Assembly (NCBI GenBank): GCA_903903635.1
Contig: CAIUZK010000040.1
Location: forward strand, 1 to 64,000
Reading direction: 5' to 3'
DNA length: 64,000 nucleotides
Source of the DNA: an uncultured Bacteroidota bacterium
GTDB lineage: Bacteria; Bacteroidota; Bacteroidia; Chitinophagales; Chitinophagaceae
The translations under genes and the position numbers were made by a program. The notes beneath the pieces were generated by a model. The model saw only the letters and a program-made list of their open reading frames with translations. It had not been told where the DNA came from and made no database searches. Positions 1 to 64,000 of the stretch are shown here, piece after piece. The stretch's first letter is position 1, and every line of letters starts with the position of its first letter.

Positions 1-506
1 ACCCCAAAATGCGCAATTATCAGTATCTAAAAGATTGATTATCAATATAAAATTGTGCAACAAAATATTTTTTGCGCAGTGTGCAATTTCCAGTGATGCC
101 AAACTCGATCATATAATCATTTAATTATGCAAATCTTAGTTCAGACATTTTATCTACTATATTTAATTCCAATTTTTTGCACACAAAATCCGCGAAATCC
201 TTTAATCCCATTAATCCGCGATTCAGACAATAATTGCACACCTAACCCCAAAATGCGCAATTTTCAGTAATTAAAAGCTTGATTATCAATAAAAAAGTGT
301 GCAACAAAATATTTTTTGCGCACTGTGCAATTTCGAGTGATGCCAAACTCGATCATATAATCATATAATCATACAAATCATGGTTCAGACATTTTATCTG
401 TTATATTTAATGCCAGATTTTTGCACACAAAATCCGCGAAATCCTTTAATCCCATTAATCCGCGATTCCGACAAAATTGCACACCTAACCCCAGAATGCG
501 CAATTT
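1..506. repeat. Tandem direct repeat, unit about 243 bp, two full copies plus a truncated third
   Basis: Units start at about 1, 245 and 488, each opening with ACCCCAAAATGCGCAATT or a near copy; the third stops after about 19 bp, just before the toxin promoter. Each unit carries two internal blocks with a roughly 9-bp period, one built on AATCATA steps (around 108-140 and 350-390) and one on AATCC steps (around 184-226 and 427-470), both ending in TTCAGACA or a close variant. GTGTGCAATTT and AATTGCACAC lie as inverted repeats within the unit. No open frame was recognised. The function is unknown. Confidence 0.85.
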
Positions 507-571
507 ACCTTTCATGTTTTGTTTGGATAATTTTTGGGTAATGTTACCTTATTCGGTAACTTTACATTGTG

Positions 572-916
572 ATGGGTAATTTCATCAGGGACATATTCTA
601 CTTCAAGAACTATTATCTTGATTTCTTTGGCAGCTTGAAGCCTGAGGTTAAAAGCAAATTCAACTGGACTTTGCAATTGATTGCTACAGTTGACAGAGTC
701 CCTGAAAAGTTCTTTAAACACATGTCAGGAACGAGCGGGCTTTATGAAATAAGAGTAGAAGTGGGCACTGACATTTACAGGGTTTTTAGTTTTTTCGACA
801 AAGGGCAACTTATTATACTCGTAAACGGATTTCAAAAGAAAACTCAAAAAACTCCAAAAGCAGAAATTGCCCTCGCAGAAAAACTTAAAAAAGAATATTT
901 CGATGAAAAAGACTAA
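572..916 (+). CDS. HigB/RelE-type toxin of a type II toxin-antitoxin pair (Gp49-like family)
   Basis: A 114-residue basic protein with the compact RelE/HigB layout. It starts with an FIRDIFYF segment, has a central block containing GLYEIRVEVGTDIYRVFSFF, then LVNGFQKKTQKTP and a Lys-rich C-terminal helix. These YEIR-YRVFF-NGFxKKTQKTP blocks are the hallmark of phage Gp49-like/HigB mRNA interferases, which cleave mRNA at the ribosome. The ATG at 572 is preceded directly by an in-frame GTG at 569, so either may be used. The stop overlaps the next ATG (903) by 14 bp, giving the toxin-first order typical of higBA. Repeat copies flank the pair on both sides. The family call is firm; activity is inferred. 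Confidence 0.85.
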   Translation: MGNFIRDIFYFKNYYLDFFGSLKPEVKSKFNWTLQLIATVDRVPEKFFKHMSGTSGLYEIRVEVGTDIYRVFSFFDKGQLIILVNGFQKKTQKTPKAEIALAEKLKKEYFDEKD

Positions 917-1205
917 TAAGGATCTGATCTCTTTTGCCGACCATCTCACCAATCAATATGGTGAGCCGGGAACTGCAACCAGGGAAAAATATGAAGAGGA
1001 ATTTGAAGCATTTAAACTTGGCATAATGATTCAGGAATTGCGTAAAGAGCAGGGATTAACACAACAAGAATTAGCCGATAAATGCGGGACTACAAAAAAC
1101 TATATATCACGAATCGAAAATAACGCCAGTGATATTCGCCTGTCAACCCTCATGAGGATTGTAAGAGATGGGCTGGGTGGGCATTTGAGACTAAGTGTGA
1201 GTTGA
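903..1205 (+). CDS. HigA-like XRE-family antitoxin
   Basis: A 100-residue protein with an N-terminal arm (about residues 1-40) and a helix-turn-helix covering LTQQELADKCGTTKNYISR followed by IENNASDIRLSTLMRI, the usual Cro/C1 fold. In higBA loci this protein neutralises the toxin and represses its own promoter. The chosen ATG overlaps the toxin gene by 14 bp, which implies translational coupling; an in-frame ATG at 867 lies deep inside the toxin gene and is unlikely. About 100 bp downstream a partial copy of the 243-bp repeat begins. Confidence 0.88.
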   Translation: MKKTNKDLISFADHLTNQYGEPGTATREKYEEEFEAFKLGIMIQELRKEQGLTQQELADKCGTTKNYISRIENNASDIRLSTLMRIVRDGLGGHLRLSVS

Positions 1206-1306
1206 TAAACTATACAAAAAAAGAACTGCAGTAAAACTCCTGGATAGGGTAGTACCGAAGTGCCAGCTATGAAAAAAAAGACACCTGATTTCGCCCGTGT
1301 TGGTTC

Positions 1307-1387
1307 ACGAAATCCGCGAAATCCTATAATCCCATTAATCCGCGATTCAGACAAAATTGCACACCTAACCCCCCAAATGCGCAATTT
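1307..1387. repeat. Partial copy of the 243-bp repeat on the far side of the toxin-antitoxin pair
   Basis: This segment repeats the end of the unit (CGAAATCCGCG, then AATCC steps, CGATTCAGACA, AATTGCACACCTAACC) plus the first bases of the next unit (AAATGCGCAATTTA). It matches 182-262 and 425-506. The toxin-antitoxin pair is therefore bracketed by the same repeat, as if a cassette had been inserted into, or copied together with, the array. Confidence 0.8.
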
Positions 1388-1486
1388 ATTGTCGCGGCTG
1401 AGTCGCTCAAAGTGTGGGCTACACTACGGCGATTACTCGGGCGCAATTGGCTAAATGTATTACATTCACTTCACTAAGCCACCGTT

Positions 1487-3895
1487 CTAATTCATCAACC
1501 TGCTCAATGTCTCTTTGTCCTTAGCATTAGCTTCATACTTGCCAATACCATCGGCTATTTCTTTTTTAAATTTATCCTGGGCATAGAAGTATTTTACGGT
1601 TTCTACTGCCACACCCGAGAGGCGGCCATTGCTGCTGAGGCAGGCATTGAGGCAGTTGGCGAGCAGTGGGGCATCGTAATGGTTAAGTCGCCTTAATGCA
1701 CTCATGGCATTGGTGCGGGTCACAAATTCGTAGGAGCCTGAGGTATAGTCCACCAGTTGTTTCATCTGGCTGTTGTCCTCCTTTTCGGCCAGCGATATTT
1801 CGAGCCATTTTATAAGCACATTGCGCCCGTTGGTCCCTGCTATGCCTTTGGTAGCTGTAAGGTATTTGGTTGTGTTGGCCGGATATAAGGCACAGAGCTT
1901 TTCGAGGGCGGTAGCTATGGTAATATAGGATGAGTCGGTTAGCATGGGTTCGTAATCGGCGAGCAGCGATGGCGGTATGGTTTTGGTATTGGCCATTATG
2001 GCTTTTCTCACCTGCACATCCTTATCGTGGAGGGCCATCCTTGCTATTTCTTCGCTGCCTTTATCGGTGAGCAGTTGTGTGGCTATTTCGGTTTTAATGG
2101 CATGGAATGTACTGGCAGCATAGACCTCGCGCAGCACTTCCCTTTTTGTATCGGGGGCTATGTCGCGCATGGCGCATACTGCATCATAGCGGTCCATCAT
2201 ATAGGGAGCATGCAGCGCCTGTGCCTTCAGCATCGCGAATGGCTTATCGAAGGTTACTGTTTTAAGCACCTGGCTGTTTGGGTCGAAGAGCACATAGGCT
2301 ACCTCTGCCTTGCGGCTGTTGGGTATCTTCACTACATGGGTTTCCTTTTCTATCCATTCGGTCTTTTTATCGGCAGTGCCATCGGTATAATGCACTTCAA
2401 ATACTATGGGCATCCGGTATAGGCCCATTACCTCATTGGTAGGCTGGGCCTGGGTTACCACAAATTGTGTGTACCTGCTGTCGCCCGATGTGATGTCGTC
2501 ATAGCTCACTTTGTAGTCAGGTTCGCCGCCACGGTATACCCATTCATTCCAGAACCAGTCGAGCGGCATGCCCAGCTCATCCTGGAAAGCATTAAGCAGT
2601 TCGTCGCTGTTTACATTCTCGTATTTATGTGCCTGCAGGTAGCGTTTTACCGAGCGGTTAAAACCTTCGCGTCCGGTTACATATTTCAGCATCTCCAGCA
2701 CCACCGATCCTTTCTGGTAGATGAGCGATGTAGGTGTCTGGCTATGCGAGATAGCCTTTTTGTCGGTAGTGTTTATAGCAGAAAGATAAGCCTGCCTGCG
2801 TATCCAGTCGAAATGGTCCTGCCCGAAACACTCTCTTTCGGCGCTTATGTTGTAGTGTGTGGCAAAGCTCTCCTGCAGCCAGTGGCTGTTGGGGCTGCGT
2901 GCGGTAACCATATCGCCAAACCACTGATGGGCCAGCTCATGCGCATTTACCGATACATAGTTGCGGTCGTTGTAGCTCCTGGCATCCACCTCGAAAAAAT
3001 CGCCAAACAGCGTGGCCGAGGTATTCTCCATGGCGCCATACATAAAGTCCTGTACGGGTATTTGTGAATAAGACTCCCAGCCATAGGGCACGCCTATCTC
3101 CGACTCCAGGAAGTTGAATACTTTTTCATTGTACTTGTAGGTGTAATCGTAGCGGTCCTTCCACTCGGGGTAATACCACTGGTGCAGCGGCACGCCTGCT
3201 GCCGAGCGGGTTTCGCGGATATCGTACTTGCCTATGCCCAGCATCACGAGGTAAGAAGCATGGGGGTGCGACATTTTGTAGTGCCACAGTATGTTGCCAT
3301 CCTTCAGCTCCTTTTCCATGATCTTCGCACCATTCGAGAGTACTTTGTAGTCTTTGTTGAACTTCACGATCAACTCGGTGGTGAGTTTGTCATTGGGGGT
3401 GTCGTAGCAGGGAAACCAGTAGCGGTTGTCGGTGCCCTGGCCCTGTGTCCAGATCTGCTTGCGGGATAGATTGTTGGGGTCGTTCCAGCCAATAAAGTAG
3501 ATGCCCCTGCGCGGGTAGGCTTCGTACTCCATGTTCAGGCTATCTGATTCGCCATAATGCAGTGGCCTTTCAGGGTAAAAGTATATGCCATCGGCAGTAG
3601 TTCTGAATTTTACGGTTTTACCATTCAGCGAGGCCGATTTTACCTGTATGCCAGGCCCGTCAAGGTAAAAAGAATCTACCTCGGCACGCAGCGGCTTGAA
3701 ATGGTGGGTGATATTGCCCTTTACCAGCCCTTTTTCGGGTTCGAACTCAACAGCCAGCCGCATATGCACAAAGTCGAGCGGATGGTCGCGCATGGTGCTG
3801 CCCGGATCGTACATCTGGGTTACATTGCAGTGCTGCGCCATGAGTGGCATGCTTACCACCGAAAATAAAAACAAGCCTGAGATCAGTTTCTTCAT
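1487..3895 (-). CDS. Secreted M1-family metallo-aminopeptidase
   Basis: The protein has 802 residues from the ATG at 3895, which gives a clean signal peptide ending in PLMAQ; an in-frame start 27 bp upstream would only add a poor leader. The M1 substrate motif GAMEN is at about 287-291, the zinc motif HELAHQ at about 319-324 and the third zinc ligand in QESFATHY at about 342. Together these define a zinc exopeptidase removing N-terminal residues from peptides. A C-terminal helical, HEAT-like region (about 560-800) matches the family plan. A signal peptide places it in the periplasm or outside the cell. It is monocistronic; a 15-bp palindrome sits just upstream at 3922-3936. Confidence 0.93.
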   Translation of the reverse strand: MKKLISGLFLFSVVSMPLMAQHCNVTQMYDPGSTMRDHPLDFVHMRLAVEFEPEKGLVKGNITHHFKPLRAEVDSFYLDGPGIQVKSASLNGKTVKFRTTADGIYFYPERPLHYGESDSLNMEYEAYPRRGIYFIGWNDPNNLSRKQIWTQGQGTDNRYWFPCYDTPNDKLTTELIVKFNKDYKVLSNGAKIMEKELKDGNILWHYKMSHPHASYLVMLGIGKYDIRETRSAAGVPLHQWYYPEWKDRYDYTYKYNEKVFNFLESEIGVPYGWESYSQIPVQDFMYGAMENTSATLFGDFFEVDARSYNDRNYVSVNAHELAHQWFGDMVTARSPNSHWLQESFATHYNISAERECFGQDHFDWIRRQAYLSAINTTDKKAISHSQTPTSLIYQKGSVVLEMLKYVTGREGFNRSVKRYLQAHKYENVNSDELLNAFQDELGMPLDWFWNEWVYRGGEPDYKVSYDDITSGDSRYTQFVVTQAQPTNEVMGLYRMPIVFEVHYTDGTADKKTEWIEKETHVVKIPNSRKAEVAYVLFDPNSQVLKTVTFDKPFAMLKAQALHAPYMMDRYDAVCAMRDIAPDTKREVLREVYAASTFHAIKTEIATQLLTDKGSEEIARMALHDKDVQVRKAIMANTKTIPPSLLADYEPMLTDSSYITIATALEKLCALYPANTTKYLTATKGIAGTNGRNVLIKWLEISLAEKEDNSQMKQLVDYTSGSYEFVTRTNAMSALRRLNHYDAPLLANCLNACLSSNGRLSGVAVETVKYFYAQDKFKKEIADGIGKYEANAKDKETLSRLMN

Positions 3896-3921
3896 AAAGA
3901 ATAAAATGTTGCGGTATATCA

Positions 3922-3936
3922 TTCACCTGAGGTGAA
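3922..3936. promoter_or_regulatory. Perfect palindrome upstream of the M1 aminopeptidase gene
   Basis: TTCACC-TGA-GGTGAA is a perfect inverted repeat with 6-bp arms and a 3-bp spacer, 27 bp before the aminopeptidase start. It could be an operator, but no second copy was seen and no regulator can be assigned. Confidence 0.4.
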
Positions 3937-4014
3937 CCAATTGGGTTACAATATAATAAATAAACTACACCTCATTTATTATTGGGGGGGAAATCAAGTG
4001 ACCTGGCGCTATAA

Positions 4015-4656
4015 TCAGCCTTTTTCTTTCCGTGCAATAATGATGAGGTCGGTGGTGATGGAGCCATCGGAGGAGGGGTATTCCTTGCGCGACAGATCAG
4101 CCAATGCTAAGTTGTTGGAAACCATTTGCCCGGTCAGATAGGTAGCCTTGTGGTAGTACATATACAATTTATCGCCCGCGCTCGACGTTCTGATCCCCGA
4201 TTTGTTGGTGTCGTTTTCTTCCATAGTGCTTATATATAGCAGCCCGCCTTCAGAGAGCAGTTGTGCCGCATCGCATATCAGTTTGCCAGCCTCAGCTTCG
4301 GAAAGGTAGGGCAGGCAAAATCCGCACATGATGGCATCATAAGTGCCCTCCAACTCGCTTAGTTTCCTGCAATCCAGTAGCCTGAATTCCGCTTCCGGAT
4401 TGTTGTGCGCGGCCAATTGCAGCATATTTGGTGCAAGGTCGGTGGCTGTAATTTTAAAGTCCGGCCGTTTATTCAGCAGGTATCTGGTTATATTTCCCGG
4501 GCCGCATGCAAGCTCCAGTATACGGGCGTTCTCCTTCTCTGTATTATCGCAAAAGAAATCCAGCGATTCGTTGTACAGTTGCACATCCATGAACCGCTCC
4601 TGGTATTGTATCGCGTGTTTGTTGAAAATGTCGACGGGTTGCTGAATTTGGTCCAT
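4015..4656 (-). CDS. Class I SAM-dependent methyltransferase
   Basis: A 213-residue soluble protein. It has motif I ILELACGPGN (about 45-55), an acidic residue after the next strand (ITATDLAP), a third block around CRKLSELEGTYDAIMCGFCL and the late strand GGLLYISTM. This is the Rossmann methyltransferase order. The substrate cannot be told; the family includes small-molecule, lipid and quinone methylases. The ATG at 4656 was chosen because the 13 residues upstream of it (to 4695) look non-coding. It is flanked by an unrelated peptidase and a small cytochrome gene and is probably transcribed alone. Confidence 0.85.
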   Translation of the reverse strand: MDQIQQPVDIFNKHAIQYQERFMDVQLYNESLDFFCDNTEKENARILELACGPGNITRYLLNKRPDFKITATDLAPNMLQLAAHNNPEAEFRLLDCRKLSELEGTYDAIMCGFCLPYLSEAEAGKLICDAAQLLSEGGLLYISTMEENDTNKSGIRTSSAGDKLYMYYHKATYLTGQMVSNNLALADLSRKEYPSSDGSITTDLIIIARKEKG

Positions 4657-4734
4657 AATGGGGTTTTGAATTATAGCATGGATAAGCAATAGCAATAATA
4701 GCTAAATTTTGTCCAAAACGTAAAGTGGCATTGG

Positions 4735-5002
4735 TTAGTTTGCTGATTTCATAAAGTCTATGATCTTCTCGGCTTCTGTTTCGGTAAGGCTTGCCCGGTC
4801 TTCCATGTGTAAGCCTATGGTAGCCCACTGTACATCATTGAAATCAGTAGGCGAGGGCAGGTTGTGGCATCTGATGCAGTTTTCGCCCCACAATTGTGCA
4901 CCCGGTTTTTGCGCTATCATTTTAGAGGGGGGGCAGCTTTGACTAAGAACAGTTAGTGTTATAATAGCTATCAGTATGCTTGTTATTATTATCCGGCATC
5001 AT
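4735..5002 (-). CDS. Small monohaem cytochrome c lipoprotein with an apparent one-base frameshift in the signal peptide
   Basis: The C-terminal 61 codons (from ATG 4920) encode one CIRCH haem site and align well with the small cytochrome at 54616 (LWGENCIRCH against LWSENCQRCH; GLHMEDRASLT against GMHMQSRALLT; both end in KIIDF/KIIEF). Starting at 4920 would leave a haem protein without an export signal. The same frame stays open to 4998 and reads RIIITSILIAIITLTVLSQS then Cys, a lipoprotein signal with a lipobox, but has no usual start. An ATGATG at 5002 is one base out of frame; dropping one C of the CCGG at 4993-4996 would join them. It is either a sequencing error, a real lesion or a non-standard start. 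Confidence 0.6.
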
Positions 5003-5068
5003 CTATATTTCTGGCACGAAAATAGTAGTACTAACTCTATATCACCTAAATTGCAGCTTATGATTATT

Positions 5069-5479
5069 ATGAGAAACATTTGTTTAGTCCTTCTGGTTTG
5101 CACATTTTTCCATAGTCAGGCACAGACCCGCAAAGAAGACCACATAGATGAAGACTACAGAAAATGCCTCGCAAAAGATACTTCTTATGCCAACCTCAGC
5201 AATTGTGCATTTGTTGCCTTTGCACAGTGGGACAAGGAAATGGACAAGACCTACAAAAAACTAATGAAAGCCACAAAAAAGGTCAAGGACCAGAACGCAT
5301 TGGCACAATCCCAGAAAGCATGGATAGCCTATAAGAATGCCGAATTCAATTCGTTCAACAATATGTACAACCTCCCGGGCAATAAATGGAGTATGCTCAG
5401 ACTCGATAGCCGTATCGAAATCGTCAGGGCCCGGACATTGCAACTGAGGAGTTACCTGGAGTCGTTGCATGGTCATTAA
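5069..5479 (+). CDS. Secreted LprI/DUF1311-family protein (lysozyme-inhibitor-like)
   Basis: A 136-residue protein with a signal peptide (MRNICLVLLVCTFFHSQAQ) starting at ATG 5069; an in-frame ATG at 5060 is also possible. The mature part has two cysteines (YRKCL, LSNCAF) followed by AFAQWDKEMDKTYKKLM and QKAWIAYKNAEF. This is the pattern of the DUF1311/LprI family, whose best-known member inhibits lysozyme in the cell envelope. It is transcribed away from the cytochrome at 4735. Function beyond the family is inferred. Confidence 0.7.
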   Translation: MRNICLVLLVCTFFHSQAQTRKEDHIDEDYRKCLAKDTSYANLSNCAFVAFAQWDKEMDKTYKKLMKATKKVKDQNALAQSQKAWIAYKNAEFNSFNNMYNLPGNKWSMLRLDSRIEIVRARTLQLRSYLESLHGH

Positions 5480-5496
5480 AGCAGTATTCCACTATA

Positions 5497-6027
5497 TCAA
5501 AACAACTCTCCCTGTCCGCTCCTCCCCGAATACTTCCTTTCATGGTCCAGCAGCCATTTCTTACGCTGCAATCCGCCGCCATAGCCAGTCAGCCTCCCGT
5601 CTTCGCCTATTACCCTATGACACGGAACGATAATTGCTATTCCATTTTCCCCATTGGCTCCTGCCACCGCCCGAATGGCCTTTTCATTACCCAGAAATAT
5701 GGATTGTTGTTTGTAAGATCTCGTCTCACCATAAGGTATTTGCTGCAATCCCTCCCATACACTCTTCTGAAACGGAGTACCTGACAAATGCAATGGCAGA
5801 TCAAATTTCTTGCGTACCCCCAGGATGTACTCACCTATCTGCTGCTCCAGCAAATCGAAATACGGATGCTCCCCCTCCCCAAATTTATCTGCTGCATAAG
5901 TTTCTATCCGCTTCATGATACTATCAATGCTTTTCCTGTACTGAAAGTCGAACAGGCAAATACCTGCATCAGTAGCCCCCGCCATCATCTTCCCAACAGG
6001 AGTATCAATGTATTTAAGCGTGATCAT
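5497..6027 (-). CDS. ogt: Methylated-DNA--protein-cysteine S-methyltransferase
   Basis: A 176-residue protein with the alkyl-acceptor motif PCHRVIG near residue 135, preceded by GTPFQKSVWEGLQQIPYGET (helix-turn-helix and Tyr) and followed by GYGGGLQRKKWLLDHE. These are the diagnostic parts of the Ogt/MGMT family. It repairs O6-alkylguanine in DNA by one-way transfer to its own cysteine. The length fits a stand-alone repair enzyme without an Ada regulatory domain. It is convergent with the LprI-like gene and not obviously in an operon. Confidence 0.95.
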   Translation of the reverse strand: MITLKYIDTPVGKMMAGATDAGICLFDFQYRKSIDSIMKRIETYAADKFGEGEHPYFDLLEQQIGEYILGVRKKFDLPLHLSGTPFQKSVWEGLQQIPYGETRSYKQQSIFLGNEKAIRAVAGANGENGIAIIVPCHRVIGEDGRLTGYGGGLQRKKWLLDHERKYSGRSGQGELF

Positions 6028-6129
6028 AGGTTAAAGTAAAAGGGCGCTTAGCTTAAAGATTTTATTATTAGGTATTAATCAGTTAGAGTTTTCTTTATGA
6101 ACCAGAAATATTTTCTTAAGCAACCAAAA

Positions 6130-6873
6130 TCAACTCCACCCCATTTCACTAATCAGTCGTTCAGCCCTTACTATATCCTCAGGAGTATCTATTTCCACAC
6201 CCATGTACCTGGTGATTGCCATCCGTATAGGTATGCCATGTTCCAGAAAACGGAGGCACTCCACTTTCTCAGCAGCCTCAAGTGGGGTTACTGCCCAACC
6301 CGTAAAATCAAGCAAAGCCTCTTTTCTGAATGCATATACTCCTATATGCTCATAGTACTGTATTAACAGATCTTCATTTCTAGGGTAAGGCACTATGCTT
6401 CGCGAAAAAAATAAGGCATTATTCCTTAGGTCAAGGGCCACTTTTACATAGTTTGGATCTTTTATTAATGCCGTATCCGTTAATGGCTGCACAAGCGATG
6501 CAACCTGCACCCTGTTCACGAAATCGCCTTTAAAAAGGTTCAGCAATTGCTCCAGTGGCTCCTTTTGCACAAAAGGCTCATCGCCCTGCACATTCACAAT
6601 TATTTCGGCATCAATATTTGCTGCAACCTCGGCTATGCGGTCTGTCCCGCTTTCATATAGCCCCTTGCTTTTTACAGCATTTCCTCCATGGCTTACAATT
6701 TCATCAATAAGCTCATCAGTATCCGCCACCACAATCACTGATTCAAATAAACCTGTTTGAACCACTGATTCATATGTTCTCCTGATAACGCTCCTGCCAT
6801 TAATGGTTGCAAGCAGTTTTCCGGGAAATCTCGTAGCTCCATATCGGGCAGGTATCAATGCAACGGCTTTCAT
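6130..6873 (-). CDS. kdsB: 3-deoxy-manno-octulosonate cytidylyltransferase (CMP-KDO synthetase)
   Basis: A 247-residue enzyme with the N-terminal nucleotide-binding loop LIPARYGATRFPGKLL, the VQGDEPF motif near residue 95 and a C-terminal GVEIDTPEDI. It activates KDO with CTP for lipid A-core assembly, so the organism makes a Gram-negative outer membrane. The ATG at 6873 shares ATGA with the stop of the upstream membrane-protein gene, indicating coupling; the TTG three bases upstream is less likely. It is the last gene of an operon running aroK, DUF423, small membrane protein, kdsB. Confidence 0.95.
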   Translation of the reverse strand: MKAVALIPARYGATRFPGKLLATINGRSVIRRTYESVVQTGLFESVIVVADTDELIDEIVSHGGNAVKSKGLYESGTDRIAEVAANIDAEIIVNVQGDEPFVQKEPLEQLLNLFKGDFVNRVQVASLVQPLTDTALIKDPNYVKVALDLRNNALFFSRSIVPYPRNEDLLIQYYEHIGVYAFRKEALLDFTGWAVTPLEAAEKVECLRFLEHGIPIRMAITRYMGVEIDTPEDIVRAERLISEMGWS

Positions 6874-7178
6874 CAATCAGAATCTTCCTCTCCTTTGGGC
6901 CTGATAATAAAATATAAAATCCTTTCCAGAATAAAAGCATATAAAAGACAGTTAACCAGCAAACCTAATGAAAAGTTCAATGGTACCCTCGACCATCCTT
7001 TTAGCAGGGTATGGGTAGGGAAACGCATAACATTAAACATGTCGGCCAGGAAATTGCGGATAAATCCTGTACCTATTTTCCCTTCATCCCTGGCATAGGC
7101 TTCCCTGAAAGTTAAAAAGGCTATCCCCGCCATAATTATACTGACAATGATGAAAAACGCTGAATTAAATCGCTTCAT
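6873..7178 (-). CDS. Small inner-membrane protein of unknown function
   Basis: A 101-residue protein starting at ATG 7178, five bases after the DUF423 stop. It has two hydrophobic segments, about residues 6-24 (AFFIIVSIIMAGIAFLTF) and 65-85 (LNFSLGLLVNCLLYAFILER). Between them lies a loop containing MRFPTHTLLKG, and the end is charged (RPKGEEDSD). I do not recognise the family. The tight packing with kdsB (4-bp overlap) and DUF423 suggests a co-expressed envelope role. Confidence 0.75.
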   Translation of the reverse strand: MKRFNSAFFIIVSIIMAGIAFLTFREAYARDEGKIGTGFIRNFLADMFNVMRFPTHTLLKGWSRVPLNFSLGLLVNCLLYAFILERILYFIIRPKGEEDSD

Positions 7179-7183
7179 ATAAT

Positions 7184-7570
7184 TTATGCCTTTTTGAGTA
7201 CTGCCAGAAATAAGGAAAGCCATCCTGCGATAAAAAACAATCCGCCTATAGGTGTTATAATTCCTATAGGGCCAAATCCTATGCTATACATACTTAGTAA
7301 GGACATGGCATATAGCGAACCACTAAAACAAGCAATTCCCGCAGTAAAAAACAGGGTACTTAATCTTAGTTTTTTTACCGGATAAGATAAATAAGCAATG
7401 CCTGTAAGTAGAAGTGCAAAGCTATGGTAGAATTGGTACTGCACGCCCTTCTCATAGATCGCCAACTGATCAGGCGCCAACCTCACTTTTAGTGCATGCG
7501 CACCAAAAGCCCCAAGCATTACTGCAAGTGCGGCCAACATTGTCCCTGATATTAAAGCTGGTTTATACAT
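7184..7570 (-). CDS. DUF423 family membrane protein
   Basis: A 128-residue protein with four hydrophobic segments and the family signatures MLGAFGAHALK near the N-terminus, YQFYHSFALLL in the middle and PIGIITPIGGLFFIAGWLSL at the end. The DUF423 (YwdK-like) family is widespread and has no established activity. Its start overlaps the 3' end of aroK by 19 bp, so translation is probably coupled. Confidence 0.9.
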   Translation of the reverse strand: MYKPALISGTMLAALAVMLGAFGAHALKVRLAPDQLAIYEKGVQYQFYHSFALLLTGIAYLSYPVKKLRLSTLFFTAGIACFSGSLYAMSLLSMYSIGFGPIGIITPIGGLFFIAGWLSLFLAVLKKA

Positions 7571-8076
7571 TTAGATACTATTTCCTCAAAGGTAATAAGG
7601 GAAATGAATTTTGTATCTAAAATATAATTTGCCTGCTGGTAATACTTTTCCCTTTGTTTCAGCATTTTTTTCAGATACTCCGCCATGTCTCCCCGGCCTT
7701 TAAGTAATGGCCTCACTTCTTCACTTTGTTCCAGATTCTGCAATAAAGTCCCTATTCCCGATTCAAGGTACACTACAATGCCTGCTTCCTGCATTAGCTG
7801 CATATTTCCGGCAAAACAGGGTGTTCCTCCCCCGCATGCCACAATCATGGGCTCTTTTATTCCGCTTATAAGCCTCGCCAGGCATTTACTTTCCCGCTCC
7901 CTGAACCCATTTTCACCATAGGATGCAAAAAGCGCCGGTATACTCGCCTTTTCCTGTTCACTTATATACTTGTCCAGATCAGTAAACTGCCAGTCATATT
8001 CTTTTGCCACTATCCTGCCCCAATGGGTTTTACCCGCACCCGGCATCCCTATCAGAAAAATTACAGGAACTTTCAT
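7552..8076 (-). CDS. aroK: Shikimate kinase
   Basis: A 174-residue P-loop kinase: Walker A GMPGAGKTHWG (about 8-18), DLDKYI for shikimate binding, FRERESKCL and the GGGTPCF motif. It phosphorylates shikimate at the 3-hydroxyl in the chorismate pathway. The ATG at 8076 gives the standard length; upstream in-frame ATGs would add about 19 poorly conserved residues. It is first in the aroK-DUF423-kdsB operon. Confidence 0.94.
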   Translation of the reverse strand: MKVPVIFLIGMPGAGKTHWGRIVAKEYDWQFTDLDKYISEQEKASIPALFASYGENGFRERESKCLARLISGIKEPMIVACGGGTPCFAGNMQLMQEAGIVVYLESGIGTLLQNLEQSEEVRPLLKGRGDMAEYLKKMLKQREKYYQQANYILDTKFISLITFEEIVSKCINQL

Positions 8077-8207
8077 AGTTGGTTTGGTTGTACCTCCCAT
8101 AGCATTTGTAGTAAAGCCGATATTACCTGACATAGTTTTCAGTGTTTGAACTTATACAGCAAATATTATGCTGAGAATTTATTTTTTAGCAAAAAAAATG
8201 AGGAAAA

Positions 8208-9458
8208 CTATAATTTGCCATTAATAAATTTCCAGATCATCAGCATTCCCATTGAGGTAGCCATTACTTTATTCATTTCCCGGTTGTAGATAAAATGAAA
8301 TACTTTGGTCCTTATTTTATCTTTATCACATACCGCCATCCAGATGGTACCCACCGGCACTTGCTCCCCTTCCACTGCGCTCAGCCAGCCCGTTATGGCA
8401 AATGCATAATCCGATTCCAAAGCCATCAAAGCCCCTTTAGCCATCTCGGTTACAACCTCCTCACTTACTACGCCAAAATTATTTATGGTCTCCAGTTTTA
8501 CCCCCAGCAACTTAACTTTTATTTCTTCCTGGTAGCACACTATCGATCCGTTAAAATAATTCGATGCGCCATTTATCTGGGTAAGATGATGAGAGATATT
8601 CCCTCCGGTACAACTTTCAGCCAATCCTATTGTCTTGTGGTTCTTAGTCAACCACTTGCCAAGTATATGCTCCATAGGTATATCCTCCAGCGATACAACT
8701 ATGCTTTCCAGCCTGCCGGCAAACTCCATTTGCCAGGCCTGCAATTCTTTATCCAGCATTTGTGCATCTGCTGCCCGCCCGGTAAGCCTTAACTTCACCA
8801 TACCCGCACCCGGCAAATATGCCAGTTTGATATGCGCAGGCAAAGCCGCTTCCATGTCCTGCAATTTTTCCGCTACAAAACTTTCCCCCTCACCTGCTGT
8901 AATAATAGACCTGTGCAGTATTGCATCACTGAAAAAACGTTTTTCCAGCCTGGGCAATACTTCACGCTCCATAATGTGCGCCATCTCAAAAGGTACACCC
9001 GGCAGCGATACTATTACTTTATCGTCTTTCTCAAACCACATGCCCGGAGCTGTACCCATTTCATTAAACAGTGTAGTACACACATCCGGCACCTCTGCCT
9101 GCTTCATATTCCGCTCCAGGAAAGGTCTGTTTCTTCTGGAAAAAATATTTTTCACATGCGCCAGCACCCTTTTATCCATTACCATTTTCCCGCCAAAATA
9201 TTCATTGAGCAATGGCTTGGTAATATCATCGGCGGTTGGTCCCAGGCCTCCTGTTATTATTACCAGCGAGGCTTGTGCCAGTTCCTCATTCAGCGCATTC
9301 ACTATAGCATCCCGGCTATCTCCCACAGCCACCCTGCGCAGCACATCTATGCCCTGCTCATTTAGGTGCCTGGCTATCCATGCCGAATTGGTATCTATCA
9401 CCTGCCCTATCAGCAATTCATCGCCAATGGTTATAATGGCTGCAGCTATATTACTCAT
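8208..9458 (-). CDS. cinA: CinA family protein, nicotinamide-nucleotide amidase
   Basis: A 416-residue two-domain protein. The N-terminal MoaB/MogA-like domain shows ITIGDELLIGQV, DTNSAWIA and GGLGPTADDITK. The C-terminal PncC-like deamidase domain shows the Ser-containing AESCTGGNISHHLTQ (about residue 280), FNGSIVCYQEEIKVKLLGV and AITGWL. The family deamidates nicotinamide mononucleotide in pyridine-nucleotide recycling. The usual GxAGP stretch reads GWLSAVEG here, a small departure. It overlaps the upstream thioesterase gene by 8 bp. Confidence 0.92.
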   Translation of the reverse strand: MSNIAAAIITIGDELLIGQVIDTNSAWIARHLNEQGIDVLRRVAVGDSRDAIVNALNEELAQASLVIITGGLGPTADDITKPLLNEYFGGKMVMDKRVLAHVKNIFSRRNRPFLERNMKQAEVPDVCTTLFNEMGTAPGMWFEKDDKVIVSLPGVPFEMAHIMEREVLPRLEKRFFSDAILHRSIITAGEGESFVAEKLQDMEAALPAHIKLAYLPGAGMVKLRLTGRAADAQMLDKELQAWQMEFAGRLESIVVSLEDIPMEHILGKWLTKNHKTIGLAESCTGGNISHHLTQINGASNYFNGSIVCYQEEIKVKLLGVKLETINNFGVVSEEVVTEMAKGALMALESDYAFAITGWLSAVEGEQVPVGTIWMAVCDKDKIRTKVFHFIYNREMNKVMATSMGMLMIWKFINGKL

Positions 9459-9873
9459 GATTTTTTACAAAAAATGGCGCTAGCCGGTCATACAATTCTA
9501 CAGGCATATTGGTCTTCTTCTTTTGCACAGGGTCATAAAACACCAGTGTGGTTATCCCCTTATTCAACAACAGTCCTTCCTCATTATACAACTCCGAATG
9601 GAATTGTATTTTAGGCCCCTCTGGTAGTTCTTTCAGTATGGTTTTTACCGTTATCAGGTTATCATAAAGTGCAGGCCTGAAATAATGCGAACTCAATTCC
9701 GCTACCGGCATCATTATACCCATTTCCTCCAGTTCCCTGTAGGTATACCCCAGGTCCCTGATAGCCTCAGCACGACCCACTTCATAATAAAGTGCATAAT
9801 TACCATAGTAGAGATACCCCATCTGGTCAGTCTCCCCATACCTCACCCTTATCTGTGTTGTTGCTATATACAT
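9451..9873 (-). CDS. YbgC-type hotdog acyl-CoA thioesterase
   Basis: A 140-residue single hotdog domain. The active-site segment VRYGETDQMGYLYYGNYALYY contains the Asp and Tyr/Asn positions of the 4-hydroxybenzoyl-CoA thioesterase/YbgC family. The further blocks YRELEEMGIMMPV and LLLNKGITTLVFYD also fit. It probably hydrolyses acyl-CoA thioesters; the substrate is unknown. It is first of a two-gene operon with cinA (stop/start overlap of 8 bp). Confidence 0.88.
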   Translation of the reverse strand: MYIATTQIRVRYGETDQMGYLYYGNYALYYEVGRAEAIRDLGYTYRELEEMGIMMPVAELSSHYFRPALYDNLITVKTILKELPEGPKIQFHSELYNEEGLLLNKGITTLVFYDPVQKKKTNMPVELYDRLAPFFVKNHE

Positions 9874-9987
9874 AAACCCAAAATCCTTAAAACCTAAAAC
9901 TCAATATTACCTTGTGGGGAACTACTAACTTTCCTCAAAAACAATTACGCCCAATCCCAATACTAAACCCCAAGCCAAGATCCAAAG

Positions 9988-10812
9988 CTAAATCGATGGC
10001 TCCCCGGCACAAGGTCCCGATTTTTCATCGGGAGGGGACGGGGGTTTCCGCTCCGCCTCCTTTATCGAATAAAACCCACTCGCCTGAGTAAGGCAAGTAA
10101 CCGTGAGGTCATTGATGCATACATGGGGTGGCAATGTGGCACAATACCAGGCTATATCAGCAATATCCTCCGCCCGTAGCGGATTGAGATCGGCATATAC
10201 CCCCCTGGCCCTGTCTGCATCACCCTTAAACCGCACCAGCGAAAACTCAGTCTCTGCCATACCCGGATTTATAGCTGTCACCTTAATGCCATAGGGTAGC
10301 AGATCTATCCGCATTGCCTGGTTAAGAGCTTCAACTGCAAACTTTGTAGCGCAATAAACATTACCATTCTTATATACCTGCTTACCCGCCGTAGAGCCTA
10401 TATTGATAATGTGGCCGTATGCCTGGGCTTTCATAAGTGGCGCTATCTGCCTGGTCACATATAGCAAACCCTTAACATTGGTATCTATCATGGTTTCCCA
10501 GTCATCAATATTACCCTCGTCTATGGTAGCTAAACCAGCCGCCAGGCCAGCATTGTTAACCAGAATATCTATAGCTTTCACCTGGGTTTTCAGTTCGGTC
10601 AGGGCGGCCTCTACCTGCTTTCTGTCCCGCACATCAAAACATAGCGTTATCACGCTAACACCATATTGCTGTTCCAGTTGACCTTTCAGCGTCTGGAGCC
10701 TGTCTTCCCTGCGGCCTGTAATACAAACTGTATAGCCATTTTTTGCAAACCGCTCGGCTATCGCCTTACCAAATCCCGAAGTTGCTCCGGTAATTAAAAT
10801 TGTCTTACCCAT
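9988..10812 (-). CDS. SDR-family oxidoreductase (YdfG/serine dehydrogenase-like)
   Basis: A 274-residue protein with the cofactor motif TGATSGFGKAIA, DVRDRKQV, NNAGLA, the Ser-Tyr-Lys triad in GSTAGKQVYKNGNVYCATKF, and INPGMAETEFS. The C-terminal block HVCINDLTVTCLTQAS is typical of the NADP-dependent 3-hydroxy-acid/serine dehydrogenase subgroup. That family ends about 20 residues earlier. The extra tail (PPSPPDEKSGPCAGEPSI) is encoded across a CCCGA/TCGGG hairpin at 10018-10034, so the original stop may have been lost to a small repeat insertion. Confidence 0.9.
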   Translation of the reverse strand: MGKTILITGATSGFGKAIAERFAKNGYTVCITGRREDRLQTLKGQLEQQYGVSVITLCFDVRDRKQVEAALTELKTQVKAIDILVNNAGLAAGLATIDEGNIDDWETMIDTNVKGLLYVTRQIAPLMKAQAYGHIINIGSTAGKQVYKNGNVYCATKFAVEALNQAMRIDLLPYGIKVTAINPGMAETEFSLVRFKGDADRARGVYADLNPLRAEDIADIAWYCATLPPHVCINDLTVTCLTQASGFYSIKEAERKPPSPPDEKSGPCAGEPSI

Positions 10813-10855
10813 TATAGCTTAAATTCCACGTAAAGATAAGTTGCTTTAAATAAGT

Positions 10856-10891
10856 TACCCATTAAATCAGTAATTGCTGATTTAATGGGTA
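10856..10891 (-). terminator. Inverted repeat after the GH3-family gene, likely transcription terminator
   Basis: Perfect 15-bp arms (10856-10870 and 10877-10891) around a 6-base loop, lying between the stop of the GH3 gene (10929) and the SDR start (10812). Without a long U-tract on the minus strand it may act as a stabilising hairpin rather than a strong terminator. Confidence 0.6.
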
Positions 10892-10928
10892 GAATGACAA
10901 TTTTAATGAAATAAATATCACATATAAA

Positions 10929-12482
10929 TCACGCCTCCGCAATCGGTGCTATCTTATTACTTTCCAGGTATTGTTCCCAATCCTGCAAAGTGCCGCCCTT
11001 AAGCACCCTCGGGAATTTGCTCATCGCCCCTTCCTTGCCCTTGGCACGCAGATAATCTATAAATACTCTGGCTGGAAGCACCTGCACAAATAGCTCCTTC
11101 AGCGCACTGGTCCGCTCTACCTCATAGTCGTCATTCAGCTTGCATAATGTTTCATCCAGTAATTCCTTCAGTTTTACCGGGTCCAGATTGGGGTCATCAC
11201 AGCCCACATACCACTTATGAGCAAAAAGATTATTATACTTAAGTCCGGCTACTGCAAACTCCCTTATAGTTATATTCAGTCTTTTAGAAACAGTCTCAAT
11301 GGCTTTGTTCATATTGTCTATCGACATATGCTCACCACACAGGCTTAAGAACTGCTTGGTACGCCCCACAATAGCAATTTCATGCTCCTTTGCATTGGTA
11401 AACCGCAGTACATCGCCTATTATATATCGCCAGGCCCCTGCACAGGTGCTCAGTACTACTGCATACTCCACGCCTTCCTGCACCTCATTTACCAGATACG
11501 TTACCGGATTGGGTTTAGGGTTGCCGTGCTCGTCAAAATTTTCATCGGTAAAAGGAATGAACTCAAAAAATATCTGCGCGTTCAGCACCAGTTTGATCCC
11601 CGCTCCTGGCCTCGCCTGAAAACCAAACGAACCTTCTGAAGCCATATAGGTTTCAATAAAGGTAACCGGCTTGCCCCACACATGCTTGAAACTTTCCTTA
11701 TAAGGCTCTATCGATACGCCGCCATGTATGTACACACTCAGGTTGGGCCATATCTCATGTATATTTTTTACGCCATAATGCTTTATTACCCGCTCCAGTA
11801 CTATCTGAACCCAGGCCGGCACACCGCACACTATACCCACATCCCACTGGTCCGCCTTTTCCACGATCAGCTTGATACGGTCTTCCCATTTATGCCTTTT
11901 ACTTATCCGCTGCCCCGGCTTATACAGCAATGATGACATCCAGCGCGGCATATTCTTTGCGCTGATGCCACTCATATCACCTTCATAATACTCCCCTTTC
12001 TCAAACAGGGAGGTAGTGCCACCCAGCATCAGAATCCCTTTCTCAAACGCAACAGGCCTTATTTTAAAATTGGCCATGCTGTACAACTGCTTGAACCCTA
12101 CCTTCTTGATCGACTTGATCATATCCTGGGTCACAGGTATATGCTTACTCGCCGCTTCCGATGTTCCCGAACTAAGTGCAAAGTATTTTACCTTACCCGG
12201 CCAGCTCACATTCTCTTCACCCTCCTGGCAACGATACCACCAGTTCTGGTGCATCTCGGTATAAGTGCACACCGGTACCCGCTCACGAAATGCTTTTACA
12301 AAATCGATCTCCTTACTCAGAATATCACCAAAACCATAGTGCTTCCCGAACGAGGTATACTGCCCCCGCTCCAATAATTGCCTCAGTGCATGGCGTTGAT
12401 ACGTCTGCGGTGAGGCTACCGGTAGTTTGAATTTTTTACGAAGTTGTAACGAACGTGCTATCAGATTACCTAATATTGCCAT
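10929..12482 (-). CDS. GH3 auxin-responsive-promoter family protein (acyl-adenylate/amido synthetase fold)
   Basis: A 517-residue protein from ATG 12482. It has ALSSGTSEAASKHIPVT (nucleotide-binding loop of the ANL fold), YMASEGSFGFQ, FIPFTDENF and WRYIIGDVLRFTN, then a C-terminal domain with GRTKQFLSLCGEHMSIDNM. These match the GH3 family, which in plants joins amino acids to acyl hormones. The bacterial, especially Bacteroidetes, members have no settled substrate. A longer frame to 12605 exists but the added residues do not fit the family. It is monocistronic. Confidence 0.88.
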   Translation of the reverse strand: MAILGNLIARSLQLRKKFKLPVASPQTYQRHALRQLLERGQYTSFGKHYGFGDILSKEIDFVKAFRERVPVCTYTEMHQNWWYRCQEGEENVSWPGKVKYFALSSGTSEAASKHIPVTQDMIKSIKKVGFKQLYSMANFKIRPVAFEKGILMLGGTTSLFEKGEYYEGDMSGISAKNMPRWMSSLLYKPGQRISKRHKWEDRIKLIVEKADQWDVGIVCGVPAWVQIVLERVIKHYGVKNIHEIWPNLSVYIHGGVSIEPYKESFKHVWGKPVTFIETYMASEGSFGFQARPGAGIKLVLNAQIFFEFIPFTDENFDEHGNPKPNPVTYLVNEVQEGVEYAVVLSTCAGAWRYIIGDVLRFTNAKEHEIAIVGRTKQFLSLCGEHMSIDNMNKAIETVSKRLNITIREFAVAGLKYNNLFAHKWYVGCDDPNLDPVKLKELLDETLCKLNDDYEVERTSALKELFVQVLPARVFIDYLRAKGKEGAMSKFPRVLKGGTLQDWEQYLESNKIAPIAEA

Positions 12483-12638
12483 TGATACCCTTTGCTTTAT
12501 TTTTTTTGTGAGCGGCAAATTTACATTTTCCTCCGTTAAATCAATGGTAACTAATTTATTTAAATGTAGAAGGAATCCGGCAAAATTGGGTACAACTAAA
12601 ACCATCGCTAATATTCTTTTCCTTAAATAATTCCAAAT

Positions 12639-12702
12639 GCTCCGTTAGGAGCAACCGCTTTGTAACTATTATAAATAAATGTGGGCTATGCTCCATAGGA
12701 GC
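12639..12702. repeat. Two short REP-like palindromes (GCTCC-N3/4-GGAGC)
   Basis: GCTCC-GTTA-GGAGC at 12639-12652 and GCTCC-ATA-GGAGC at 12690-12702 lie in the gap between the divergent GH3 and phosphorylase genes. Very similar short palindromes are scattered through many Bacteroidetes genomes (from memory). They may be remnants of a REP-like element rather than operators. Confidence 0.55.
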
Positions 12703-12828
12703 TATCCTACCTCGCGCATAGTGGACAAATATGAAATCCAATATGGCAAAATTGTTACGTTCATGTACCCGCTCTCCCATTTTCCCACCTCCTTTGTATA
12801 TTTACCGCTCAATAATTTCATCCCCGCA

Positions 12829-13653
12829 ATGTCTTTATACGATAAAATACAAACTACCGCTGCTTTCATTCAGCAAAAAGTAAAAACTCAGCCCAAAATA
12901 GGCATCATCCTCGGCAGTGGTCTCGGCGGCCTCGTCGATCTTATTGAGAAAGAGTTGGAACTGCCCTATGGCCAGGTACCCAACTTCCCTGTCAGCACGG
13001 TAAAGGGCCATAGCGGCTCGCTCGTTTTTGGCAAAATAGGCGGAACCGAAGTCATGCTCATGGCCGGCCGCTTTCATTACTACGAGGGCTACAATATGGA
13101 AGAGGTCACCTTTCCGGTTCGGGTCATGAAGGCGCTTGGCGTGCATACCCTTATGGTAAGCAATGCCTCCGGCGGAACCAATCCCGGTTTCACCATTGGC
13201 GACCTTATGATCATCAAAGACCATATCAACCTCTTCCCCGAGCATCCGCTGCGTGGCCCCAACGATGATCGCCTCGGCACCCGCTTCCCCGATATGGGCG
13301 TGGCTTACGATCACGAACTGATCGAACTGGCCCGCCAGGTAGCCCACGAAAAATGCATAACCGTTCGCTCCGGCATTTACATAGGCCTCCAGGGCCCCAC
13401 CTTCGAAACTCCTGCCGAGTATCGCTGGCTGCATACTATAGGCGGCGATGCGGTAGGCATGAGCACAGTGCCCGAGGTGATAGTGGCGCGCCATGCCGGC
13501 ATTCGTGTTTTTGCCATCAGCGTTATTACCGATATCGGTATCAGCGATGAGCCCGTAACCATAACCCACGAAGAGGTACTGGAAGCCGCCAATGCCGCTG
13601 CACCCAAAATGGCCGCACTTGTTGCCGGTATGGTAGCTCGTATAGGCAATTAA
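12829..13653 (+). CDS. punA: Purine nucleoside phosphorylase, trimeric family
   Basis: A 274-residue protein from ATG 12829. It carries GIILGSGLGGL (phosphate loop), GHSGSLVFG, MAGRFHYYEGY, VSNASGGTNPGF, GPTFETPAEYRW and VGMSTVPEVIVARH. This is the full motif set of the trimeric PNP family that splits guanosine or inosine to base and ribose-1-phosphate. In-frame sequence upstream to 12679 is unlikely coding because it runs through the REP-like palindromes. Coding sequence here is clearly C-rich, like the following porin gene. Confidence 0.93.
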   Translation: MSLYDKIQTTAAFIQQKVKTQPKIGIILGSGLGGLVDLIEKELELPYGQVPNFPVSTVKGHSGSLVFGKIGGTEVMLMAGRFHYYEGYNMEEVTFPVRVMKALGVHTLMVSNASGGTNPGFTIGDLMIIKDHINLFPEHPLRGPNDDRLGTRFPDMGVAYDHELIELARQVAHEKCITVRSGIYIGLQGPTFETPAEYRWLHTIGGDAVGMSTVPEVIVARHAGIRVFAISVITDIGISDEPVTITHEEVLEAANAAAPKMAALVAGMVARIGN

Positions 13654-13771
13654 TACCTGACTATACTGGCAAAACGGGCACTTTGTTTTTTTAATACATT
13701 TTTATGGTTTAGGGGGTTACCTTTGCCCCTCGGTTACCAGCACCCTGGCATCCGCCCTAAAGCAGCTATAG

Positions 13772-15883
13772 TTGAACACCATACCGGGTAAAATTGCCAT
13801 ATCATTCTGTTTGCTCATATGCCTCCTGGCCTGTGGCGGGCGGTCTTTTGCCCAGGTTACCCCCGGCACCAATGGCATCAATACGATACCCAACGGCAAG
13901 GACACTTCCATGAACAAGTCCAACACCGGCAAGTGGAAGGACGAAGACTCCAAAACAACCTGGCAAAAACTCAATTCGGCCAAAGTGTATGCCCAGGATA
14001 CCTCCCTGCATTCCTTTCAGCACAATCTGTTTACCCCCGGCTGGGGCCGCGACATGGGCAACCTAGGCAGCCCTGTAAACCAACTGATGTTCGCTCCCGA
14101 AAACCGGGTTGGGCCATCACTCGGCTACCACATCAACGATGCCTACCGGCTCAACGTCGATAGCATGAATTTCTACCAGACCCTTCGGCCCTACTCTGTA
14201 TTCAACTACCAGCTTGGCTCCAAACTCGAGCAAACAGTGGGCATTATACACACCCAGAATATTCAGCCCAACTGGAACTTCGCAGTAGACTACCGCAAGG
14301 TCAACTCATCCGGCTTTTACCAGACACAGCGCAACAACCACGATATTGCCGGTTTCACGACCAACTATAAAAGCCTCGACAAGCATTATGAGCTATATGC
14401 CGCCATGGCCTACAATAAGATCCAGCACGACGAAAACGGCGGTATCCTCAGTACCACCCAACTCGATGACCCTGCTTTTCAGGATCGCAAAACGGTGAAC
14501 ACAGCCTACGAAAACGGCGCCTACAGCCTCACCCGGTCACCTGTTACCAATGTGCAGCGCGACTTCACACTCCTGCTCCAGCACAGCTACCGCTGGGGCC
14601 GCAGCGATACCACCTACAATCAGGACTCTACCCAGTTCACCTACAAACTTATTCCCCGCTTCAGCATTACCCACAAGCTCGAGCTCAGCACCGAAAAGCA
14701 TACCTACAAAGACCTCAAACCCGACTCCCTGCGCTACCTCAGCCTGTTCAATTACAGCTTCCCCAATACGGGTACCAATTATTATGCCGCTGGTCTCGAT
14801 TCTGTCTTTACGCAGCAAAAATGGTTCTGGGTCGATAACCGGTTATTGCTCAATGGTTTTATAGGTCATGAGGGTAAGCAAATGGAATTCAGCGCCGGGT
14901 TAGGTACCCGATACGACCAGTTCATATCTGTGCCCACCGCCAATCTTATTCACGACAGTCTGCCCAAACTCTATTACTCCACCGGCCTCGACCGCAGCAG
15001 CATTATCAGCACCTACCTGGTAGCCAGTGTGGTAAAAGAAGCCCTCACCTCCCGCGCGTGGGACTATGGTCTCAATACCCAGTTCTTCCTGGCCGGGCAG
15101 GATGCCGGCAACTTTGTGGCCAATGCCCATATAGGCAAAAACCTGGGCAACAATCTGGGCCGCTTTCTGGCAGGAGTGCAGCAACAGGTGAACAGCGCAC
15201 CGTATAGCTACACCAACTACGAAAACATGTACACCAAATCATTCTTCACCTTCAGCAATGAGAGTATTACCCAGCTTTACGCCACCATCGAATATCCGCT
15301 TTACCACATATCCGCCGGAGCTAAAAACTACCTCATTGCCAATTACATTTATATCAACGACAGCGAGCGGCCCGCCAGTTATACCGTGCCATTTTCTATT
15401 ACCCAGTTGTGGCTGCGCAAGGTCTTCCGCCTCGGCGATTTTTATCTCGGCAACGAACTCGTTTACCAGCAGCTTCCCGACAATGCACCTGTGAATGTGC
15501 CCACCCTCATGGGCCGCCACCAGCTCACCTTCGAGAAAGCAGCCTTCCATCGCCGCCTCAAAATAGCTACCGGCCTCGAGATGCGCTACAACACCGCCTA
15601 CCACCCGGCAGGTTACGATGCCCTGCTCAACAGGTTTTACAACCAGACCACCAGCTACGTCAGCAATAATCCCGAACTCACCGTATTCTTCAACTTCCGC
15701 ATCAAGCGGCTACGTGCCTATGTGATGGGCGACAATCTCCAACAACTCTTCGCAGGCAATACCCTGCTCTATACCGGCACACCCGTTTACAACTACAACA
15801 AGACCGGCCTCTCCTACACCCCCGTCTACGCCACCCCCGATGCCCTCATCCGCTTCGGCTTCACCTGGATCATGGTCAACTAA
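13772..15883 (+). CDS. Putative outer-membrane porin (porin_10-type barrel)
   Basis: The protein has 703 residues starting at a TTG (13772) preceded immediately by an in-frame stop, so no earlier start is possible. The signal peptide ends at GGRSFAQ. The mature protein has a plug-like N-terminal segment (HSFQHNLFTPGWGRDMGNLG, GPSLGYHINDAY) followed by alternating amphipathic strands rich in aromatic residues and Asn/Thr. The end, IRFGFTWIMVN, is a typical outer-membrane closing strand. This matches the Bacteroidetes putative porin family often found next to PNP. The substrate is unknown. Confidence 0.82.
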   Translation: MNTIPGKIAISFCLLICLLACGGRSFAQVTPGTNGINTIPNGKDTSMNKSNTGKWKDEDSKTTWQKLNSAKVYAQDTSLHSFQHNLFTPGWGRDMGNLGSPVNQLMFAPENRVGPSLGYHINDAYRLNVDSMNFYQTLRPYSVFNYQLGSKLEQTVGIIHTQNIQPNWNFAVDYRKVNSSGFYQTQRNNHDIAGFTTNYKSLDKHYELYAAMAYNKIQHDENGGILSTTQLDDPAFQDRKTVNTAYENGAYSLTRSPVTNVQRDFTLLLQHSYRWGRSDTTYNQDSTQFTYKLIPRFSITHKLELSTEKHTYKDLKPDSLRYLSLFNYSFPNTGTNYYAAGLDSVFTQQKWFWVDNRLLLNGFIGHEGKQMEFSAGLGTRYDQFISVPTANLIHDSLPKLYYSTGLDRSSIISTYLVASVVKEALTSRAWDYGLNTQFFLAGQDAGNFVANAHIGKNLGNNLGRFLAGVQQQVNSAPYSYTNYENMYTKSFFTFSNESITQLYATIEYPLYHISAGAKNYLIANYIYINDSERPASYTVPFSITQLWLRKVFRLGDFYLGNELVYQQLPDNAPVNVPTLMGRHQLTFEKAAFHRRLKIATGLEMRYNTAYHPAGYDALLNRFYNQTTSYVSNNPELTVFFNFRIKRLRAYVMGDNLQQLFAGNTLLYTGTPVYNYNKTGLSYTPVYATPDALIRFGFTWIMVN

Positions 15884-16504
15884 CCCCACGCTTATTCCTG
15901 AAAAAATATTCTAAGTCCAGAGGCTATTACTACTATTATGCTTCAGTGGCCTATATCCCGAAGTATTGGGGATAGCGCACTTATATTATATCAGAAAACA
16001 GAGCAAATTCAGAATGGAAGATATGTAGATACTTTCCATAACTCTGCACCATTCCAAACCTCAACTCTTTGAGTTATGTTTTTAGTGTTTGTTAGAAAAA
16101 GATGGCTGTTAAATTTTCCAAGCCTAAACATTCAACGCTCTTTTTGCAAGATCATCAGATCTTTTTTCTATTGCTGCTATATTCCCCGGCTCACTTCTTT
16201 CTTTCACATCTCTTGCCAATGCGCTAACCAATGTGCAGGCAACTTGCTTTTCTATAAATGGCTTTTGACCGAATGAACTATTAGGCAGGGAATCTTATTC
16301 GCAAAATCCGTACAGGACTTCATGTATGACGCCATGGAGAATACCAGGGCATACGCAATACAATTTTAATGCGTATGCTCTGAGATGTACAAAGGTGTTT
16401 AACTATTCAGGCAGGGCATAGGTATATATAATACCTGTGTACTCACTTTTTCATTACATTTGCCACTCAAAACCTGCATACTTACTTTTAAAAAATGTTC
16501 ATTT
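15884..16504. other. Non-coding gap with inverted repeats upstream of lpd
   Basis: About 620 bp without a convincing gene; the only sizeable frame (16076-16276) has no recognisable content. It holds an inverted repeat GCATACGCA / TGCGTATGC (16349-16357 and 16370-16378) and a shorter one AGGTAT / ATACCT (16420-16436). A good -7 element TACATTTG (16455-16462) probably drives lpd. The strand composition flips here from C-rich to G-rich. No DnaA box was seen. Confidence 0.5.
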
Positions 16505-17911
16505 ATGGCATATGATATAATCGTTATCGGCAGCGGCCCCGGAGGATATGTGGCAGCAATCAGGGCATCTCAGTTGGGTTATAAAACAGCAGTTGTGGAA
16601 AAGGAAAGCCTGGGTGGTATATGCCTGAATTGGGGATGTATTCCTACAAAGGCCCTGCTTAAGTCGGCCACTGTGTATGAGAACTTTACCCATGCGGCAG
16701 ATTATGGCATTATAGCCACAGATTTTAAGGCTGATTTTAATGCGGTTATCAAGCGCAGCCGTAATACAGCCGACAGGATGAGCAAGGGTGTGCAGTTTCT
16801 GATGAAGAAGAACAAGATAGACGTGATCATGGGTAAGGGTAAACTGAACGCCAAAAAAGAAGTTGAAGTTACCGGAGCGGATGGAGTAATGACTGCTTAC
16901 CAGGCCCGCCATGTGATATTGGCTACAGGGGCGCGCGCACGCCAGTTGCCTAATCTGCCCTTTGACGGGAAGATGGTAATAGGTTACCGCGAAGCCATGA
17001 ATCTGCCACAGCAGCCCAAGAGCCTGATAGTAGTAGGATCTGGTGCGATAGGTGTTGAGTTCGCTTACTTCTATAACAGCCTTGGCACAAAGGTTACCAT
17101 CGTGGAATTTCTGCCCAGACTTGTACCGGTGGAAGATGAGGAAGTATCGAAAGAACTGGAAAGATGTTTCCGTAAAAAAGGCATGACGGTAATGACTAAT
17201 GCTTCGGTGGAGAAGGTGGAAAAATCGGGCGAAGGGGTGAAGGCTACCGTGAAGACAGATAAAGGGGAGATAACCCTTGAAGCTGATGTAGTGCTGAGCG
17301 CAGTGGGTATTGCCGCCAATATAGAAAATATAGGTCTTGAGTCGCTCAATATAAAGACAGATAAAGGCAAGGTGCTGGTTGATAAATATTACAATACCAA
17401 TGTGGCAGGCATATATGCTATAGGAGATATTACTCCGGGGCAGGCACTGGCGCATGTGGCCTCGAAGGGAGCCATAATTTGTGTGGAAGCAATAGCTCAT
17501 AAAGAAGGAAAGCATAAGCACATGCCTGAGCCGCTAGATTATGGCAATGTCCCGGGATGTACCTATTGCTCGCCAGAAATAGCCAGCGTGGGTATGACCG
17601 AGAAGCAAGCGCGTGATGCAGGATATGAAATCAAGGTGGGTAAGTTCCCATTCTCGGCATCGGGTAAGGCAGTGGGCAGCGGCGCTACCGAAGGCTTTGT
17701 AAAGGTGATATTTGATGCTAAATATGGCGAGTGGCTGGGTACACACTCGATAGGCTATAATGTAACAGAGACCATAGCAGAAACTGTAGTGGCCCGTAAG
17801 CTGGAAACAACATGGCAGGAAGTGCTGGATAGTATACATCCGCACCCAACTATGAGCGAAGGTGTGAAGGATGCAGTGGAAGCGGCGCTGGGTGAAGCAA
17901 TACACCTTTGA
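16505..17911 (+). CDS. lpdA: Dihydrolipoyl dehydrogenase (E3)
   Basis: A 468-residue flavoprotein: FAD loop VIGSGPGGYVAAIRA, redox disulphide in GGICLNWGCIPTKALL, NAD loop VVGSGAIGVEFAYFY, second FAD motif YAIGDITPGQALAH, and the catalytic His-Glu region SIHPHPTMSEG at the end. It reoxidises dihydrolipoamide of 2-oxo-acid dehydrogenases with NAD+. ATG 16505 fits the family; the frame runs back to 16460 without support. It stands alone, not in a pdh operon, and ends in a good terminator. Confidence 0.96.
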   Translation: MAYDIIVIGSGPGGYVAAIRASQLGYKTAVVEKESLGGICLNWGCIPTKALLKSATVYENFTHAADYGIIATDFKADFNAVIKRSRNTADRMSKGVQFLMKKNKIDVIMGKGKLNAKKEVEVTGADGVMTAYQARHVILATGARARQLPNLPFDGKMVIGYREAMNLPQQPKSLIVVGSGAIGVEFAYFYNSLGTKVTIVEFLPRLVPVEDEEVSKELERCFRKKGMTVMTNASVEKVEKSGEGVKATVKTDKGEITLEADVVLSAVGIAANIENIGLESLNIKTDKGKVLVDKYYNTNVAGIYAIGDITPGQALAHVASKGAIICVEAIAHKEGKHKHMPEPLDYGNVPGCTYCSPEIASVGMTEKQARDAGYEIKVGKFPFSASGKAVGSGATEGFVKVIFDAKYGEWLGTHSIGYNVTETIAETVVARKLETTWQEVLDSIHPHPTMSEGVKDAVEAALGEAIHL

Positions 17912-17977
17912 TAATGCGGCAATGTGATTAATGCAGGAATGTGATTAATGTGGTTGTTGTGATAACTTTGAAATTTT

Positions 17978-18002
17978 GGCTGCTTTCGGGCAGCCTTTTT
18001 TT
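17978..18002 (+). terminator. Rho-independent terminator of lpdA
   Basis: GGCTGC (17978-17983) pairs with GCAGCC (17990-17995) around TTTCGG, followed by a run of seven T. Confidence 0.85.
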
Positions 18003-18040
18003 AATTGAGGCAATTCGGTATTTTTACAAAAAAAAAGGTC

Positions 18041-18421
18041 ATGTCTTTGATTGATACAAATATCAGATTGTCGAATGCAAGGGATATTAGTCTGAAGCCT
18101 ATTGAAAGTACCTGCCTTGTTGATACAGGCGCAACCTATCTGTGTATTACCCGGGAAATTGCCATGCAGTTAAAGCTGGAAGAATTGCAGAAAAGAGATG
18201 TGAAATTAGCCAACGGGCAAATCATAGAAGTGCCATATGTTGGCCCGATAAAATTAGAATTTGAAGACAGGTCTTGCTTTGTAGGTGCCATGGTAATGGG
18301 CGATACTGTACTACTTGGCGCAATACCCATGGAGGATATGGATCTGGTTGTACATCCTAAATTGCTCAAACTGAGTGTATATCCTGAAAGACCTAACATT
18401 GCCGGCGGGTTGGCAATATGA
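18041..18421 (+). CDS. Clan AA (retropepsin-like) aspartic protease
   Basis: A 126-residue protein from ATG 18041. The catalytic loop is CLVDTGATYLCI (D-T-G) near residue 28, followed by ANGQIIEVPYVGPIKLEF (flap-like region) and LLGAIPMEDMDLVV, the hydrophobic-Gly motif of the fold. Single-domain members act as dimers. Bacterial stand-alone versions are common and poorly characterised. There is no signal peptide, so it is probably cytoplasmic. Confidence 0.75.
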   Translation: MSLIDTNIRLSNARDISLKPIESTCLVDTGATYLCITREIAMQLKLEELQKRDVKLANGQIIEVPYVGPIKLEFEDRSCFVGAMVMGDTVLLGAIPMEDMDLVVHPKLLKLSVYPERPNIAGGLAI

Positions 18422-18466
18422 TACCAAATGGATCTTTTTAGGCAATTATATTTGTATTTTTAGCGC

Positions 18467-18856
18467 ATGAGCATTTACCGCAGGGTTATTGAACTGAAGT
18501 GGCTAAAGTTTTTTCCGCTGGCATTTTATGTTTTTTGCCTGGGAAAATTTTTGTTTTTCATGAGCAGGATGTTGAATGATTGTTTCATTCCTTTTAATAA
18601 AGGGCCTTTTGAAATTTTGATCATGTCACTTACAACAAAGCGGAATGGGTATGACTTCGCTGACGTTTTTAATAATTGGGCAAACGGTGTTGCACTCGGT
18701 ATAACAGATGCGTTGATGTTACTGACGATTGTGGCATCTTTTTTTATCAGAGACAAAAGATGGAAATGGGTGTCCGTATTATCGGGGGTAATTGCAGTAT
18801 TATTTATAGTATGTACAGTTGAGCATTACACAATCTACTTTCCGGAAAACCCATAA
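18467..18856 (+). CDS. Hypothetical membrane protein
   Basis: A 129-residue protein with three to four hydrophobic segments: residues 10-29 (WLKFFPLAFYVFCLGKFLFF), 70-90 (ALGITDALMLLTIVASFFI) and 98-118 (WVSVLSGVIAVLFIVCTVEH). I do not recognise a family. A perfect TAnnTTTG element, TATATTTG at 18447-18454, lies just before the ATG, which supports it being a real gene with a short leader. Confidence 0.6.
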   Translation: MSIYRRVIELKWLKFFPLAFYVFCLGKFLFFMSRMLNDCFIPFNKGPFEILIMSLTTKRNGYDFADVFNNWANGVALGITDALMLLTIVASFFIRDKRWKWVSVLSGVIAVLFIVCTVEHYTIYFPENP

Positions 18857-18877
18857 CTCTGCACTTTCCCGGAGCAT

Positions 18878-19540
18878 TTACATATCCGCATTAATAAAGA
18901 AGCAGAAAACCTCGCCGGGGCCGTGTACGCCTACAACCAGGGTCTTTTCGATATCGGCGGTGCGGCTGGGGCCGGAAGCCAGATTGATCATGGAAGGGAG
19001 GTCGTTGCCGTATTTTTTCTTAAGGGCGTTAATGCCATCTTCAATATCAGGGGCAATCTGGTTGGCAAAAGCAAATACAATATGCACAGGGAAATAAACT
19101 GGGGCCATACGGCCCATATTCAACCTGCTGCTTAGTAAAATTGATCCTGTGCGCGCTACCAGCATTTCGCAGCCTGTAATGCATGCGTCAGCGCTCTCAA
19201 AACCGGCATCGGCAGGGGCGAGTATATCAATCTTGTTATTACGGAATAATTTCAGCAACCTTTCATCGGCACAGAGCAACTGGCTCCATCCCCTGTTCTC
19301 ATAAAGGATGGTAATATTCTGCATCAATTCCTGCTCGTTCTCGCAAAAAATAAATTTGCCACCCAGCTTAATAAATTCACTGGCAAAAGTTTCTTCCGGT
19401 TCTGCGCTATTATTGGCAAATAGTGAGTGGTTATCTTTTTCGGCATCAGGATACGGCATGGGCAAAGGCTGACCGCCAAGCCCTTTTCGGATGCGGCTCA
19501 GTATATTCTCCCGTGCTTTAGATGTCTTGAACGTCTGCAT
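18878..19540 (-). CDS. LUD-domain protein (LutC/YkgG-like)
   Basis: A 220-residue protein from ATG 19540. The LUD signature is present: DACITGCEMLVARTGSILL in the middle and LASGPSRTADIEKTLVVGVHGPG near the end. LutC-type proteins belong to lactate-utilisation complexes, but a lone LUD protein next to ftsH and rsfS is a recurrent Bacteroidetes arrangement whose role is open. No lutA or lutB lies beside it. A hairpin (19598-19636) separates it from ftsH. Confidence 0.88.
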   Translation of the reverse strand: MQTFKTSKARENILSRIRKGLGGQPLPMPYPDAEKDNHSLFANNSAEPEETFASEFIKLGGKFIFCENEQELMQNITILYENRGWSQLLCADERLLKLFRNNKIDILAPADAGFESADACITGCEMLVARTGSILLSSRLNMGRMAPVYFPVHIVFAFANQIAPDIEDGINALKKKYGNDLPSMINLASGPSRTADIEKTLVVGVHGPGEVFCFFINADM

Positions 19541-19597
19541 TGATAAAAAATGGTCCAAAAATTGAAACCAAAAGTAGGCTTTCAGCATGAAAACAAA

Positions 19598-19636
19598 AAA
19601 GCCTAAGCCAAAGTACAACTTTTTGGCTTAGGCTTT
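19598..19636 (-). terminator. Terminator hairpin after ftsH
   Basis: Arms AAAGCCTAAGCCAAA (19598-19612) and its complement (19622-19636) enclose a 9-base loop, 16 bp past the ftsH stop. A/T runs on both sides make it usable in either direction. Confidence 0.8.
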
Positions 19637-19651
19637 AAATTTTGGATAAAA

Positions 19652-21646
19652 TTAAATATTGGGGTTCAGCACGCTTTCCGGTACTACCGGCACATCTTCT
19701 GCTACAATAGCATCTTCGTACTGGCGTTTGCCCAGGAGGCGTTCCATATCGTCCTTGAATAATACTTCGCGTTTGAGGAGTTCTTCGGCAATGAGTTTTA
19801 CTGATTCGGTTTTATCAACCAGCATTTGTTTTACCCTCTGATAAGCCATTTCCACCAGTTTCCTCACCTCATCATCGATCATTTTACCGGTTTCCTCAGA
19901 GTATGGTTTGGAGAAACTGTTTTCATTTTGCGGATCGTAGAAGGATATGTTGCCAATGAGTTTATTCATGCCATACATAGAAACCATGGCATAAGCTAAA
20001 CGGGTAACATGCTGTAAATCGCTTAAAGCGCCAGTAGAGATCTTACCGAAAATAAGTTCTTCAACTGCACGGCCACCCAGGGACATACACATATCATCGA
20101 GCAAATGATCGGTAGTGCGTATATAGACTTCTTTTGGCAGGTACTGGGCATAACCCAAAGCAGCTACGCCACGCGGTACAATAGTTACCTTAACCAACGG
20201 ATGCGCATGCTCCAGATACCAGCCAGATACCGCATGACCAGCTTCATGATAGGCTATAATTCGTTTTTCTTCAGGAAGTATGATCTTGTTTTTCTTTTCC
20301 AAACCACCAATAACACGGTCGATGGCATCGTTGAAGTCGCTCATGTCCACTTCTGACTTGCCTTTACGGGCAGCGATAAGGGCGGCTTCGTTGCAAATAT
20401 TGGCGATATCGGCACCGGCAAAACCGGGGGTCTGCAAAGCCAGTTTTTTAATGTCAAGGTCGGCAGAACGTTTGATAGGCTTCAGATGCACATCAAATAT
20501 TTTTTCCCTTCCCTTTACATCCGGAATGTCAATTGAAATCTGGCGGTCGAAACGGCCCGGACGAAGCAGGGCAGTATCCAGTACATCGGGGCGGTTGGTA
20601 GCTGCAAGAACAATGATACCACTATCACCACTGAACCCATCCATTTCAACCAGCAACTGGTTAAGCGTATTCTCGCGCTCGTCATTGCTCATTACCACGT
20701 TTTTGCCACGGGCACGACCGATGGCATCTATTTCATCAATAAATACGATACAAGGCGCTTTTTCGCGGGCCTGTTTGAACAGATCGCGTACACGACTGGC
20801 GCCCACACCTACAAACAATTCGACGAAATCGGAACCAGACATGGAGAAGAACGGTACCTGGGCCTCGCCAGCCATAGCTTTTGCCAGCAAGGTTTTACCT
20901 GTGCCGGGAGGGCCTACGAGCAATGCTCCCTTTGGTATTTTACCACCAAGGGCAGTATATTTTTTGGGGTTTTTAAGGAAGTCCACAATCTCCATTACCT
21001 CTACCTTAGCCTCATCCAGACCTGCAACATCGTTGAATGTGATATTAACACGAGTTCCTTTTTCGAACAACTGAGCTTTAGATTTGCCGATATTGAAAAT
21101 ACCGCCAGCGCCACCACCACCACCGCCGGAACCCATTTTGCGGAATACCAGGAACCACATAGCCACAATGAAAATCACAGGCAGCATTATGGTATTGAGC
21201 AGGAAATGAAGATAGTCTCCCTGCTGATCGTAGAATACCGGTACTTTGCCAGCGTCGGGAATAGCTTTTTTAGCTTCGGCAAGGTCTTTGTTGAACTGGT
21301 CGACAGTACCGATTTTGAACGTGTAGATGTTCTCGGCGCCATTGGCAGCGGGCTTTCCGTTGGCAGCGGCGGCGCCGGTTCCCGGTTTGCAGAAAACCTC
21401 AACATGGTCGTTGTTGATGACCTTGTACTTGGTTACATTTCCTTTAGCCAGATCGTCCTGAAAATCCTGAAAGCTTTTTTCCTGAGTTGCGGTTCCAAAA
21501 TTAGAATTAACGAATTGAGCACCCAGAATTGCGAGAAGAATGATACCATAAATCCAATAGAAATTGAATTTCGGGCCTTTGCGTTGCTGATTCGGGTTAT
21601 TATCATTTACCGGTTTCATGCCGGGTTTTTGTGAATTATCTTCCAT
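19652..21646 (-). CDS. ftsH: ATP-dependent zinc metalloprotease FtsH
   Basis: A 664-residue membrane protease. It has an N-terminal transmembrane segment ([17 protein letters not shown]), a periplasmic domain, a second membrane segment before a glycine-rich linker ([11 protein letters not shown]), Walker A GPPGTGKT, Walker [34 protein letters not shown] and the zinc site [10 protein letters not shown]. It degrades membrane and short-lived proteins. ATG 21646 is the family start. It follows rsfS on the same strand (38-bp gap). Confidence 0.97.
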
Positions 21647-21684
21647 TTGATATATTAAACTTATGCTTATTATTTGTGAATTTC

Positions 21685-22077
21685 TTAGTATTCGGTTTTG
21701 GCCGCATCTTCCCAAAGACTCTCGAGATTGTAAAATGCTCTTTGCTCGTGCTGGAAAATATGGACAACGATATTGACATAGTCTACCAAAGTCCAGGTAT
21801 CGCCTTTTTCGATATGAAAAGGCTGATCGCCACACTCTCTTTCCACCATTTCATCAATACTCTGAGCAATAGCATTGATCTGAATATTAGATCTGGCTTC
21901 GCACAAAATGAAATAATCGGCTACAGCTTCATCGATCTTTTTAAGATCCAGAGAAACAATCTTATCACCTTTTTTTTCCTGTATTGCGTTTATGATTGTT
22001 TTAAATAGCTTGCTATTTTTTGTAAGACGGGTAGACGTCTTTTTTCGTTCTGATACTGCAGTCAATATTTTATCCAA
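21685..22077 (-). CDS. rsfS: Ribosome silencing factor RsfS
   Basis: A 130-residue protein with the RsfS/Iojap core: KIVSLDLKKIDEAVADYFILCEA, IQINAIAQSIDEMV, and WTLVDYVNIVVHIFQHEQRAFYNLESLW. It binds uL14 and blocks 50S-30S joining under poor nutrition. It is divergent from birA and upstream of ftsH, as commonly seen in Bacteroidetes. Confidence 0.94.
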   Translation of the reverse strand: MDKILTAVSERKKTSTRLTKNSKLFKTIINAIQEKKGDKIVSLDLKKIDEAVADYFILCEARSNIQINAIAQSIDEMVERECGDQPFHIEKGDTWTLVDYVNIVVHIFQHEQRAFYNLESLWEDAAKTEY

Positions 22078-22150
22078 ATCTTTTATGGCTATTTTTGTTA
22101 GTTTATTACGTTAATTTACCAAAATTATAAATCTTTTCTCACTTAACCAC

Positions 22151-22894
22151 ATGGCTTTACTATATTATTCTATAATAGAACTTGATACTATTGACAGTAC
22201 CAATAATTATGCCATGGAGCTAATAGATGCTAATAAGGCACAACACGGACTGACAATTATGGCCCGGAACCAACTGGCCGGTAAGGGGCAAAGGGGTAAA
22301 ACATGGGTGGCTGGGCCGGGTGAGTGTCTGATGATGAGCCTGATAGTAGTGCCAAAAGTGACAATAAGAGAGCAATTTGTATTCAGTGCGGCCATAGCAG
22401 GGGCAATTGCCAAAATTTTGAAAGAAAAATCGGACCAATATACTGTTCATATAAAATGGCCTAATGATATAATCATCAATGACAAAAAGGCAGGAGGCAT
22501 ATTAATTGAGAATGTGTTGCGCGGCAGCATCTGGACGCACAGCATAATAGGGCTTGGGCTGAATGTGAAACAATCCTCTTTTGCGCTGGAATTGCCTTTT
22601 GCCACCTCGTTAAAAATAGCATCAGGTTTAGATTTTGACCTGAAAATGATGTGCGAAGAGATCAGAGACAGCATTGTAATGCAATTGGATAGCGGGCTGC
22701 AGCAACAATCAGTGATGGCTACATATAATGAAATTTTATATAAAAAAGGCCTGCCGCAGAAATTTATTACTGCTGAGGGTGAACAGGAGGTGGAGCTGAT
22801 CAAGGCTATGTCTGATGGCACACTTGCGGTAAGGAGGCCTGATGGCAGTACAGCTTATTTTATACATGGCCAGGAAAACTGGGTTTGGGGATAG
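22151..22894 (+). CDS. birA: Biotin--[acetyl-CoA-carboxylase] ligase
   Basis: A 247-residue protein with DSTNNYAMELI, the biotin-binding GKGQRGKTWVAGPGECL, IKWPNDI and KAGGILIENVLRG. This is the catalytic core of biotin protein ligase. There is no N-terminal DNA-binding domain, so it is a monofunctional ligase rather than a repressor. It is divergent from rsfS. Confidence 0.94.
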   Translation: MALLYYSIIELDTIDSTNNYAMELIDANKAQHGLTIMARNQLAGKGQRGKTWVAGPGECLMMSLIVVPKVTIREQFVFSAAIAGAIAKILKEKSDQYTVHIKWPNDIIINDKKAGGILIENVLRGSIWTHSIIGLGLNVKQSSFALELPFATSLKIASGLDFDLKMMCEEIRDSIVMQLDSGLQQQSVMATYNEILYKKGLPQKFITAEGEQEVELIKAMSDGTLAVRRPDGSTAYFIHGQENWVWG

Positions 22895-22966
22895 ACTTAG
22901 CCGATACTGGGAAATAGTTTTTGAATCCGGTTTTTTAACATTAATTTCAAAACTTAAAATTTTAAT

Positions 22967-23995
22967 ATGCCTATTGCCGAAACAGATATGACTATACCTG
23001 CCAGCGCCGAAACAGGTAAGCTGAATATTATGCATCTTAAGCGTTACTGGTGGAAATCGATGGCGAAAAGAGCCAGGCAGATTGATCAAAATGCATTTGA
23101 AGAAGAATGGGCAGCAGATGTGATGCTGCTGAGTATTCTGGGCCTTGGCCTGGAGCAAACCATAAGATACCTATACAACGAGCATCCCGGATTTGAAGAA
23201 TTAGAAGACTGGATACTTGGTGTGAATAATGGCTATATATCACCTGAAAGGATTAAAGATTTTAACGATCAGCTTACCGGAAAATCAGGCCCGGTAACCG
23301 AGGGCGTATCCAAAATACTGACAGAAGCTGATCTGGCTCATTGGGATGAACATGGATATGTTATTTTGCGGGGAGCAGCGCCAAAAGAAGACTGTGAAAA
23401 AACGGTGGCGCTGATATGCGAATACCTGGGAATTGACCGTAATGATGCGGGTACATGGTATAACCACCATAAAGACAGGCAGGGAATAATGGTGCAGTTA
23501 TTTCAGCATGAGCAATTGCAGAAGAACAGGGACAGCGCCATTATAAGGCAGGCATTTGAGCAACTGTGGGGCAGGAAGGATATACTGGTGAATACAGATA
23601 GGGTAGGGTTTAATCCGCCCGAAACCGAAACCTATAAATTTCCGGGGCCAGGACTGCATTGGGATGTAAGCCTGGCAATGCCCATGCCGTTTGGTACACA
23701 GGGCATATTGTACCTGGCAGATACCGCTGCAAACCAGGGGGCTTTTACCCTGATACCCGGCTTTAATAATACCCTTGAAAGCTGGCTGAAGGGCCTGCCG
23801 CCCGGCGCAAATCCGCGCACGCAGGACCTTTATGCGCTTAATCCTTTGCCTATAGCGGCTAATGCAGGGGATTTTATATTGTGGCACCATGCATTGCCTC
23901 ATGGCAGCAGCCCAAATACGCACCACTTGCCGAGGTTTGTGCAATACATCAATTACCAGCCGATAGACCCTGAAATAAGGAAGGAGTGGATATAG
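22967..23995 (+). CDS. Phytanoyl-CoA dioxygenase (PhyH) family protein
   Basis: A 342-residue protein. The C-terminal two thirds hold a 2-oxoglutarate/Fe(II) double-stranded helix: GLHWDVSLAMP (H-x-D ligands), GAFTLIPGF and WHHALPHGSSPN (distal His), followed by an Arg-containing RFVQYINYQP. The first 110 residues form a helical domain not typical of PhyH. Members hydroxylate diverse small molecules, so the substrate is open. It is monocistronic; a fragment of an unrelated secreted protein follows on the other strand. Confidence 0.82.
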   Translation: MPIAETDMTIPASAETGKLNIMHLKRYWWKSMAKRARQIDQNAFEEEWAADVMLLSILGLGLEQTIRYLYNEHPGFEELEDWILGVNNGYISPERIKDFNDQLTGKSGPVTEGVSKILTEADLAHWDEHGYVILRGAAPKEDCEKTVALICEYLGIDRNDAGTWYNHHKDRQGIMVQLFQHEQLQKNRDSAIIRQAFEQLWGRKDILVNTDRVGFNPPETETYKFPGPGLHWDVSLAMPMPFGTQGILYLADTAANQGAFTLIPGFNNTLESWLKGLPPGANPRTQDLYALNPLPIAANAGDFILWHHALPHGSSPNTHHLPRFVQYINYQPIDPEIRKEWI

Positions 23996-23996
23996 G

Positions 23997-24167
23997 TTAT
24001 TCCTTTACAAATTTCCTCACCTCAGTTTCGTTTATTTTAACGAGGTAAACACCCGCAGGCAAATCAGCTACATCTATCTCCACTTTTTCTGAATTGAAAT
24101 TGTGGTTGAAGAGGGTTTGGCCAAGAATGTTTGCGATTGAATCAATCACTCCATCACCCTGATAATT
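23997..24167 (-). pseudogene. Remnant of a type IX secretion C-terminal sorting domain
   Basis: The minus-strand frame ending at 23997 reads as the end of a T9SS type A sorting domain: ANILGQTLFNHNF, then EIDVADLPAGVYLVKI, then KFVKE and stop. The frame has no start and is closed by a stop about 56 codons upstream; it overlaps the 3' end of the ferredoxin gene. It is therefore the tail of a secreted protein whose body has been deleted, marking a rearrangement point. Confidence 0.7.
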
Positions 24168-24370
24168 TTAACAGGGCAGGCTTCGGCGGCCTGGTGGTTG
24201 ATGGAGAGTTCGTCGGAAGAGATGGCGACTTGCCAGACTCCTCTTTTTTCGATTCCATCTACGAGGGTACACTTGCCATCGGCACGGGAGAGGCGCCAGC
24301 GGATGGGCCATATTTCGTAGCAGATGTTGCAACCAATACATTTGCCTCTGTGGTGGAGTATCTTAGGCAT
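24146..24370 (-). CDS. Small single-cluster 4Fe-4S ferredoxin
   Basis: A 74-residue protein with three cysteines in KCIGCNICYEIWP (residues 11, 14, 17) and a fourth in EACPVKII (residue 65). This spacing binds one [4Fe-4S] cluster. The start overlaps the U32 peptidase gene by 8 bp, so they are co-translated. The ferredoxin probably serves the U32 protein, whose RlhA/TrhP relatives hydroxylate RNA; that link is inference. Its stop lies inside the T9SS-domain remnant. Confidence 0.85.
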   Translation of the reverse strand: MPKILHHRGKCIGCNICYEIWPIRWRLSRADGKCTLVDGIEKRGVWQVAISSDELSINHQAAEACPVKIIRVME

Positions 24371-25634
24371 ATTCGGTAGCGACGATTTTATAGAGTTTAT
24401 CTCCCGGCCTTACTTTATCGGGGAATGGAATGGCTACATTACTGCCTTTTTCGGCCTGATTTACGGGGCCCATATCAAGGTGGATGCTTTCTGCCTTTTG
24501 GGCCACGATGCCTGTTACAGGGCCCATGAGGAGCAGTTCGTCGCCAACTGTCAGTCCGCCGGCTTCGAGGGCAAATTCTGCCACACCTATGCGGGGGAAA
24601 TACTTTACAGCCTTGCCCAGGAAAACTTTTTTGCGGGTAGCCTGGCTGCCATCGGTATTGCTCCATTCGCCCAGTTGACGGCCCAGGTAGTATCCGTCCC
24701 AGAACCCACGGTTGAACACTGTACTCAGGCGTTCTTTCCAGTCGGTAATTTTTTGCTGCGACCATGTGCCATCCTGCAATGCGGTAACAGCCTCTTTGTA
24801 GCATTTTACGGTAGTATATACATAATCGGCTGCGCGGCCGCGGCCTTCTATCTTTAGTACTGAGATTCCTGTTTCGTTTATTTTATCCAGAAAGTCGATA
24901 GTGCACAGGTCTTTGGCACTCATAATGTACTCATTATCTATCTCCAGTTCTTTGCCGCTATCCAAGTCTGTAACGAGGTATTTGTGGCGGCAGTTTTGTA
25001 CGCACGCGCCCCTGTTGGCAGAGGAATTGTTGGAGTCGAGACTCAGGTAGCATTTGCCGGAAACGGCCATACATAAAGCGCCATGGGCGAAAACCTCGAT
25101 CTGCATCAGGTTGCCCTTTGGGCCACAAATTTTACGGCTGTTTATTTCCTGCACGATGCTTTTTACCTGTGTGAGCGTGAGCTCGCGGGAGAGCACAACG
25201 AGGTCGGCAAAGGCAGAATAAAATTCCACAGTATCGATATTTGTAACATTGGCCTGAGTGCTGATGTGCAGGCTTACACCCTGTTTTCTGCATTCGTTGA
25301 TCACCGCGAAGTCGGCGGCGATGATGGCATCTACACCGGCAGATTTGCATTTAGCAATAATATGGCTAGCCAGTTGCTTATCATGATCATACATGGTGGT
25401 ATTGAGCGTAAGATAGGTCTTGATATTATGTTTATTACACTCATCAACAATCAGGGGAATATCGGCCAGGGTAAGCGATGCGGCTGATTTTACGCGCATG
25501 TTCAACTGCTCAACACCAAAATAAACTGAATCGGCACCAGCCTTAATAGCGGCCTGCAAACTTTCCCATGAACCCACCGGGGCCATTATCTCCATATCCA
25601 ATATCGGTTTGTGAAATTTCAAAATTATAGGCAA
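24363..25634 (-). CDS. Peptidase U32 family protein (RlhA/TrhP-like)
   Basis: A 423-residue protein with EIMAPVGSWESLQAAIKAGADSVYFG written in two parts (EIMAPVGSWESL, AGADSVYFGVEQLN), the U32 signature EVFAHGALCMAVSGKC, further Cys in GACVQNCRHKY, and a C-terminal beta-barrel region. Well-studied members act in prephenate- and iron-dependent hydroxylation of rRNA or tRNA rather than proteolysis. The start at 25634 keeps residues before MEIMAP; ATG 25595 is an alternative. It is coupled to a ferredoxin gene. Confidence 0.9.
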   Translation of the reverse strand: MPIILKFHKPILDMEIMAPVGSWESLQAAIKAGADSVYFGVEQLNMRVKSAASLTLADIPLIVDECNKHNIKTYLTLNTTMYDHDKQLASHIIAKCKSAGVDAIIAADFAVINECRKQGVSLHISTQANVTNIDTVEFYSAFADLVVLSRELTLTQVKSIVQEINSRKICGPKGNLMQIEVFAHGALCMAVSGKCYLSLDSNNSSANRGACVQNCRHKYLVTDLDSGKELEIDNEYIMSAKDLCTIDFLDKINETGISVLKIEGRGRAADYVYTTVKCYKEAVTALQDGTWSQQKITDWKERLSTVFNRGFWDGYYLGRQLGEWSNTDGSQATRKKVFLGKAVKYFPRIGVAEFALEAGGLTVGDELLLMGPVTGIVAQKAESIHLDMGPVNQAEKGSNVAIPFPDKVRPGDKLYKIVATEYA

Positions 25635-25741
25635 ACCTTTCCCTGTGAACTGATTGTAATCAGGATTTTAAGGTGTTTTTGTTAAGAAGATATTAATCTG
25701 CTGCCAGATGATCAGTTAAAATACAGTATGGATAGCCCGCA

Positions 25742-26179
25742 TTAGCGCTGCCAGGCTTTTTTGTTGCTGATACCATTGGTGGTATTGGTGTACTTGATTG
25801 AGTTCAGCTCAAGTATCCATAGCCGGCCAGGGACTGTAACCGCGAAGGGATAACGCAAATAGTATGATTTGGATGCTTTAAGTCCGACGGTATCTTTATT
25901 GACAATCACACCCTCAAATTGTATGCCTTCCACTTTGGTCAGGCTGATCTCTGATGCAATTACGGTACCTGCTACATGGTTATTGCCAGCCAGGATCTGC
26001 ATATGACGCGTACTTTCGGAGGATTTGAAAATAATGCAACCTTCCTCTTCCAGAAAAGAATAAAATACATTGAAACAATAGGGTTTGTTGGCTTCAGTGC
26101 AACATATAGTTGCGATTTTGTTGCCTGCTGTAAATTCAAGTATCTCTTTATTGATTGCAGTTGCAATAGTATTTGTCAT
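25742..26179 (-). CDS. Pyridoxamine 5'-phosphate oxidase-like (YhbP-type) flavin-binding protein
   Basis: A 145-residue protein from ATG 26179. It shows the split-barrel pattern KIATICCTEANKPYCFNVFYSFLEE, IIFKSSESTRHMQILAGNNHVAGTV (quoted in parts: FKSSESTRHMQIL) and a final LWILELNSIKYT. It resembles small PPOX-like proteins that bind FMN, F420 or haem. No catalytic role can be assigned. It is divergent from tryptophanase and shares the intergenic region containing the FNR-like box. Confidence 0.7.
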   Translation of the reverse strand: MTNTIATAINKEILEFTAGNKIATICCTEANKPYCFNVFYSFLEEEGCIIFKSSESTRHMQILAGNNHVAGTVIASEISLTKVEGIQFEGVIVNKDTVGLKASKSYYLRYPFAVTVPGRLWILELNSIKYTNTTNGISNKKAWQR

Positions 26180-26282
26180 AAAAAATTTATATAGGATTGC
26201 TGTGCATCCCGATTTGCTGTAAAAGTGACATTTATGGCAATATCTATCTATGACATGAATCATAAACTCATCTGGTTTAAAA

Positions 26283-26325
26283 TGATTATAGTCATACCGG
26301 CAATGCAGGATTAGCGGCACTTTTG
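26283..26325 (+). promoter_or_regulatory. FNR-like box and -7 element in front of tryptophanase
   Basis: TGATTATAGTCA (26283-26294) followed, 24 bp from box end to element start, by CACTTTTG (26318-26325), a 7/8 match to the Bacteroidetes -7 consensus TAnnTTTG. The spacing is identical to that in six other promoters of this window and places the palindrome near -41, the class II activator position. The ATG is at 26348. Confidence 0.65.
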
Positions 26326-26347
26326 TGAAATTTTACATGCTTTAACT

Positions 26348-27721
26348 ATGCGTACAATTATAGAACCATTCAAAATCAAATCAGTTGAGCCAATCAACTT
26401 CAACACAAAGGAAGAAAGGGTAGAATTGCTAAAAGAGGCGTATTTTAATCCTTTCCTGTTACGCTCGGATGATGTACTGATAGACCTGCTTACCGATAGC
26501 GGTACCAGCGCCATGAGCAGCAATCAGTGGGCCGGGATCATGCGGGGAGATGAGTCGTATGCAGGCAGCCCGAGTTTCTTTCGTTTTAAAGCAGCAGTGC
26601 AGGATATTACAGGCCTGCCCGATGTGATACCTACGCACCAGGGCAGGGCCTCAGAGAAAATACTTTTCAGTATAATGGGGGGTAAGGGTAAGTATTTTGT
26701 GGCCAACACCTTGTTTGACACTACACGCGCCAATATTGAGTTTTCGGGTGCAGAGGGTGTGGATCTGATATGTGAAGAAGGCAAACATCCCTCCATACCG
26801 GCTCCTTTCAAAGGCAACATGGATGTGGTGGCCCTGAAGAAATTTATTGTTGAAAAAGGCGCAGAAAATATTCCTCTGGTTATTATCACGATCACCAATA
26901 ACTCAGGTGGCGGACAGCCGGTGAGTATGGAGAATATAAGGGCAGTAAGAAAGGTATGCAGTGAATACTGTATTCCGTTGTTTATTGATGCCTGCCGGTT
27001 TGCCGAAAATTCATGGTTTATAAAAATGCGGGAAGCAGGTTATGCCAATGTGCCGGTGAAAGAGATAGCCAGGGAAATATTTTCTTATTCGGATGGATGC
27101 ACAATGAGCGCCAAGAAGGATGCCTTTGCCAATATTGGTGGGTTTCTGGCGATGCGCGATCCTGAACTTGCGCTGAAATGCCGCAATCTTCTGGTGATTA
27201 CAGAAGGCTTTCCTACCTATGGTGGACTTGCAGGGCGCGACCTGGAAGCTATTGCAATAGGCCTGGAAGAAGTGCTGGAAGAGAGCTACCTGCAATACCG
27301 TATACGCAGCATAGAATACCTGACCGATAAGTTGATAGATGCCGGTGTGCCGGTAATGCAACCCGCAGGCGGACATGCTGTTTACCTGGATGCAAAAGCA
27401 TTTTTGCCGCATATACCTCTGGACCAGTATCCGGGTCAGGCATTGGTAGGGGCTTTATATATTGAAGGTGGTGTAAGAGGCGTAGAAATTGGTTCGCTGA
27501 TGTTTGGTAAGTATGATGAGGCACACCAGCTTATTCCTGCACAACTGGAATTGGTGAGGCTGGCCATACCGCGCAGGGTATATACCCAGAGCCATATAGA
27601 TTATGTGGCTGAGGTGATTATAGAAGTGTTTAATAACAGGAACGATATTACAGGGTTGAAGATCATTGAAGAGTCTCCATTACTAAGGCACTTCACGGCT
27701 AAACTTGCGCCGATAAGCTAG
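26348..27721 (+). CDS. tnaA: Tryptophanase
   Basis: A 457-residue beta-eliminating PLP lyase: LIDLLTDSGTSAMSSNQWAG, PTHQGRASE, TLFDTTRAN, GGGQPVSM, PLP lysine in CTMSAKKDAFANIGG and YGGLAGRDLEA. It differs from tyrosine phenol-lyase at the discriminating sites: GVRGVEIGSL lacks the phenol-binding Arg (tyrosine phenol-lyase has SMERG), and the C-terminal LRHFTAKL keeps the His of tryptophanase where tyrosine phenol-lyase has Phe. It should cleave tryptophan to indole, pyruvate and ammonia. It has its own promoter with an FNR-like box and its own terminator. Confidence 0.9.
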   Translation: MRTIIEPFKIKSVEPINFNTKEERVELLKEAYFNPFLLRSDDVLIDLLTDSGTSAMSSNQWAGIMRGDESYAGSPSFFRFKAAVQDITGLPDVIPTHQGRASEKILFSIMGGKGKYFVANTLFDTTRANIEFSGAEGVDLICEEGKHPSIPAPFKGNMDVVALKKFIVEKGAENIPLVIITITNNSGGGQPVSMENIRAVRKVCSEYCIPLFIDACRFAENSWFIKMREAGYANVPVKEIAREIFSYSDGCTMSAKKDAFANIGGFLAMRDPELALKCRNLLVITEGFPTYGGLAGRDLEAIAIGLEEVLEESYLQYRIRSIEYLTDKLIDAGVPVMQPAGGHAVYLDAKAFLPHIPLDQYPGQALVGALYIEGGVRGVEIGSLMFGKYDEAHQLIPAQLELVRLAIPRRVYTQSHIDYVAEVIIEVFNNRNDITGLKIIEESPLLRHFTAKLAPIS

Positions 27722-27753
27722 ATGTTATTAAGAGTTTTTTTTGGTTGGTTTTG

Positions 27754-27791
27754 AAATGCCATTATGTGAATAGTATTCCATAATGGCATTT
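27754..27791 (+). terminator. Terminator hairpin after tnaA
   Basis: Arms AAATGCCATTATG (27754-27766) and its complement (27779-27791), loop 12, followed by a T-rich stretch, 33 bp past the tnaA stop. Confidence 0.75.
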
Positions 27792-27949
27792 TCATTTTCG
27801 CATATCGCGGCAATTGAATGTATTCCAGAGATGGGTTGTGCGTGTAATGGATTTAGTACATGTTGAGAGTTACTTTGCAATACATGGTTTAGCTGAATGC
27901 AATTCAGGACATCAACAATACACTAAAAAAGAAGCTTGTATTTATGCAA

Positions 27950-27981
27950 AAAAGCACCACCCTTTATGAGGTGATGCTTTT
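27950..27981 (-). terminator. Hairpin after the OB-fold lipoprotein gene
   Basis: AAAAGCACCACC (27950-27961) pairs with GGTGATGCTTTT (27970-27981) with one mismatch, loop 8; flanking A/T runs allow termination of the minus-strand gene that ends at 28019. Confidence 0.65.
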
Positions 27982-28018
27982 CTGATATATCAAAACGAAG
28001 TAATTATCTTAAGCCGGA

Positions 28019-28837
28019 CTATTTTATTATGGTTGCATCTTCCACGATTACATCGAAGAAGTAGCCATAGCCAAGATCTTTGTTCAGGCTAACCTTTCCT
28101 TCCAGTGTTACTACATCTCCCACCTTCAATTCGGCCGCGGAAGTAACGGTAAGGTCGAATTTGCCGACGGCATCGGTACCGTCCTGCAGATGGATCCAGT
28201 TTTTGCCCATTACCATTGGGGTATACTTAGTAACCTGACCTTTGATCTTAATGGTTTTGCCGGAATAATTTTCCTTTTTACCATACAATTCAGCAATAGT
28301 AATACCACCTTTGGCAGGAGCGACTTTTATTTCTTTCTTCTCAATAGAAGGTGGGGTGCGTGTATAGCTGGTAGCAGATGCGGGAGCGCCGTCCTTGCCC
28401 GGTTCGGCGTTGTTTGCCGCAGATCCATCGTTGCCTGTCGCAGCAGAAGTGGGCGAAGTGGCAGAGGTAGCATAAGGTTTATTTGTAGCTACAACCGAAG
28501 AACTTTTTGGTTCTGTATTCAGCTTTTCGAGGAGAATGATTGATTCGAATACCTTTTTAAGGTCTTTACTTTCAAATTTTTTCATTTCAATTCCACCTTC
28601 GTAATAATAGGTATCGCCGGTTTTTGCAGCCATTGAAGGTACGGCCAACCAAATCTCGTTTGAGTTTTCTTTGGCATGCAGATAGGTGTATTCGGTAGCC
28701 TGTAATACCTCCTCTACTACTATTTTATGAAAATTGTTTTGGCCGGCATCAGGAGCTTTGGTTTCCTGAGAAGATTGGCAGGATGTAAAGATTACTGCGA
28801 AAGCGGCAAGTACTAATTTAAGATTTTTTAAGCGCAT
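28019..28837 (-). CDS. OB-fold lipoprotein, paralogue of 55154-55885
   Basis: A 272-residue lipoprotein (AVIFTSC lipobox). The N-terminal domain (about 35-110) contains YTYLHAKENSNEIWLAVPSM and GDTYYYEGG. A low-complexity Ser/Thr/Ala linker (about 120-165) follows. The C-terminal OB-fold domain has ITIAELYGKKENYSGKTIKI, VMGKNWIHLQDGT and GDVVTLEGKVS. The same two domains occur in the paralogue at 55154. Both genes are divergent from an NHL-repeat gene at the head of a cytochrome operon. The function is unknown; a periplasmic binding or scaffolding role is only a guess. An ATG at 28843 is an alternative start. Confidence 0.75.
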   Translation of the reverse strand: MRLKNLKLVLAAFAVIFTSCQSSQETKAPDAGQNNFHKIVVEEVLQATEYTYLHAKENSNEIWLAVPSMAAKTGDTYYYEGGIEMKKFESKDLKKVFESIILLEKLNTEPKSSSVVATNKPYATSATSPTSAATGNDGSAANNAEPGKDGAPASATSYTRTPPSIEKKEIKVAPAKGGITIAELYGKKENYSGKTIKIKGQVTKYTPMVMGKNWIHLQDGTDAVGKFDLTVTSAAELKVGDVVTLEGKVSLNKDLGYGYFFDVIVEDATIIK

Positions 28838-28922
28838 AAACATTATGTGGTTTAGAATAGTTTAGAGTGCAATATTACGTTCAAATATTATAATGATGTA
28901 TGAGTTTTGTCATTTTACTATA

Positions 28923-28965
28923 TGATTAATATCATTGAAATTGAAAGTCATCGGGGATAGTTTTG
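28923..28965 (+). promoter_or_regulatory. FNR-like box and -7 element of the NHL/12-haem operon
   Basis: TGATTAATATCA (28923-28934, inside the 14-bp palindrome ATGATTAATATCAT) and a perfect TAnnTTTG element TAGTTTTG (28958-28965), separated by exactly 24 bp end to start. The box matches the TTGAT-N4-ATCAA FNR core. About 210 bp of leader separates it from the NHL start at 29186. A weaker -7 element (CAAATATT on this strand, 28882-28889) could serve the divergent gene. Confidence 0.75.
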
Positions 28966-29185
28966 CCCCTGTTATTAATGGAGGATAAGTATAAGACACT
29001 AATTTGCAATACAAAAATAAGTCGTTTTTTTATCAGAAACGATATTGAAAGAAGTAAACCAAAACAGGGCATATAGCCATATTGAAGAAAGGTAAGAACT
29101 AATTAATTGATCTGAATAGCAGTTATTTGCTCTTTGGATTATTTTTATTTGAGTAAATTATTTCTGAAGTGCAGGGAATGGAATT

Positions 29186-30211
29186 ATGATGAAGTATAAA
29201 TGTTTATCTAAAATAGCGGTTCACCTATTACTAAGCATGTTGCTGGTGGTATACGGCTATGCACAAGGTAAAACCACAGATAAGCATGATGATAATAATG
29301 GTCAGCCTTATATAAAATGGATAAGTCAGTATCCGGCCAGGGCTGTAGCTGAGGTGAAGCAAAACTCGTTCAAAAAAATATATAATTTCCTGGTACAGAA
29401 GGAAAGGGAATCTTATCTGGGCAGACCAATAGCAATTATAGCTGCAAATCCCGGCAGTTTCTGGGTGCTGGATCAGGGTGCTGAGACCATTTACAAGATG
29501 GAAAAGAACAAACTGGAGAAGCCCCATTCAATTAGAAAAAAGGAACATTATTTCAATTCGCTGATAGGGGAGTGCGCATTGCCCGGGGGAGCTATACTTT
29601 TTACAGATTCGCGGCTTAATAAGGTTTTCCTGATTGAAAAGGACGATAAAAAACTACTGCAGTTAAATGATACCATGCATTTTGAGCAGCCCACCGGGGT
29701 GGCTTATAATAAAGTAACAGACGAGGTTTGGGTAGTAGAAACAGCAGCTCACCGGGTATCCCTTTTTAAGCGGAATGGTGAACTGATAAAAAGGATAGGC
29801 ACAAGAGGTAATGAGAACGGGCAATTCAATTTTCCCACGTCAATTTGCATAGATAAAGCAGGTGATGCCTATGTAGTGGATGCCATGAATTTCCGGGTGC
29901 AGATATTTAATAAGAAGGGCGAATTTGTGTCGACTTTCGGAGAAGCAGGAGATGCCAGCGGTTCGTTTGCACGACCTAAGGGAATAGCAACCGATACGTA
30001 TGGCCATATTTACGTGGCAGATGCTTTGTTTCATGCGGTTCAGATATTCGACCGGGCAGGTAATTTTCTATATAGTTTCGGGCAGCAGGGGCGAGGCAAG
30101 GGTGAATTCTGGATGCCGGCAGGATTGTATATTGACGACAGGAATTATGTATACGTTGCCGATAGTTATAATTCAAGGATACAAATATTTCAGTTAATTA
30201 ACGGAGGTTAA
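29186..30211 (+). CDS. Secreted NHL-repeat beta-propeller protein
   Basis: A 341-residue protein with a signal peptide (LLSMLLVVYGYAQG). At least four NHL-type repeats run from about 150 to 338, each with a D-x-Y-V-A/V-D core: FNFPTSICIDKAGDAYVVD, FARPKGIATDTYGHIYVAD, FWMPAGLYIDDRNYVYVAD. Such propellers often sit next to multihaem cytochromes in extracellular electron transfer loci. It is translationally coupled to the 12-haem cytochrome: its stop overlaps the GGAGG ribosome-binding site of the next gene. Confidence 0.85.
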   Translation: MMKYKCLSKIAVHLLLSMLLVVYGYAQGKTTDKHDDNNGQPYIKWISQYPARAVAEVKQNSFKKIYNFLVQKERESYLGRPIAIIAANPGSFWVLDQGAETIYKMEKNKLEKPHSIRKKEHYFNSLIGECALPGGAILFTDSRLNKVFLIEKDDKKLLQLNDTMHFEQPTGVAYNKVTDEVWVVETAAHRVSLFKRNGELIKRIGTRGNENGQFNFPTSICIDKAGDAYVVDAMNFRVQIFNKKGEFVSTFGEAGDASGSFARPKGIATDTYGHIYVADALFHAVQIFDRAGNFLYSFGQQGRGKGEFWMPAGLYIDDRNYVYVADSYNSRIQIFQLINGG

Positions 30212-30213
30212 AA

Positions 30214-31947
30214 ATGAAAAAGATAATTAGCATCATCATCAGTACACTGCTGTGCATACCTCTTGGAATGGATGCGCAATCTATTTTAAACACCAAGCAC
30301 AATTTATCAGTAAACGGGCCTGGTTCTGTAAAATCAACCTCGGAGAACGAGGTGTGTATTTTTTGCCATACACCACATAATGCGCGAACAACGGGGCCAT
30401 TGTGGAATAAAGCGGACCCTGGTAATTTTTACACAATTTATGCCAGTTCCACTACAAATGCAGTAATCGGGCAGCCAGACGGTACATCATTAATGTGCCT
30501 GTCGTGCCATGACGGAACGGTGGCATTAGGTAGTGTTGTCAGTTCGCCAACTACGATCAGTTTTGGAGGGGTAACAACTATGCCGGCCGGCCGGTCGAAT
30601 CTTGGTACCAATCTGTCGGACGACCATCCGGTATCCTTTACCTATAATGCGGCTCTGGCCAATGCAAATGGTCAGCTTAAGCAACCATCGAATATTACGC
30701 AACCCGTATCGCTGGACAAGAATGATAAAATGCAGTGTACTTCCTGCCATGAGGCGCATGATAATTCTTATTCCAAATTCCTGGTGGCATCTACACAGGG
30801 ATCAACACTATGCTATAGTTGCCATGATAAAACTTATTGGGGAAACAGCAGCCACAGCAGATCAACCAAAACATGGAATGGGTTGGGGGTAAATCCATGG
30901 CCGCATACTACGTATACCAATGTTGCGGATAACGCATGTGAGAATTGCCACGCGCCGCATACGGCGGGCGGCGCAGTGCGGCTGCTTAATTATCAGCATG
31001 AAGAGGATAATTGCCTGAGTTGCCATACAGGCAACGTGGCAGCAACCAATATCCAGACACAACTTACAAAGACCTACAAGCACAATGTATATGGCTATCT
31101 GGGCGTGCATGATGAAAGAGAAACCCCATTGATGGGCAGCAAGCACGTGGAGTGTGAAGATTGCCATAATCCTCATGCTACCAACAATACTACAGCGACA
31201 GCTCCTAATGTGAAAGGATCCATGCAGGGAGTATCAGGAATTGACCTTAATGGTTCAACTGTTAATCCTGCGCCCTATGAATACCAGATATGTCTTAAAT
31301 GCCACAGCGATAATCCGGCAGTGGCGCCCTATACGCAGCGTTATCGCGGGGTAGGCAATATGCGGCAGAATTTCAATCCTACCAACGTATCTTTCCACCC
31401 GGTAGCGGAAGCCGGTCAGAATCCATCTGTAAGCAGTCTTATAGGGCCCTGGACCGTAGCCAGTAAAATGTATTGCAGTGACTGCCATGCCAGCGATGGC
31501 TCTGGTTCGCCTGCAGGACCTCATGGTTCGAACAACCTGGCTATTCTTAAATTTGCGTATGATACAGCGCGTTTCCCCATGCTTGGCGCAGGGTGGAATG
31601 CTACTGATTTAAGTATGCACTGGCCGCTGTGTTTCCAATGTCACAATGTGAGTACTGTAACCACTATTCATACTGCTATTTCGGGAGGGCACTTCATGAA
31701 GTATGTGGGCTGTAATACCTGCCATGATCCTCATGGATATGATGGGTCGATAGGAGTTAACGGAGGCAGTTCGGTATCGGCATTTGAGCGGTTACTTAAT
31801 TTTGATACCACAGTAATCAGGCCCAACCTTACCAATGGAAAAATGATCGATATCCCTAACCGGAAATGTTATTTTGTTTGTCACCAGTATCCATCTGGTA
31901 CAGGAGGCATGTACCATGTGCATCTGAATACAGGTTCAGGGTATTAG
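30214..31947 (+). CDS. Dodecahaem cytochrome c (doubled-CXXCH type)
   Basis: The protein has 577 residues, with a signal peptide ending at GMDAQ. Eleven CXXCH sites (CIFCH, CLSCH, CTSCH, CYSCH, CENCH, CLSCH, CEDCH, CLKCH, CSDCH, CFQCH, CNTCH) plus one CX3CH (CYFVCH) near the C-terminus give twelve haem sites. The first 200 residues (TKHNLS, CHTPHN, LCLSCHDGT-like, DHPVSFTYNAAL, CTSCHEAH) are homologous to the tetrahaem proteins at 32525 and 33231, so this is a tetrahaem unit with an added multihaem C-terminal half. GGAGG lies 7 nt before the ATG. A terminator follows the gene. Confidence 0.92.
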   Translation: MKKIISIIISTLLCIPLGMDAQSILNTKHNLSVNGPGSVKSTSENEVCIFCHTPHNARTTGPLWNKADPGNFYTIYASSTTNAVIGQPDGTSLMCLSCHDGTVALGSVVSSPTTISFGGVTTMPAGRSNLGTNLSDDHPVSFTYNAALANANGQLKQPSNITQPVSLDKNDKMQCTSCHEAHDNSYSKFLVASTQGSTLCYSCHDKTYWGNSSHSRSTKTWNGLGVNPWPHTTYTNVADNACENCHAPHTAGGAVRLLNYQHEEDNCLSCHTGNVAATNIQTQLTKTYKHNVYGYLGVHDERETPLMGSKHVECEDCHNPHATNNTTATAPNVKGSMQGVSGIDLNGSTVNPAPYEYQICLKCHSDNPAVAPYTQRYRGVGNMRQNFNPTNVSFHPVAEAGQNPSVSSLIGPWTVASKMYCSDCHASDGSGSPAGPHGSNNLAILKFAYDTARFPMLGAGWNATDLSMHWPLCFQCHNVSTVTTIHTAISGGHFMKYVGCNTCHDPHGYDGSIGVNGGSSVSAFERLLNFDTTVIRPNLTNGKMIDIPNRKCYFVCHQYPSGTGGMYHVHLNTGSGY

Positions 31948-31975
31948 CGGTTTATTTAGTATCTTATTATTTATG

Positions 31976-32003
31976 GCAGACCTAACCGGTCTGCTATTTT
32001 TTT
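31976..32003 (+). terminator. Rho-independent terminator of the NHL/12-haem operon
   Basis: GCAGACC (31976-31982) pairs with GGTCTGC (31988-31994), loop TAACC, followed by TATTTTTTT. Confidence 0.9.
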
Positions 32004-32215
32004 GGTGGTGTCCGGGAGATTCATTGGATTTTTTTGCGAAATCGCAGGAAACAGAATGACCAGAATTAGTTTGAGTTTAAGAATGCAGACAGTATTGCTG
32101 AATTTGCTGCTTTTAGTTAATTGCTGCTACATATTGAAAAAAGCAGCAAAAGACATGTTGCTAACTGCTATTAACCAAATTAATAAAAAAGCTTGCGAAT
32201 CCGCAAATTTTGAAC

Positions 32216-32227
32216 TGATATATATCA
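32216..32227. promoter_or_regulatory. Second, distal FNR-like palindrome in the gap before the tetrahaem genes
   Basis: TGATATATATCA, a TGAT-N4-ATCA palindrome. No TAnnTTTG element lies at the usual 24-bp distance, so it is not part of a matching promoter; it could be an auxiliary or upstream repressing site. The 578-bp gap 31948-32524 contains no convincing gene. Confidence 0.4.
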
Positions 32228-32440
32228 TGATATTTTTTCTCTCAGTAAGGCCCCAAAATAATGATGTTTTGGATACCCCAGGGCACAATTTCAGGCATTG
32301 TATTTTGGGTTGAATTTGTGCTGTAAACCATTGAAAAATAGTGCAATATTGTAGAGTTCAACATCCGCTCAAATGTGCTGTTAAGAAGCTAATGAACCGA
32401 CCATTGTCAGGAATTGTTTGCGAAAACGCAAAAACAGGGC

Positions 32441-32483
32441 TGACATCTGTCATAGGTAAGTCATGGTGGTGGTTCTACTTTTG
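32441..32483 (+). promoter_or_regulatory. FNR-like box and -7 element of the tetrahaem cytochrome operon
   Basis: TGACATCTGTCA (32441-32452), a perfect dyad, and a perfect TAnnTTTG element TACTTTTG (32476-32483), 24 bp end to start. The predicted start of transcription is near 32487, about 38 nt before the ATG. Confidence 0.75.
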
Positions 32484-32524
32484 TGTTATTGATTTATTCT
32501 TAACAATTAAAAAAAAGGTATATT

Positions 32525-33166
32525 ATGAAACTCAAAAAACTAGTTATGCTAAGCTCGATCCTTCTGGGGCTTACTCCGCTATGCTTAGGGCAAAACATTA
32601 AAGGTTCGCCACACGATTTCACCAGAAACACAGCATCAAACTCGTCTGGTGAGCTATGTATTGTTTGTCATGCACCACACGGAACAGATGCAACTGCAGT
32701 GCCATTATGGAACCATGGTACAACAACGCAGATTTTCTCCACTTACATTGGTTACAAATTCGACGCGTTGCCATCAATTACAGCTCCTGATGGCGCTTCA
32801 AAACTTTGCCTGAGCTGCCATGATGGTGTTAGTGCCATGAACCAGTTTGGCGGTCATGCAAATGGTACAAGCGCACCCGGTCCAACTTACTTAGGAGTAC
32901 ATGCATCCAATCTTGGTATTGATCTTACCAACGACCATCCGGTATCATTTGTTTACAATACAGCTCTTGCAACTCTTGACGGAGCATTAAAAGATCCAAG
33001 TACAGCAACAACAAGCCTTGGTGGTACAATCGCTACCGATATGCTTGATATCAACAGTAAAGTACAATGTCCTTCTTGTCATGAAGTTCACGACCAGACC
33101 ATCTACAGATTTGGAAAGATCAGCAATGCAGGCAGTGCACTATGTTTAACATGCCATAATAAATAA
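32525..33166 (+). CDS. Tetrahaem cytochrome c, candidate OmcE-like filament subunit
   Basis: The protein has 213 residues with a signal peptide ending at LCLGQ. Four CXXCH sites: CIVCH, CLSCH, CPSCH, CLTCH. Additional histidines that could be distal ligands occur at SPHDF near the mature N-terminus, CHAPH, LWNH, GGH, GVH, NDHPVSF and CHEVH. Size, haem number and the N-terminal HDF motif resemble the tetrahaem cytochromes known to polymerise into extracellular nanowires; that resemblance is by eye. The next gene is a paralogue, and both resemble the N-terminal third of the 12-haem protein. Confidence 0.88.
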   Translation: MKLKKLVMLSSILLGLTPLCLGQNIKGSPHDFTRNTASNSSGELCIVCHAPHGTDATAVPLWNHGTTTQIFSTYIGYKFDALPSITAPDGASKLCLSCHDGVSAMNQFGGHANGTSAPGPTYLGVHASNLGIDLTNDHPVSFVYNTALATLDGALKDPSTATTSLGGTIATDMLDINSKVQCPSCHEVHDQTIYRFGKISNAGSALCLTCHNK

Positions 33167-33230
33167 CGAAAGGAATCAATTTTAAATATTGATCGAAAAA
33201 AATTCTTAACAAAACAAAATAAAAATATTT

Positions 33231-33962
33231 ATGAGATTCAAATCATTTTTTATCGCAAGTTCCATAGTCCTGGGCCTGACACAATTATGCTACGGGCAGG
33301 CAGGAACAATAGTGGGGTCTAAACACGATTTCTCGTTAGCCAATAATACGTGGAATTTCAGTACCCCGGTTACCGCACAGTTGCAGGGCCAGATATGCCG
33401 CCCATGCCATGCGCCACACAACAGTAATATACGCGATGTTGCCGCTATCGGTGGGGGCTATTCCAATACACCAGGGGCAGGTAGTTTCGGCCCATTGTGG
33501 GACCATACTCTTTCTACTCAGACCTACAATATCTATTCGCAAGGATATAATTTCTGGAAAGAAGGTGCTGCTACAGTTGGTAATCCAGACGGAAGCTCAA
33601 AGCTTTGCTTAAGCTGTCATGATGGTACTGTAGCACTTGCTAACTTCCGTACATTTGCTACTGCTACTACCAAAATGTCAACTTTTAATGGTGGTGCATC
33701 TAATCTGGGTACAGACCTTAGTACATCACACCCTATTTCGTTTACTTACAATACAGCATTGGCAACTACAGACCACAAAATATGGGATCCATCATCTACA
33801 CCATCAGGTGTTCATAGCGGAACCATTGATGCAGATATGCTGGAGAACGGAAAGCTACAGTGTATTTCCTGTCATGATGCTCATAACGGAGCTGGCGTAA
33901 ATCGTTTACTTATCAAAAGTAACGTAGGAAGTGCATTGTGTTTTACTTGTCATAAACTATAG
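33231..33962 (+). CDS. Tetrahaem cytochrome c, tandem paralogue
   Basis: The protein has 243 residues with a signal peptide ending at LCYGQ. Four CXXCH sites: CRPCH, CLSCH, CISCH, CFTCH. Shared blocks with the upstream gene are SKHDFS, CHAPHN, SKLCLSCHDGT, LGTDLSTSHPISFTYNTALAT and ALCFTCHK. It lies 64 bp after the previous gene with no terminator between, and 45 bp before the giant Ig-repeat gene, so the three form one transcription unit under the promoter at 32441. Confidence 0.88.
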   Translation: MRFKSFFIASSIVLGLTQLCYGQAGTIVGSKHDFSLANNTWNFSTPVTAQLQGQICRPCHAPHNSNIRDVAAIGGGYSNTPGAGSFGPLWDHTLSTQTYNIYSQGYNFWKEGAATVGNPDGSSKLCLSCHDGTVALANFRTFATATTKMSTFNGGASNLGTDLSTSHPISFTYNTALATTDHKIWDPSSTPSGVHSGTIDADMLENGKLQCISCHDAHNGAGVNRLLIKSNVGSALCFTCHKL

Positions 33963-34007
33963 GACAAAACCTAAAAACATTAATTTCTAATATTAAAAAC
34001 GAAAGTC

Positions 34008-37000
34008 ATGATAAATACAAATAAAAGATGGTTACTAACGGCATCCCCCTGGATGAAGCATGGCCTTGGGCTATCTCCGTTAGGAATCAAGGGGATTTTT
34101 CTTATTGCAATCATGGTACTTACCTGCCAGGCTGGGTTTGCTCAAAACAATCATTTCAATAATGTATCGAATGGATTGAGCAATCTGCCAACAGGGTTTA
34201 CAGGCGGAGCGCCCATGTTGCCGGCAATTACAGGAACAACTTTGTTCTGTTTACCTACAGCTCCGGTTACTTTGCTTAACGGTACACCCGGTGGTACATG
34301 GACAAGCAGTAATACAGCTGTTGCAACTATTAATTCTTCAACAGGATTACTTACTCCTTTACATGGTGGTGTTACTATAGTTACTTATACCGTAGGTGTA
34401 AGCAGCACTACAAAAACAATAACTGTGAATTATCCGATCACAGGCCCAACTGGGGTTTGTTTAGGTAATTCAATCAACCTGACAGATACCATGACAACCG
34501 GTATCTGGACCAGCAGTAACCCAAGCGTTGCTACTATTGATCCTACCGGCCTATTGACTGGTATATTGACAGGTACAACTACTGTTACTTACGGAAGAAC
34601 AGGTGGATGTACAGTTTCATCGGTAATTACAGTTGGTACAAATGCTGTGCCAAATATTAATGGTATGGGCCCATTGGCAGTATGTCAGCCAGGTACTCTT
34701 ACTGCTACTGATGCCACCTTAGGTGGTACGTGGACCAGCAGTACGCCAGCCGTAGCTACAATCGATATTGCCTCTGGTTTGATTACCAGTGTGGCAGCAG
34801 GCGCTACTACAATTACATATACAGTTGGCGGATGCTATAAGACTAAAGCAGCTATCGTTACCGCATTGACTTCAATTGCTGTTATTACACCTGCTACTCC
34901 TTCAGTATGCGTGGGTAGTACTACCGCACTTGCTGATCTTACTCCTTTAGGAACATGGTCCAGTTTAACTCCGGGTATTGCTACCGTAAATACTGGTGGT
35001 GTAGTAGCAGGTATTACAACTGGTACAGTTACCGTTAATTACGCTAAGAATGGTTGTGTAAGGTCAACAGTTGTTACGGTAAATGTAAATTCGGTATCGG
35101 CCATTACAGGCGGACCAAATGTATGTATTGGTACTCCGCTTACATTGTCTTCTGCTCCTGCATTGGGTACATGGACCAGCAGTAATGTAGGAGTTGCTGT
35201 TGTTGGTTCAGGCTCAGGTATTGTTACATCTGCAGCAGGTATTACAGGTGGAACCGCCATTATTACTTATACACAAGGTGGTTGTTTTAAAACTACAACA
35301 TTGAATTTTAATCCGGCAACATCTGTTGGCGCTATCAGTGGTGGTGCAACCGGAGTTTGCCAGGGAGCTACAACAACACTTACTGATCCAGTACCAGGTG
35401 GTACATGGACCAGTACAACTCCCGCAGTTGCAACCATAAATGCTTATGGTTTGGTTACAGGTATTTCTAATGGTACTTCTGACATTACCTATTCAAGGTT
35501 AGGTTGTGTTGCAATAAAGACAGTTACAATCAATATTATACCTAATGCTATAGGCGGTACATTGAATGTATGCGCAGGACTTACAACTACACTTACCGAT
35601 GCTACATTGTTAGGTACATGGTCTAGCAGCGATGTAACCAAGGGTACCATTGACGCAAGTACAGGTGTTGTTACCGGTATTGCACCAGGTAATACTACTA
35701 TTACCTATACACAGACCGGTTGTTCTGTTACAGCTGCATTTACAGTTAAGGGACCTGCTCCAATTAGTGGCGGCAGTATAGACTGTATTGCTCCTCTTAC
35801 TTATTTGTATCTTTCTGATGCAACATTTGGTGGTACATGGTCAACCAGTGACGCAACGGTAGCAACTATCAATGCATCTACAGGCGCTGTAACCGGTGTT
35901 GCAGGTGGTACAGTTACAATGACCTATACGCAGACAAGTACAGGATGTTATGCTACAAAGGCTGTTACTGTAAATTATGCTCCTGGTAATATAGCAGGTA
36001 ATACAGTAACCTGTGCTGGCGCAACTACAACACTTACCGATACAATGGCAGGTGGCACATGGACAAGTGGTACGCCAACAGTGGCAACCATAGGTTCTGC
36101 TACTGGTATTGTGATGGGTCTTGCTACAGGTGGTACAATTATCACTTATACTAAAAACGGTTGCAATCAATATGTGAATGTTCTTGTTTCTCCATCAGTA
36201 AATGCGATAGCAGGTCCCGGCTCAGTATGTGCAGGTTGGGCTACTATTCAACTTACAGATGCAACAACAGGTGGTATTTGGACAACAACAAGCCCATACA
36301 TTTATGTAAACCCTACAGGTCTGGTAACAGGTGGTAGTAATGTAACTGGTATGGTTACAACAGGTGTTGTAAATTATACAGTAGGTGGATGTACAGTTTC
36401 TACAACCATCACAGTTAATCCAAATCCGGTTGGTAGTACAGCAGGTATCCCAGAGGTATGCAAGGGTTCATCTACTACCCTCATTAATCCAACAACAGGT
36501 GGTGGAACATGGAGCAGTCAATATACTTCTATTGCCACAGTAGGTTCTGGTACCGGTCTTGTAACTGGTATATCACATGGTACATCTGCAATTACGTTCA
36601 CAATTGCAGGTGGTTGTTTTAAAGTATTCCTGATGAGCGTAAACGATACAGCTATGCCAATAACAGGTAGCTGGAATGTTTGTGCCAACGGAACTACACA
36701 GCTTGCTGGTGAAACCGGTATTCCTGGGGCATGGATCAGCAGTAATTCAACTATAGTTACTGTTGATACTACTGGTCTTGTTACAGGTGTATCAGCTGGT
36801 GTTGCTACGATTACCTTTGCAAGATATGGTGGTTGCGAAACATACCATAATATTACCTCAGTAGCTCCTCCAGCTGCAATAGGTGGAGCAGGTTCTGTTT
36901 GTATCGGTGGTACTACAATTACAGCTACTGAGTCTGTTAGCGCTGCTTTGGGAACATGGAATTCATCTGATCTTTCTGTCTTAACTATTACAGGTACTGG

Positions 37001-38756
37001 TTCTCCAGTAACATTGAATGGTCTTATGGCAGGAAGCGCAATTCTTACTTTCACTGCAGGTGCGGCAGGTAATAACTGCTTTGTTACAAAGACTGTTTCA
37101 GTTAATGCAACTACTCCGGCAGCAATTACAGGTAATACCAATGTTTGCGTAGGTGGAGTTACAACACTTGCTAATGCAACAAGCGGTGGATCATGGTCAA
37201 GTGCAACTACTGCTAAAGCATCTATAGGAGCAGCAACAGGTCTTGTAGTTGGAGTTGCAACAGGTACTACACTAATTGATTACACTTATATAGGTTGCTG
37301 GGTGCAAACAACAGTTAATGTTCTTGCTTATACAGCAGGTGGTGTTTCCGGATCTAGTTTAGTGTGTGTTGGTGATGCAACTACAATATCAAATACTGTA
37401 TCTGGTACATGGACATCTGGTAATACTGCAATAGCAACAGTAGGTACTGCAACTGGTACTACTACCCTGGTAACAGGCGTAGCAGCAGGCTCAGCAGCAA
37501 TTACATTTACTGATGCTTCAAATTGTACTAACTTTTTCACTACATCTGTAATAAGCACTACTCTTCCTGCAATAACAGGAACCACTTCAATGTGCGTGGG
37601 TCTTAATACTTCTCTTTCAAATAGTTTAAGCGGAGGAACATGGACAAGTGTAACACCTGCCAATGCTACAATTGATGCAAGTACAGGTTTTGTTGCCGGT
37701 TTAGCAGCAGGTACTTCTGTTATCTCTTATTCTGTACCTGGTTGTTTGAGTTTTCCTGTAACCACAACAGTAAACGTACTGCCAGTTCCTAATGCTATGA
37801 CAGGCTTCACTACAGGTAGTACGCTTAAGTTATGTGAATCAGCAGGCGGAAGTCTTGCTGAAGCAGTAACAACAGGTGGTACATGGACTATTGCTGACGT
37901 AGCCATTGGATCTATTTCCAGTGCAACAGGTACTCCAATCACTGTTACAGGTGTAAGTGCAGGTACTACTTATTTAACTTATACAATGCCAAACGGTTGC
38001 TTTGTATCCGGTACTATCTCAGTTGGTCATCCTCCACTGGCAATTACAGGATCTCCTGTATGTGTTGGTGATTTCGTAACCTTCAGTGATGCAACCCCAG
38101 GTGGTACATGGTCAAGTACTGCAACAAGTAAAGCAATTGTTGATCCTACCTTCGGAATTGTTTCTGGTAACGCAGCAGGGGCAACAATTATCCAATATAC
38201 TACTCCTGGTTGTGGACCTGTTTCATATCCAATTACAGTTAATGCAGCTCCTGGTGCAATTACCGGTGCGACTACTGTATGTAAGCTGTCAACAACCACA
38301 CTTGCTGATACAACTGCAGGCGGTACATGGGCAAGCAGTAATACAGCGGTGGCTACAATCGGTACCGATGGTGTAGTTACAGGTGTTGCTGGTGGTAGTG
38401 TTACTATCTCTTATACTGTGCCAAGCGGTTGCTTGCAGACTTATGCATTCGTTGTTGATCCATGTGGTCTCAGGAATGGTAATCAGCCAGCAGCCAATGT
38501 GCCTGCTGAACAGGCTTACACATTATTCCCTAACCCAAGTAATGGTAACTTCACTATCAATCAGGCAATACCTGAAGATGGTACAATGAATGTTGCTGTT
38601 ATGAATTATATAGGTGAGAAGGTGTTTGCTGGATCTGTTGACTTCATAGGCGGCAGGGTTTCATTAAATCTGTCTGTAACTCCTGGCATGTACCTCGTGG
38701 TACTTCAGGATAATAAAGGCAAGATGGAAACCTTTAAGGTTCTTATTGAGAAATAG
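34008..38756 (+). CDS. Giant T9SS-secreted protein with 19 Ig-like (BIG2-type) repeats
   Basis: The 1582-residue protein has an N-terminal signal (LIAIMVLTCQAGFAQ) after a short basic leader. From about 75 to 1490 it has 19 repeats of about 75 residues, each centred on GGTWTSSNTAVATI or a variant, followed by TGLVTGVAAGTATITYT-like and GC segments. Most repeats keep one Cys in a VCVG-like position and one in a GC position, which could form a disulphide per domain. The C-terminus (LFPNPSNGNFTI, then MNYIGEKVF, then PGMYLVVLQDNKG, ending VLIEK) is a T9SS type A sorting domain. It is probably a cell-surface or matrix fibre. It follows the tetrahaem genes and ends at a strong terminator. Confidence 0.92.
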   Translation: MINTNKRWLLTASPWMKHGLGLSPLGIKGIFLIAIMVLTCQAGFAQNNHFNNVSNGLSNLPTGFTGGAPMLPAITGTTLFCLPTAPVTLLNGTPGGTWTSSNTAVATINSSTGLLTPLHGGVTIVTYTVGVSSTTKTITVNYPITGPTGVCLGNSINLTDTMTTGIWTSSNPSVATIDPTGLLTGILTGTTTVTYGRTGGCTVSSVITVGTNAVPNINGMGPLAVCQPGTLTATDATLGGTWTSSTPAVATIDIASGLITSVAAGATTITYTVGGCYKTKAAIVTALTSIAVITPATPSVCVGSTTALADLTPLGTWSSLTPGIATVNTGGVVAGITTGTVTVNYAKNGCVRSTVVTVNVNSVSAITGGPNVCIGTPLTLSSAPALGTWTSSNVGVAVVGSGSGIVTSAAGITGGTAIITYTQGGCFKTTTLNFNPATSVGAISGGATGVCQGATTTLTDPVPGGTWTSTTPAVATINAYGLVTGISNGTSDITYSRLGCVAIKTVTINIIPNAIGGTLNVCAGLTTTLTDATLLGTWSSSDVTKGTIDASTGVVTGIAPGNTTITYTQTGCSVTAAFTVKGPAPISGGSIDCIAPLTYLYLSDATFGGTWSTSDATVATINASTGAVTGVAGGTVTMTYTQTSTGCYATKAVTVNYAPGNIAGNTVTCAGATTTLTDTMAGGTWTSGTPTVATIGSATGIVMGLATGGTIITYTKNGCNQYVNVLVSPSVNAIAGPGSVCAGWATIQLTDATTGGIWTTTSPYIYVNPTGLVTGGSNVTGMVTTGVVNYTVGGCTVSTTITVNPNPVGSTAGIPEVCKGSSTTLINPTTGGGTWSSQYTSIATVGSGTGLVTGISHGTSAITFTIAGGCFKVFLMSVNDTAMPITGSWNVCANGTTQLAGETGIPGAWISSNSTIVTVDTTGLVTGVSAGVATITFARYGGCETYHNITSVAPPAAIGGAGSVCIGGTTITATESVSAALGTWNSSDLSVLTITGTGSPVTLNGLMAGSAILTFTAGAAGNNCFVTKTVSVNATTPAAITGNTNVCVGGVTTLANATSGGSWSSATTAKASIGAATGLVVGVATGTTLIDYTYIGCWVQTTVNVLAYTAGGVSGSSLVCVGDATTISNTVSGTWTSGNTAIATVGTATGTTTLVTGVAAGSAAITFTDASNCTNFFTTSVISTTLPAITGTTSMCVGLNTSLSNSLSGGTWTSVTPANATIDASTGFVAGLAAGTSVISYSVPGCLSFPVTTTVNVLPVPNAMTGFTTGSTLKLCESAGGSLAEAVTTGGTWTIADVAIGSISSATGTPITVTGVSAGTTYLTYTMPNGCFVSGTISVGHPPLAITGSPVCVGDFVTFSDATPGGTWSSTATSKAIVDPTFGIVSGNAAGATIIQYTTPGCGPVSYPITVNAAPGAITGATTVCKLSTTTLADTTAGGTWASSNTAVATIGTDGVVTGVAGGSVTISYTVPSGCLQTYAFVVDPCGLRNGNQPAANVPAEQAYTLFPNPSNGNFTINQAIPEDGTMNVAVMNYIGEKVFAGSVDFIGGRVSLNLSVTPGMYLVVLQDNKGKMETFKVLIEK

Positions 38757-38777
38757 CAGATTTGTTTAAGTTTCCTT

Positions 38778-38807
38778 AAAAGGCCCCGGTATTTACCGGG
38801 GCCTTTT
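38778..38807 (+). terminator. Strong terminator after the Ig-repeat gene
   Basis: Near-perfect palindrome of 14-bp arms (AAAAGGCCCCGGTA at 38778-38791 and its complement at 38794-38807). The A and T tracts make it bidirectional. Confidence 0.92.
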
Positions 38808-39389
38808 AGTTTGGCATACGGTTTGATTAATATAGTATAACAGTTTAAGTTTTGGAATTGCAGATTACCTTACTATTTTGTGGCTCTTAAACTAAAAATG
38901 CTAAAACATAGTTACTACCTGAAGTTCATACAGATAAGGAGATTATGTTAATTGCAAGTACGATTCTGTTACCAAAGTTCTTTGACATCGCTGGGAGGTA
39001 AATGAGTATTTATTTAATGAAAATTGGTTTTTGCAAAACAAAAGCCAGACAATTTTCGAAATCTGCTTTTCAATGTTTTGCAGAAAAATAATTAAAGATG
39101 TTTTCGCCCTGTTTTGATCACAGGATTATATTGCGAAAACGCATGTCAGACACACTTTAAAATATGACTATAATCATGAAAACAAATGCGCTTTGTCATA
39201 AAATGAAGCGCATGCTACTCTTAATTTTACACATTGATAATGAAGGATGTCAGGCTCCTGATTAGTATAAAAAAGGATTACTGATTTTTTGTTCAAAATC
39301 TTGCTGATAATTCCGATAATATTTAACCAGGAAAGCACAACTAATACATAGTAATTCTGATTCTTATTTTTAAACCAAAACAACAAAAA
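38808..39389. promoter_or_regulatory. Long control region before the module A monohaem cytochrome
   Basis: About 580 bp without a gene. It holds an FNR-like palindrome TGACTATAATCA (39165-39176) but no TAnnTTTG element at the 24-bp spacing. Just downstream is an inverted repeat ATGCGCTT / AAGCGCAT (39186-39193 and 39206-39213, loop 12), whose position over the expected promoter could hide or replace a start site. The true promoter of the cytochrome at 39390 cannot be fixed by eye. Confidence 0.5.
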
Positions 39390-39788
39390 ATGAAAAAAAC
39401 AATTTTAATGAGCGCTGTAGTAGGCTTCTCAATTGTATGCTTCGCATTCATGCCAGGAGATAAAAAACCATGGAATGCACCAGCAGCAGCAGCATCTAAG
39501 GCAAATCCACAAAAAGGCCCGGAATCAATTGCAAATGGTAAAACATTATTTGCAAAACATTGCGCATCGTGCCATGGTAAAACTGGTCTTGGAGATGGTA
39601 CAAAGGCTTCAGAGTTGAAAACTGAGCCAGGCGATTTTTCAAAGGCAGCATTCCAGACACAGTCTGATGGTTCTTTGTTCTTTAAGATCTCTGAAGGACG
39701 TGATGATATGCCAAGCTTCAAGAAGAAAATGCCGGAAGCAAACGACATATGGGATGTAGTGAATTTTGTAAGGACTTTGAAGAAATAA
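39390..39788 (+). CDS. Monohaem cytochrome c, class I
   Basis: A 132-residue exported protein (signal or anchor MSAVVGFSIVCFAFMPG). One CASCH site at about residue 55, GLGDGTKASEL, then RDDMPSFKKKMPE (candidate axial Met) and a terminal WDVVNFVRTLKK helix. Paralogues at 49676 and 52885 share GxGDGxKxSEL and the WQVINYIRTL end. It is likely the electron acceptor of the neighbouring Fe-S/NrfD module, like the small cytochrome of alternative complex III (inference). A terminator separates it from the next gene. Confidence 0.88.
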   Translation: MKKTILMSAVVGFSIVCFAFMPGDKKPWNAPAAAASKANPQKGPESIANGKTLFAKHCASCHGKTGLGDGTKASELKTEPGDFSKAAFQTQSDGSLFFKISEGRDDMPSFKKKMPEANDIWDVVNFVRTLKK

Positions 39789-39826
39789 TTATTACAGATT
39801 CTCTTTTAATGTTCTTATGAACATTT

Positions 39827-39870
39827 CCGGGCTGCTAGTGGTTGTGTTTTATAGCAGCCCGGATTTTTTT
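39827..39870 (+). terminator. Rho-independent terminator after the monohaem cytochrome
   Basis: CCGGGCTGCTA (39827-39837) pairs with TAGCAGCCCGG (39852-39862), followed by a run of seven T. Confidence 0.92.
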
Positions 39871-39987
39871 AAAATACTGAAGTCAGGTTACCGGTTAAAA
39901 TTAAGAATAGAGATTACAAGCAGGCATAGTGTATAAGTGGTAATTGCCTGGATTGATAAAGGCCGCAAAAATTAAAACCTCTTTTAT

Positions 39988-40224
39988 ATGCAAATCATTG
40001 AAAAAAAAGTTACCCGCAGAAAAGCCGTTGGTTGGTTAGGTGTACTATCACTGGTCGCCATGGCAGGAGCAGCATTAAATCCGTGGAAGAATAAGAAAAA
40101 TCCGCGCACAGTAAAAATGCTTACCCAGGATGGTAAGCTGGTTGAAATTGATGCCTCGTTATTGGCATCAAACGCACAAAAAATATCAGATAAGGAACTT
40201 CAGAATTGGGTTAGCAGTAAATAA
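39988..40224 (+). CDS. Small Tat-signal protein related to the N-terminus of the Fe-S subunits
   Basis: A 78-residue protein. The start TRRKAVGWLGVLSLVAMAGA resembles a twin-arginine signal. The only other conserved piece, VKMLTQDGKLVEIDASLL, matches VKLLSVDGEVIEVDKAFL and VKLLSPNGKVYEADTSAL, which directly follow the signals of the Fe-S proteins at 40250 and 46222. It has no cysteine. It may be a shrunken Fe-S paralogue or a separate small subunit of the complex. It lies 25 bp before the Fe-S gene. Confidence 0.7.
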   Translation: MQIIEKKVTRRKAVGWLGVLSLVAMAGAALNPWKNKKNPRTVKMLTQDGKLVEIDASLLASNAQKISDKELQNWVSSK

Positions 40225-40249
40225 CCGATTTTCTAATTAATATATACTC

Positions 40250-41179
40250 ATGGACACAAATAACACTTCGCGTAAAGAATTTCTTGCATCGTTAGTTACT
40301 ACAGGTCTGGTCCTCGCAGGATGTTCTTCAAAGAAGACCCCGTTTGAAACGGGGGCTGATGAGTCTGTAAAACCTACAGGCGAAAAAGTTAAGCTACTCT
40401 CAGTTGATGGTGAGGTAATAGAAGTTGATAAAGCCTTCCTCAAGCCAGTTCCGAATCTTCCGGCTATATCGAATAGTGAGGAAAGAAAAGGTATTCCAGG
40501 CAAAAAATTTGTAATGGTCATTGACCTTTCAAGATGTAAAAATCTTCGCAAATGCCAGGCGGCCTGCAATCATATGCACCACGTTCATTCCAATCTTAAC
40601 TGGCTTAAGATATACCCGATGGACGTAGGAGAAAAGACCGCCCCTTACTGGCAACCAACTACCTGTATGCATTGTGATGAACCACCGTGTGTAAAGGTTT
40701 GTCCGGTGGATGCTACATTCAAAAGGCAGGATGGTATTGTACTTATAGACAGCGACCGCTGTATAGGTTGTCGTTTCTGTATGGCTGCCTGTCCTTACTC
40801 AATAAGGGTGTTTAACTGGGAAAAACCAGATACTATTCCGGAAGAACTTTGTGGACAACCATATTCCTGTGAAACCAGTGTGCCGCAAAAGAAAGGAACA
40901 GTAGGTAAATGTGATTTCTGCCCTGATATGGCCAGGAAAAACGAATTGCCGCATTGCGTTTCAGCATGTCCGAATGGAACCTTCTTCTACGGAGATTACA
41001 ATGAAGATAGTGTAACCAATGGAGCTGAGACCTTCCGTTTAAGCGATTTGCTTAAGGATAAAGCAGGTTACCAGCTGATGCCTGAGTTGGGTACTAAACC
41101 TAGTGTTTATTATCTGCCACCTGCAGCCCGTAACTTCCCATTTGAGAAAGGGCTTGAAAATGATAAAGAAAAAATTTAA
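40250..41179 (+). CDS. Tat-exported Fe-S subunit, four-cluster DmsB/PsrB-type (module A)
   Basis: The protein has 309 residues. TSRKEFLASLVTTGLVLAGC looks like a Tat signal (SRKEFL) joined to a lipobox. Four ferredoxin cysteine groups follow: CKNLRKCQAAC (96-106), CMHCDEPPCVKVCP, CIGCRFCMAACP and CDFCP...PHCVSACP. In the first group the second cysteine of the usual CxxCxxC is Leu99, whereas module B keeps it, so this cluster may be [3Fe-4S]. A periplasmic electron-transfer subunit is expected, partnered with the NrfD protein 20 bp downstream. No molybdopterin subunit is present. Confidence 0.9.
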   Translation: MDTNNTSRKEFLASLVTTGLVLAGCSSKKTPFETGADESVKPTGEKVKLLSVDGEVIEVDKAFLKPVPNLPAISNSEERKGIPGKKFVMVIDLSRCKNLRKCQAACNHMHHVHSNLNWLKIYPMDVGEKTAPYWQPTTCMHCDEPPCVKVCPVDATFKRQDGIVLIDSDRCIGCRFCMAACPYSIRVFNWEKPDTIPEELCGQPYSCETSVPQKKGTVGKCDFCPDMARKNELPHCVSACPNGTFFYGDYNEDSVTNGAETFRLSDLLKDKAGYQLMPELGTKPSVYYLPPAARNFPFEKGLENDKEKI

Positions 41180-41198
41180 TCACTTAAAATAATTCAAA

Positions 41199-42575
41199 GT
41201 GGAAAATTCAACCTCAAAAGTTATTGATAAAAATGCCATTATTGCTCCTTTGCATGGTAATGGTACCAAAAAGAAAGGTGCTTTGACCGACGAAGAAATA
41301 ATTTCCGACCTGTTGCCAAGAAAATTCGGGCCCTTGGGAATGATTTGGGTTGGTATATTGTTATGTTTTTGCGCGGTAGGGGTATTTGCCTATATCCTTC
41401 AGCTAAAGAATGGATTGATCGTAACAGGTATGCGTGATTATGCATCCTGGGGAATCTACATTTCTAATTTCGTATTCTTTGTGGCGATCAGCCTTGTGGG
41501 TTCACTGATTACTGCGGTGTTAAGGTTAACGGGCGTGCATTGGGCTACGCCGCTTACCAGGATAGCGGAGATAATAGCGGTATCGGCCATCACATTTGCT
41601 GCAATAATTATTATTGTTGATATGGGGCGCCCTGAGCGGTTCTATAATCTTTTCTTATTTGGCAGGTTGCAGTCGCCGATCATATGGGACGTAACGGTGA
41701 TCACAACTTATTTCTTTATCAGCTTGTTGTTACTGTATATACCATTGTTGCCGGATATGAAGATATTGCTGGCCACCAAAGAAAAGACAGCATTTTTCAA
41801 ATTGTATAAATTCCTGGGGTCCTTCTGGAAAGGTACACATCTTCAGTTCCGCATTAGTAAAAAAGCAATCAATATCCTTTGTATTGCGATTGTTCCGGTG
41901 GCCTTTAGTATCCACACTGTAACATCGTGGTTGTTTGCAACAACCTACCGTCCGGGATGGGATAGTACCAATTTCGGACCTTACTTTATATCAGGCGCAT
42001 TTCTGGTTGGGTCGGGCGCAGTTACTGTGGCCATGTACATCTTCCGTAAATACTACAATCTGAAGAATTATATTACTTATGATCATTTTGACAAGATGGG
42101 TAAGATCGTGGTTATGCTTGGTCTGTTATACCTGTACTTCAATGTAAATGAATATCTGATTCCTGCGTTTAAAATGAAGAAACCTGAAGAGGGATTTCTG
42201 GACAGTTTGTTTGTAGGTGATTTTGCACCCTTGTTCTGGTCTGCAATATTAGGAGGTATGATCATACCGATAATAGTACTGTTGTTCAAAAAAGGCCGTC
42301 ATCCGTTCCCAATGTTTATTTGCGGCATCATGATCGTAGTAGGCGCATGGTTCAAGAGGTATCTGATTGTTACGCCTACTTTGCTTCATCCGTTCCTGCC
42401 TATGCACAATGTGCCGGAAAGTTATAAGCACTATTTCCCAAGCTGGCAAGAGTGGGCAATAGCCTGTGGCTCATTGGCCGGAGCACTTTTGATAGTAACC
42501 ATATTCGCCAGGATTTTTCCAATTATTCCAATTCAAGAAACTTTAATTGAACAACATGAAAAGGCAAATCATTAA
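41199..42575 (+). CDS. NrfD/PsrC-family membrane subunit (module A)
   Basis: The protein has 458 residues starting at GTG 41199. A soluble N-terminal stretch of about 45 residues is followed by eight to ten hydrophobic segments, e.g. MIWVGILLCFCAVGVFAYIL, FVFFVAISLVGSLITAVLRL and AFLVGSGAVTVAMYIF. Family blocks YASWGIYISNFVFFV, DMGRPERFYNLF, GRLQSPIIWDV and PGWDSTNFGPYF are conserved. NrfD proteins exchange electrons with membrane quinol; partner Fe-S proteins carry them on. The length is close to ActC/ActF of alternative complex III. The 3' end overlaps the next gene by 20 bp. Confidence 0.92.
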   Translation: MENSTSKVIDKNAIIAPLHGNGTKKKGALTDEEIISDLLPRKFGPLGMIWVGILLCFCAVGVFAYILQLKNGLIVTGMRDYASWGIYISNFVFFVAISLVGSLITAVLRLTGVHWATPLTRIAEIIAVSAITFAAIIIIVDMGRPERFYNLFLFGRLQSPIIWDVTVITTYFFISLLLLYIPLLPDMKILLATKEKTAFFKLYKFLGSFWKGTHLQFRISKKAINILCIAIVPVAFSIHTVTSWLFATTYRPGWDSTNFGPYFISGAFLVGSGAVTVAMYIFRKYYNLKNYITYDHFDKMGKIVVMLGLLYLYFNVNEYLIPAFKMKKPEEGFLDSLFVGDFAPLFWSAILGGMIIPIIVLLFKKGRHPFPMFICGIMIVVGAWFKRYLIVTPTLLHPFLPMHNVPESYKHYFPSWQEWAIACGSLAGALLIVTIFARIFPIIPIQETLIEQHEKANH

Positions 42576-43461
42576 TATCTGTATAGGCGCGATCTTCATT
42601 CTGTCCTCAGGTCTTTCGGCCGTGCCGTCAATGGCACAGGATAAGGAGAAGAGCCCTTTAAAAGTAAGTATATCTTATTACACAAGCGATAATAAGCTGC
42701 CGTATCTTATAGTTAACGCCAAGGCAAAGAAGGATGGAAAATTTCAACCTGTAGCCGGCGCTGAGATCAAGCTTTATCTGGATAAAGATTCAACCGGTAA
42801 GGGTATAGGATTGATAGGTAAAGTTGTTACCAGCGAAAAGGGAAGGGCAGGAACAGACATACCTCCATCATTGGAGAAGATATGGAAATCAAACTCAAGC
42901 CACACCTTTGTTGCGGTAACCGATAAGACAAAGGATTATGATGAAACCAGCACTGATATTACTGTAGCCAAATCAAGGATAATAATTGATACGGCCGATG
43001 ATAAGAATGTTGTTGCTACCGTATCGGAATTTAAAGGCAATGACTGGGTGCCGGTAAAAGGGGTGGAAGTAAAATTGGGTATCAAGAGGTTGTGTGGTGA
43101 TCTGCAGATAGGTGAAGAACAGAGCTATACAACTGATTCATTAGGTAAAGTGAAAGGGGAGTTTAAGAAAACAGGCATTCCCGGTAATAAAAATGGGGAT
43201 ATTGTTCTTGTAGCCAAGGTGGAAGATAATGACACTTATGGTAGTATCAGGATCGAAAAGACTGCGCCATGGGGTAAGCGTTTCTTAGCCGATAACGACT
43301 TTTTTACACGGGCGCTGTGGGGTTCTCAGTTTCATTCTCCATTCTGGCTGGTATTTATGGCTTACTCTATTGTAATAGGCGTTTGGGGCACCATCATTTA
43401 TCTGATTTTCCTGATTCTGAAAATTAAGAAATTGGGTAAGCAGGAAGAAATGCTGAAATAG
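42556..43461 (+). CDS. Ig-like periplasmic protein with C-terminal membrane anchor (module A)
   Basis: A 301-residue protein from ATG 42556 with a signal peptide ending at SMAQD. It has two predicted Ig-like domains: KVSISYYTSDNKLPYLIVNAKAKKDGKF-type (about 25-130, seen as KAKKDGKFQPVAGAEIKLYL) and a second (about 140-240, with VPVKGVEVKLGIKRL and DTYGSIRIE). A single C-terminal helix (FWLVFMAYSIVIGVWGTIIY) with a basic tail leaves the bulk in the periplasm. The paralogue at 48710 has the same plan and context. I do not recognise a named family. It is translationally coupled to NrfD and likely a structural subunit of that complex. Confidence 0.75.
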   Translation: MKRQIINICIGAIFILSSGLSAVPSMAQDKEKSPLKVSISYYTSDNKLPYLIVNAKAKKDGKFQPVAGAEIKLYLDKDSTGKGIGLIGKVVTSEKGRAGTDIPPSLEKIWKSNSSHTFVAVTDKTKDYDETSTDITVAKSRIIIDTADDKNVVATVSEFKGNDWVPVKGVEVKLGIKRLCGDLQIGEEQSYTTDSLGKVKGEFKKTGIPGNKNGDIVLVAKVEDNDTYGSIRIEKTAPWGKRFLADNDFFTRALWGSQFHSPFWLVFMAYSIVIGVWGTIIYLIFLILKIKKLGKQEEMLK

Positions 43462-43486
43462 AATTTTGTTGATTTTGGTTATATTG

Positions 43487-43518
43487 CCTCGCTTGTCATT
43501 CGACAGGCGAGGTTTTTT
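43487..43518 (+). terminator. Rho-independent terminator of module A
   Basis: CCTCGCTTGTC (43487-43497) pairs with GACAGGCGAGG (43502-43512) with one G-T pair, followed by TTTTTT. Confidence 0.9.
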
Positions 43519-43644
43519 CTTTCGTATCTCCATTTACCCCCAGCCAGTATCTTTATTTTCTTACATGCCCTAAGTTCCCGCATAGTAATTCTTTGGTTTT
43601 TGTGGGTTAAAGGTTGGAAATTTGCGAAAACGCATGAATTCGTC

Positions 43645-43687
43645 TGATATAGATCATTGTCAAGACATTGAGACTCAGATACTTTTG
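43645..43687 (+). promoter_or_regulatory. FNR-like box and -7 element of the marR gene
   Basis: TGATATAGATCA (43645-43656) and a perfect TAnnTTTG element TACTTTTG (43680-43687), 24 bp end to start. The predicted transcription start near 43691 falls after the frame-opening TTG/ATG codons at 43622/43634, so translation must begin at ATG 43787. Confidence 0.75.
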
Positions 43688-43786
43688 TTAAAAGGAATTA
43701 GTAATCTGGCTATCAGGAGAACTTTTAATATTCTTTGGAACTTTGAAACCGGATATCAAATTTTGTTACCGTCATATAATCAGATC

Positions 43787-44347
43787 ATGAAACTTGAAAC
43801 AGAAATACGTCAGGCAAAACCGTTCAGAAATGAATACCACAAAGCCGTAGTGAATATTATTTATTCAGGAAAATGGATGCTTCAATTTGTGACGGATCTT
43901 GTAAAAGAATATGGACTTACTCCCCAGCAATATAACATTCTTCGCATTTTGCGGGGAACATATCCGGAAGCCATGGGCGTACTACAGATACGTAATAGAA
44001 TGCTCGACCGCATGAGTGATGCATCAAGGATTGTTGAATTGCTGAGAAAAAAGGGGCTTGTGGAAAGAAATACATGTGAAGATAACAGACGGAAAATGGA
44101 TGTGATAATCACAGAGGCCGGATTAAATGTGCTTGAAGTCCTTGAAAAGGAAAATGAAACCATGGACAAGCAACTGGAATCATTAGATGAACAGGAGATT
44201 GCCCAACTGAATTATCTTCTTGATAAGGTGAGAGGTTCCGGTAATGAGCAAAAGGTTCAAACTTCAAAGGTGGTAAAGTCGGTAATTCCTAATTATAAAA
44301 TTCTGAATCCTGATTATCAGGAGGCAGTTCAAGCAAGGGTAGGGTAG
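43787..44347 (+). CDS. MarR-family transcriptional regulator
   Basis: A 186-residue protein. KLETEIRQAKPFRNEYHKAVVNI is a typical Bacteroidetes MarR start (quoted in part: IRQAKPFRNEYHKA). It is followed by GLTPQQYNILRILRG, the winged helix NRMLDRMSDASRIVELLRKK and the wing VERNTCEDNRRKMDVIITEAG. Upstream in-frame codons back to 43622 are rejected because they carry the promoter and share nothing with the family. The C-terminal 30 residues (after QKVQTSK) are an unconserved tail. The ligand is unknown. It lies between the two redox modules and is preceded by an FNR-like box. Confidence 0.88.
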   Translation: MKLETEIRQAKPFRNEYHKAVVNIIYSGKWMLQFVTDLVKEYGLTPQQYNILRILRGTYPEAMGVLQIRNRMLDRMSDASRIVELLRKKGLVERNTCEDNRRKMDVIITEAGLNVLEVLEKENETMDKQLESLDEQEIAQLNYLLDKVRGSGNEQKVQTSKVVKSVIPNYKILNPDYQEAVQARVG

Positions 44348-44449
44348 TTTTTCATTGTCTGTTTTATCCCTGTAGTAAATACTTTTTCTTGTGATGTTCC
44401 ATATCATAAGAGGTTGTTGCGGTTTTCTGATCTTAATCATTTCTTATAC

Positions 44450-44492
44450 TGATATAGGTCATAGGCTTCCTGTCCGTTCATTTGGAAATTTG
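44450..44492 (+). promoter_or_regulatory. FNR-like box and -7 element of the first fnr-like gene
   Basis: TGATATAGGTCA (44450-44461) and GAAATTTG (44485-44492; 7/8 match to TAnnTTTG), 24 bp end to start. The leader to the chosen TTG start (44673) would be about 175 nt, which would also allow a start at TTG 44562. Confidence 0.65.
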
Positions 44493-44672
44493 ATTTAAGG
44501 GAATTGTCATATTTGTTTTAGGACGAAAATGGCAATTAAGGGAGGTTGATTTTTCTGAAGATTGTACTCGCCAATTCAATATCTCACTTCTCCCGTTGCA
44601 CTGATCACTGTTATTGTAACATTTAGGTTAGGGCTATTTATTTTGGATTTTAAATCTGCAACCAGAAAGGAA

Positions 44673-45434
44673 TTGGGAAAGATAAATTGTAAAAACTGCA
44701 TCAATGCAGAGTGCTTTGTAAAATGCTGTTCCCGTAAGTGGCTGAATAAAATTGACGGATTAAAATGTCAGTTTTTATACAAAAAAAACCAGGATATTAT
44801 ATTTGAAGGATCAGAAGTTTTTGGTGTTTTCTTTATACAGCAGGGAAAGGTAAAGGTATTTACAAAAGGGTTGAAAGGTCGGGAACAGATAGTTCGCTTT
44901 GCCACTGATGGCCATATTCTTGGGCATCGGGGTATAGGTTCAGATATCTATCCCATCAGCGCCGCGGCTATGGAAGACTCGAAAATTTGTTTTATTGAGA
45001 ATGATACCCTTAATGAAATGTTCTCCGCAAATCCGAAATTTTCTGTGGAGCTGATGATGTATTATTCACGGGAATTGAGGAAACTGGAAAACAGGGTAAA
45101 ATACATCGCCCAAATGAACATCAGGGAGAAAACGGCCGAAGCCTTGTTGTTACTGTTTGAAATTTTCGGGATCAACAAACTGAATGAACTGAATATTTCT
45201 ATCTCCCGCGACGATATAGCCAGTACAGCCGGCAGCACCAGGCAGCAGGTAACTTCTCAGCTTTCGGAATTTGAGAAGGATGGATTGATTGAAAAGCATG
45301 GCAAAAGAATTGCTTTAAGCAAAATAGAGGAACTGAAAAAATTAGTCAGTCAGTTCAATGTTTATGTATCGCCTCAAACCGGGGTATTTAGCCTGAGCAA
45401 TGTTAATCCCATTAATCCGGGCATAATTCACTGA
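44673..45434 (+). CDS. FNR-type Crp/Fnr-family regulator 1
   Basis: A 253-residue protein from TTG 44673. This start was chosen because MGKINCKNCINAECFVK lines up with MKKISCDSCPNNSCLIK of the protein at 63200; a frame extension to TTG 44562 would add a hydrophobic leader. Cysteines sit at 6, 9, 14, and 106 (DSKICFIENDTL), the last aligning with Cys122 of E. coli FNR (SMVCEIPFETL), so an oxygen-labile [4Fe-4S] cluster is plausible. The recognition helix STRQQVTSQL lacks the FNR E-xx-SR contact residues. The last 25 or so residues include PINPG, encoded by a stray copy of a repeat (TTAATCCCATTAATCCG). Confidence 0.82.
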   Translation: MGKINCKNCINAECFVKCCSRKWLNKIDGLKCQFLYKKNQDIIFEGSEVFGVFFIQQGKVKVFTKGLKGREQIVRFATDGHILGHRGIGSDIYPISAAAMEDSKICFIENDTLNEMFSANPKFSVELMMYYSRELRKLENRVKYIAQMNIREKTAEALLLLFEIFGINKLNELNISISRDDIASTAGSTRQQVTSQLSEFEKDGLIEKHGKRIALSKIEELKKLVSQFNVYVSPQTGVFSLSNVNPINPGIIH

Positions 45435-45510
45435 TGATAAATCCGGATTCCCTGATTCTTCAAACCACAATTTTGCTGTTTCCTATAGCCTTCGGGTTCT
45501 CCGGCGGTTG

Positions 45511-45903
45511 CTAATTTGTTGCAGATGCTGCATCGCCAAGAGTAACGTCTTCGCTTATCCGGTTAAGCTCTTCTATAGTAAGGTTATATTTCTTCCTGAT
45601 TTCTTCGGAATAAATGTTCATGTAAAATTGATGTTTACTGTACCATTTATCATAAGCCGCCTGGTAGTATTTACGGGTAATCGCGATGTTGTGGTCGTTA
45701 TTTTCCAGTTTTGATTCTAATTCTTTTTTAAGAGGAATTATAGCATTTGCCAGAGAATCAGCTTTGATAGCGGCAAATTTAGTTTCATTATAGATTTTCA
45801 ATTTGTCTTCTTTGGAAATCCCTTGAATTGATTGCTGAAAATTGCTGCAACTTGCTATGCCTAAGCTAAGTATAGCTATGCTGCCAATAAATAAATTCTT
45901 CAT
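45511..45903 (-). CDS. Hypothetical lipoprotein
   Basis: A 130-residue lipoprotein from ATG 45903 (signal ending LGIASC). The mature part is largely helical and charged (KEDKLKIYNETKFAAIKAD, ELESKLENNDHNIAITRKYY), with no recognised domain. A perfect minus-strand -7 element lies 22 bp upstream of the start. It separates the FNR gene from module B and is transcribed against them. Confidence 0.65.
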   Translation of the reverse strand: MKNLFIGSIAILSLGIASCSNFQQSIQGISKEDKLKIYNETKFAAIKADSLANAIIPLKKELESKLENNDHNIAITRKYYQAAYDKWYSKHQFYMNIYSEEIRKKYNLTIEELNRISEDVTLGDAASATN

Positions 45904-45924
45904 AAAAAGCAGTTTTGTATGAAT

Positions 45925-45932
45925 CAAATGTA
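45925..45932 (-). promoter_or_regulatory. -7 promoter element of the hypothetical lipoprotein gene
   Basis: CAAATGTA on this strand reads TACATTTG on the minus strand, a full match to the Bacteroidetes TAnnTTTG element. No FNR-like box lies at the 24-bp spacing, in contrast to the redox promoters. Confidence 0.5.
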
Positions 45933-45975
45933 TATAGCAACCTGATTGGATGTGCGAAATGTCTGAAAATGGACA

Positions 45976-46060
45976 ATTTAGCCTAAGCTAAATCATAAAA
46001 TGCGTTTTAGCTACCAGATACTTTTGTTTTATTCAACCGTTGTTATAACATCAATTGTTA
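45976..46060 (+). promoter_or_regulatory. Promoter region of module B with a SlyA/MarR-like palindrome
   Basis: A perfect dyad ATTTAGC-CTAA-GCTAAAT (45976-45993) resembles the TTAGC...GCTAA operators of SlyA/MarR regulators. A perfect -7 element TACTTTTG follows at 46019-46026. The 12 bp at the FNR spacing (45984-45995, TAAGCTAAATCA) keep only one half-site. Downstream in the leader are TGTTATAACA (46041-46050) and the overlapping TAACATCAATTGTTA (46046-46060), further inverted repeats. The locally encoded MarR protein is the obvious candidate ligand-sensing binder. Confidence 0.55.
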
Positions 46061-46221
46061 TGCGGTCGGGCGGGAGAAAATAATTTGAGTTTTTAGGGTT
46101 AATAAAATAAAAATACGTAAAAGTGCGTAGCGGAATTTTATTGTAAAAAATCAATTAGAAGACATCGGTATCTTATTGCCGGACATGTAGAATTAATCTT
46201 TACCTCTAAATAAAATGCGCA

Positions 46222-47193
46222 ATGCAAAGTAACATTGAAGATGATCCAAAGAAAAATTCTGGTAGACGCGATTTCCTCAGGTTTGGGGCTATTGCTGCTG
46301 GTCTCACTATTGTAGGAGGCGGATTGCAAAAAGTTTTTTCCGGAGAAAAAGAGCCAGGAGAAAAGGTAAAACTGCTTTCTCCCAACGGGAAGGTTTATGA
46401 AGCAGATACATCTGCCTTGTGTGAATTTCGCCCCACACCTGTATCAAATGCTGAAGCCCGCAAAGGTATTGAGGGTAAGAAATTTGTAATGGTGTTTGAC
46501 TTATCCAAATGCGACGGTTGTAAAAAATGCACTGAAGCCTGTCAGACTATGCATTATACTGAACCTGATCGCGAATGGATTAAGGTATTTACCATGCATG
46601 ATGCAAAAGCTGAAGCGCCGTATTATCTGCCGAAGCCCTGTTTTCATTGCGACAATCCAACCTGTACAAAGGTGTGCCCTGTAAATGCAACCTTTAAAAG
46701 GCAGGACGGTATTGTGCTGATTGATAATGAACGTTGCATAGGTTGCCGTATGTGTATGGCAGCCTGTCCCTATTCCACCAGGTTCTTTAACTGGAGTCAT
46801 CCGGGTTCTGCTCAGAGAGCTGCAGTGGGTAATATAACCTATTCGCCTGAGCAGAGTGTACCAAGAAGAATGGGTACGGTAGAGAAGTGCGACTTCTGTC
46901 CGGATATGATCAGGCAAGGCAAGCTACCGGCATGTGTTAGCGGATGCCCGATGGATGTGATTTATTTTGGCGATCAGAATGAAGATGCAGTTACCAACTC
47001 ATCAGGCGTAACAGTAAAGCTGAGCGCATTGCTTGAGCAGAATGCTGCATATCGTCTGTTAGAAGAGCTGGGTACAGAACCACGTGTTTATTATCTGCCG
47101 CCGAAGAACAGAAAATATCCTGCACCAGAAGCAGGCGCGGGAGAAGATGGTAAGCCCAAAAAACATTCAGCTATGGGTAGTATGCCAATGTGA
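46222..47193 (+). CDS. Tat-exported Fe-S subunit, four-cluster DmsB/PsrB-type (module B)
   Basis: The protein has 323 residues with a full Tat motif GRRDFLRFGAIAAG. After VKLLSPNGKVYEADTSAL come four complete cysteine groups: CDGCKKCTEAC (97-107), CFHCDNPTCTKVCP, CIGCRMCMAACP and CDFCP...PACVSGCP. This is the expected set for four [4Fe-4S] clusters, unlike module A where one Cys is lost. The C-terminus has a loose tail (GAGEDGKPKKHSAMGSMPM). It should sit on the periplasmic face with the NrfD protein encoded 59 bp downstream. No catalytic molybdoenzyme gene is near. Confidence 0.91.
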   Translation: MQSNIEDDPKKNSGRRDFLRFGAIAAGLTIVGGGLQKVFSGEKEPGEKVKLLSPNGKVYEADTSALCEFRPTPVSNAEARKGIEGKKFVMVFDLSKCDGCKKCTEACQTMHYTEPDREWIKVFTMHDAKAEAPYYLPKPCFHCDNPTCTKVCPVNATFKRQDGIVLIDNERCIGCRMCMAACPYSTRFFNWSHPGSAQRAAVGNITYSPEQSVPRRMGTVEKCDFCPDMIRQGKLPACVSGCPMDVIYFGDQNEDAVTNSSGVTVKLSALLEQNAAYRLLEELGTEPRVYYLPPKNRKYPAPEAGAGEDGKPKKHSAMGSMPM

Positions 47194-47252
47194 TCAGGCT
47201 TGATACAGGGATAAAAAAATAAAATTTCTTAAAACATAAAAATATTTCAATT

Positions 47253-48650
47253 TTGGAAAACGAAAAATTCGATTTAAAAAATGAAGTGGAAATCCTTCGC
47301 GAGGATTGTCTTCGCCCGACCAGAACTTTTGGACGGTCTACACAATTATGGGTTGGTTTCCTGCTGATTATTATAGGATGGGGGCTATATTGCTATATCC
47401 ATCAGTTGCGGCATGGACTGGGAGTAACAGCCATGCGCAATTACGTATCATGGGGGTTATACATTTCAACGTTTGTTTTCTTTATTGGAATCAGCCATTC
47501 AGGCACACTGGTGTCGGCAATCCTGAGGATTACCAAACAGGAATGGAGAAGGCCAATTACGCGTTCGGCTGAATTGCTCACATTTGTTTCTCTTTGTTTT
47601 GGTGGTATTCAGCCCATCATTGATCTGGGGCGTCCAGACAGGATCGCCAACCTGGTTATTTTCGGAAGGCTTCAGTCTCCGCTTATCTGGGATATCATAT
47701 CGATCTGCACCTATTTTACAGGAAGTACGGTTTTCCTGTTTCTGCCTATGATACCCGATATGGCGTTATGCCGCGACAGGCTGACTGTTGTGGATACAAG
47801 GTACAAGCGATTTAAGAAATGGTTGTATACTTTCCTTGCAATAGGCTGGAAAGGAACCAAATCTCAATGGCACCGGCTGGAAACCACAATGACCATTATG
47901 ACCATAATAATCATACCTGTTGCGGTTTCGGTGCATACTGTGGTGAGCTACATTTTTGCAATGACACTGAGACCAGGATGGGACAGTACTCTGTTTGGAC
48001 CTTACTTTGTGGTAGGGGCGCTTTATTCAGGATCTGCGTGCGTAATACTTGGTATGGCTGCTTTCAGGAAATTGTATCACCTGGAAAAATACATAACCCC
48101 AAGGCATTTTGATCTGATTGGGAAAGTGGTATTGGCGCTGACAATGGTCTATGCCTATATGAACCTGAATGAGTATTGGATACCAGCCTATAAGATGGCT
48201 ACCGCTGAAGGTCATTTGCTTTCGGATTTATTTACAGGTAGTTATTCAAAAGCTTTCTGGACCTGTCAGTTCGGTACTGTTTTGTTGCCAATAGTTGTTA
48301 TGGCCTTTCCAAAAGGAAGAAAGATCACTCCATTGGTTATTACCTGTATCATTATTGCAATAGGAGCATGGGTGAAAAGGTATCTTATTGTAGTACCAAC
48401 ACTGCTGCATCCTTTTATGCCCATTCAGGAAGTGCCCGAATCATGGTCTACCTACTTTCCAAATTACGTAGAGTTTTCTGTAACAGCAGCTTGTCTTGCA
48501 GGTATATTCCTCATCATTACACTTTTCTCCAAGCTATTCCCAATGATGGCAGTATGGGAGGTAGAAGAAGGTATTGAAATAGATCACGATACAAAAGTAG
48601 CAGTAGAGCTCAGAGAGCAAAGGCATGTGGAAGAAGCTAAGGCATCTTAA
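47253..48650 (+). CDS. NrfD/PsrC-family membrane subunit (module B)
   Basis: A 465-residue protein starting at TTG 47253 (frame MENEKFDLKN). The order of segments is the same as in module A: LWVGFLLIIIGWGLYCYI, NYVSWGLYISTFVFFIGIS, DLGRPDRIANLVIFGRLQSPLIWD, PGWDSTLFGPYFVVGALYSG (here in parts: DLGRPDRIANL, GRLQSPLIWD, PGWDSTLFGPYF). It has eight to ten membrane helices and a charged C-terminal tail. It probably oxidises menaquinol. The role is by family; direction of electron flow is inferred. Confidence 0.92.
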   Translation: MENEKFDLKNEVEILREDCLRPTRTFGRSTQLWVGFLLIIIGWGLYCYIHQLRHGLGVTAMRNYVSWGLYISTFVFFIGISHSGTLVSAILRITKQEWRRPITRSAELLTFVSLCFGGIQPIIDLGRPDRIANLVIFGRLQSPLIWDIISICTYFTGSTVFLFLPMIPDMALCRDRLTVVDTRYKRFKKWLYTFLAIGWKGTKSQWHRLETTMTIMTIIIIPVAVSVHTVVSYIFAMTLRPGWDSTLFGPYFVVGALYSGSACVILGMAAFRKLYHLEKYITPRHFDLIGKVVLALTMVYAYMNLNEYWIPAYKMATAEGHLLSDLFTGSYSKAFWTCQFGTVLLPIVVMAFPKGRKITPLVITCIIIAIGAWVKRYLIVVPTLLHPFMPIQEVPESWSTYFPNYVEFSVTAACLAGIFLIITLFSKLFPMMAVWEVEEGIEIDHDTKVAVELREQRHVEEAKAS

Positions 48651-48709
48651 TGCGCGGGCAGATGATATAAACAATTTTATAAACAAACTGGTAATAAACA
48701 GAAAGCAAT

Positions 48710-49642
48710 ATGACGACGAAATGCAAAATAAATTGCAGCTTATTTTTGAAAAGATCAGCTCTTGCAATAGCCATAACAGGTATATTTTCCGGGAGTCTGC
48801 CTGCTCAGGACAAACCGAAAACCGGGGGCAAAAGTGAAGCCACAATATTAATGTCATACAGTAAAAGCGCTGATGGCCATAAAATGGCAATGGCTACAGT
48901 GAAAGCAAAAAAGGATGGAAAGTTTTCAGCTGCGAAAAACGCATGGGTTAACTTTTATGTTCTTTCGGGCGGCCAACCTCAGAAATTGAGACAGGTAGTG
49001 ACAAATGACAGAGGCGTGGCAAAAGTGGAGCTTGGAAAAGATACACCGCTGGATGATAGCCTGTATTTTACTGTTATCGCAAAAATTGAAGGCGATGCAC
49101 AATATGAAGATGCACAGGAACAAATGCACTATAAAGAGGCTAATGTTACTCTTGGAATGAATGCTCAGGATACCTCCAGAACAGTGGTAGCCAAGGTGAC
49201 GGAAATGGGAAAAGACGGTAAGGAGTCTCCTGTAAAAAATGCTGAAGTTAAATTTTGTGTTAAGCGTCTTTTTGGCGCCATGTCGGCGGCTGAAGAAGCT
49301 GCTGTAAGTACTGATGACAAAGGGGAAGCCACATTTGCATATCCCAAAAACATACCGGGTGATACAGCCGGTAATATTACGGTTGTGGCCAAAATTCTGG
49401 ACAATGATAAGTTTGGAAATGTAGTGGCCGAGGCCAGCGCCAATTGGGGTACGCACCTGGCAAATATTAAAGATCCATTCCCCAGAGAGCTATGGAGTCC
49501 ATATGCTCCCTGGCCTCTTGTTATCACCATTACCTCGCTTTTTGGCGGAGTATGGTGTGTATATTTCTTCCTGTTCAGGCAGATGGTGAAAATAAAGAAG
49601 GATGGCAAAGAAGTTGCAAAAGCAGAGACAATCAAAAATTAA
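48710..49642 (+). CDS. Ig-like periplasmic protein with C-terminal membrane anchor (module B)
   Basis: A 310-residue protein, paralogue of 42556-43461. A signal peptide (SALAIAITGIFSGSLPAQD) precedes two Ig-like domains. The first has ATVKAKKDGKFSAAKNAWVN. The second has VKNAEVKFCVKRLFGAMSAAEE, matching VKGVEVKLGIKRLCGDLQIGEE in module A (shared core VK-AEVK-VKRL). One C-terminal helix (WPLVITITSLFGGVWCVYFF) anchors it. Synteny in both modules argues that it is a genuine subunit of the Fe-S/NrfD complex. Confidence 0.75.
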   Translation: MTTKCKINCSLFLKRSALAIAITGIFSGSLPAQDKPKTGGKSEATILMSYSKSADGHKMAMATVKAKKDGKFSAAKNAWVNFYVLSGGQPQKLRQVVTNDRGVAKVELGKDTPLDDSLYFTVIAKIEGDAQYEDAQEQMHYKEANVTLGMNAQDTSRTVVAKVTEMGKDGKESPVKNAEVKFCVKRLFGAMSAAEEAAVSTDDKGEATFAYPKNIPGDTAGNITVVAKILDNDKFGNVVAEASANWGTHLANIKDPFPRELWSPYAPWPLVITITSLFGGVWCVYFFLFRQMVKIKKDGKEVAKAETIKN

Positions 49643-49675
49643 ATAATTATTCACAAACAAAATAAAATACCAAAC

Positions 49676-50101
49676 ATGAAAAGTAACATAAAAAGCTCAA
49701 AACTACCAGGCGCAATAGCAACCTGCACAATAGCCGCCGCATTTACATTTTTGTTTGCATTTACTCCTGCACCACAGGCAAATGTATGGACAGCCCCTGC
49801 TACTGCAGATAAAGAAAAGAATCCGATAGCCGCTGATGCCGCATCTATTGAGGCAGGCAAGGATGTTTATAAGAAGAAATGCTATGATTGCCATGGAAAG
49901 AAAGGTAAGGGAGATGGCCCTAAAAGCTCTGAGTTGGATAAGGCGCCACAGGATTTTACTAAAGGTGATTTCCAGAAACAAACTGATGGTTCACTTTTCT
50001 GGAAAATCGGCGAAGGCAAGAAACCAATGCCTGGTTTCAAACATGAACTAAGTAAGGATCAGCGTTGGCAGGTTATCAATTATATCCGTACACTGAAATA
50101 A
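49676..50101 (+). CDS. Monohaem cytochrome c, class I (module B)
   Basis: A 141-residue exported protein (signal or anchor AIATCTIAAAFTFLFAFTP). One CYDCH site, GKGDGPKSSELDKAPQDFT, KKPMPGFKHELSKDQRW (candidate axial Met) and a final QVINYIRTLK. It is nearly a twin of 52885-53304 and more distantly related to 39390-39788. It lies 33 bp after the Ig-like gene and closes the core of module B. It is the likely periplasmic electron acceptor. Confidence 0.88.
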   Translation: MKSNIKSSKLPGAIATCTIAAAFTFLFAFTPAPQANVWTAPATADKEKNPIAADAASIEAGKDVYKKKCYDCHGKKGKGDGPKSSELDKAPQDFTKGDFQKQTDGSLFWKIGEGKKPMPGFKHELSKDQRWQVINYIRTLK

Positions 50102-50162
50102 TAATCAGATAACTTTTTTTTATTTTTTTCAACCATAATCATTAACAATCAAATCTAAATTT

Positions 50163-51419
50163 ATGAGAAAATTTACAAGGCATTCAGGCGCCATCTTGTT
50201 AATCGCAACAATAATATTCACTGCTGTTAATTGTACCAAAAACAATCAGGTAATTGATTCGAATTCATCAACTACCGCGGCAACAATTCTGAATTCAATT
50301 AAGGGGACTGCCACATTGCAGCCAATTGGTGGCAGTGCATGGGACGGCACAATAGAAGCCGCATGGGCAAATGCACCAAAACTGTCGGTATTAGCTACTG
50401 TACCTGCGCCAGGCAATAATACTTTCACAGGATATAATGGCAATACAGATAGCATTACCATCCGTTCGATGTATGATGCAGCCAACATTTATTTCCTCGT
50501 AGAATTCAATTCTGATTTCAAGAGTGTTTATTCTTCTCCCTGGTACTTTAATCCAACAACAAAATTATGGGCTCAGGAAGTTGCTACACCATCAAAAAAT
50601 GCAGATGGCGTAACATTCAGGCCCAGCTTTTCACAAGACCAGTTTGTTATTATGTTTAACATTAACAACTCATGTCCTTCCTTTAATACACTTTCCTGTT
50701 ATGCTGCCTGCCATATAAATACTGGTTACGGCGATTCTTCGGTTGGCGCTAGCGGAACTATGCATACTGTAGGATCAAGCGAAATTCTTGATGTATGGCG
50801 TGCAAGGACTATCCAGGTACTTAATGAAAACCAGTTGAACGACTGCTATATCTGGGACGGCGGCGGAGTGCTGAACAAGAATGAAGTTACAGCCGATCCT
50901 ATGGCAGCTACTTCAGACGGAGGATTCAGCAATAAACAAACAAAAACGATTACCGGAACAACTACAAAGGTTTCAATTCCTACATGGGTAATACCAGCCG
51001 GTGGTTATTCAAATGGAGTGATATTCCAGAAAGATACTTTATCAGGTACTGCAATTAAAGTTACTGCTGTTGATACCAACGGAGTTCTTACTCTGGCTAA
51101 TGGCAGTAAAATTGATCCACGCACATCAGCCTCAGGAACCAACTACCAGCAAGTGGGATATGGCGATGGCCCTAATTGCATACCAGGCAGCATAGTATCA
51201 AATTATACAGGCAGCCGCGGCGATGTTACAGCAAATTATTACTGGACAGGTACAGGATGGCGCTTGTTGTTGAGCCGCAAACTGAATACCGGAGATACCA
51301 AGTATGATGCGGACTTCTCTTCACTGGCAGATCAGCCATTTGGTGTGGGTGTTATGTTCGACGGAGCTGATAACCAACATGCTATTGTTCCAGGTCTGAC
51401 TTTGCACTTTAAGAAATAA
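50163..51419 (+). CDS. Ethylbenzene-dehydrogenase-gamma-like haem-binding lipoprotein
   Basis: A 418-residue lipoprotein (TIIFTAVNC). The sequence matches the EB_dh fold by eye: WDGTIEAAWANAPKL, SMYDAANIYFLVEF, FVIMFNINNSC, GTMHTVGSSEILDVWRARTIQ and FGVGVMFDGADNQH. In DMSO-reductase-family enzymes this domain is the gamma subunit holding a haem. Here it has also a CYAACH (CX3CH) motif, so a covalent haem is possible. The catalytic alpha subunit is absent from the window, so it is an orphan, perhaps acting purely as an electron carrier. Confidence 0.72.
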   Translation: MRKFTRHSGAILLIATIIFTAVNCTKNNQVIDSNSSTTAATILNSIKGTATLQPIGGSAWDGTIEAAWANAPKLSVLATVPAPGNNTFTGYNGNTDSITIRSMYDAANIYFLVEFNSDFKSVYSSPWYFNPTTKLWAQEVATPSKNADGVTFRPSFSQDQFVIMFNINNSCPSFNTLSCYAACHINTGYGDSSVGASGTMHTVGSSEILDVWRARTIQVLNENQLNDCYIWDGGGVLNKNEVTADPMAATSDGGFSNKQTKTITGTTTKVSIPTWVIPAGGYSNGVIFQKDTLSGTAIKVTAVDTNGVLTLANGSKIDPRTSASGTNYQQVGYGDGPNCIPGSIVSNYTGSRGDVTANYYWTGTGWRLLLSRKLNTGDTKYDADFSSLADQPFGVGVMFDGADNQHAIVPGLTLHFKK

Positions 51420-51447
51420 ATTATGATTTACAATTAATATTTTCTTC

Positions 51448-51846
51448 ATGAAAAAAATATTGTTAAATACGCTGGCTGTGTGTGCGGCGCTTGCAGTGCT
51501 GACCACAGGTTGCCGCAAGGATACGACACTTATAGTTCGGAGTGATTCTGCGGTTTCCGGTACTGTTTCTTTCAGTAAGGACCTGGTGCCCATTTTTGCA
51601 AAGAACTGTGCATTGAGCGGTTGTCATGCCGATGGTGGTAAATCGCCTACGCTTACAGCATCCAAAGCCTACGCTTCACTGAAGGGAGGGAACTTTGTGG
51701 ATACCACAAAACCTGCCAATAGTATCATATATGAGCGACTAACCGGTAAGTTAAATCCATCCATGCCATTAGGAGGAGCCAGCAATCCTTCTAATATCAA
51801 CGGATTGATACTTGCCTGGATAAAACAAGGTGCCAAGAACAATTAA
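51448..51846 (+). CDS. Small haem lipoprotein with CX4CH motif
   Basis: A 132-residue lipoprotein (LAVLTTGC). The single haem site is CALSGCH, a CX4CH motif in the context IFAKNCALSGCH that is common in Bacteroidetes cytochrome-like lipoproteins. SMPLGG near residue 108 may supply the axial Met. It lies between the gamma-like lipoprotein and a barrel gene, in one operon by spacing (28 and 22 bp). Confidence 0.82.
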   Translation: MKKILLNTLAVCAALAVLTTGCRKDTTLIVRSDSAVSGTVSFSKDLVPIFAKNCALSGCHADGGKSPTLTASKAYASLKGGNFVDTTKPANSIIYERLTGKLNPSMPLGGASNPSNINGLILAWIKQGAKNN

Positions 51847-51868
51847 GTAACAATTTAAAAAAGCTAAA

Positions 51869-52795
51869 ATGAAAATACTATCTAAAATAAATCCGGTTCG
51901 TAATCGTCTGATGATGATTACAGGATGCATTTTGCTGGCTGCAGGCAGCTATGCTCAGGATGCAGAAAAACCAGAGGAGGCCCCTGCTGCAAAAAAGACG
52001 TATGTAAACGGCACCTTTGCCAGCAACCTGATCATAGATAATCAGACAGTGATGGTTCCGGTGAAAAAAACGTTTGAGTTTACGATTCAACATCGTTTTG
52101 GTATTGTCAACAACGGGTACGCTGATATGTACGGCATATTCGCTCCTGCGAATATCCGCCTGGGATGGAATTATACTCCTATTCAGAATCTTCAGTTTGG
52201 TATTGGTGCCTGCAAGGATAAAATGCAATGGGACGGAAATGTAAAGTATGCGTTTCTGAGGCAATCAGCAAAAGGCGGATCTCCTGTAAGTATTACTTAT
52301 TATGGAGACATGGCTATTTCAACAATTCCGAAAAAAGGAAATTTCGTGAATGATGCCGACAGGATATCCTACTTTAGCCAGATCATTATTGCAAGAAAGA
52401 TAACTAAGAAATTCTCAGCTCAGGTTTCGCCCAGTTTATCTTACTTCAATAACATAGCCGGCTACATGGCTTCTGATGGTACTATTCAGCCAAGAATGAA
52501 TAATGCACATCTGGCAATTGCATTCATGGGGCGCTATAAGTTAACTGAAGGAATGAGTTTTATGCTCAATTATGATCAGCCGCTTACGCAGCATACCACT
52601 GATAATCCTCATCCTAATGTCAGCTTCGGTTTGGAAATGAATACAATTGCGCATACATTCCAAATGTTCTTTGGTAGCTACCAGGGTATCATTCCGCAGC
52701 AAAACAATGTCTTTAATCAGAATGATATTTCAAAAGGCCAGTTCATGTTTGGATTTAATATCAGCAGGAGATGGTATCATGATTCAGAAGATTAA
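51869..52795 (+). CDS. DUF5777-like outer-membrane beta-barrel
   Basis: A 308-residue protein with a signal peptide (LLAAGSYAQD), then an alternating beta pattern: FEFTIQHRFGIVNNGY, LQFGIGACKDKMQWDG, VSITYYGDMAIST, FSQIIIARKITKKFSAQVSP, FQMFFGSYQGI and final FMFGFNISRRWYHD. This fits the Bacteroidetes DUF5777 barrel family, regularly found beside the EB_dh-like and CX4CH lipoproteins. The family function is not established. Confidence 0.75.
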   Translation: MKILSKINPVRNRLMMITGCILLAAGSYAQDAEKPEEAPAAKKTYVNGTFASNLIIDNQTVMVPVKKTFEFTIQHRFGIVNNGYADMYGIFAPANIRLGWNYTPIQNLQFGIGACKDKMQWDGNVKYAFLRQSAKGGSPVSITYYGDMAISTIPKKGNFVNDADRISYFSQIIIARKITKKFSAQVSPSLSYFNNIAGYMASDGTIQPRMNNAHLAIAFMGRYKLTEGMSFMLNYDQPLTQHTTDNPHPNVSFGLEMNTIAHTFQMFFGSYQGIIPQQNNVFNQNDISKGQFMFGFNISRRWYHDSED

Positions 52796-52810
52796 TAAAT
52801 TTATTTGGTA

Positions 52811-52846
52811 ATTGCTTTTGGCAAATATTTATTTGCCAAAAGCAAT
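52811..52846. terminator. Long hairpin between the DUF5777 and monohaem cytochrome genes
   Basis: Perfect 18-bp arms beginning AATTGCTTTTGG (52811-52828 and 52829-52846) with essentially no loop. It may terminate, attenuate or stabilise the upstream transcript; the cytochrome at 52885 has no obvious promoter of its own, so partial read-through is likely. Confidence 0.75.
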
Positions 52847-52884
52847 TATTGATTTTATATTGTTCAACCAAAAAATAAGTGATT

Positions 52885-53304
52885 ATGCGTGTTCTTCAGA
52901 ATAGTAAATTAGCCGGTTTGTTTATTGTTGGCCTGGCGGCAACAACGATGGCGTTTTTGTTTGCTTTTGCACCAGTACCGCAAAAGAAGGAACGGAATGT
53001 ACCCCCTGAGGCAGCTAAAGAGAAAAATCCTATTAAGGCTGATGCCGCTTCTCTGGCAGCAGGTAAGCGGATTTATAATTTCAAATGCGTGTCTTGTCAT
53101 GGCAGTAAAGGCAAGGGTGATGGCCCCAAAAGTGCAGAATTTGATCAGAAGCCACAAGATTTTACTTCTCCTGATTTTAAGAAGCAGTCTGATGGAGCAT
53201 TATGCTGGAAAATTACTTTGGGTAATACCACAATGCCTTGCTTCAAACACCAGATGACCAAGGATCAGCGTTGGCAGGTGATCAATTATTTGCGTACGCT
53301 GTGA
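52885..53304 (+). CDS. Monohaem cytochrome c, class I (third paralogue)
   Basis: A 139-residue exported protein (GLAATTMAFLFAFAP). One CVSCH site, GKGDGPKSAEFDQKPQDFT, TTMPCFKHQMTKDQRW and QVINYLRTL. It is closest to 49676-50101. ATG 52885 was chosen; the frame opens with GTG six bases earlier. An extra Cys beside the putative axial Met (MPCF) is unusual. It precedes an outer-membrane barrel and a small haem lipoprotein. Confidence 0.87.
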   Translation: MRVLQNSKLAGLFIVGLAATTMAFLFAFAPVPQKKERNVPPEAAKEKNPIKADAASLAAGKRIYNFKCVSCHGSKGKGDGPKSAEFDQKPQDFTSPDFKKQSDGALCWKITLGNTTMPCFKHQMTKDQRWQVINYLRTL

Positions 53305-53380
53305 TTTTTTTATACATTCATAAGTGCTAACCGAATGCATAAAGCATAATAGGAATATTTTATCATAAAAATAAATTGAA

Positions 53381-54613
53381 ATGAACACAAGAAATGTATT
53401 TAGGAAATCACTGATGGCCGCATCGGCATTTGCTTTATGCCTTGCCACAAATTCTTACGCGCAGGAAGGTTCGGATAAATCAGATTTGTCCAAACAGGTT
53501 TCATCATTAATGCCAGGTGAGAGCAATTTTATGATGGCGGGACTGGTTACTTTTGGCTTTGTTAACCAGTCAACCAGTTACACATCGGGCGGCTTCAAGG
53601 CAACCGACAAAACAAATAGTCTCGGGGATGTGGATCGTTATGAATTCAGCCCTATGTTTCTGTGGCGACATGGCGACAAACTTCTTGCTGAGTTTGAGCC
53701 TTCCTGGGATGGCAGCGCCATAGGTGTTAACTGGGCCGACGTTTCTTACTTTGTTTCGCGCGGCCTGATAATAAGAGGTGGTTATATTGTTTTGCCATTT
53801 GGTACTTATACAAAACGCCTTGCGGCAGGTTGGATCAATAAGCTGCCATCAGACCCAATGGGTGTAGATATGGCAGGGAGTGATTTCGGAGTAGAGTTTG
53901 AAGGAGGATTCCCATTAGGGAATATGAAGTGGAGTTATGACGTAAGTCTTTCTAATGGGTTTGCATTGGCCAATGATGGAACAATTACCGGTGTGGGTAT
54001 CAATGCTATGAACAATGGTAAAACTGTTACCGGGAGGCTGGCATTATTACCTTTATCGAATTCCAGTCTCGAAATTGGCGCATCAGGTTTGGTTGGCAGC
54101 CTTGCTACTCCCGCTGCTGCAACGTTCAGCAACATTAATTCAACAGATACAAAAGGACCATCTCTGAGTATGTATGCCGTAGACCTTAATTTTCTGCACA
54201 ACATTAATCCGGTGCAATTAAATTTCAAGGCTCAATACAGCACGGCTGCTGTGAGTAACATGAACTACATTAATCCGGCTGATACAACATCTTACACGTT
54301 TACTAATAGTACAAGTTCTTATTTTGCCCAGTTGTCGGTGAGGCCTACACAATCGAAAAATAAGGTTTTAAAGAAGCTTGAACTGGCGATGAGGTATGTC
54401 AATTATACAGCGCCCAAACAATCCCTTTGGGGACAGAATTACAGCGAAGTGGATGTTTCACTTGATTATTGGCTGAGTTGGAGAACTGTTCTTAAACTAG
54501 GCTTTGAGAATTTAAAATCAGATGGCACAACGTCATTTACCAACTCAAACGGCCTGGACGGCAACTCTACAAGTATTAACCGATTGATCATCCAATTTGC
54601 AACCGAATTATAA
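53381..54613 (+). CDS. Outer-membrane barrel protein (OprO/P-like)
   Basis: A 410-residue protein with signal MAASAFALCLATNSYAQ and a mature barrel. FGFVNQSTSYTSGGF, YEFSPMFLWRHGDKLLAEFE, VSYFVSRGLIIRGGYIVLPF and LPSDPMGVDMAGSDFGVEFEG resemble the start of phosphate-selective-type porins. The end, SINRLIIQFATEL, is a closing strand. The solute is unknown; next to cytochromes it may pass an electron-accepting anion or stabilise a surface complex. The following gene starts 2 bp after its stop. Confidence 0.72.
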   Translation: MNTRNVFRKSLMAASAFALCLATNSYAQEGSDKSDLSKQVSSLMPGESNFMMAGLVTFGFVNQSTSYTSGGFKATDKTNSLGDVDRYEFSPMFLWRHGDKLLAEFEPSWDGSAIGVNWADVSYFVSRGLIIRGGYIVLPFGTYTKRLAAGWINKLPSDPMGVDMAGSDFGVEFEGGFPLGNMKWSYDVSLSNGFALANDGTITGVGINAMNNGKTVTGRLALLPLSNSSLEIGASGLVGSLATPAAATFSNINSTDTKGPSLSMYAVDLNFLHNINPVQLNFKAQYSTAAVSNMNYINPADTTSYTFTNSTSSYFAQLSVRPTQSKNKVLKKLELAMRYVNYTAPKQSLWGQNYSEVDVSLDYWLSWRTVLKLGFENLKSDGTTSFTNSNGLDGNSTSINRLIIQFATEL

Positions 54614-54615
54614 TT

Positions 54616-54894
54616 ATGTATATGAAAATATCTGCTAAAAATTTTACTGCAATAGCGCTTGTTGGATTGGCAGCGCTTGGTTTTATAGGTATAAACGGCT
54701 GTGTTGAAGGAAAACAGTTAGCCGAAAAGAACGGGATGAAATTGTGGTCTGAAAATTGCCAGAGATGTCATTTTTCACCATCATCCAATGCGTTTTCAAA
54801 TGAGGAATGGAAGACAGTGGGAATGCATATGCAAAGCAGGGCGCTTTTAACCAGCAACGAAAGAGATAAGATTATTGAGTTCTTACAAAACTAA
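54616..54894 (+). CDS. Small monohaem cytochrome c lipoprotein
   Basis: A 92-residue lipoprotein (ALGFIGINGC). One CQRCH site; GMHMQSRALLT has Met residues that may be axial ligands. It is the intact paralogue of the frameshifted gene at 4735-5002. It starts 2 bp after the barrel gene and is the last gene of the module B operon. Such minimal carriers probably sit on the inner leaflet of the outer membrane. Confidence 0.82.
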   Translation: MYMKISAKNFTAIALVGLAALGFIGINGCVEGKQLAEKNGMKLWSENCQRCHFSPSSNAFSNEEWKTVGMHMQSRALLTSNERDKIIEFLQN

Positions 54895-55092
54895 GTGATC
54901 GGTTTTTGGGGATTATACTTTTGGAGCGCATTGCTGCCGGTAATCTTCAGGAATTTCAATAACAGGCATAGTGTTCAAATGTCATTCGTAAATTAAACAG
55001 TACAAAGCTGCAATAGTGTTGTTTTAAAGTGGTGATCGGACATTATTTGCATTCCTGTTATTCATTTATTTTGGGTATCCCGAATAAGAAGT

Positions 55093-55125
55093 AAGGCCTG
55101 GTTTCTGAACAAGAAACCAGGCCTT
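55093..55125. terminator. Bidirectional terminator between convergent transcripts
   Basis: AAGGCCTGGTTTCT (55093-55106) pairs with its complement (55112-55125), loop GAACA, with A/T tracts on both sides. It lies between the plus-strand cytochrome (ends 54894) and the minus-strand OB-fold gene (ends 55154). The 259-bp gap holds nothing else recognised. Confidence 0.88.
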
Positions 55126-55153
55126 TATACTTAAAGCATTTTTCTGAAGAAGA

Positions 55154-55885
55154 CTATTTCACTACTGCATCTTCTATCATTATTTCGAATTTGTAGCCAT
55201 AGCCAAAATCTTTATCAATAGCTACTTTACCCTCTAAAGTAACGATATCACCTGCTTTTACAGTGCCTGCTGACGTTATTATCAGATCGAACTTTCCGTT
55301 AGCTTCAGTACCATCCTGAAGGTGAATCCAGTTTTTGTTCATTATTTCCGCATTGAACTTGGTAACTTCCCCCTTTATTTTTACGGTTTTACCAACATAG
55401 GCATCCTTTTTTGAGAACAATTCGGCAATAGTAATGCCATCTTTGGGTGTTTCTATTTTTATATTCTTTTTCACATCAGGAGATGCCTTTCGGGTGTAGG
55501 GTTGGTTGTTTTTCGGCTCGCCACCGACGCCGAGTGTATTGGCTGCCACAGCAGGTTTACTGCCAAATGGCTCTGCACTAACGCCACCCAAAAACAACAC
55601 TTCATCAAAGGTTTTATGAAGTTCTTTGCTCTCGAATAGCTTCATAGGTAAACCTTCTGAATAGTAATAAGTATCGCCGGCATTTGCCTGCATTGATGGC
55701 ACCGCCAGCCACTTGAGCGTGTCATTCTCCTTAACATGCAGGTAGGTATAATTGGAGGTTTGAATTACTTCTGTTACCAGTACTTTATGATTGCTGATGT
55801 TTTTAGAGTCAGGTGCATAAAATGGAGTCGATTTACAAACCGGAATTATAGCGAAAATTCCGATTATAATGGATATTATTTTCAT
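55154..55885 (-). CDS. OB-fold lipoprotein, paralogue of 28019-28837
   Basis: The protein has 243 residues with a probable lipoprotein signal (GIFAIIPVC). An N-terminal domain with YTYLHVKENDTLKWLAVPSM and GDTYYYSEGLPM is followed by a linker and a C-terminal OB-fold with ITIAELFSKKDAYVGKTVKI, IMNKNWIHLQDGTEA and GDIVTLEGKVAIDKDFGYGY. It differs from the paralogue mainly in the linker. It is again divergent from an NHL gene heading a cytochrome operon. The repeated pairing suggests that the two products work together; no function is known. Confidence 0.77.
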   Translation of the reverse strand: MKIISIIIGIFAIIPVCKSTPFYAPDSKNISNHKVLVTEVIQTSNYTYLHVKENDTLKWLAVPSMQANAGDTYYYSEGLPMKLFESKELHKTFDEVLFLGGVSAEPFGSKPAVAANTLGVGGEPKNNQPYTRKASPDVKKNIKIETPKDGITIAELFSKKDAYVGKTVKIKGEVTKFNAEIMNKNWIHLQDGTEANGKFDLIITSAGTVKAGDIVTLEGKVAIDKDFGYGYKFEIMIEDAVVK

Positions 55886-55986
55886 TTTATTTAGTTTTAA
55901 TAAGATTGATGTTATACGTATAATTTACCGATACAATATTACTCCCGGATCATAGCAGGTACTATGAAGATTGTCATGTTTTTTAA

Positions 55987-56029
55987 TGATTAAGGTCATT
56001 AATTAAAGTTTTGAATAGAGATACTTTTA
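55987..56029 (+). promoter_or_regulatory. FNR-like box and -7 element of the conduit operon
   Basis: TGATTAAGGTCA (55987-55998), inside the longer dyad TTAATGATTAAGGTCATTAA (55983-56002), and TACTTTTA (56022-56029; 7/8 match to TAnnTTTG), 24 bp end to start. The leader to the NHL gene is about 115 nt. Confidence 0.72.
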
Positions 56030-56148
56030 CATCTGAAATTAGGATAAAAATATAGATATGCTACTGAATGTCCCTGAAAGTTGCATTAATCTATCTTGCC
56101 AATGCCAGGCTTTTTTTAATTCATCAGGGGCGATAAAAAACTAAAATA

Positions 56149-57240
56149 ATGAAAAAAATTCGTGGATAAAATTATTCCATTTTTTTACTATTGTTATGTG
56201 CCAGTTCTTTATTCGTTGGATCGTGCGGCAGATTTCTGCATAAGCCGGCAAAATTTAAAAGGATTGATGGGGTGTTTTATCCACCACCACCCGATACGGC
56301 TCATATACAATATCTCACAAGTATCAATGGTTCCGATTTTATGGGTAACCGTACAAAATTCGCTACTTTCATAATGGGCACTGAAGAGGTGTCACGGATG
56401 GTGAAACCTTATGGAATCGGCTTGAGGAATGGTAAACTCTATGTTTGCGATCCTGGTATTGGTGGTCTGGAGATATTTGATTTTACTCAGAACAAGTTTT
56501 CCAATTTTATTCCCGGAGGTACAGGGCAGCTGAGGTCTCCCTTAAATTGTTTTATAGATAAGAATGATTACTTGTACGTTGCTGATCCCGGCAGGCATGA
56601 AGTGGTAATGTTTGATAGTGTAGGGGAATATCTGGGTAAGGTAGGAGATACTGGCACTTTTAAGCCTACTGATGTTATGATATTTGAAAATGAGATGTGG
56701 GTGACCAATCCTGATAATCACAAACTGAATGTATATGACAAACATACCCATCAGATGCTAAGGTATTTTGCTGATCAATATGGTCCTGGTGATGATGGGT
56801 TTCTTTATTCTCCTTTCAATGTATATATAACCAATGATATTGTATATATAACAGATTTTGGAGATTTTAAAATCAAGCAATACGATCATAATGGAAAATT
56901 CATTACATCTATTGGTAGTTATGGCACAGGCACAGGTCAGTTTGTAAGACCCAAGGGTATTGCAGTAGATAAAGAAGCAAATCTATTTGTAGTCGATGCC
57001 GGTTTTGAAAATACACAGATGTTCAATAGCAAGGGGCAGTTATTGATGTTCTTTGGAGGACCCTATAAAGGACCGGGAGATATGTGGTTACCAGCCAAAG
57101 TTATTGTGGATTATGATAACATGGAGTATTTCACGAAATATGTGGATCCAAATTATAAACTGAATTACCTGATTTTAGTATCCAATCAATATGGACCAGA
57201 TAAGATCAATGTATACGGATCTATTACACCTGTAAAATAA
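56149..57240 (+). CDS. NHL-repeat lipoprotein with an in-frame stop in its signal peptide
   Basis: The frame from ATG 56149 reads MKKIRG, then TAA (56167-56169), then NYSIFLLLLCASSLFVGSC, a perfect lipoprotein signal interrupted by one stop. If the stop is real, the only starts left are TTG 56191 or ATT 56179, giving a shortened signal. The rest is intact: a six-bladed NHL-like propeller with LYVCDPGIGGLEIFD, YLYVADPGRHEVVMFD, VYITDFGDFKIKQYD and FVRPKGIAVDKEANLFVVD. It heads the conduit operon. Explanations are a sequencing error, a recent nonsense change or internal initiation. Confidence 0.75.
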
Positions 57241-57257
57241 TATCAATAGTAAGGGAT

Positions 57258-59549
57258 ATGCAACGCAAACCGAACAATAATGTAGCTTATTTTATTAGTA
57301 TTCTTCTAATTACATTGTTTTTCGGTTGTACTGTGCAGCAAACTCACAAAACACTAACCTTTTTCTTTGATGGAGTTGATAAGGTTGTTTTTTTTAATGA
57401 CTATTTATCGCATGATACACTAGGTAAAATTGCCGCAGCAAAGAGGGATGCCTTGCTAAAGAAAAACAGGCCTGACCTATGTGTGCATAAGCCATATAAA
57501 GAGAAAAAGTGCGAAGCATGTCATACTCCGGATAAGCGTCTGCTTATGCCAATGCCTGATCTGTGTTTCAAGTGTCATACCAGTTTTAGCCAGACATATA
57601 AGGTTGTGCATGGTCCGGTAGCATCGGGCGGCTGTTTGAATTGTCATAACCAGCATTCAGCCAAATATCCTAAACTGTTGATACGGCAGGGGCAGCAAAT
57701 TTGCCTCTATTGTCATAATGGATCTTTAGTTTTTGCCAATAAAGTTCACAGGGATATTGAAGATGCAGAATGTACTATGTGCCATAACCCGCATGGAGGT
57801 AAAACAAGGTACATGCTAAAGGATAACATATCAAGGGATGCCAATCGTATCGGCCTTATGGATGATATATCCTACAGGCACTTATATGGGCAGGTATTCT
57901 GCAAGGTTCCGGGTGATGCCAATAATGTCAATGAAATTACTATTCTGGATAGTAAAGGTGTTGTAGTCGCTACTGCTCACCCTGATGCCAATGGTAAATT
58001 CTTCCTTGCAAATTTGCATCCGGATCAGAACTATACCTTCCGGTTAAAGAAAGAGATGACTGATTGCAAGATCAATATCATGGATAACAATGGTACTCTA
58101 TTGTATGTTATTGAAAAGAACAGAAAGGACAAGTATGTCTTTGACAAGGCAAATTATGAGGCAGTGCATACAGCTATGAATGATGCTCGCTTCCTTGGTG
58201 ATACCCTGACAAGTGATATTACAAAACCCAATGTTATCAACAATTCAGATGTTCCTTCAACAAAAGATACAGCATCAGCGCCATTGATAAATGGTATTAA
58301 CAAAGTGGAGGAGCCGGCGAAAAATAATCAGGCTAGTGGGGTTGTTGCTGAGCCAGTTGATGTAAACAAGAAGGGGAAGATTGTGGTTGCCAACTTGCCA
58401 GATACGGTTACTACCCAGAAGTATCTTGGATTGGATAAGGAACCGGTAAAAGCTGAAAATCCTGATGTTAAAAAGGCAGTAGATACCAGTACTTATAAAG
58501 GCAAGATTGTGGTGAAGGATCTGCCAGGCGATAAGAGCCTCAAGAAATTGGTTGATGAAAATAAACTGAATGATACCACTACTGACGTTGCCGTTCAAAC
58601 TCCGAAAGTAGATACTGAGAAATACAGCGGAAAGATTGTTGTTTACTCATTGCCGGACAATGAAAAACTGGAGAAACTGGTAGCTGATAATAAGAAGAAA
58701 GATACAACCACAGACAATAAGGAAAAGGATATTGTAAAGCCAGCACAGCCAGGAAATAAGAGCAGGATTGTAGTAGCTGATTTGCCCGATACATCTGATG
58801 TTACTTCGACCGGCAGGTTCCGCAATATGGCAGGGGCAACTGAGGTAATCAGGAAATTTGAAGAAGGAGGGGTTAAACTCTCAGACCTTACACTTCAGAT
58901 AGGGAAGTATTATGAAGGTACAGTAGTTTGTATTCTGAATGATGCTGGTGACCTTGTAGATATAGCCAACGTAAATGGCAAAGGTGAGTTTTATATGTAC
59001 GACTTCTTGTATTACAGGCTAAGTCTGCCTCCGGCCAATAGCGGCATTATCACTCAATCCATTTTCCTGAATGAGAAAATGGAAGTGATAGAGGTTATGA
59101 ATAAGCGGCTGGTGAATGGCAGGTATTCCTATAGGCAGAATAGTAAGGAGCCTGAAAATCAGAAGGCAACGGTGAGGATATTTGCCAATAATGCAAATGC
59201 TGTATTATTCTCTTCTATTTATTTTGTCGAAGGAAAGGCTACAATTACAGATCAGGGTATAAATGAACTTAAAAAGACAGTGGAATACCTTAATAATCAT
59301 CCGAAAGCAAAAGTTTATCTGGCATCACATGCCGGATCGCATGGAACAACGGAGTTCAACAGGCAGCTTTCTGATAAACGAGCCAAGGCAACAATGGATT
59401 ACCTGACCGGTAATGGAATAAGTGCAGACAGGATAAGAGAAAAGGGATACGGGAATGCAAAGCGTTCAAAGAAATTTGAAATTACTCCTGGATCGGATGA
59501 GGAAAACCAGAAGAACAGGAGAGTGGATATTTATATAAAGGTTAATTAA
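57258..59549 (+). CDS. Pentahaem cytochrome fused to an OmpA peptidoglycan-binding domain
   Basis: The 763-residue lipoprotein (LLITLFFGC) has three parts. Residues about 75-185 hold five CXXCH sites: CEACH, CFKCH, CLNCH, CLYCH, CTMCH. The middle has two carboxypeptidase-regulatory-like segments (VVVATAHPDANGKFFLANL; LVDIANVNGKGEFYMYDFLY) around four copies of a GKIVV-x-x-LPD repeat (about 375-510). The end is an OmpA_C domain (FVEGKATITDQGINEL, ASHAGSHGTTEFNRQLSDKR, NRRVDIYIKVN). It would tether a haem relay to peptidoglycan beneath the outer membrane. AAGGG precedes the ATG. The same operon encodes a barrel and a 15-haem protein. Confidence 0.88.
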   Translation: MQRKPNNNVAYFISILLITLFFGCTVQQTHKTLTFFFDGVDKVVFFNDYLSHDTLGKIAAAKRDALLKKNRPDLCVHKPYKEKKCEACHTPDKRLLMPMPDLCFKCHTSFSQTYKVVHGPVASGGCLNCHNQHSAKYPKLLIRQGQQICLYCHNGSLVFANKVHRDIEDAECTMCHNPHGGKTRYMLKDNISRDANRIGLMDDISYRHLYGQVFCKVPGDANNVNEITILDSKGVVVATAHPDANGKFFLANLHPDQNYTFRLKKEMTDCKINIMDNNGTLLYVIEKNRKDKYVFDKANYEAVHTAMNDARFLGDTLTSDITKPNVINNSDVPSTKDTASAPLINGINKVEEPAKNNQASGVVAEPVDVNKKGKIVVANLPDTVTTQKYLGLDKEPVKAENPDVKKAVDTSTYKGKIVVKDLPGDKSLKKLVDENKLNDTTTDVAVQTPKVDTEKYSGKIVVYSLPDNEKLEKLVADNKKKDTTTDNKEKDIVKPAQPGNKSRIVVADLPDTSDVTSTGRFRNMAGATEVIRKFEEGGVKLSDLTLQIGKYYEGTVVCILNDAGDLVDIANVNGKGEFYMYDFLYYRLSLPPANSGIITQSIFLNEKMEVIEVMNKRLVNGRYSYRQNSKEPENQKATVRIFANNANAVLFSSIYFVEGKATITDQGINELKKTVEYLNNHPKAKVYLASHAGSHGTTEFNRQLSDKRAKATMDYLTGNGISADRIREKGYGNAKRSKKFEITPGSDEENQKNRRVDIYIKVN

Positions 59550-59579
59550 AAATGTTTGATGTCATTTAAAGCTTATGGG

Positions 59580-61541
59580 ATGCGTTTTTTGAAACTAATT
59601 ATCGCCACTTTAGCTGTTTTTATTCCGGCTCTATGCTACTCACAGCAAAGCATGCTGTCATTGGGCATGTGGAATCTTACTGCACTATCAGGTGAGCTGA
59701 AATTAGGTGGATTATATGGTAAAGGCATCATTAATACTTATGGAATTGATAATAAAGTAACCACATCAAATTATTACGGAGGTATTTTTATTAAATCAAG
59801 TAGTTATATCTGGAATCGTAATTTTATGACTGTAGATATAGATGGCGGTTATTATCCTGAATCACGACAGGACCTTTATCTGGTTTCACCCAATATTTAT
59901 AATGCAATCAACACCAAAAAACTTCATATAAGTTCAACGCTTTTCCCCAGAAAGCTCATTAGCCTTACAGGGCATATTAGCTGGGACAACAGTTATGATA
60001 GTCGTGAAAATTTGACGGATATACGCACAAATAGTAAGACCTATGGCGCTAATCTTTCGTTCAGAAACAAGTATGCACCTCTTACTTTGGCTTATTTTAA
60101 TAGTGACTGGGATAGTAAAGAAATTATGACCGGGCGGGATTTCAATTATAAGCAAAAAAGCCTGGAAGGTAGAGTTACCAGGGTATTTGGCAAGAGGGAT
60201 AACAATGAACTGGTGTATACGCATAATGATTACGCCCGTAAGGACTACAGTTTGTATACTATAAGAAATGTTGCGGATAATATCACTCTTCAAGATGGTA
60301 TATTCCTCGATTCATCGCGCAGGTCAATGTTCAATTCCAACATTTATGGTACTCATCAGACCGGCAGCGATAGTTTCAATCAGTTCAGGTTAAGTGAAAG
60401 TTTATTTTTAAACATGAAACATAATCTGACTTTTAATTCGGGATATACTTTTTATTATATTGAAAGGTTGCCTCAGAAATTAAGACAGAATTCAGTTAAT
60501 GCTATGTTGGGGCATCAGCTATTTGAAAGTTTACATTCAGGTCTGGTATTTGAATACAATAATGCACATGAAACTTCATATACCGAGGACAATACGAAAG
60601 CCGGATTAGAATTGAGTTATACCAAAAAAACCTTTGCACATGGGCTCTTAAGTCTGCAATATAATTACAGCAGGGTTTTCGAGAAAAGGACCAGTACGGA
60701 TGTATTCCTGGATATTAAGAATGAGATATACGTAATCTACGACCGCATACTAATTAAGCATCCTTATATAGATCAATCCTCCATACAAGTAAAGGATTCA
60801 ACCGGTACTGCCATCTATATTTTAGGGCTTGATTATATGCTAACAATGATAGGTAGTTTTATAGAAGTTCAACGTATTCCAGGTGGATTAATTCCTGAAA
60901 ACGGGAAGATATTTTTGTATTACCGAGCTACTCAGCCAGGCTCTTACAGCTACGAAATCAATCTGAATTATTTTTCCTTCAACTATTCCCTGTTTAATCA
61001 TTTTCTGGATCTTTACTATAAATCCAGCCACAATGAATTTGCGAATGTGAAGATGGCAGATAATTTATTACTTGACAGATTGACCCAGGAGATATTGGGT
61101 ACCAGCTTGCATTATAAATCAGCTACCGTGGGTATAGAGTTGGATAAATACCAGAGTTCATTGGTACCTTATAACATGACCCGCTACTTCTTAAACTGGC
61201 AAGGGCACTATAAAGAGAATTTTATTTTTTCTGTTAATGCCAACTGGCGAGATTATAAATTACCTACTGAGGATGGTCACCGGATTTATAAAGATTTTAA
61301 CAGCATGATGGCTTATGCATTCACCGCTGTATCAAAGCTGGATGTTACGGTAGGCTATCAGTTTCAGGAAGGGCCGCAGATTGATCTTGAAATGATATCT
61401 TTAAGGGCGAAGTATTCAACAGTTTTCAGGAAGATTACCTTTGTAGCGGGGTTAGATTCATACGACCGAAATTATCTGAGATCGCAGAAAACAAATTATA
61501 TGGGAGTTTATTTCCAAATCATTAAAAAGTTTAAATATTGA
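59580..61541 (+). CDS. Outer-membrane barrel, candidate conduit porin (MtrB/PioB-like in size)
   Basis: The protein has 653 residues from ATG 59580; signal LIIATLAVFIPALCYSQ. Frame-opening TTG/ATG at 59556/59559 would lengthen the signal. The mature protein is a regular succession of amphipathic strands with aromatic girdles (e.g. IKSSSYIWNRNFMTVDIDGGY, YANNA-type turns, FIFSVNANWRDYKLP), ending in NYMGVYFQIIKKFKY. Length suits a 26-28-strand barrel. A short Ig-like insertion (PGGLIPENGKIFLYYRATQPG) near 440 is notable. No sequence similarity to MtrB can be claimed by eye; the role is inferred from its place between two multihaem genes. Confidence 0.75.
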   Translation: MRFLKLIIATLAVFIPALCYSQQSMLSLGMWNLTALSGELKLGGLYGKGIINTYGIDNKVTTSNYYGGIFIKSSSYIWNRNFMTVDIDGGYYPESRQDLYLVSPNIYNAINTKKLHISSTLFPRKLISLTGHISWDNSYDSRENLTDIRTNSKTYGANLSFRNKYAPLTLAYFNSDWDSKEIMTGRDFNYKQKSLEGRVTRVFGKRDNNELVYTHNDYARKDYSLYTIRNVADNITLQDGIFLDSSRRSMFNSNIYGTHQTGSDSFNQFRLSESLFLNMKHNLTFNSGYTFYYIERLPQKLRQNSVNAMLGHQLFESLHSGLVFEYNNAHETSYTEDNTKAGLELSYTKKTFAHGLLSLQYNYSRVFEKRTSTDVFLDIKNEIYVIYDRILIKHPYIDQSSIQVKDSTGTAIYILGLDYMLTMIGSFIEVQRIPGGLIPENGKIFLYYRATQPGSYSYEINLNYFSFNYSLFNHFLDLYYKSSHNEFANVKMADNLLLDRLTQEILGTSLHYKSATVGIELDKYQSSLVPYNMTRYFLNWQGHYKENFIFSVNANWRDYKLPTEDGHRIYKDFNSMMAYAFTAVSKLDVTVGYQFQEGPQIDLEMISLRAKYSTVFRKITFVAGLDSYDRNYLRSQKTNYMGVYFQIIKKFKY

Positions 61542-61546
61542 TATTT

Positions 61547-62893
61547 ATGCGCAATAAAATAAGTATAATATTAGTAATGCTAATGGCTGTTTTTTTTACA
61601 TCCAATGGACAGATTGATACTAGTAAGGGAAGTTGTGCCAGCGCAGGATGCCATGGGAATCTTATCCAACAGGAGGTAGTGCATGACGCATTGAAAAGAG
61701 GTTGTGATAAGTGCCACCAAAGTAACGGGCAACAACATCCTCAGAAAAATGTTAAGACCTTTACTATGGTCAAGAATATACCTGAACTGTGCTATAAATG
61801 CCATGATGAAAATAATACGCTGAGGGTAGTGCATTCTCCTGTTCAGAAAGGTAATTGCCTGGAATGTCATACGCCGCATAGTTCCCCGGAAAGTTATTTG
61901 CTTAAAAAGAATCCTGTAGGTGAAGTGTGCGCACAATGTCATACACTTGAATCAGCCAGGAAGCGTTTCAAACATGATCCGGTAGCTAAAGGTGATTGTG
62001 CCAAATGCCACGATCCTCATACATCGGATATAGACAGGCTCCTTATAAAAGAACCGCCGGCTTTATGTGTGAAATGTCATAAACCACAGGCTGAACAACT
62101 GAAAATGGCCAATGTGCATCCGCCATTCCAGAATAACTGCCTGAATTGTCATAACCAGCACAGTTCAAACGAAGAGAAACTGCTTGATCTTACACCGCAA
62201 AAGCTGTGTCTGTATTGTCATGAAGATATGAAGAAGAAGATAGATAATGCTACACTTGTGCATGGTGCTGTTGCCGATAAACGGTCTTGTATTAATTGCC
62301 ATTCACCACATGCATCTGATGAAAAAAAATTCCTGATAAAGGACACTAAGACACTATGCCTGAGTTGTCATGACCGTACCTATACTACTGGCCCGAGAAA
62401 GATTACAAACATTAGTCAGGTATTGCAAAAGAGTAAGAATATACATGGTGCCATTGAAAAAGTAGGTTGTGTTGGCTGTCATGATCCTCATGCTTCGAGC
62501 AATCCCTTCCTGCTATCCAAACCATTCCCATCAGGATCGTATGCGCCTGCTACCAAAGAAAGTTTCGCATTATGCTTTAATTGCCATAAAAGCGAAATCT
62601 TAGAAAAAGCAGTTACTACCACAGCTACTGGTTTCAGGAATGGGGATAAGAATCTTCACGTGGTACACATAAACGGTGAGAAAGGCAGAAGCTGCGTGCT
62701 TTGTCATAATCCTCATGGATCAGGTAATGATCACCTTATCAATGACAGGACCCAGTTTGGCGGATGGGAGATGCCATTGAAATATAAAACCATTGAAAAT
62801 GGTGGTTCCTGTGCGCCAGGATGCCATGCAGAAAGGAAATATGAACGGACATTAGCAATTCCCGCAACACCTGTACCTCCGGTTAAGAAATAA
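61547..62893 (+). CDS. Pentadecahaem cytochrome c
   Basis: A 448-residue protein from ATG 61547 (the frame opens with TTG 61538). Signal IILVMLMAVFFTSNGQ. Haem sites in order: CASAGCH (CX4CH), then thirteen CXXCH (CDKCH, CYKCH, CLECH, CAQCH, CAKCH, CVKCH, CLNCH, CLYCH, CINCH, CLSCH, CVGCH, CFNCH, CVLCH), then CAPGCH (CX3CH), fifteen in all, about one per 30 residues. Many sites are followed by xPH or xQH, giving distal His ligands. It resembles long periplasm-to-surface wires of porin-cytochrome systems. It lies 5 bp after the barrel gene. Confidence 0.92.
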   Translation: MRNKISIILVMLMAVFFTSNGQIDTSKGSCASAGCHGNLIQQEVVHDALKRGCDKCHQSNGQQHPQKNVKTFTMVKNIPELCYKCHDENNTLRVVHSPVQKGNCLECHTPHSSPESYLLKKNPVGEVCAQCHTLESARKRFKHDPVAKGDCAKCHDPHTSDIDRLLIKEPPALCVKCHKPQAEQLKMANVHPPFQNNCLNCHNQHSSNEEKLLDLTPQKLCLYCHEDMKKKIDNATLVHGAVADKRSCINCHSPHASDEKKFLIKDTKTLCLSCHDRTYTTGPRKITNISQVLQKSKNIHGAIEKVGCVGCHDPHASSNPFLLSKPFPSGSYAPATKESFALCFNCHKSEILEKAVTTTATGFRNGDKNLHVVHINGEKGRSCVLCHNPHGSGNDHLINDRTQFGGWEMPLKYKTIENGGSCAPGCHAERKYERTLAIPATPVPPVKK

Positions 62894-63059
62894 TTTCGCC
62901 GCAGTTACATGTGTTTGCTAATATATGACGACAATGGGCGTATTCAATAAATCCGGGGTAAATTCATGTTAATAATTGATAATCAGACGTTAATATCTTT
63001 TATAGTAAATAAGAGGGAGATTTTCACCCTTTTTTTGCTTTAAGATGGTCATAAAGATA

Positions 63060-63124
63060 TGATTACTATCATAAATTAGTATGACTATCCTCATTATTCA
63101 AGGAGGGCGCTCAGTCTATTTTTG
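63060..63124 (+). promoter_or_regulatory. Double FNR-like boxes and -7 element of the second fnr-like gene
   Basis: Proximal box TGACTATCCTCA (63082-63093) lies 24 bp before a perfect TAnnTTTG element TATTTTTG (63117-63124). A second, better palindrome TGATTACTATCA (63060-63071) is centred 22 bp (about two helical turns) further upstream. The predicted transcript start is near 63128. The arrangement fits cooperative binding and autoregulation. Confidence 0.7.
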
Positions 63125-63199
63125 TATCATAAATTACTTTATTGAATTGAGGGTATTCAATGGATGAAAAGGCTGAAAAAAACCATTAAAGCAAATTGA

Positions 63200-63916
63200 T
63201 TGAAAAAAATAAGCTGCGATTCCTGCCCTAACAATTCGTGTCTCATTAAAAAAAACTTCATTAAGGAATGGAGTAGTTTTCTGGAGCATGAAAAGTATCA
63301 GGCGCTTTACAAAAAAGATTACTCGGTTTTTAGTGTGGGTAACCCCATACTCGGGCTGTTTTTTGTTCAGAGCGGGATGATCAAAGAGTTTATACTGAGA
63401 CCACATAACGAAGTGGAAATTGTCAATTTTGCTTCAATAGGTCAGGTTTTCGGTCATGCGGGTTTTGAAAATAATTTTTATTCATTTGGTGCTGATGCAA
63501 AAATTGACTCCATCATTTGTTTCTTTAATAATGAAATATTGAGGGAAATGTATGTTTCAAATCCCAAATTGCTCTTTGACCTTATGTTATTCTATTCCAA
63601 TGAGCATAGTGAATCTACTTACCGGTTGATGAGTATTTCACAAATGAACCTGAGAGAGAAAGTTGCCAGCGTTCTCTTTTACATGTTCCGCAAATTTGGA
63701 TTGAACAGTCAGAATGAATTACCGGAGTATTTTACCAGGGAGGATATAGCCAGCCTTGCCTGTACCAACTCCGAACAGGTTTCAAGACAATTGTCCGACT
63801 TTCAGAAGGAGCGAATCATTGAAAAGCGAACAAGAAAGATTGCCATTCTGCAACCGGCGAAGCTTAAAGAAATTGTTAGTGAATATCTCGAGTACTATAA
63901 TATTGCCACTACTTAA
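63200..63916 (+). CDS. FNR-type Crp/Fnr-family regulator 2
   Basis: A 238-residue protein starting at TTG 63200. Cys6-x2-Cys9-x4-Cys14 at the N-terminus and Cys107 (SIICFFNNEIL, aligned with FNR Cys122) could hold an oxygen-sensitive [4Fe-4S] cluster. After the cyclic-nucleotide-like barrel and dimer helix (NLREKVASVLFYM), the recognition helix TNSEQVSRQLSDF keeps the Glu-xx-Ser-Arg contacts of E. coli FNR (VETISR). It should therefore read TTGAT-like half-sites such as the boxes in this window, including two in front of its own gene. Confidence 0.85.
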   Translation: MKKISCDSCPNNSCLIKKNFIKEWSSFLEHEKYQALYKKDYSVFSVGNPILGLFFVQSGMIKEFILRPHNEVEIVNFASIGQVFGHAGFENNFYSFGADAKIDSIICFFNNEILREMYVSNPKLLFDLMLFYSNEHSESTYRLMSISQMNLREKVASVLFYMFRKFGLNSQNELPEYFTREDIASLACTNSEQVSRQLSDFQKERIIEKRTRKIAILQPAKLKEIVSEYLEYYNIATT

Positions 63917-63939
63917 TCAAAACCTAAAACAACAACAAA

Positions 63940-64000
63940 GTGAAAAAATTATTAGATCTCCTTTTTTCGTCCAAGTCTACAGTCGTACTACTGTTAGTAC
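63940..64000 (+). CDS. Start of a gene, probably a cytochrome c biogenesis protein (ResB/CcsA type), cut by the window edge
   Basis: GTG at 63940 opens a frame reading KKLLDLLFSSKSTVVLLLV to the end of the window. A short basic start, then a long hydrophobic helix containing S-S-K-S/T-x-V-V-L-L-L, resembles the first segment of Bacteroidetes ResB-CcsA fusions, which attach haem to CXXCH apoproteins. Only 20 codons are visible, so this is a guess strengthened by the context of many cytochromes. Confidence 0.45.
   Translation, partial: MKKLLDLLFSSKSTVVLLLV

Follow-up and report, generated by a model that had tools for sequence, protein, structure and literature searches.

In a Bacteroidota genome we found a four-gene operon that probably carries electrons across the outer membrane. 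Its best supported reading is a porin-cytochrome conduit of unusual composition. The operon occupies positions 56191-62893 (+) of the window, i.e. the whole 64,000-nucleotide stretch of DNA that was analysed, and its products are an NHL lipoprotein, a lipoprotein that combines five haem motifs with an OmpA domain, a large barrel protein and a multihaem cytochrome. From genes, homologies, synteny and co-occurrence we assign a probability of roughly two in three to the whole reading, in which an Mtr-like conduit feeds an OmcE-type nanowire.

The four genes lie on the same strand and are separated by gaps of 17, 9 (30 with the other start choice) and 5 bp, in line with the 5-30 bp between stops and starts given in the original prediction. 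Its proposal of one operon with NHL, pentahaem-OmpA, barrel and multihaem genes was confirmed by open reading frames, Pfam matches and motif counts, with corrections in detail (Table 1 and below). Of 16 annotated loci with the near barrel type, 14 show all four genes in this order, and in the other two (L010 and L031) a contig or locus end interrupts the set, such that the arrangement goes beyond chance. The NHL gene was constant among the near-type loci extending far enough upstream, and an MtrA-like gene directly followed the barrel in all 15 near-type loci uncut at that point. A large outer-membrane barrel gene thus adjoins a secreted multihaem cytochrome gene, which is the gene arrangement of a porin-cytochrome conduit. 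Inside the four-gene operon no outer-surface multihaem cytochrome was recognised, and inspection of open reading frames and Pfam matches revealed no enzyme partner. A search of plasmids returned no barrel copies. The host genome is of freshwater type.

Table 1. Conduit operon, nanowire cluster and further genes, with the matches on which the annotation is based.
Feature	Position	Strand	Evidence and remarks
NHL six-bladed propeller lipoprotein	56191..57240	+	PF17170 5e-8, PF01436 4.3e-6; true start uncertain
Pentahaem lipoprotein, FFFDGV N-terminal motif, C-terminal OmpA-like domain	57258..59549	+	PF09699 2.4e-25, PF00691 1.9e-14
Outer-membrane beta-barrel	59559..61541	+	AF2 pLDDT 87.8, pTM 0.68
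MtrA-like multihaem cytochrome, 15 haem motifs	61547..62893	+	6r2q_A 8.7e-25, TIGR03508 5e-44
NHL2, second NHL protein, first gene of nanowire cluster	29186..30211	+	PF01436 6.1e-27, synteny
12-haem protein	30214..31947	+	7tfs_A 2.3e-35 over residues 5-206
OmcE-type tetrahaem nanowire subunit 1	32525..33166	+	7tfs_A 2.4e-24, 9yuq_N 4e-23
OmcE-type tetrahaem nanowire subunit 2	33231..33962	+	9yuq_N 3.4e-15, 7tfs_A 9e-12
Module 1: 4Fe-4S protein, NrfD membrane subunit, ~304-aa protein	40250..43461	+	PF13247 1.2e-19, PF03916 6.6e-29
Module 2: 4Fe-4S protein, NrfD, ~310-aa protein	46222..49642	+	PF13247 2.8e-22, PF03916 1.6e-29
Crp/Fnr-type regulator, directly 3' of conduit operon	63200..63916	+	PF13545 3.2e-13
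ResB/CcsA-type cytochrome c maturation gene, after regulator	C40:63940-67089		PF01578 2.4e-32, PF05140 1e-20
Divergent secreted OB-fold-like protein, 5' of conduit operon	55154..55885	-	
Paralogue of OB-fold-like protein, 5' of nanowire cluster	28019-28843	-	

The last gene of the operon encodes a protein of 448 aa that had been predicted to hold 15 haems. Indeed, 15 motifs were counted, but only 13 of them are CX2CH, the others being one CX3CH and one CX4CH. Its best solved relative is MtrA (6r2q_A; 3.5e-15 with the single sequence and 8.7e-25 with a profile), the haem wire of MtrCAB. The model of the DmsE-family decahaem proteins, TIGR03508, scored 150.7 bits (E 5e-44), which is under the family cut-off of 192.2 bits. 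Judged by its sequence, the protein is homologous to MtrA and lies outside TIGR03508 by cut-off and haem count. The number of motifs is 15 in eight of ten MtrA-like sequences and 11 in the other two (L008 and L011). Besides its motif histidines the window protein has 16 further ones, by count enough for bis-His ligation of all 15 haems, and in all ten homologues the spare histidines at least equal the motifs in number. These counts argue against soluble enzymes with a catalytic haem, an outcome that had been named as contrary to the conduit idea. More broadly, one could see in the multihaem proteins soluble respiratory proteins or enzymes of the periplasm, with the barrel as an unrelated substrate porin. 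While a weaker NrfB-like and NrfH-like similarity of the multihaem protein fits such a role, the operon has no enzyme partner, by count every haem motif is matched by a spare His, and barrel and multihaem genes adjoin in 15 of 15 uncut near-type loci, so that we consider it very improbable. A structure model of the 15-haem protein, built from ten sequences, reached a pLDDT of 36 and was discarded.

For the barrel, 632 residues were modelled as mature, close to the approximately 635 predicted. We counted 28 strands from the strand table of the model, with a conserved 83-residue insert after strand 17. The computed CA radius was about 25 Å, compared to 23.5-24 Å for 26 strands. As far as the model holds, the barrel is wide, and the anticipated objection of a lumen too narrow for a haem chain therefore fails. 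Together with the MtrA homology, this supports the original reading of barrel and multihaem protein as a conduit. The predicted width is similar to or slightly larger than that of MtrA-MtrB conduits, which contain 10 haems compared to 11-15 motifs here.

By sequence the barrel stands apart. It had no match in Pfam, NCBIfam or PDB sequences, and a family search with 11 barrel members gave only single weak matches, each for one member. While MtrB is a PF11854 porin, PF11854 (MtrB/PioB) matched neither the window barrel nor the 11 aligned members at E <= 1. It was also found in 0 of 12 barrel-bearing genomes, in a search whose sensitivity is not demonstrated, as 14 control genomes were likewise without a match above the cut-off. 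In a Foldseek search with the model, MtrB (6r2q_B) ranked fifth with E 7.6e-8 and TM 0.39/0.38. Its query-normalised TM of 0.39 was the highest among the best 50 matches listed, with generic barrels scoring nearly as well. Among the top 50 VIA structure matches MtrB was absent, and these were other barrels. The barrel may have the MtrB fold, but its resemblance to MtrB is not distinctive, as Foldseek did not separate MtrB from siderophore receptors and other barrels.

The pentahaem lipoprotein (763 aa, five CX2CH motifs) had been predicted to be tethered through its OmpA domain. The domain is present, but the tether is weaker than it looks. The Asp of OmpA domains binds peptidoglycan; in the window copy this position is Gly within SHAG, while the relatives keep the Asp within AHTD (L004 and L005) or AYTD (L010). 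Pfam found the domain on 4 of 10 pentahaem proteins tested (the window and these three loci), and in L008 it is carried by the multihaem protein instead. Since it is missing on the other six, an OmpA-tethered periplasmic complex was rejected as the essence of the system. Acidic residues after the lipobox Cys are the rule for lipoprotein surface export. By eye, no such acidic motif was seen after the lipobox Cys, with the Cys wrongly picked in a few rows. In distant relatives without an adjoining MtrA-like gene the pentahaem lipoprotein is kept, with five haems in L081, L082 and L096, or enlarged to 21 haems in L097, which suggests that it may serve as the wire in their place.

For the NHL gene the predicted start at ATG 56149 was not borne out: an in-frame TAA occurs at codon 7 (56167-56169), and the open frame is first entered at TTG 56191. 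Starting from there the lipoprotein signal is truncated, while it is full length in relatives such as L004-L006. The 5' end may therefore carry a genuine lesion, or two adjacent homopolymers may have been misassembled.

A nanowire cluster is located at 29186-33962 of the same window, 22 kb away from the conduit operon. Its OmcE-type genes, overlooked in the original prediction, likely encode the extracellular partner. Both tetrahaem proteins match the OmcE nanowire structures 7tfs and 9yuq and are putative nanowire subunits. For subunit 1 the alignment is near full length (residues 8-213), as for an OmcE-type protein. All 6 OmcE-type sequences that were aligned share the four motif histidines and five further ones, and four of these five match histidines of 7tfs by eye. 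The 12-haem protein has 11 CX2CH motifs and one CX3CH motif, and its N-terminal 206 residues constitute an OmcE-type domain. From its sequence it is a candidate adaptor or filament end-piece.

In relatives, the nanowire genes are found directly upstream of the conduit genes. The seven-gene block NHL2 - 12-haem - OmcE - NHL - pentahaem - barrel - MtrA-like is complete in four loci, L008 (a Bacteroidetes MAG), L011 (Kapaibacterium) and L099 and L101 (from the phylum of a KSB1 genome). One may ask whether barrel, NHL protein and pentahaem lipoprotein mainly secrete or assemble OmcE-type filaments, with the MtrA-like protein as filament base or periplasmic store. The Geobacter osc genes are proposed to secrete OmcS, as passages of PMC13194489 and PMC12977616 state. 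NHL proteins and a barrel also lie beside OmcE-type genes in L071 and L072, the two inspected clusters without this barrel family, so that both track the nanowire. Moreover, the distant barrel type of L096 and L097 has no recognised MtrA-like gene directly downstream. However, the MtrA-like gene followed the barrel in every uncut near-type locus, its product is homologous to MtrA, which is known to run through a barrel, and a haem-rich lipoprotein adjoins the barrel even in the distant-type loci L081, L082 and L097. Overall, we regard a mainly secretory function as unlikely.

Barrel and OmcE profile also occurred together across genomes. In the window's order the barrel was found in 2 of 248 genomes and the OmcE profile in the same two. 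In the phylum of the KSB1 MAG that contains L007 (G622), the barrel was present in 18 of 82 genomes. All 18 also matched the OmcE profile, as did one extra genome at E 8e-4, which makes 19 of 82 (Fisher 3e-17, uncorrected for relatedness). Eight of the 18 barrel genomes matched below 1e-100 (seven full length; G666 split over two contigs), and the other ten showed partial matches of 5.5e-34 to 5.6e-17. Since the barrel query in the order and phylum samples was a single protein, distant barrels may have been missed; paired barrel and OmcE searches were taken as covering the same genomes from their equal sizes and handles. In another set the OmcE profile was present in 12 of 12 barrel genomes. 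With all samples pooled, 29 genomes had a barrel match at E <= 1e-3, and 28 of them also matched the OmcE profile. The barrel hit of the single exception, G387, was weak (25.6 bits) and was dismissed, since there the insert domain had matched by chance within an unrelated 1196-aa frame. The OmcE profile also matches the OmcE-like domain of the 12-haem protein, such that a match need not indicate a separate subunit; in G620 only fragments were seen as stand-alone hits.

In the class sample the OmcE profile was present in 23 of 197 genomes (seven of them matched only at 5.6e-6 to 4.7e-4) and a strong barrel in only four. In two OmcE genomes without this barrel, G408 and G290, the OmcE genes are accompanied by another barrel of 562-567 aa, which was rejected as a homologue by profile (3.7% probability). 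A second barrel type in the phylum of the KSB1 genome was homologous by profile (99.8%).

A similar way of life and common ancestry could also lie behind such co-occurrence. In one alternative the conduit stands alone, with nanowire genes accompanying it only through a shared mineral-respiring lifestyle and common islands. Indeed, no OmcE-type gene adjoins the conduit operon of the window or those of L004, L005 and L006, and passages of PMC6344600 and PMC4245776 describe MtoAB/PioAB-type conduits that lack a surface cytochrome. OmcE hits were on a different contig from the barrel in G235 (L006), G695 and G696. Against this, for 23 of the 27 barrel hits scored in 25 genomes, some of them contig-end fragments, an OmcE-profile hit was located within 3.6 kb, a count leaving out G619, G620 and G625 (L004, L005 and L010) and the second G666 barrel fragment. 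Given this proximity and the 18 of 18 co-occurrence in the 82-genome set, a stand-alone conduit appears improbable.

In the preferred reading, a conduit feeding a nanowire, electrons would pass from menaquinol to the FeS/NrfD modules and small c-type cytochromes encoded between the clusters, provided that they flow in this direction. Module 1 is a probable menaquinol:periplasm electron module; its ~304-aa third protein had no family match. The pentahaem lipoprotein on the periplasmic face would hand the electrons to the 15-haem protein, which would run through the wide barrel as a wire of haems, similar to MtrAB. The NHL propeller lipoprotein may be a scaffold or assembly factor and the OmpA-like domain a possible anchor in some lineages. 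Outside the cell, the partner would be an OmcE-type polymer (32525-33962) instead of an MtrC-like cytochrome, supposing that the subunits polymerise and contact the conduit, and the 12-haem protein could join the two via its OmcE-like N-terminal domain.

Since the conduit genes were nearly always found with, and usually beside, nanowire genes in the genomes searched, the conduit may be a socket into which nanowires plug. More tentatively, and with some doubt on our part, the operon might be a membrane socket in which MtrA-like protein and OmcE polymer form one continuous haem chain with the 12-haem protein capping the filament, such that one block conserved across Bacteroidota, Kapaibacteria and KSB1 provides both entry and anchoring. 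Nanowire anchoring in the outer membrane and the electron entry point are named as unresolved in a 2025 review (PMC12307469). By combining a candidate conduit and an OmcE-type wire, the block offers a small, concrete protein set outside Geobacter. It would extend candidate outer-membrane electron export to little-known freshwater Bacteroidota and KSB1, and such export could be relevant to the respiration of iron and humic substances in lakes.

As in MtrCAB, MtoAB and PioAB, the gene of the operon's MtrA-like multihaem protein lies next to that of a large outer-membrane barrel. Compared to MtrCAB the operon has no MtrC-like surface cytochrome and has additional NHL and pentahaem lipoproteins. 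Geobacter Pcc/Ext systems (OmbB-OmaB-OmcB etc.) likewise combine a barrel and a periplasmic multihaem cytochrome in one operon, according to a passage of PMC4245776. There, an outer-surface cytochrome belongs to the operon, whereas here the OmcE-type genes form a separate cluster in the window and the haem protein is of MtrA type. As described in PMC4245776, the Pcc porins are smaller, with 18-22 predicted segments versus 28 predicted for MtrB. Compared with known OmcE nanowires, the OmcE-type genes are here clustered with conduit genes.

PCC3 and PCC4 (He et al. 2017, PMC5566968) are likewise candidate conduits recognised by gene organisation; as far as the main text goes, they carry an inner-membrane protein, are mostly proteobacterial and are described without the term NHL. 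From lake metagenomes, He et al. 2019 (PMC6344600) report a number of Bacteroidetes MAGs with putative PCC genes that are not homologous to any known PCC. These unnamed PCCs could be the same operon, although the first half of that paper gives no sequence, composition or nanowire link. According to papers that cite Shen et al. 2025, the osc operon of OmcS companion genes likewise lies beside a cytochrome nanowire gene, with folding and secretion as proposed role. Its nanowire is OmcS rather than OmcE. In the open-licence literature searched we found no published description of the operon or of the conduit-OmcE block.

Downstream of the conduit operon, the regulator and the maturation gene follow in the same order in L004 and L005, judged by position, length and look. 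The two OB-fold-like paralogues upstream of the two clusters are 49% identical over 251 aa (1.6e-79), and the OB-fold-like protein matches the divergent gene in L004, L005 and L006 at 52-59%.

The four genes of the operon lie close together on the plus strand, with gaps of 17, 9 and 5 bp, and their open frames and domains bear out the predicted order of NHL protein, pentahaem-OmpA lipoprotein, barrel and multihaem cytochrome. The last protein indeed carries the 15 haem motifs originally counted, but these are not all of the CX2CH type. The NHL start proposed at 56149 had to be abandoned: the ATG at this position meets a TAA at codon 7. In relatives, e.g. at the loci L004-L006, the lipoprotein signal at the NHL N-terminus is intact. 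The signal peptide in 56149-56190 looks disrupted by altered lengths of two homopolymers (A7, T7) that lie in the damaged stretch, either through an assembly error or as a genuine lesion.

Genes of the proposed conduit operon, the putative nanowire cluster and their surroundings in the window
Feature	Coordinates	Strand	Remarks
OB-fold-like secreted protein 1	28019-28843
NHL2 (second NHL protein)	29186-30211
12-haem protein	30214-31947		OmcE-like N-terminal domain; OmcE filament 7tfs, 2.3e-35
OmcE-type subunit 1	32525-33166		7tfs, 2.4e-24
OmcE-type subunit 2	33231-33962		7tfs, 9e-12
1582-aa protein	34008-38756		repeated Ig-like units
FeS/NrfD module 1	40250-43461		Fer4_11 iron-sulphur protein, NrfD membrane subunit; between clusters
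Crp-type regulator	44562-45434		between the two modules
FeS/NrfD module 2	46222-49642		as module 1
Cytochrome and porin-like genes	49676-54894		monohaem cytochromes, EB_dh-family protein, CX4CH protein, DUF5777 barrel, 410-aa porin-like protein
OB-fold-like secreted protein 2	55154-55885
NHL propeller protein	56191-57240	+	open frame
763-aa lipoprotein	57258-59549	+	five CX2CH motifs, OmpA domain
Barrel	59559-61541	+
Multihaem protein	61547-62893	+	13 CX2CH, one CX3CH, one CX4CH

Most likely the operon encodes an MtrAB-like conduit that serves an OmcE-type nanowire. Homologies, gene order and co-occurrence support the predicted porin-cytochrome conduit of unusual composition. The multihaem protein would form a haem wire inside the barrel, an OmcE-type protein would polymerise and touch the conduit, and the NHL protein presumably has a role in it as well. 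The system would work like MtrAB, but its barrel does not match the MtrB family in sequence, and its multihaem protein stays under the MtrA family cut-off. Unlike Pcc systems, the operon lacks a surface cytochrome.

The multihaem protein matches doubled-CXXCH families and also the DmsE-type decahaem model TIGR03508 (5e-44; 150.7 bits, below the cut-off of 192.2). Of the solved structures, its best match is to 6r2q, the Mtr complex, in chain A (3.5e-15; profile 8.7e-25, residues 99-325 of 333), which we take to be MtrA; the PDB copy names this chain 'cystathionine beta-synthase', clearly a mislabelling, while chain B is titled 'Structure of the Mtr complex'. All 10 homologues have at least as many further histidines as haem motifs (for L008 the OmpA tail is part of the count), the pattern expected of wire haems with bis-His ligation. 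The haem number is modular: eight of these sequences have 15 motifs and two (L008, L011) have 11.

For the window's barrel, Pfam, NCBIfam and the PDB gave zero sequence matches. PF11854 (MtrB/PioB porin) was found in 0 of 12 barrel genomes, with control genomes giving none over the cut-off either. An AlphaFold2 model from 11 sequences (pLDDT 87.8, pTM 0.68) has 28 long strands by count; strand 17 is followed by a conserved insert of 83 residues. A lumen too narrow for a haem chain, raised earlier as possible counter-evidence, is not what the model gives: the CA radius computed for 28 strands is ~25 Å, compared to 23.5-24 Å for 26 strands, such that the modelled lumen can hold an MtrA-like wire. 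The suggested structural comparison with MtrB had a mixed outcome. Foldseek placed MtrB (6r2q_B) fifth and gave it a query-normalised TM-score (0.39) above that of any other hit shown, but other large barrels followed closely, and MtrB was absent from the VIA-align top 50. The conserved insert is similar to part of a large secreted protein at L033 (genome G387) and may therefore be a small, mobile beta domain.

Three barrels, used as queries against genome contigs, yielded eight loci: four in MAGs titled uncultured Bacteroidetes (L004, L005, L006, L010), one in another Bacteroidetes MAG (L008), two in KSB1 MAGs (L007, L009) and one in a Kapaibacterium MAG (L011). All four genes stand in the order NHL - pentahaem - barrel - multihaem in 14 of 16 annotated loci with the window's barrel type (near type), including L102, whose pentahaem gene was found in a separate later analysis; the other two (L010, L031) are cut. 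The pentahaem protein carries the OmpA domain in the window, L004, L005 and L010 and lacks it in L006, L007, L008, L009, L011 and L030; in L008 it is the multihaem protein that carries the domain (5.9e-10). From this patchy distribution, OmpA is an accessory that shifts from one haem protein to the other. In the window, the domain is without the Asp that usually binds peptidoglycan.

Directly 5' of the NHL gene, L008, L009 and L011 have a tetrahaem gene, the product of which matches 7tfs in L008 (1.1e-27). Four loci (L008, L011, L099 and L101) have a full seven-gene block, NHL2 - 12-haem - OmcE - NHL - pentahaem - barrel - multihaem. Across six aligned OmcE-type sequences nine histidines are invariant, four of them in haem motifs; of the other five, four align by eye with histidines of 7tfs. 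The 1582-aa protein encoded directly after the window's OmcE-type genes has by eye a T9SS-like C-terminal tail and is a possible surface partner. The OB-fold-like proteins are paralogues (49% identical), and each of their genes lies a short way upstream of one NHL-led cluster, in divergent orientation.

Barrel and OmcE profile also coincide across genomes. In the order sample both occurred in the same 2 of 248 genomes. The phylum sample gave the barrel in 2 of 247 and OmcE in six, of which two were marginal; both genomes with the barrel are among the six. In the class sample around the Kapaibacterium genome the barrel was found in 5 of 197 (four strong matches and one that looks like chance) and OmcE in 23, among them all four strong barrel genomes; 7 of the 23 matched only at 5.6e-6 to 4.7e-4, and OmcE without this barrel is common there. 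For the KSB1 genome's phylum the counts were 18 and 19 of 82, the 19 including the 18. Genomes picked for the barrel had OmcE in 12 of 12 (G621 being G235, and G626 being G397). Pooling all samples, the OmcE profile matched 28 of the 29 genomes that had a barrel match of any kind (E <= 1e-3). This profile also catches the 12-haem protein through its OmcE-like domain, and G620 has only fragments as stand-alone matches. With three genomes left out of the distance scoring, 23 of 27 barrel matches (25 genomes) lay within 3.6 kb of an OmcE match, the exceptions being the window (25.6 kb), G235, G695 and G696. The pairing has a testable bearing on the anchoring of nanowires and on their electron supply.

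Bacteroidota conduits as an idea are not new, since putative PCC genes unrelated to known ones were reported in Bacteroidetes of lake metagenomes (PMC6344600); the parts of that paper at hand do not describe them further. What appears new is the composition together with the OmcE link, neither of which we met in the accessible parts of the open-licence literature, a scope outside which the OmcE structure paper falls.

The KSB1 genome's phylum holds a second, distant barrel type homologous to that of the window (HHalign, 99.8%). Neither of its two annotated loci has a recognised MtrA-like gene immediately 3' of the barrel; L096 retains the pentahaem lipoprotein, and in L097 it is enlarged to 21 haems, where tandem repeats (L097:8874-10643) bring it to 21 CX2CH. 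Clusters in G408 and G290 combine OmcE, NHL, 12-haem-like and 8-haem proteins with a non-homologous 562-567-aa barrel and may do the same job in a parallel way. Genes resembling two-component regulators lie alongside (L071, L072).

Between the window's two clusters, small c-type cytochromes and an EB_dh-family protein accompany the FeS/NrfD modules, and 3' of the conduit operon come the genes for a Crp/Fnr regulator and for cytochrome c maturation (ResB/CcsA type). The region resembles an anaerobic respiratory island that leads from quinol out of the cell, the outward electron flow being inferred from the NrfD modules. Each module has a third protein of ~305 aa. Further along the contig (C40:78265-80104), a cytochrome and porin pair similar by eye to that in the window recurs.
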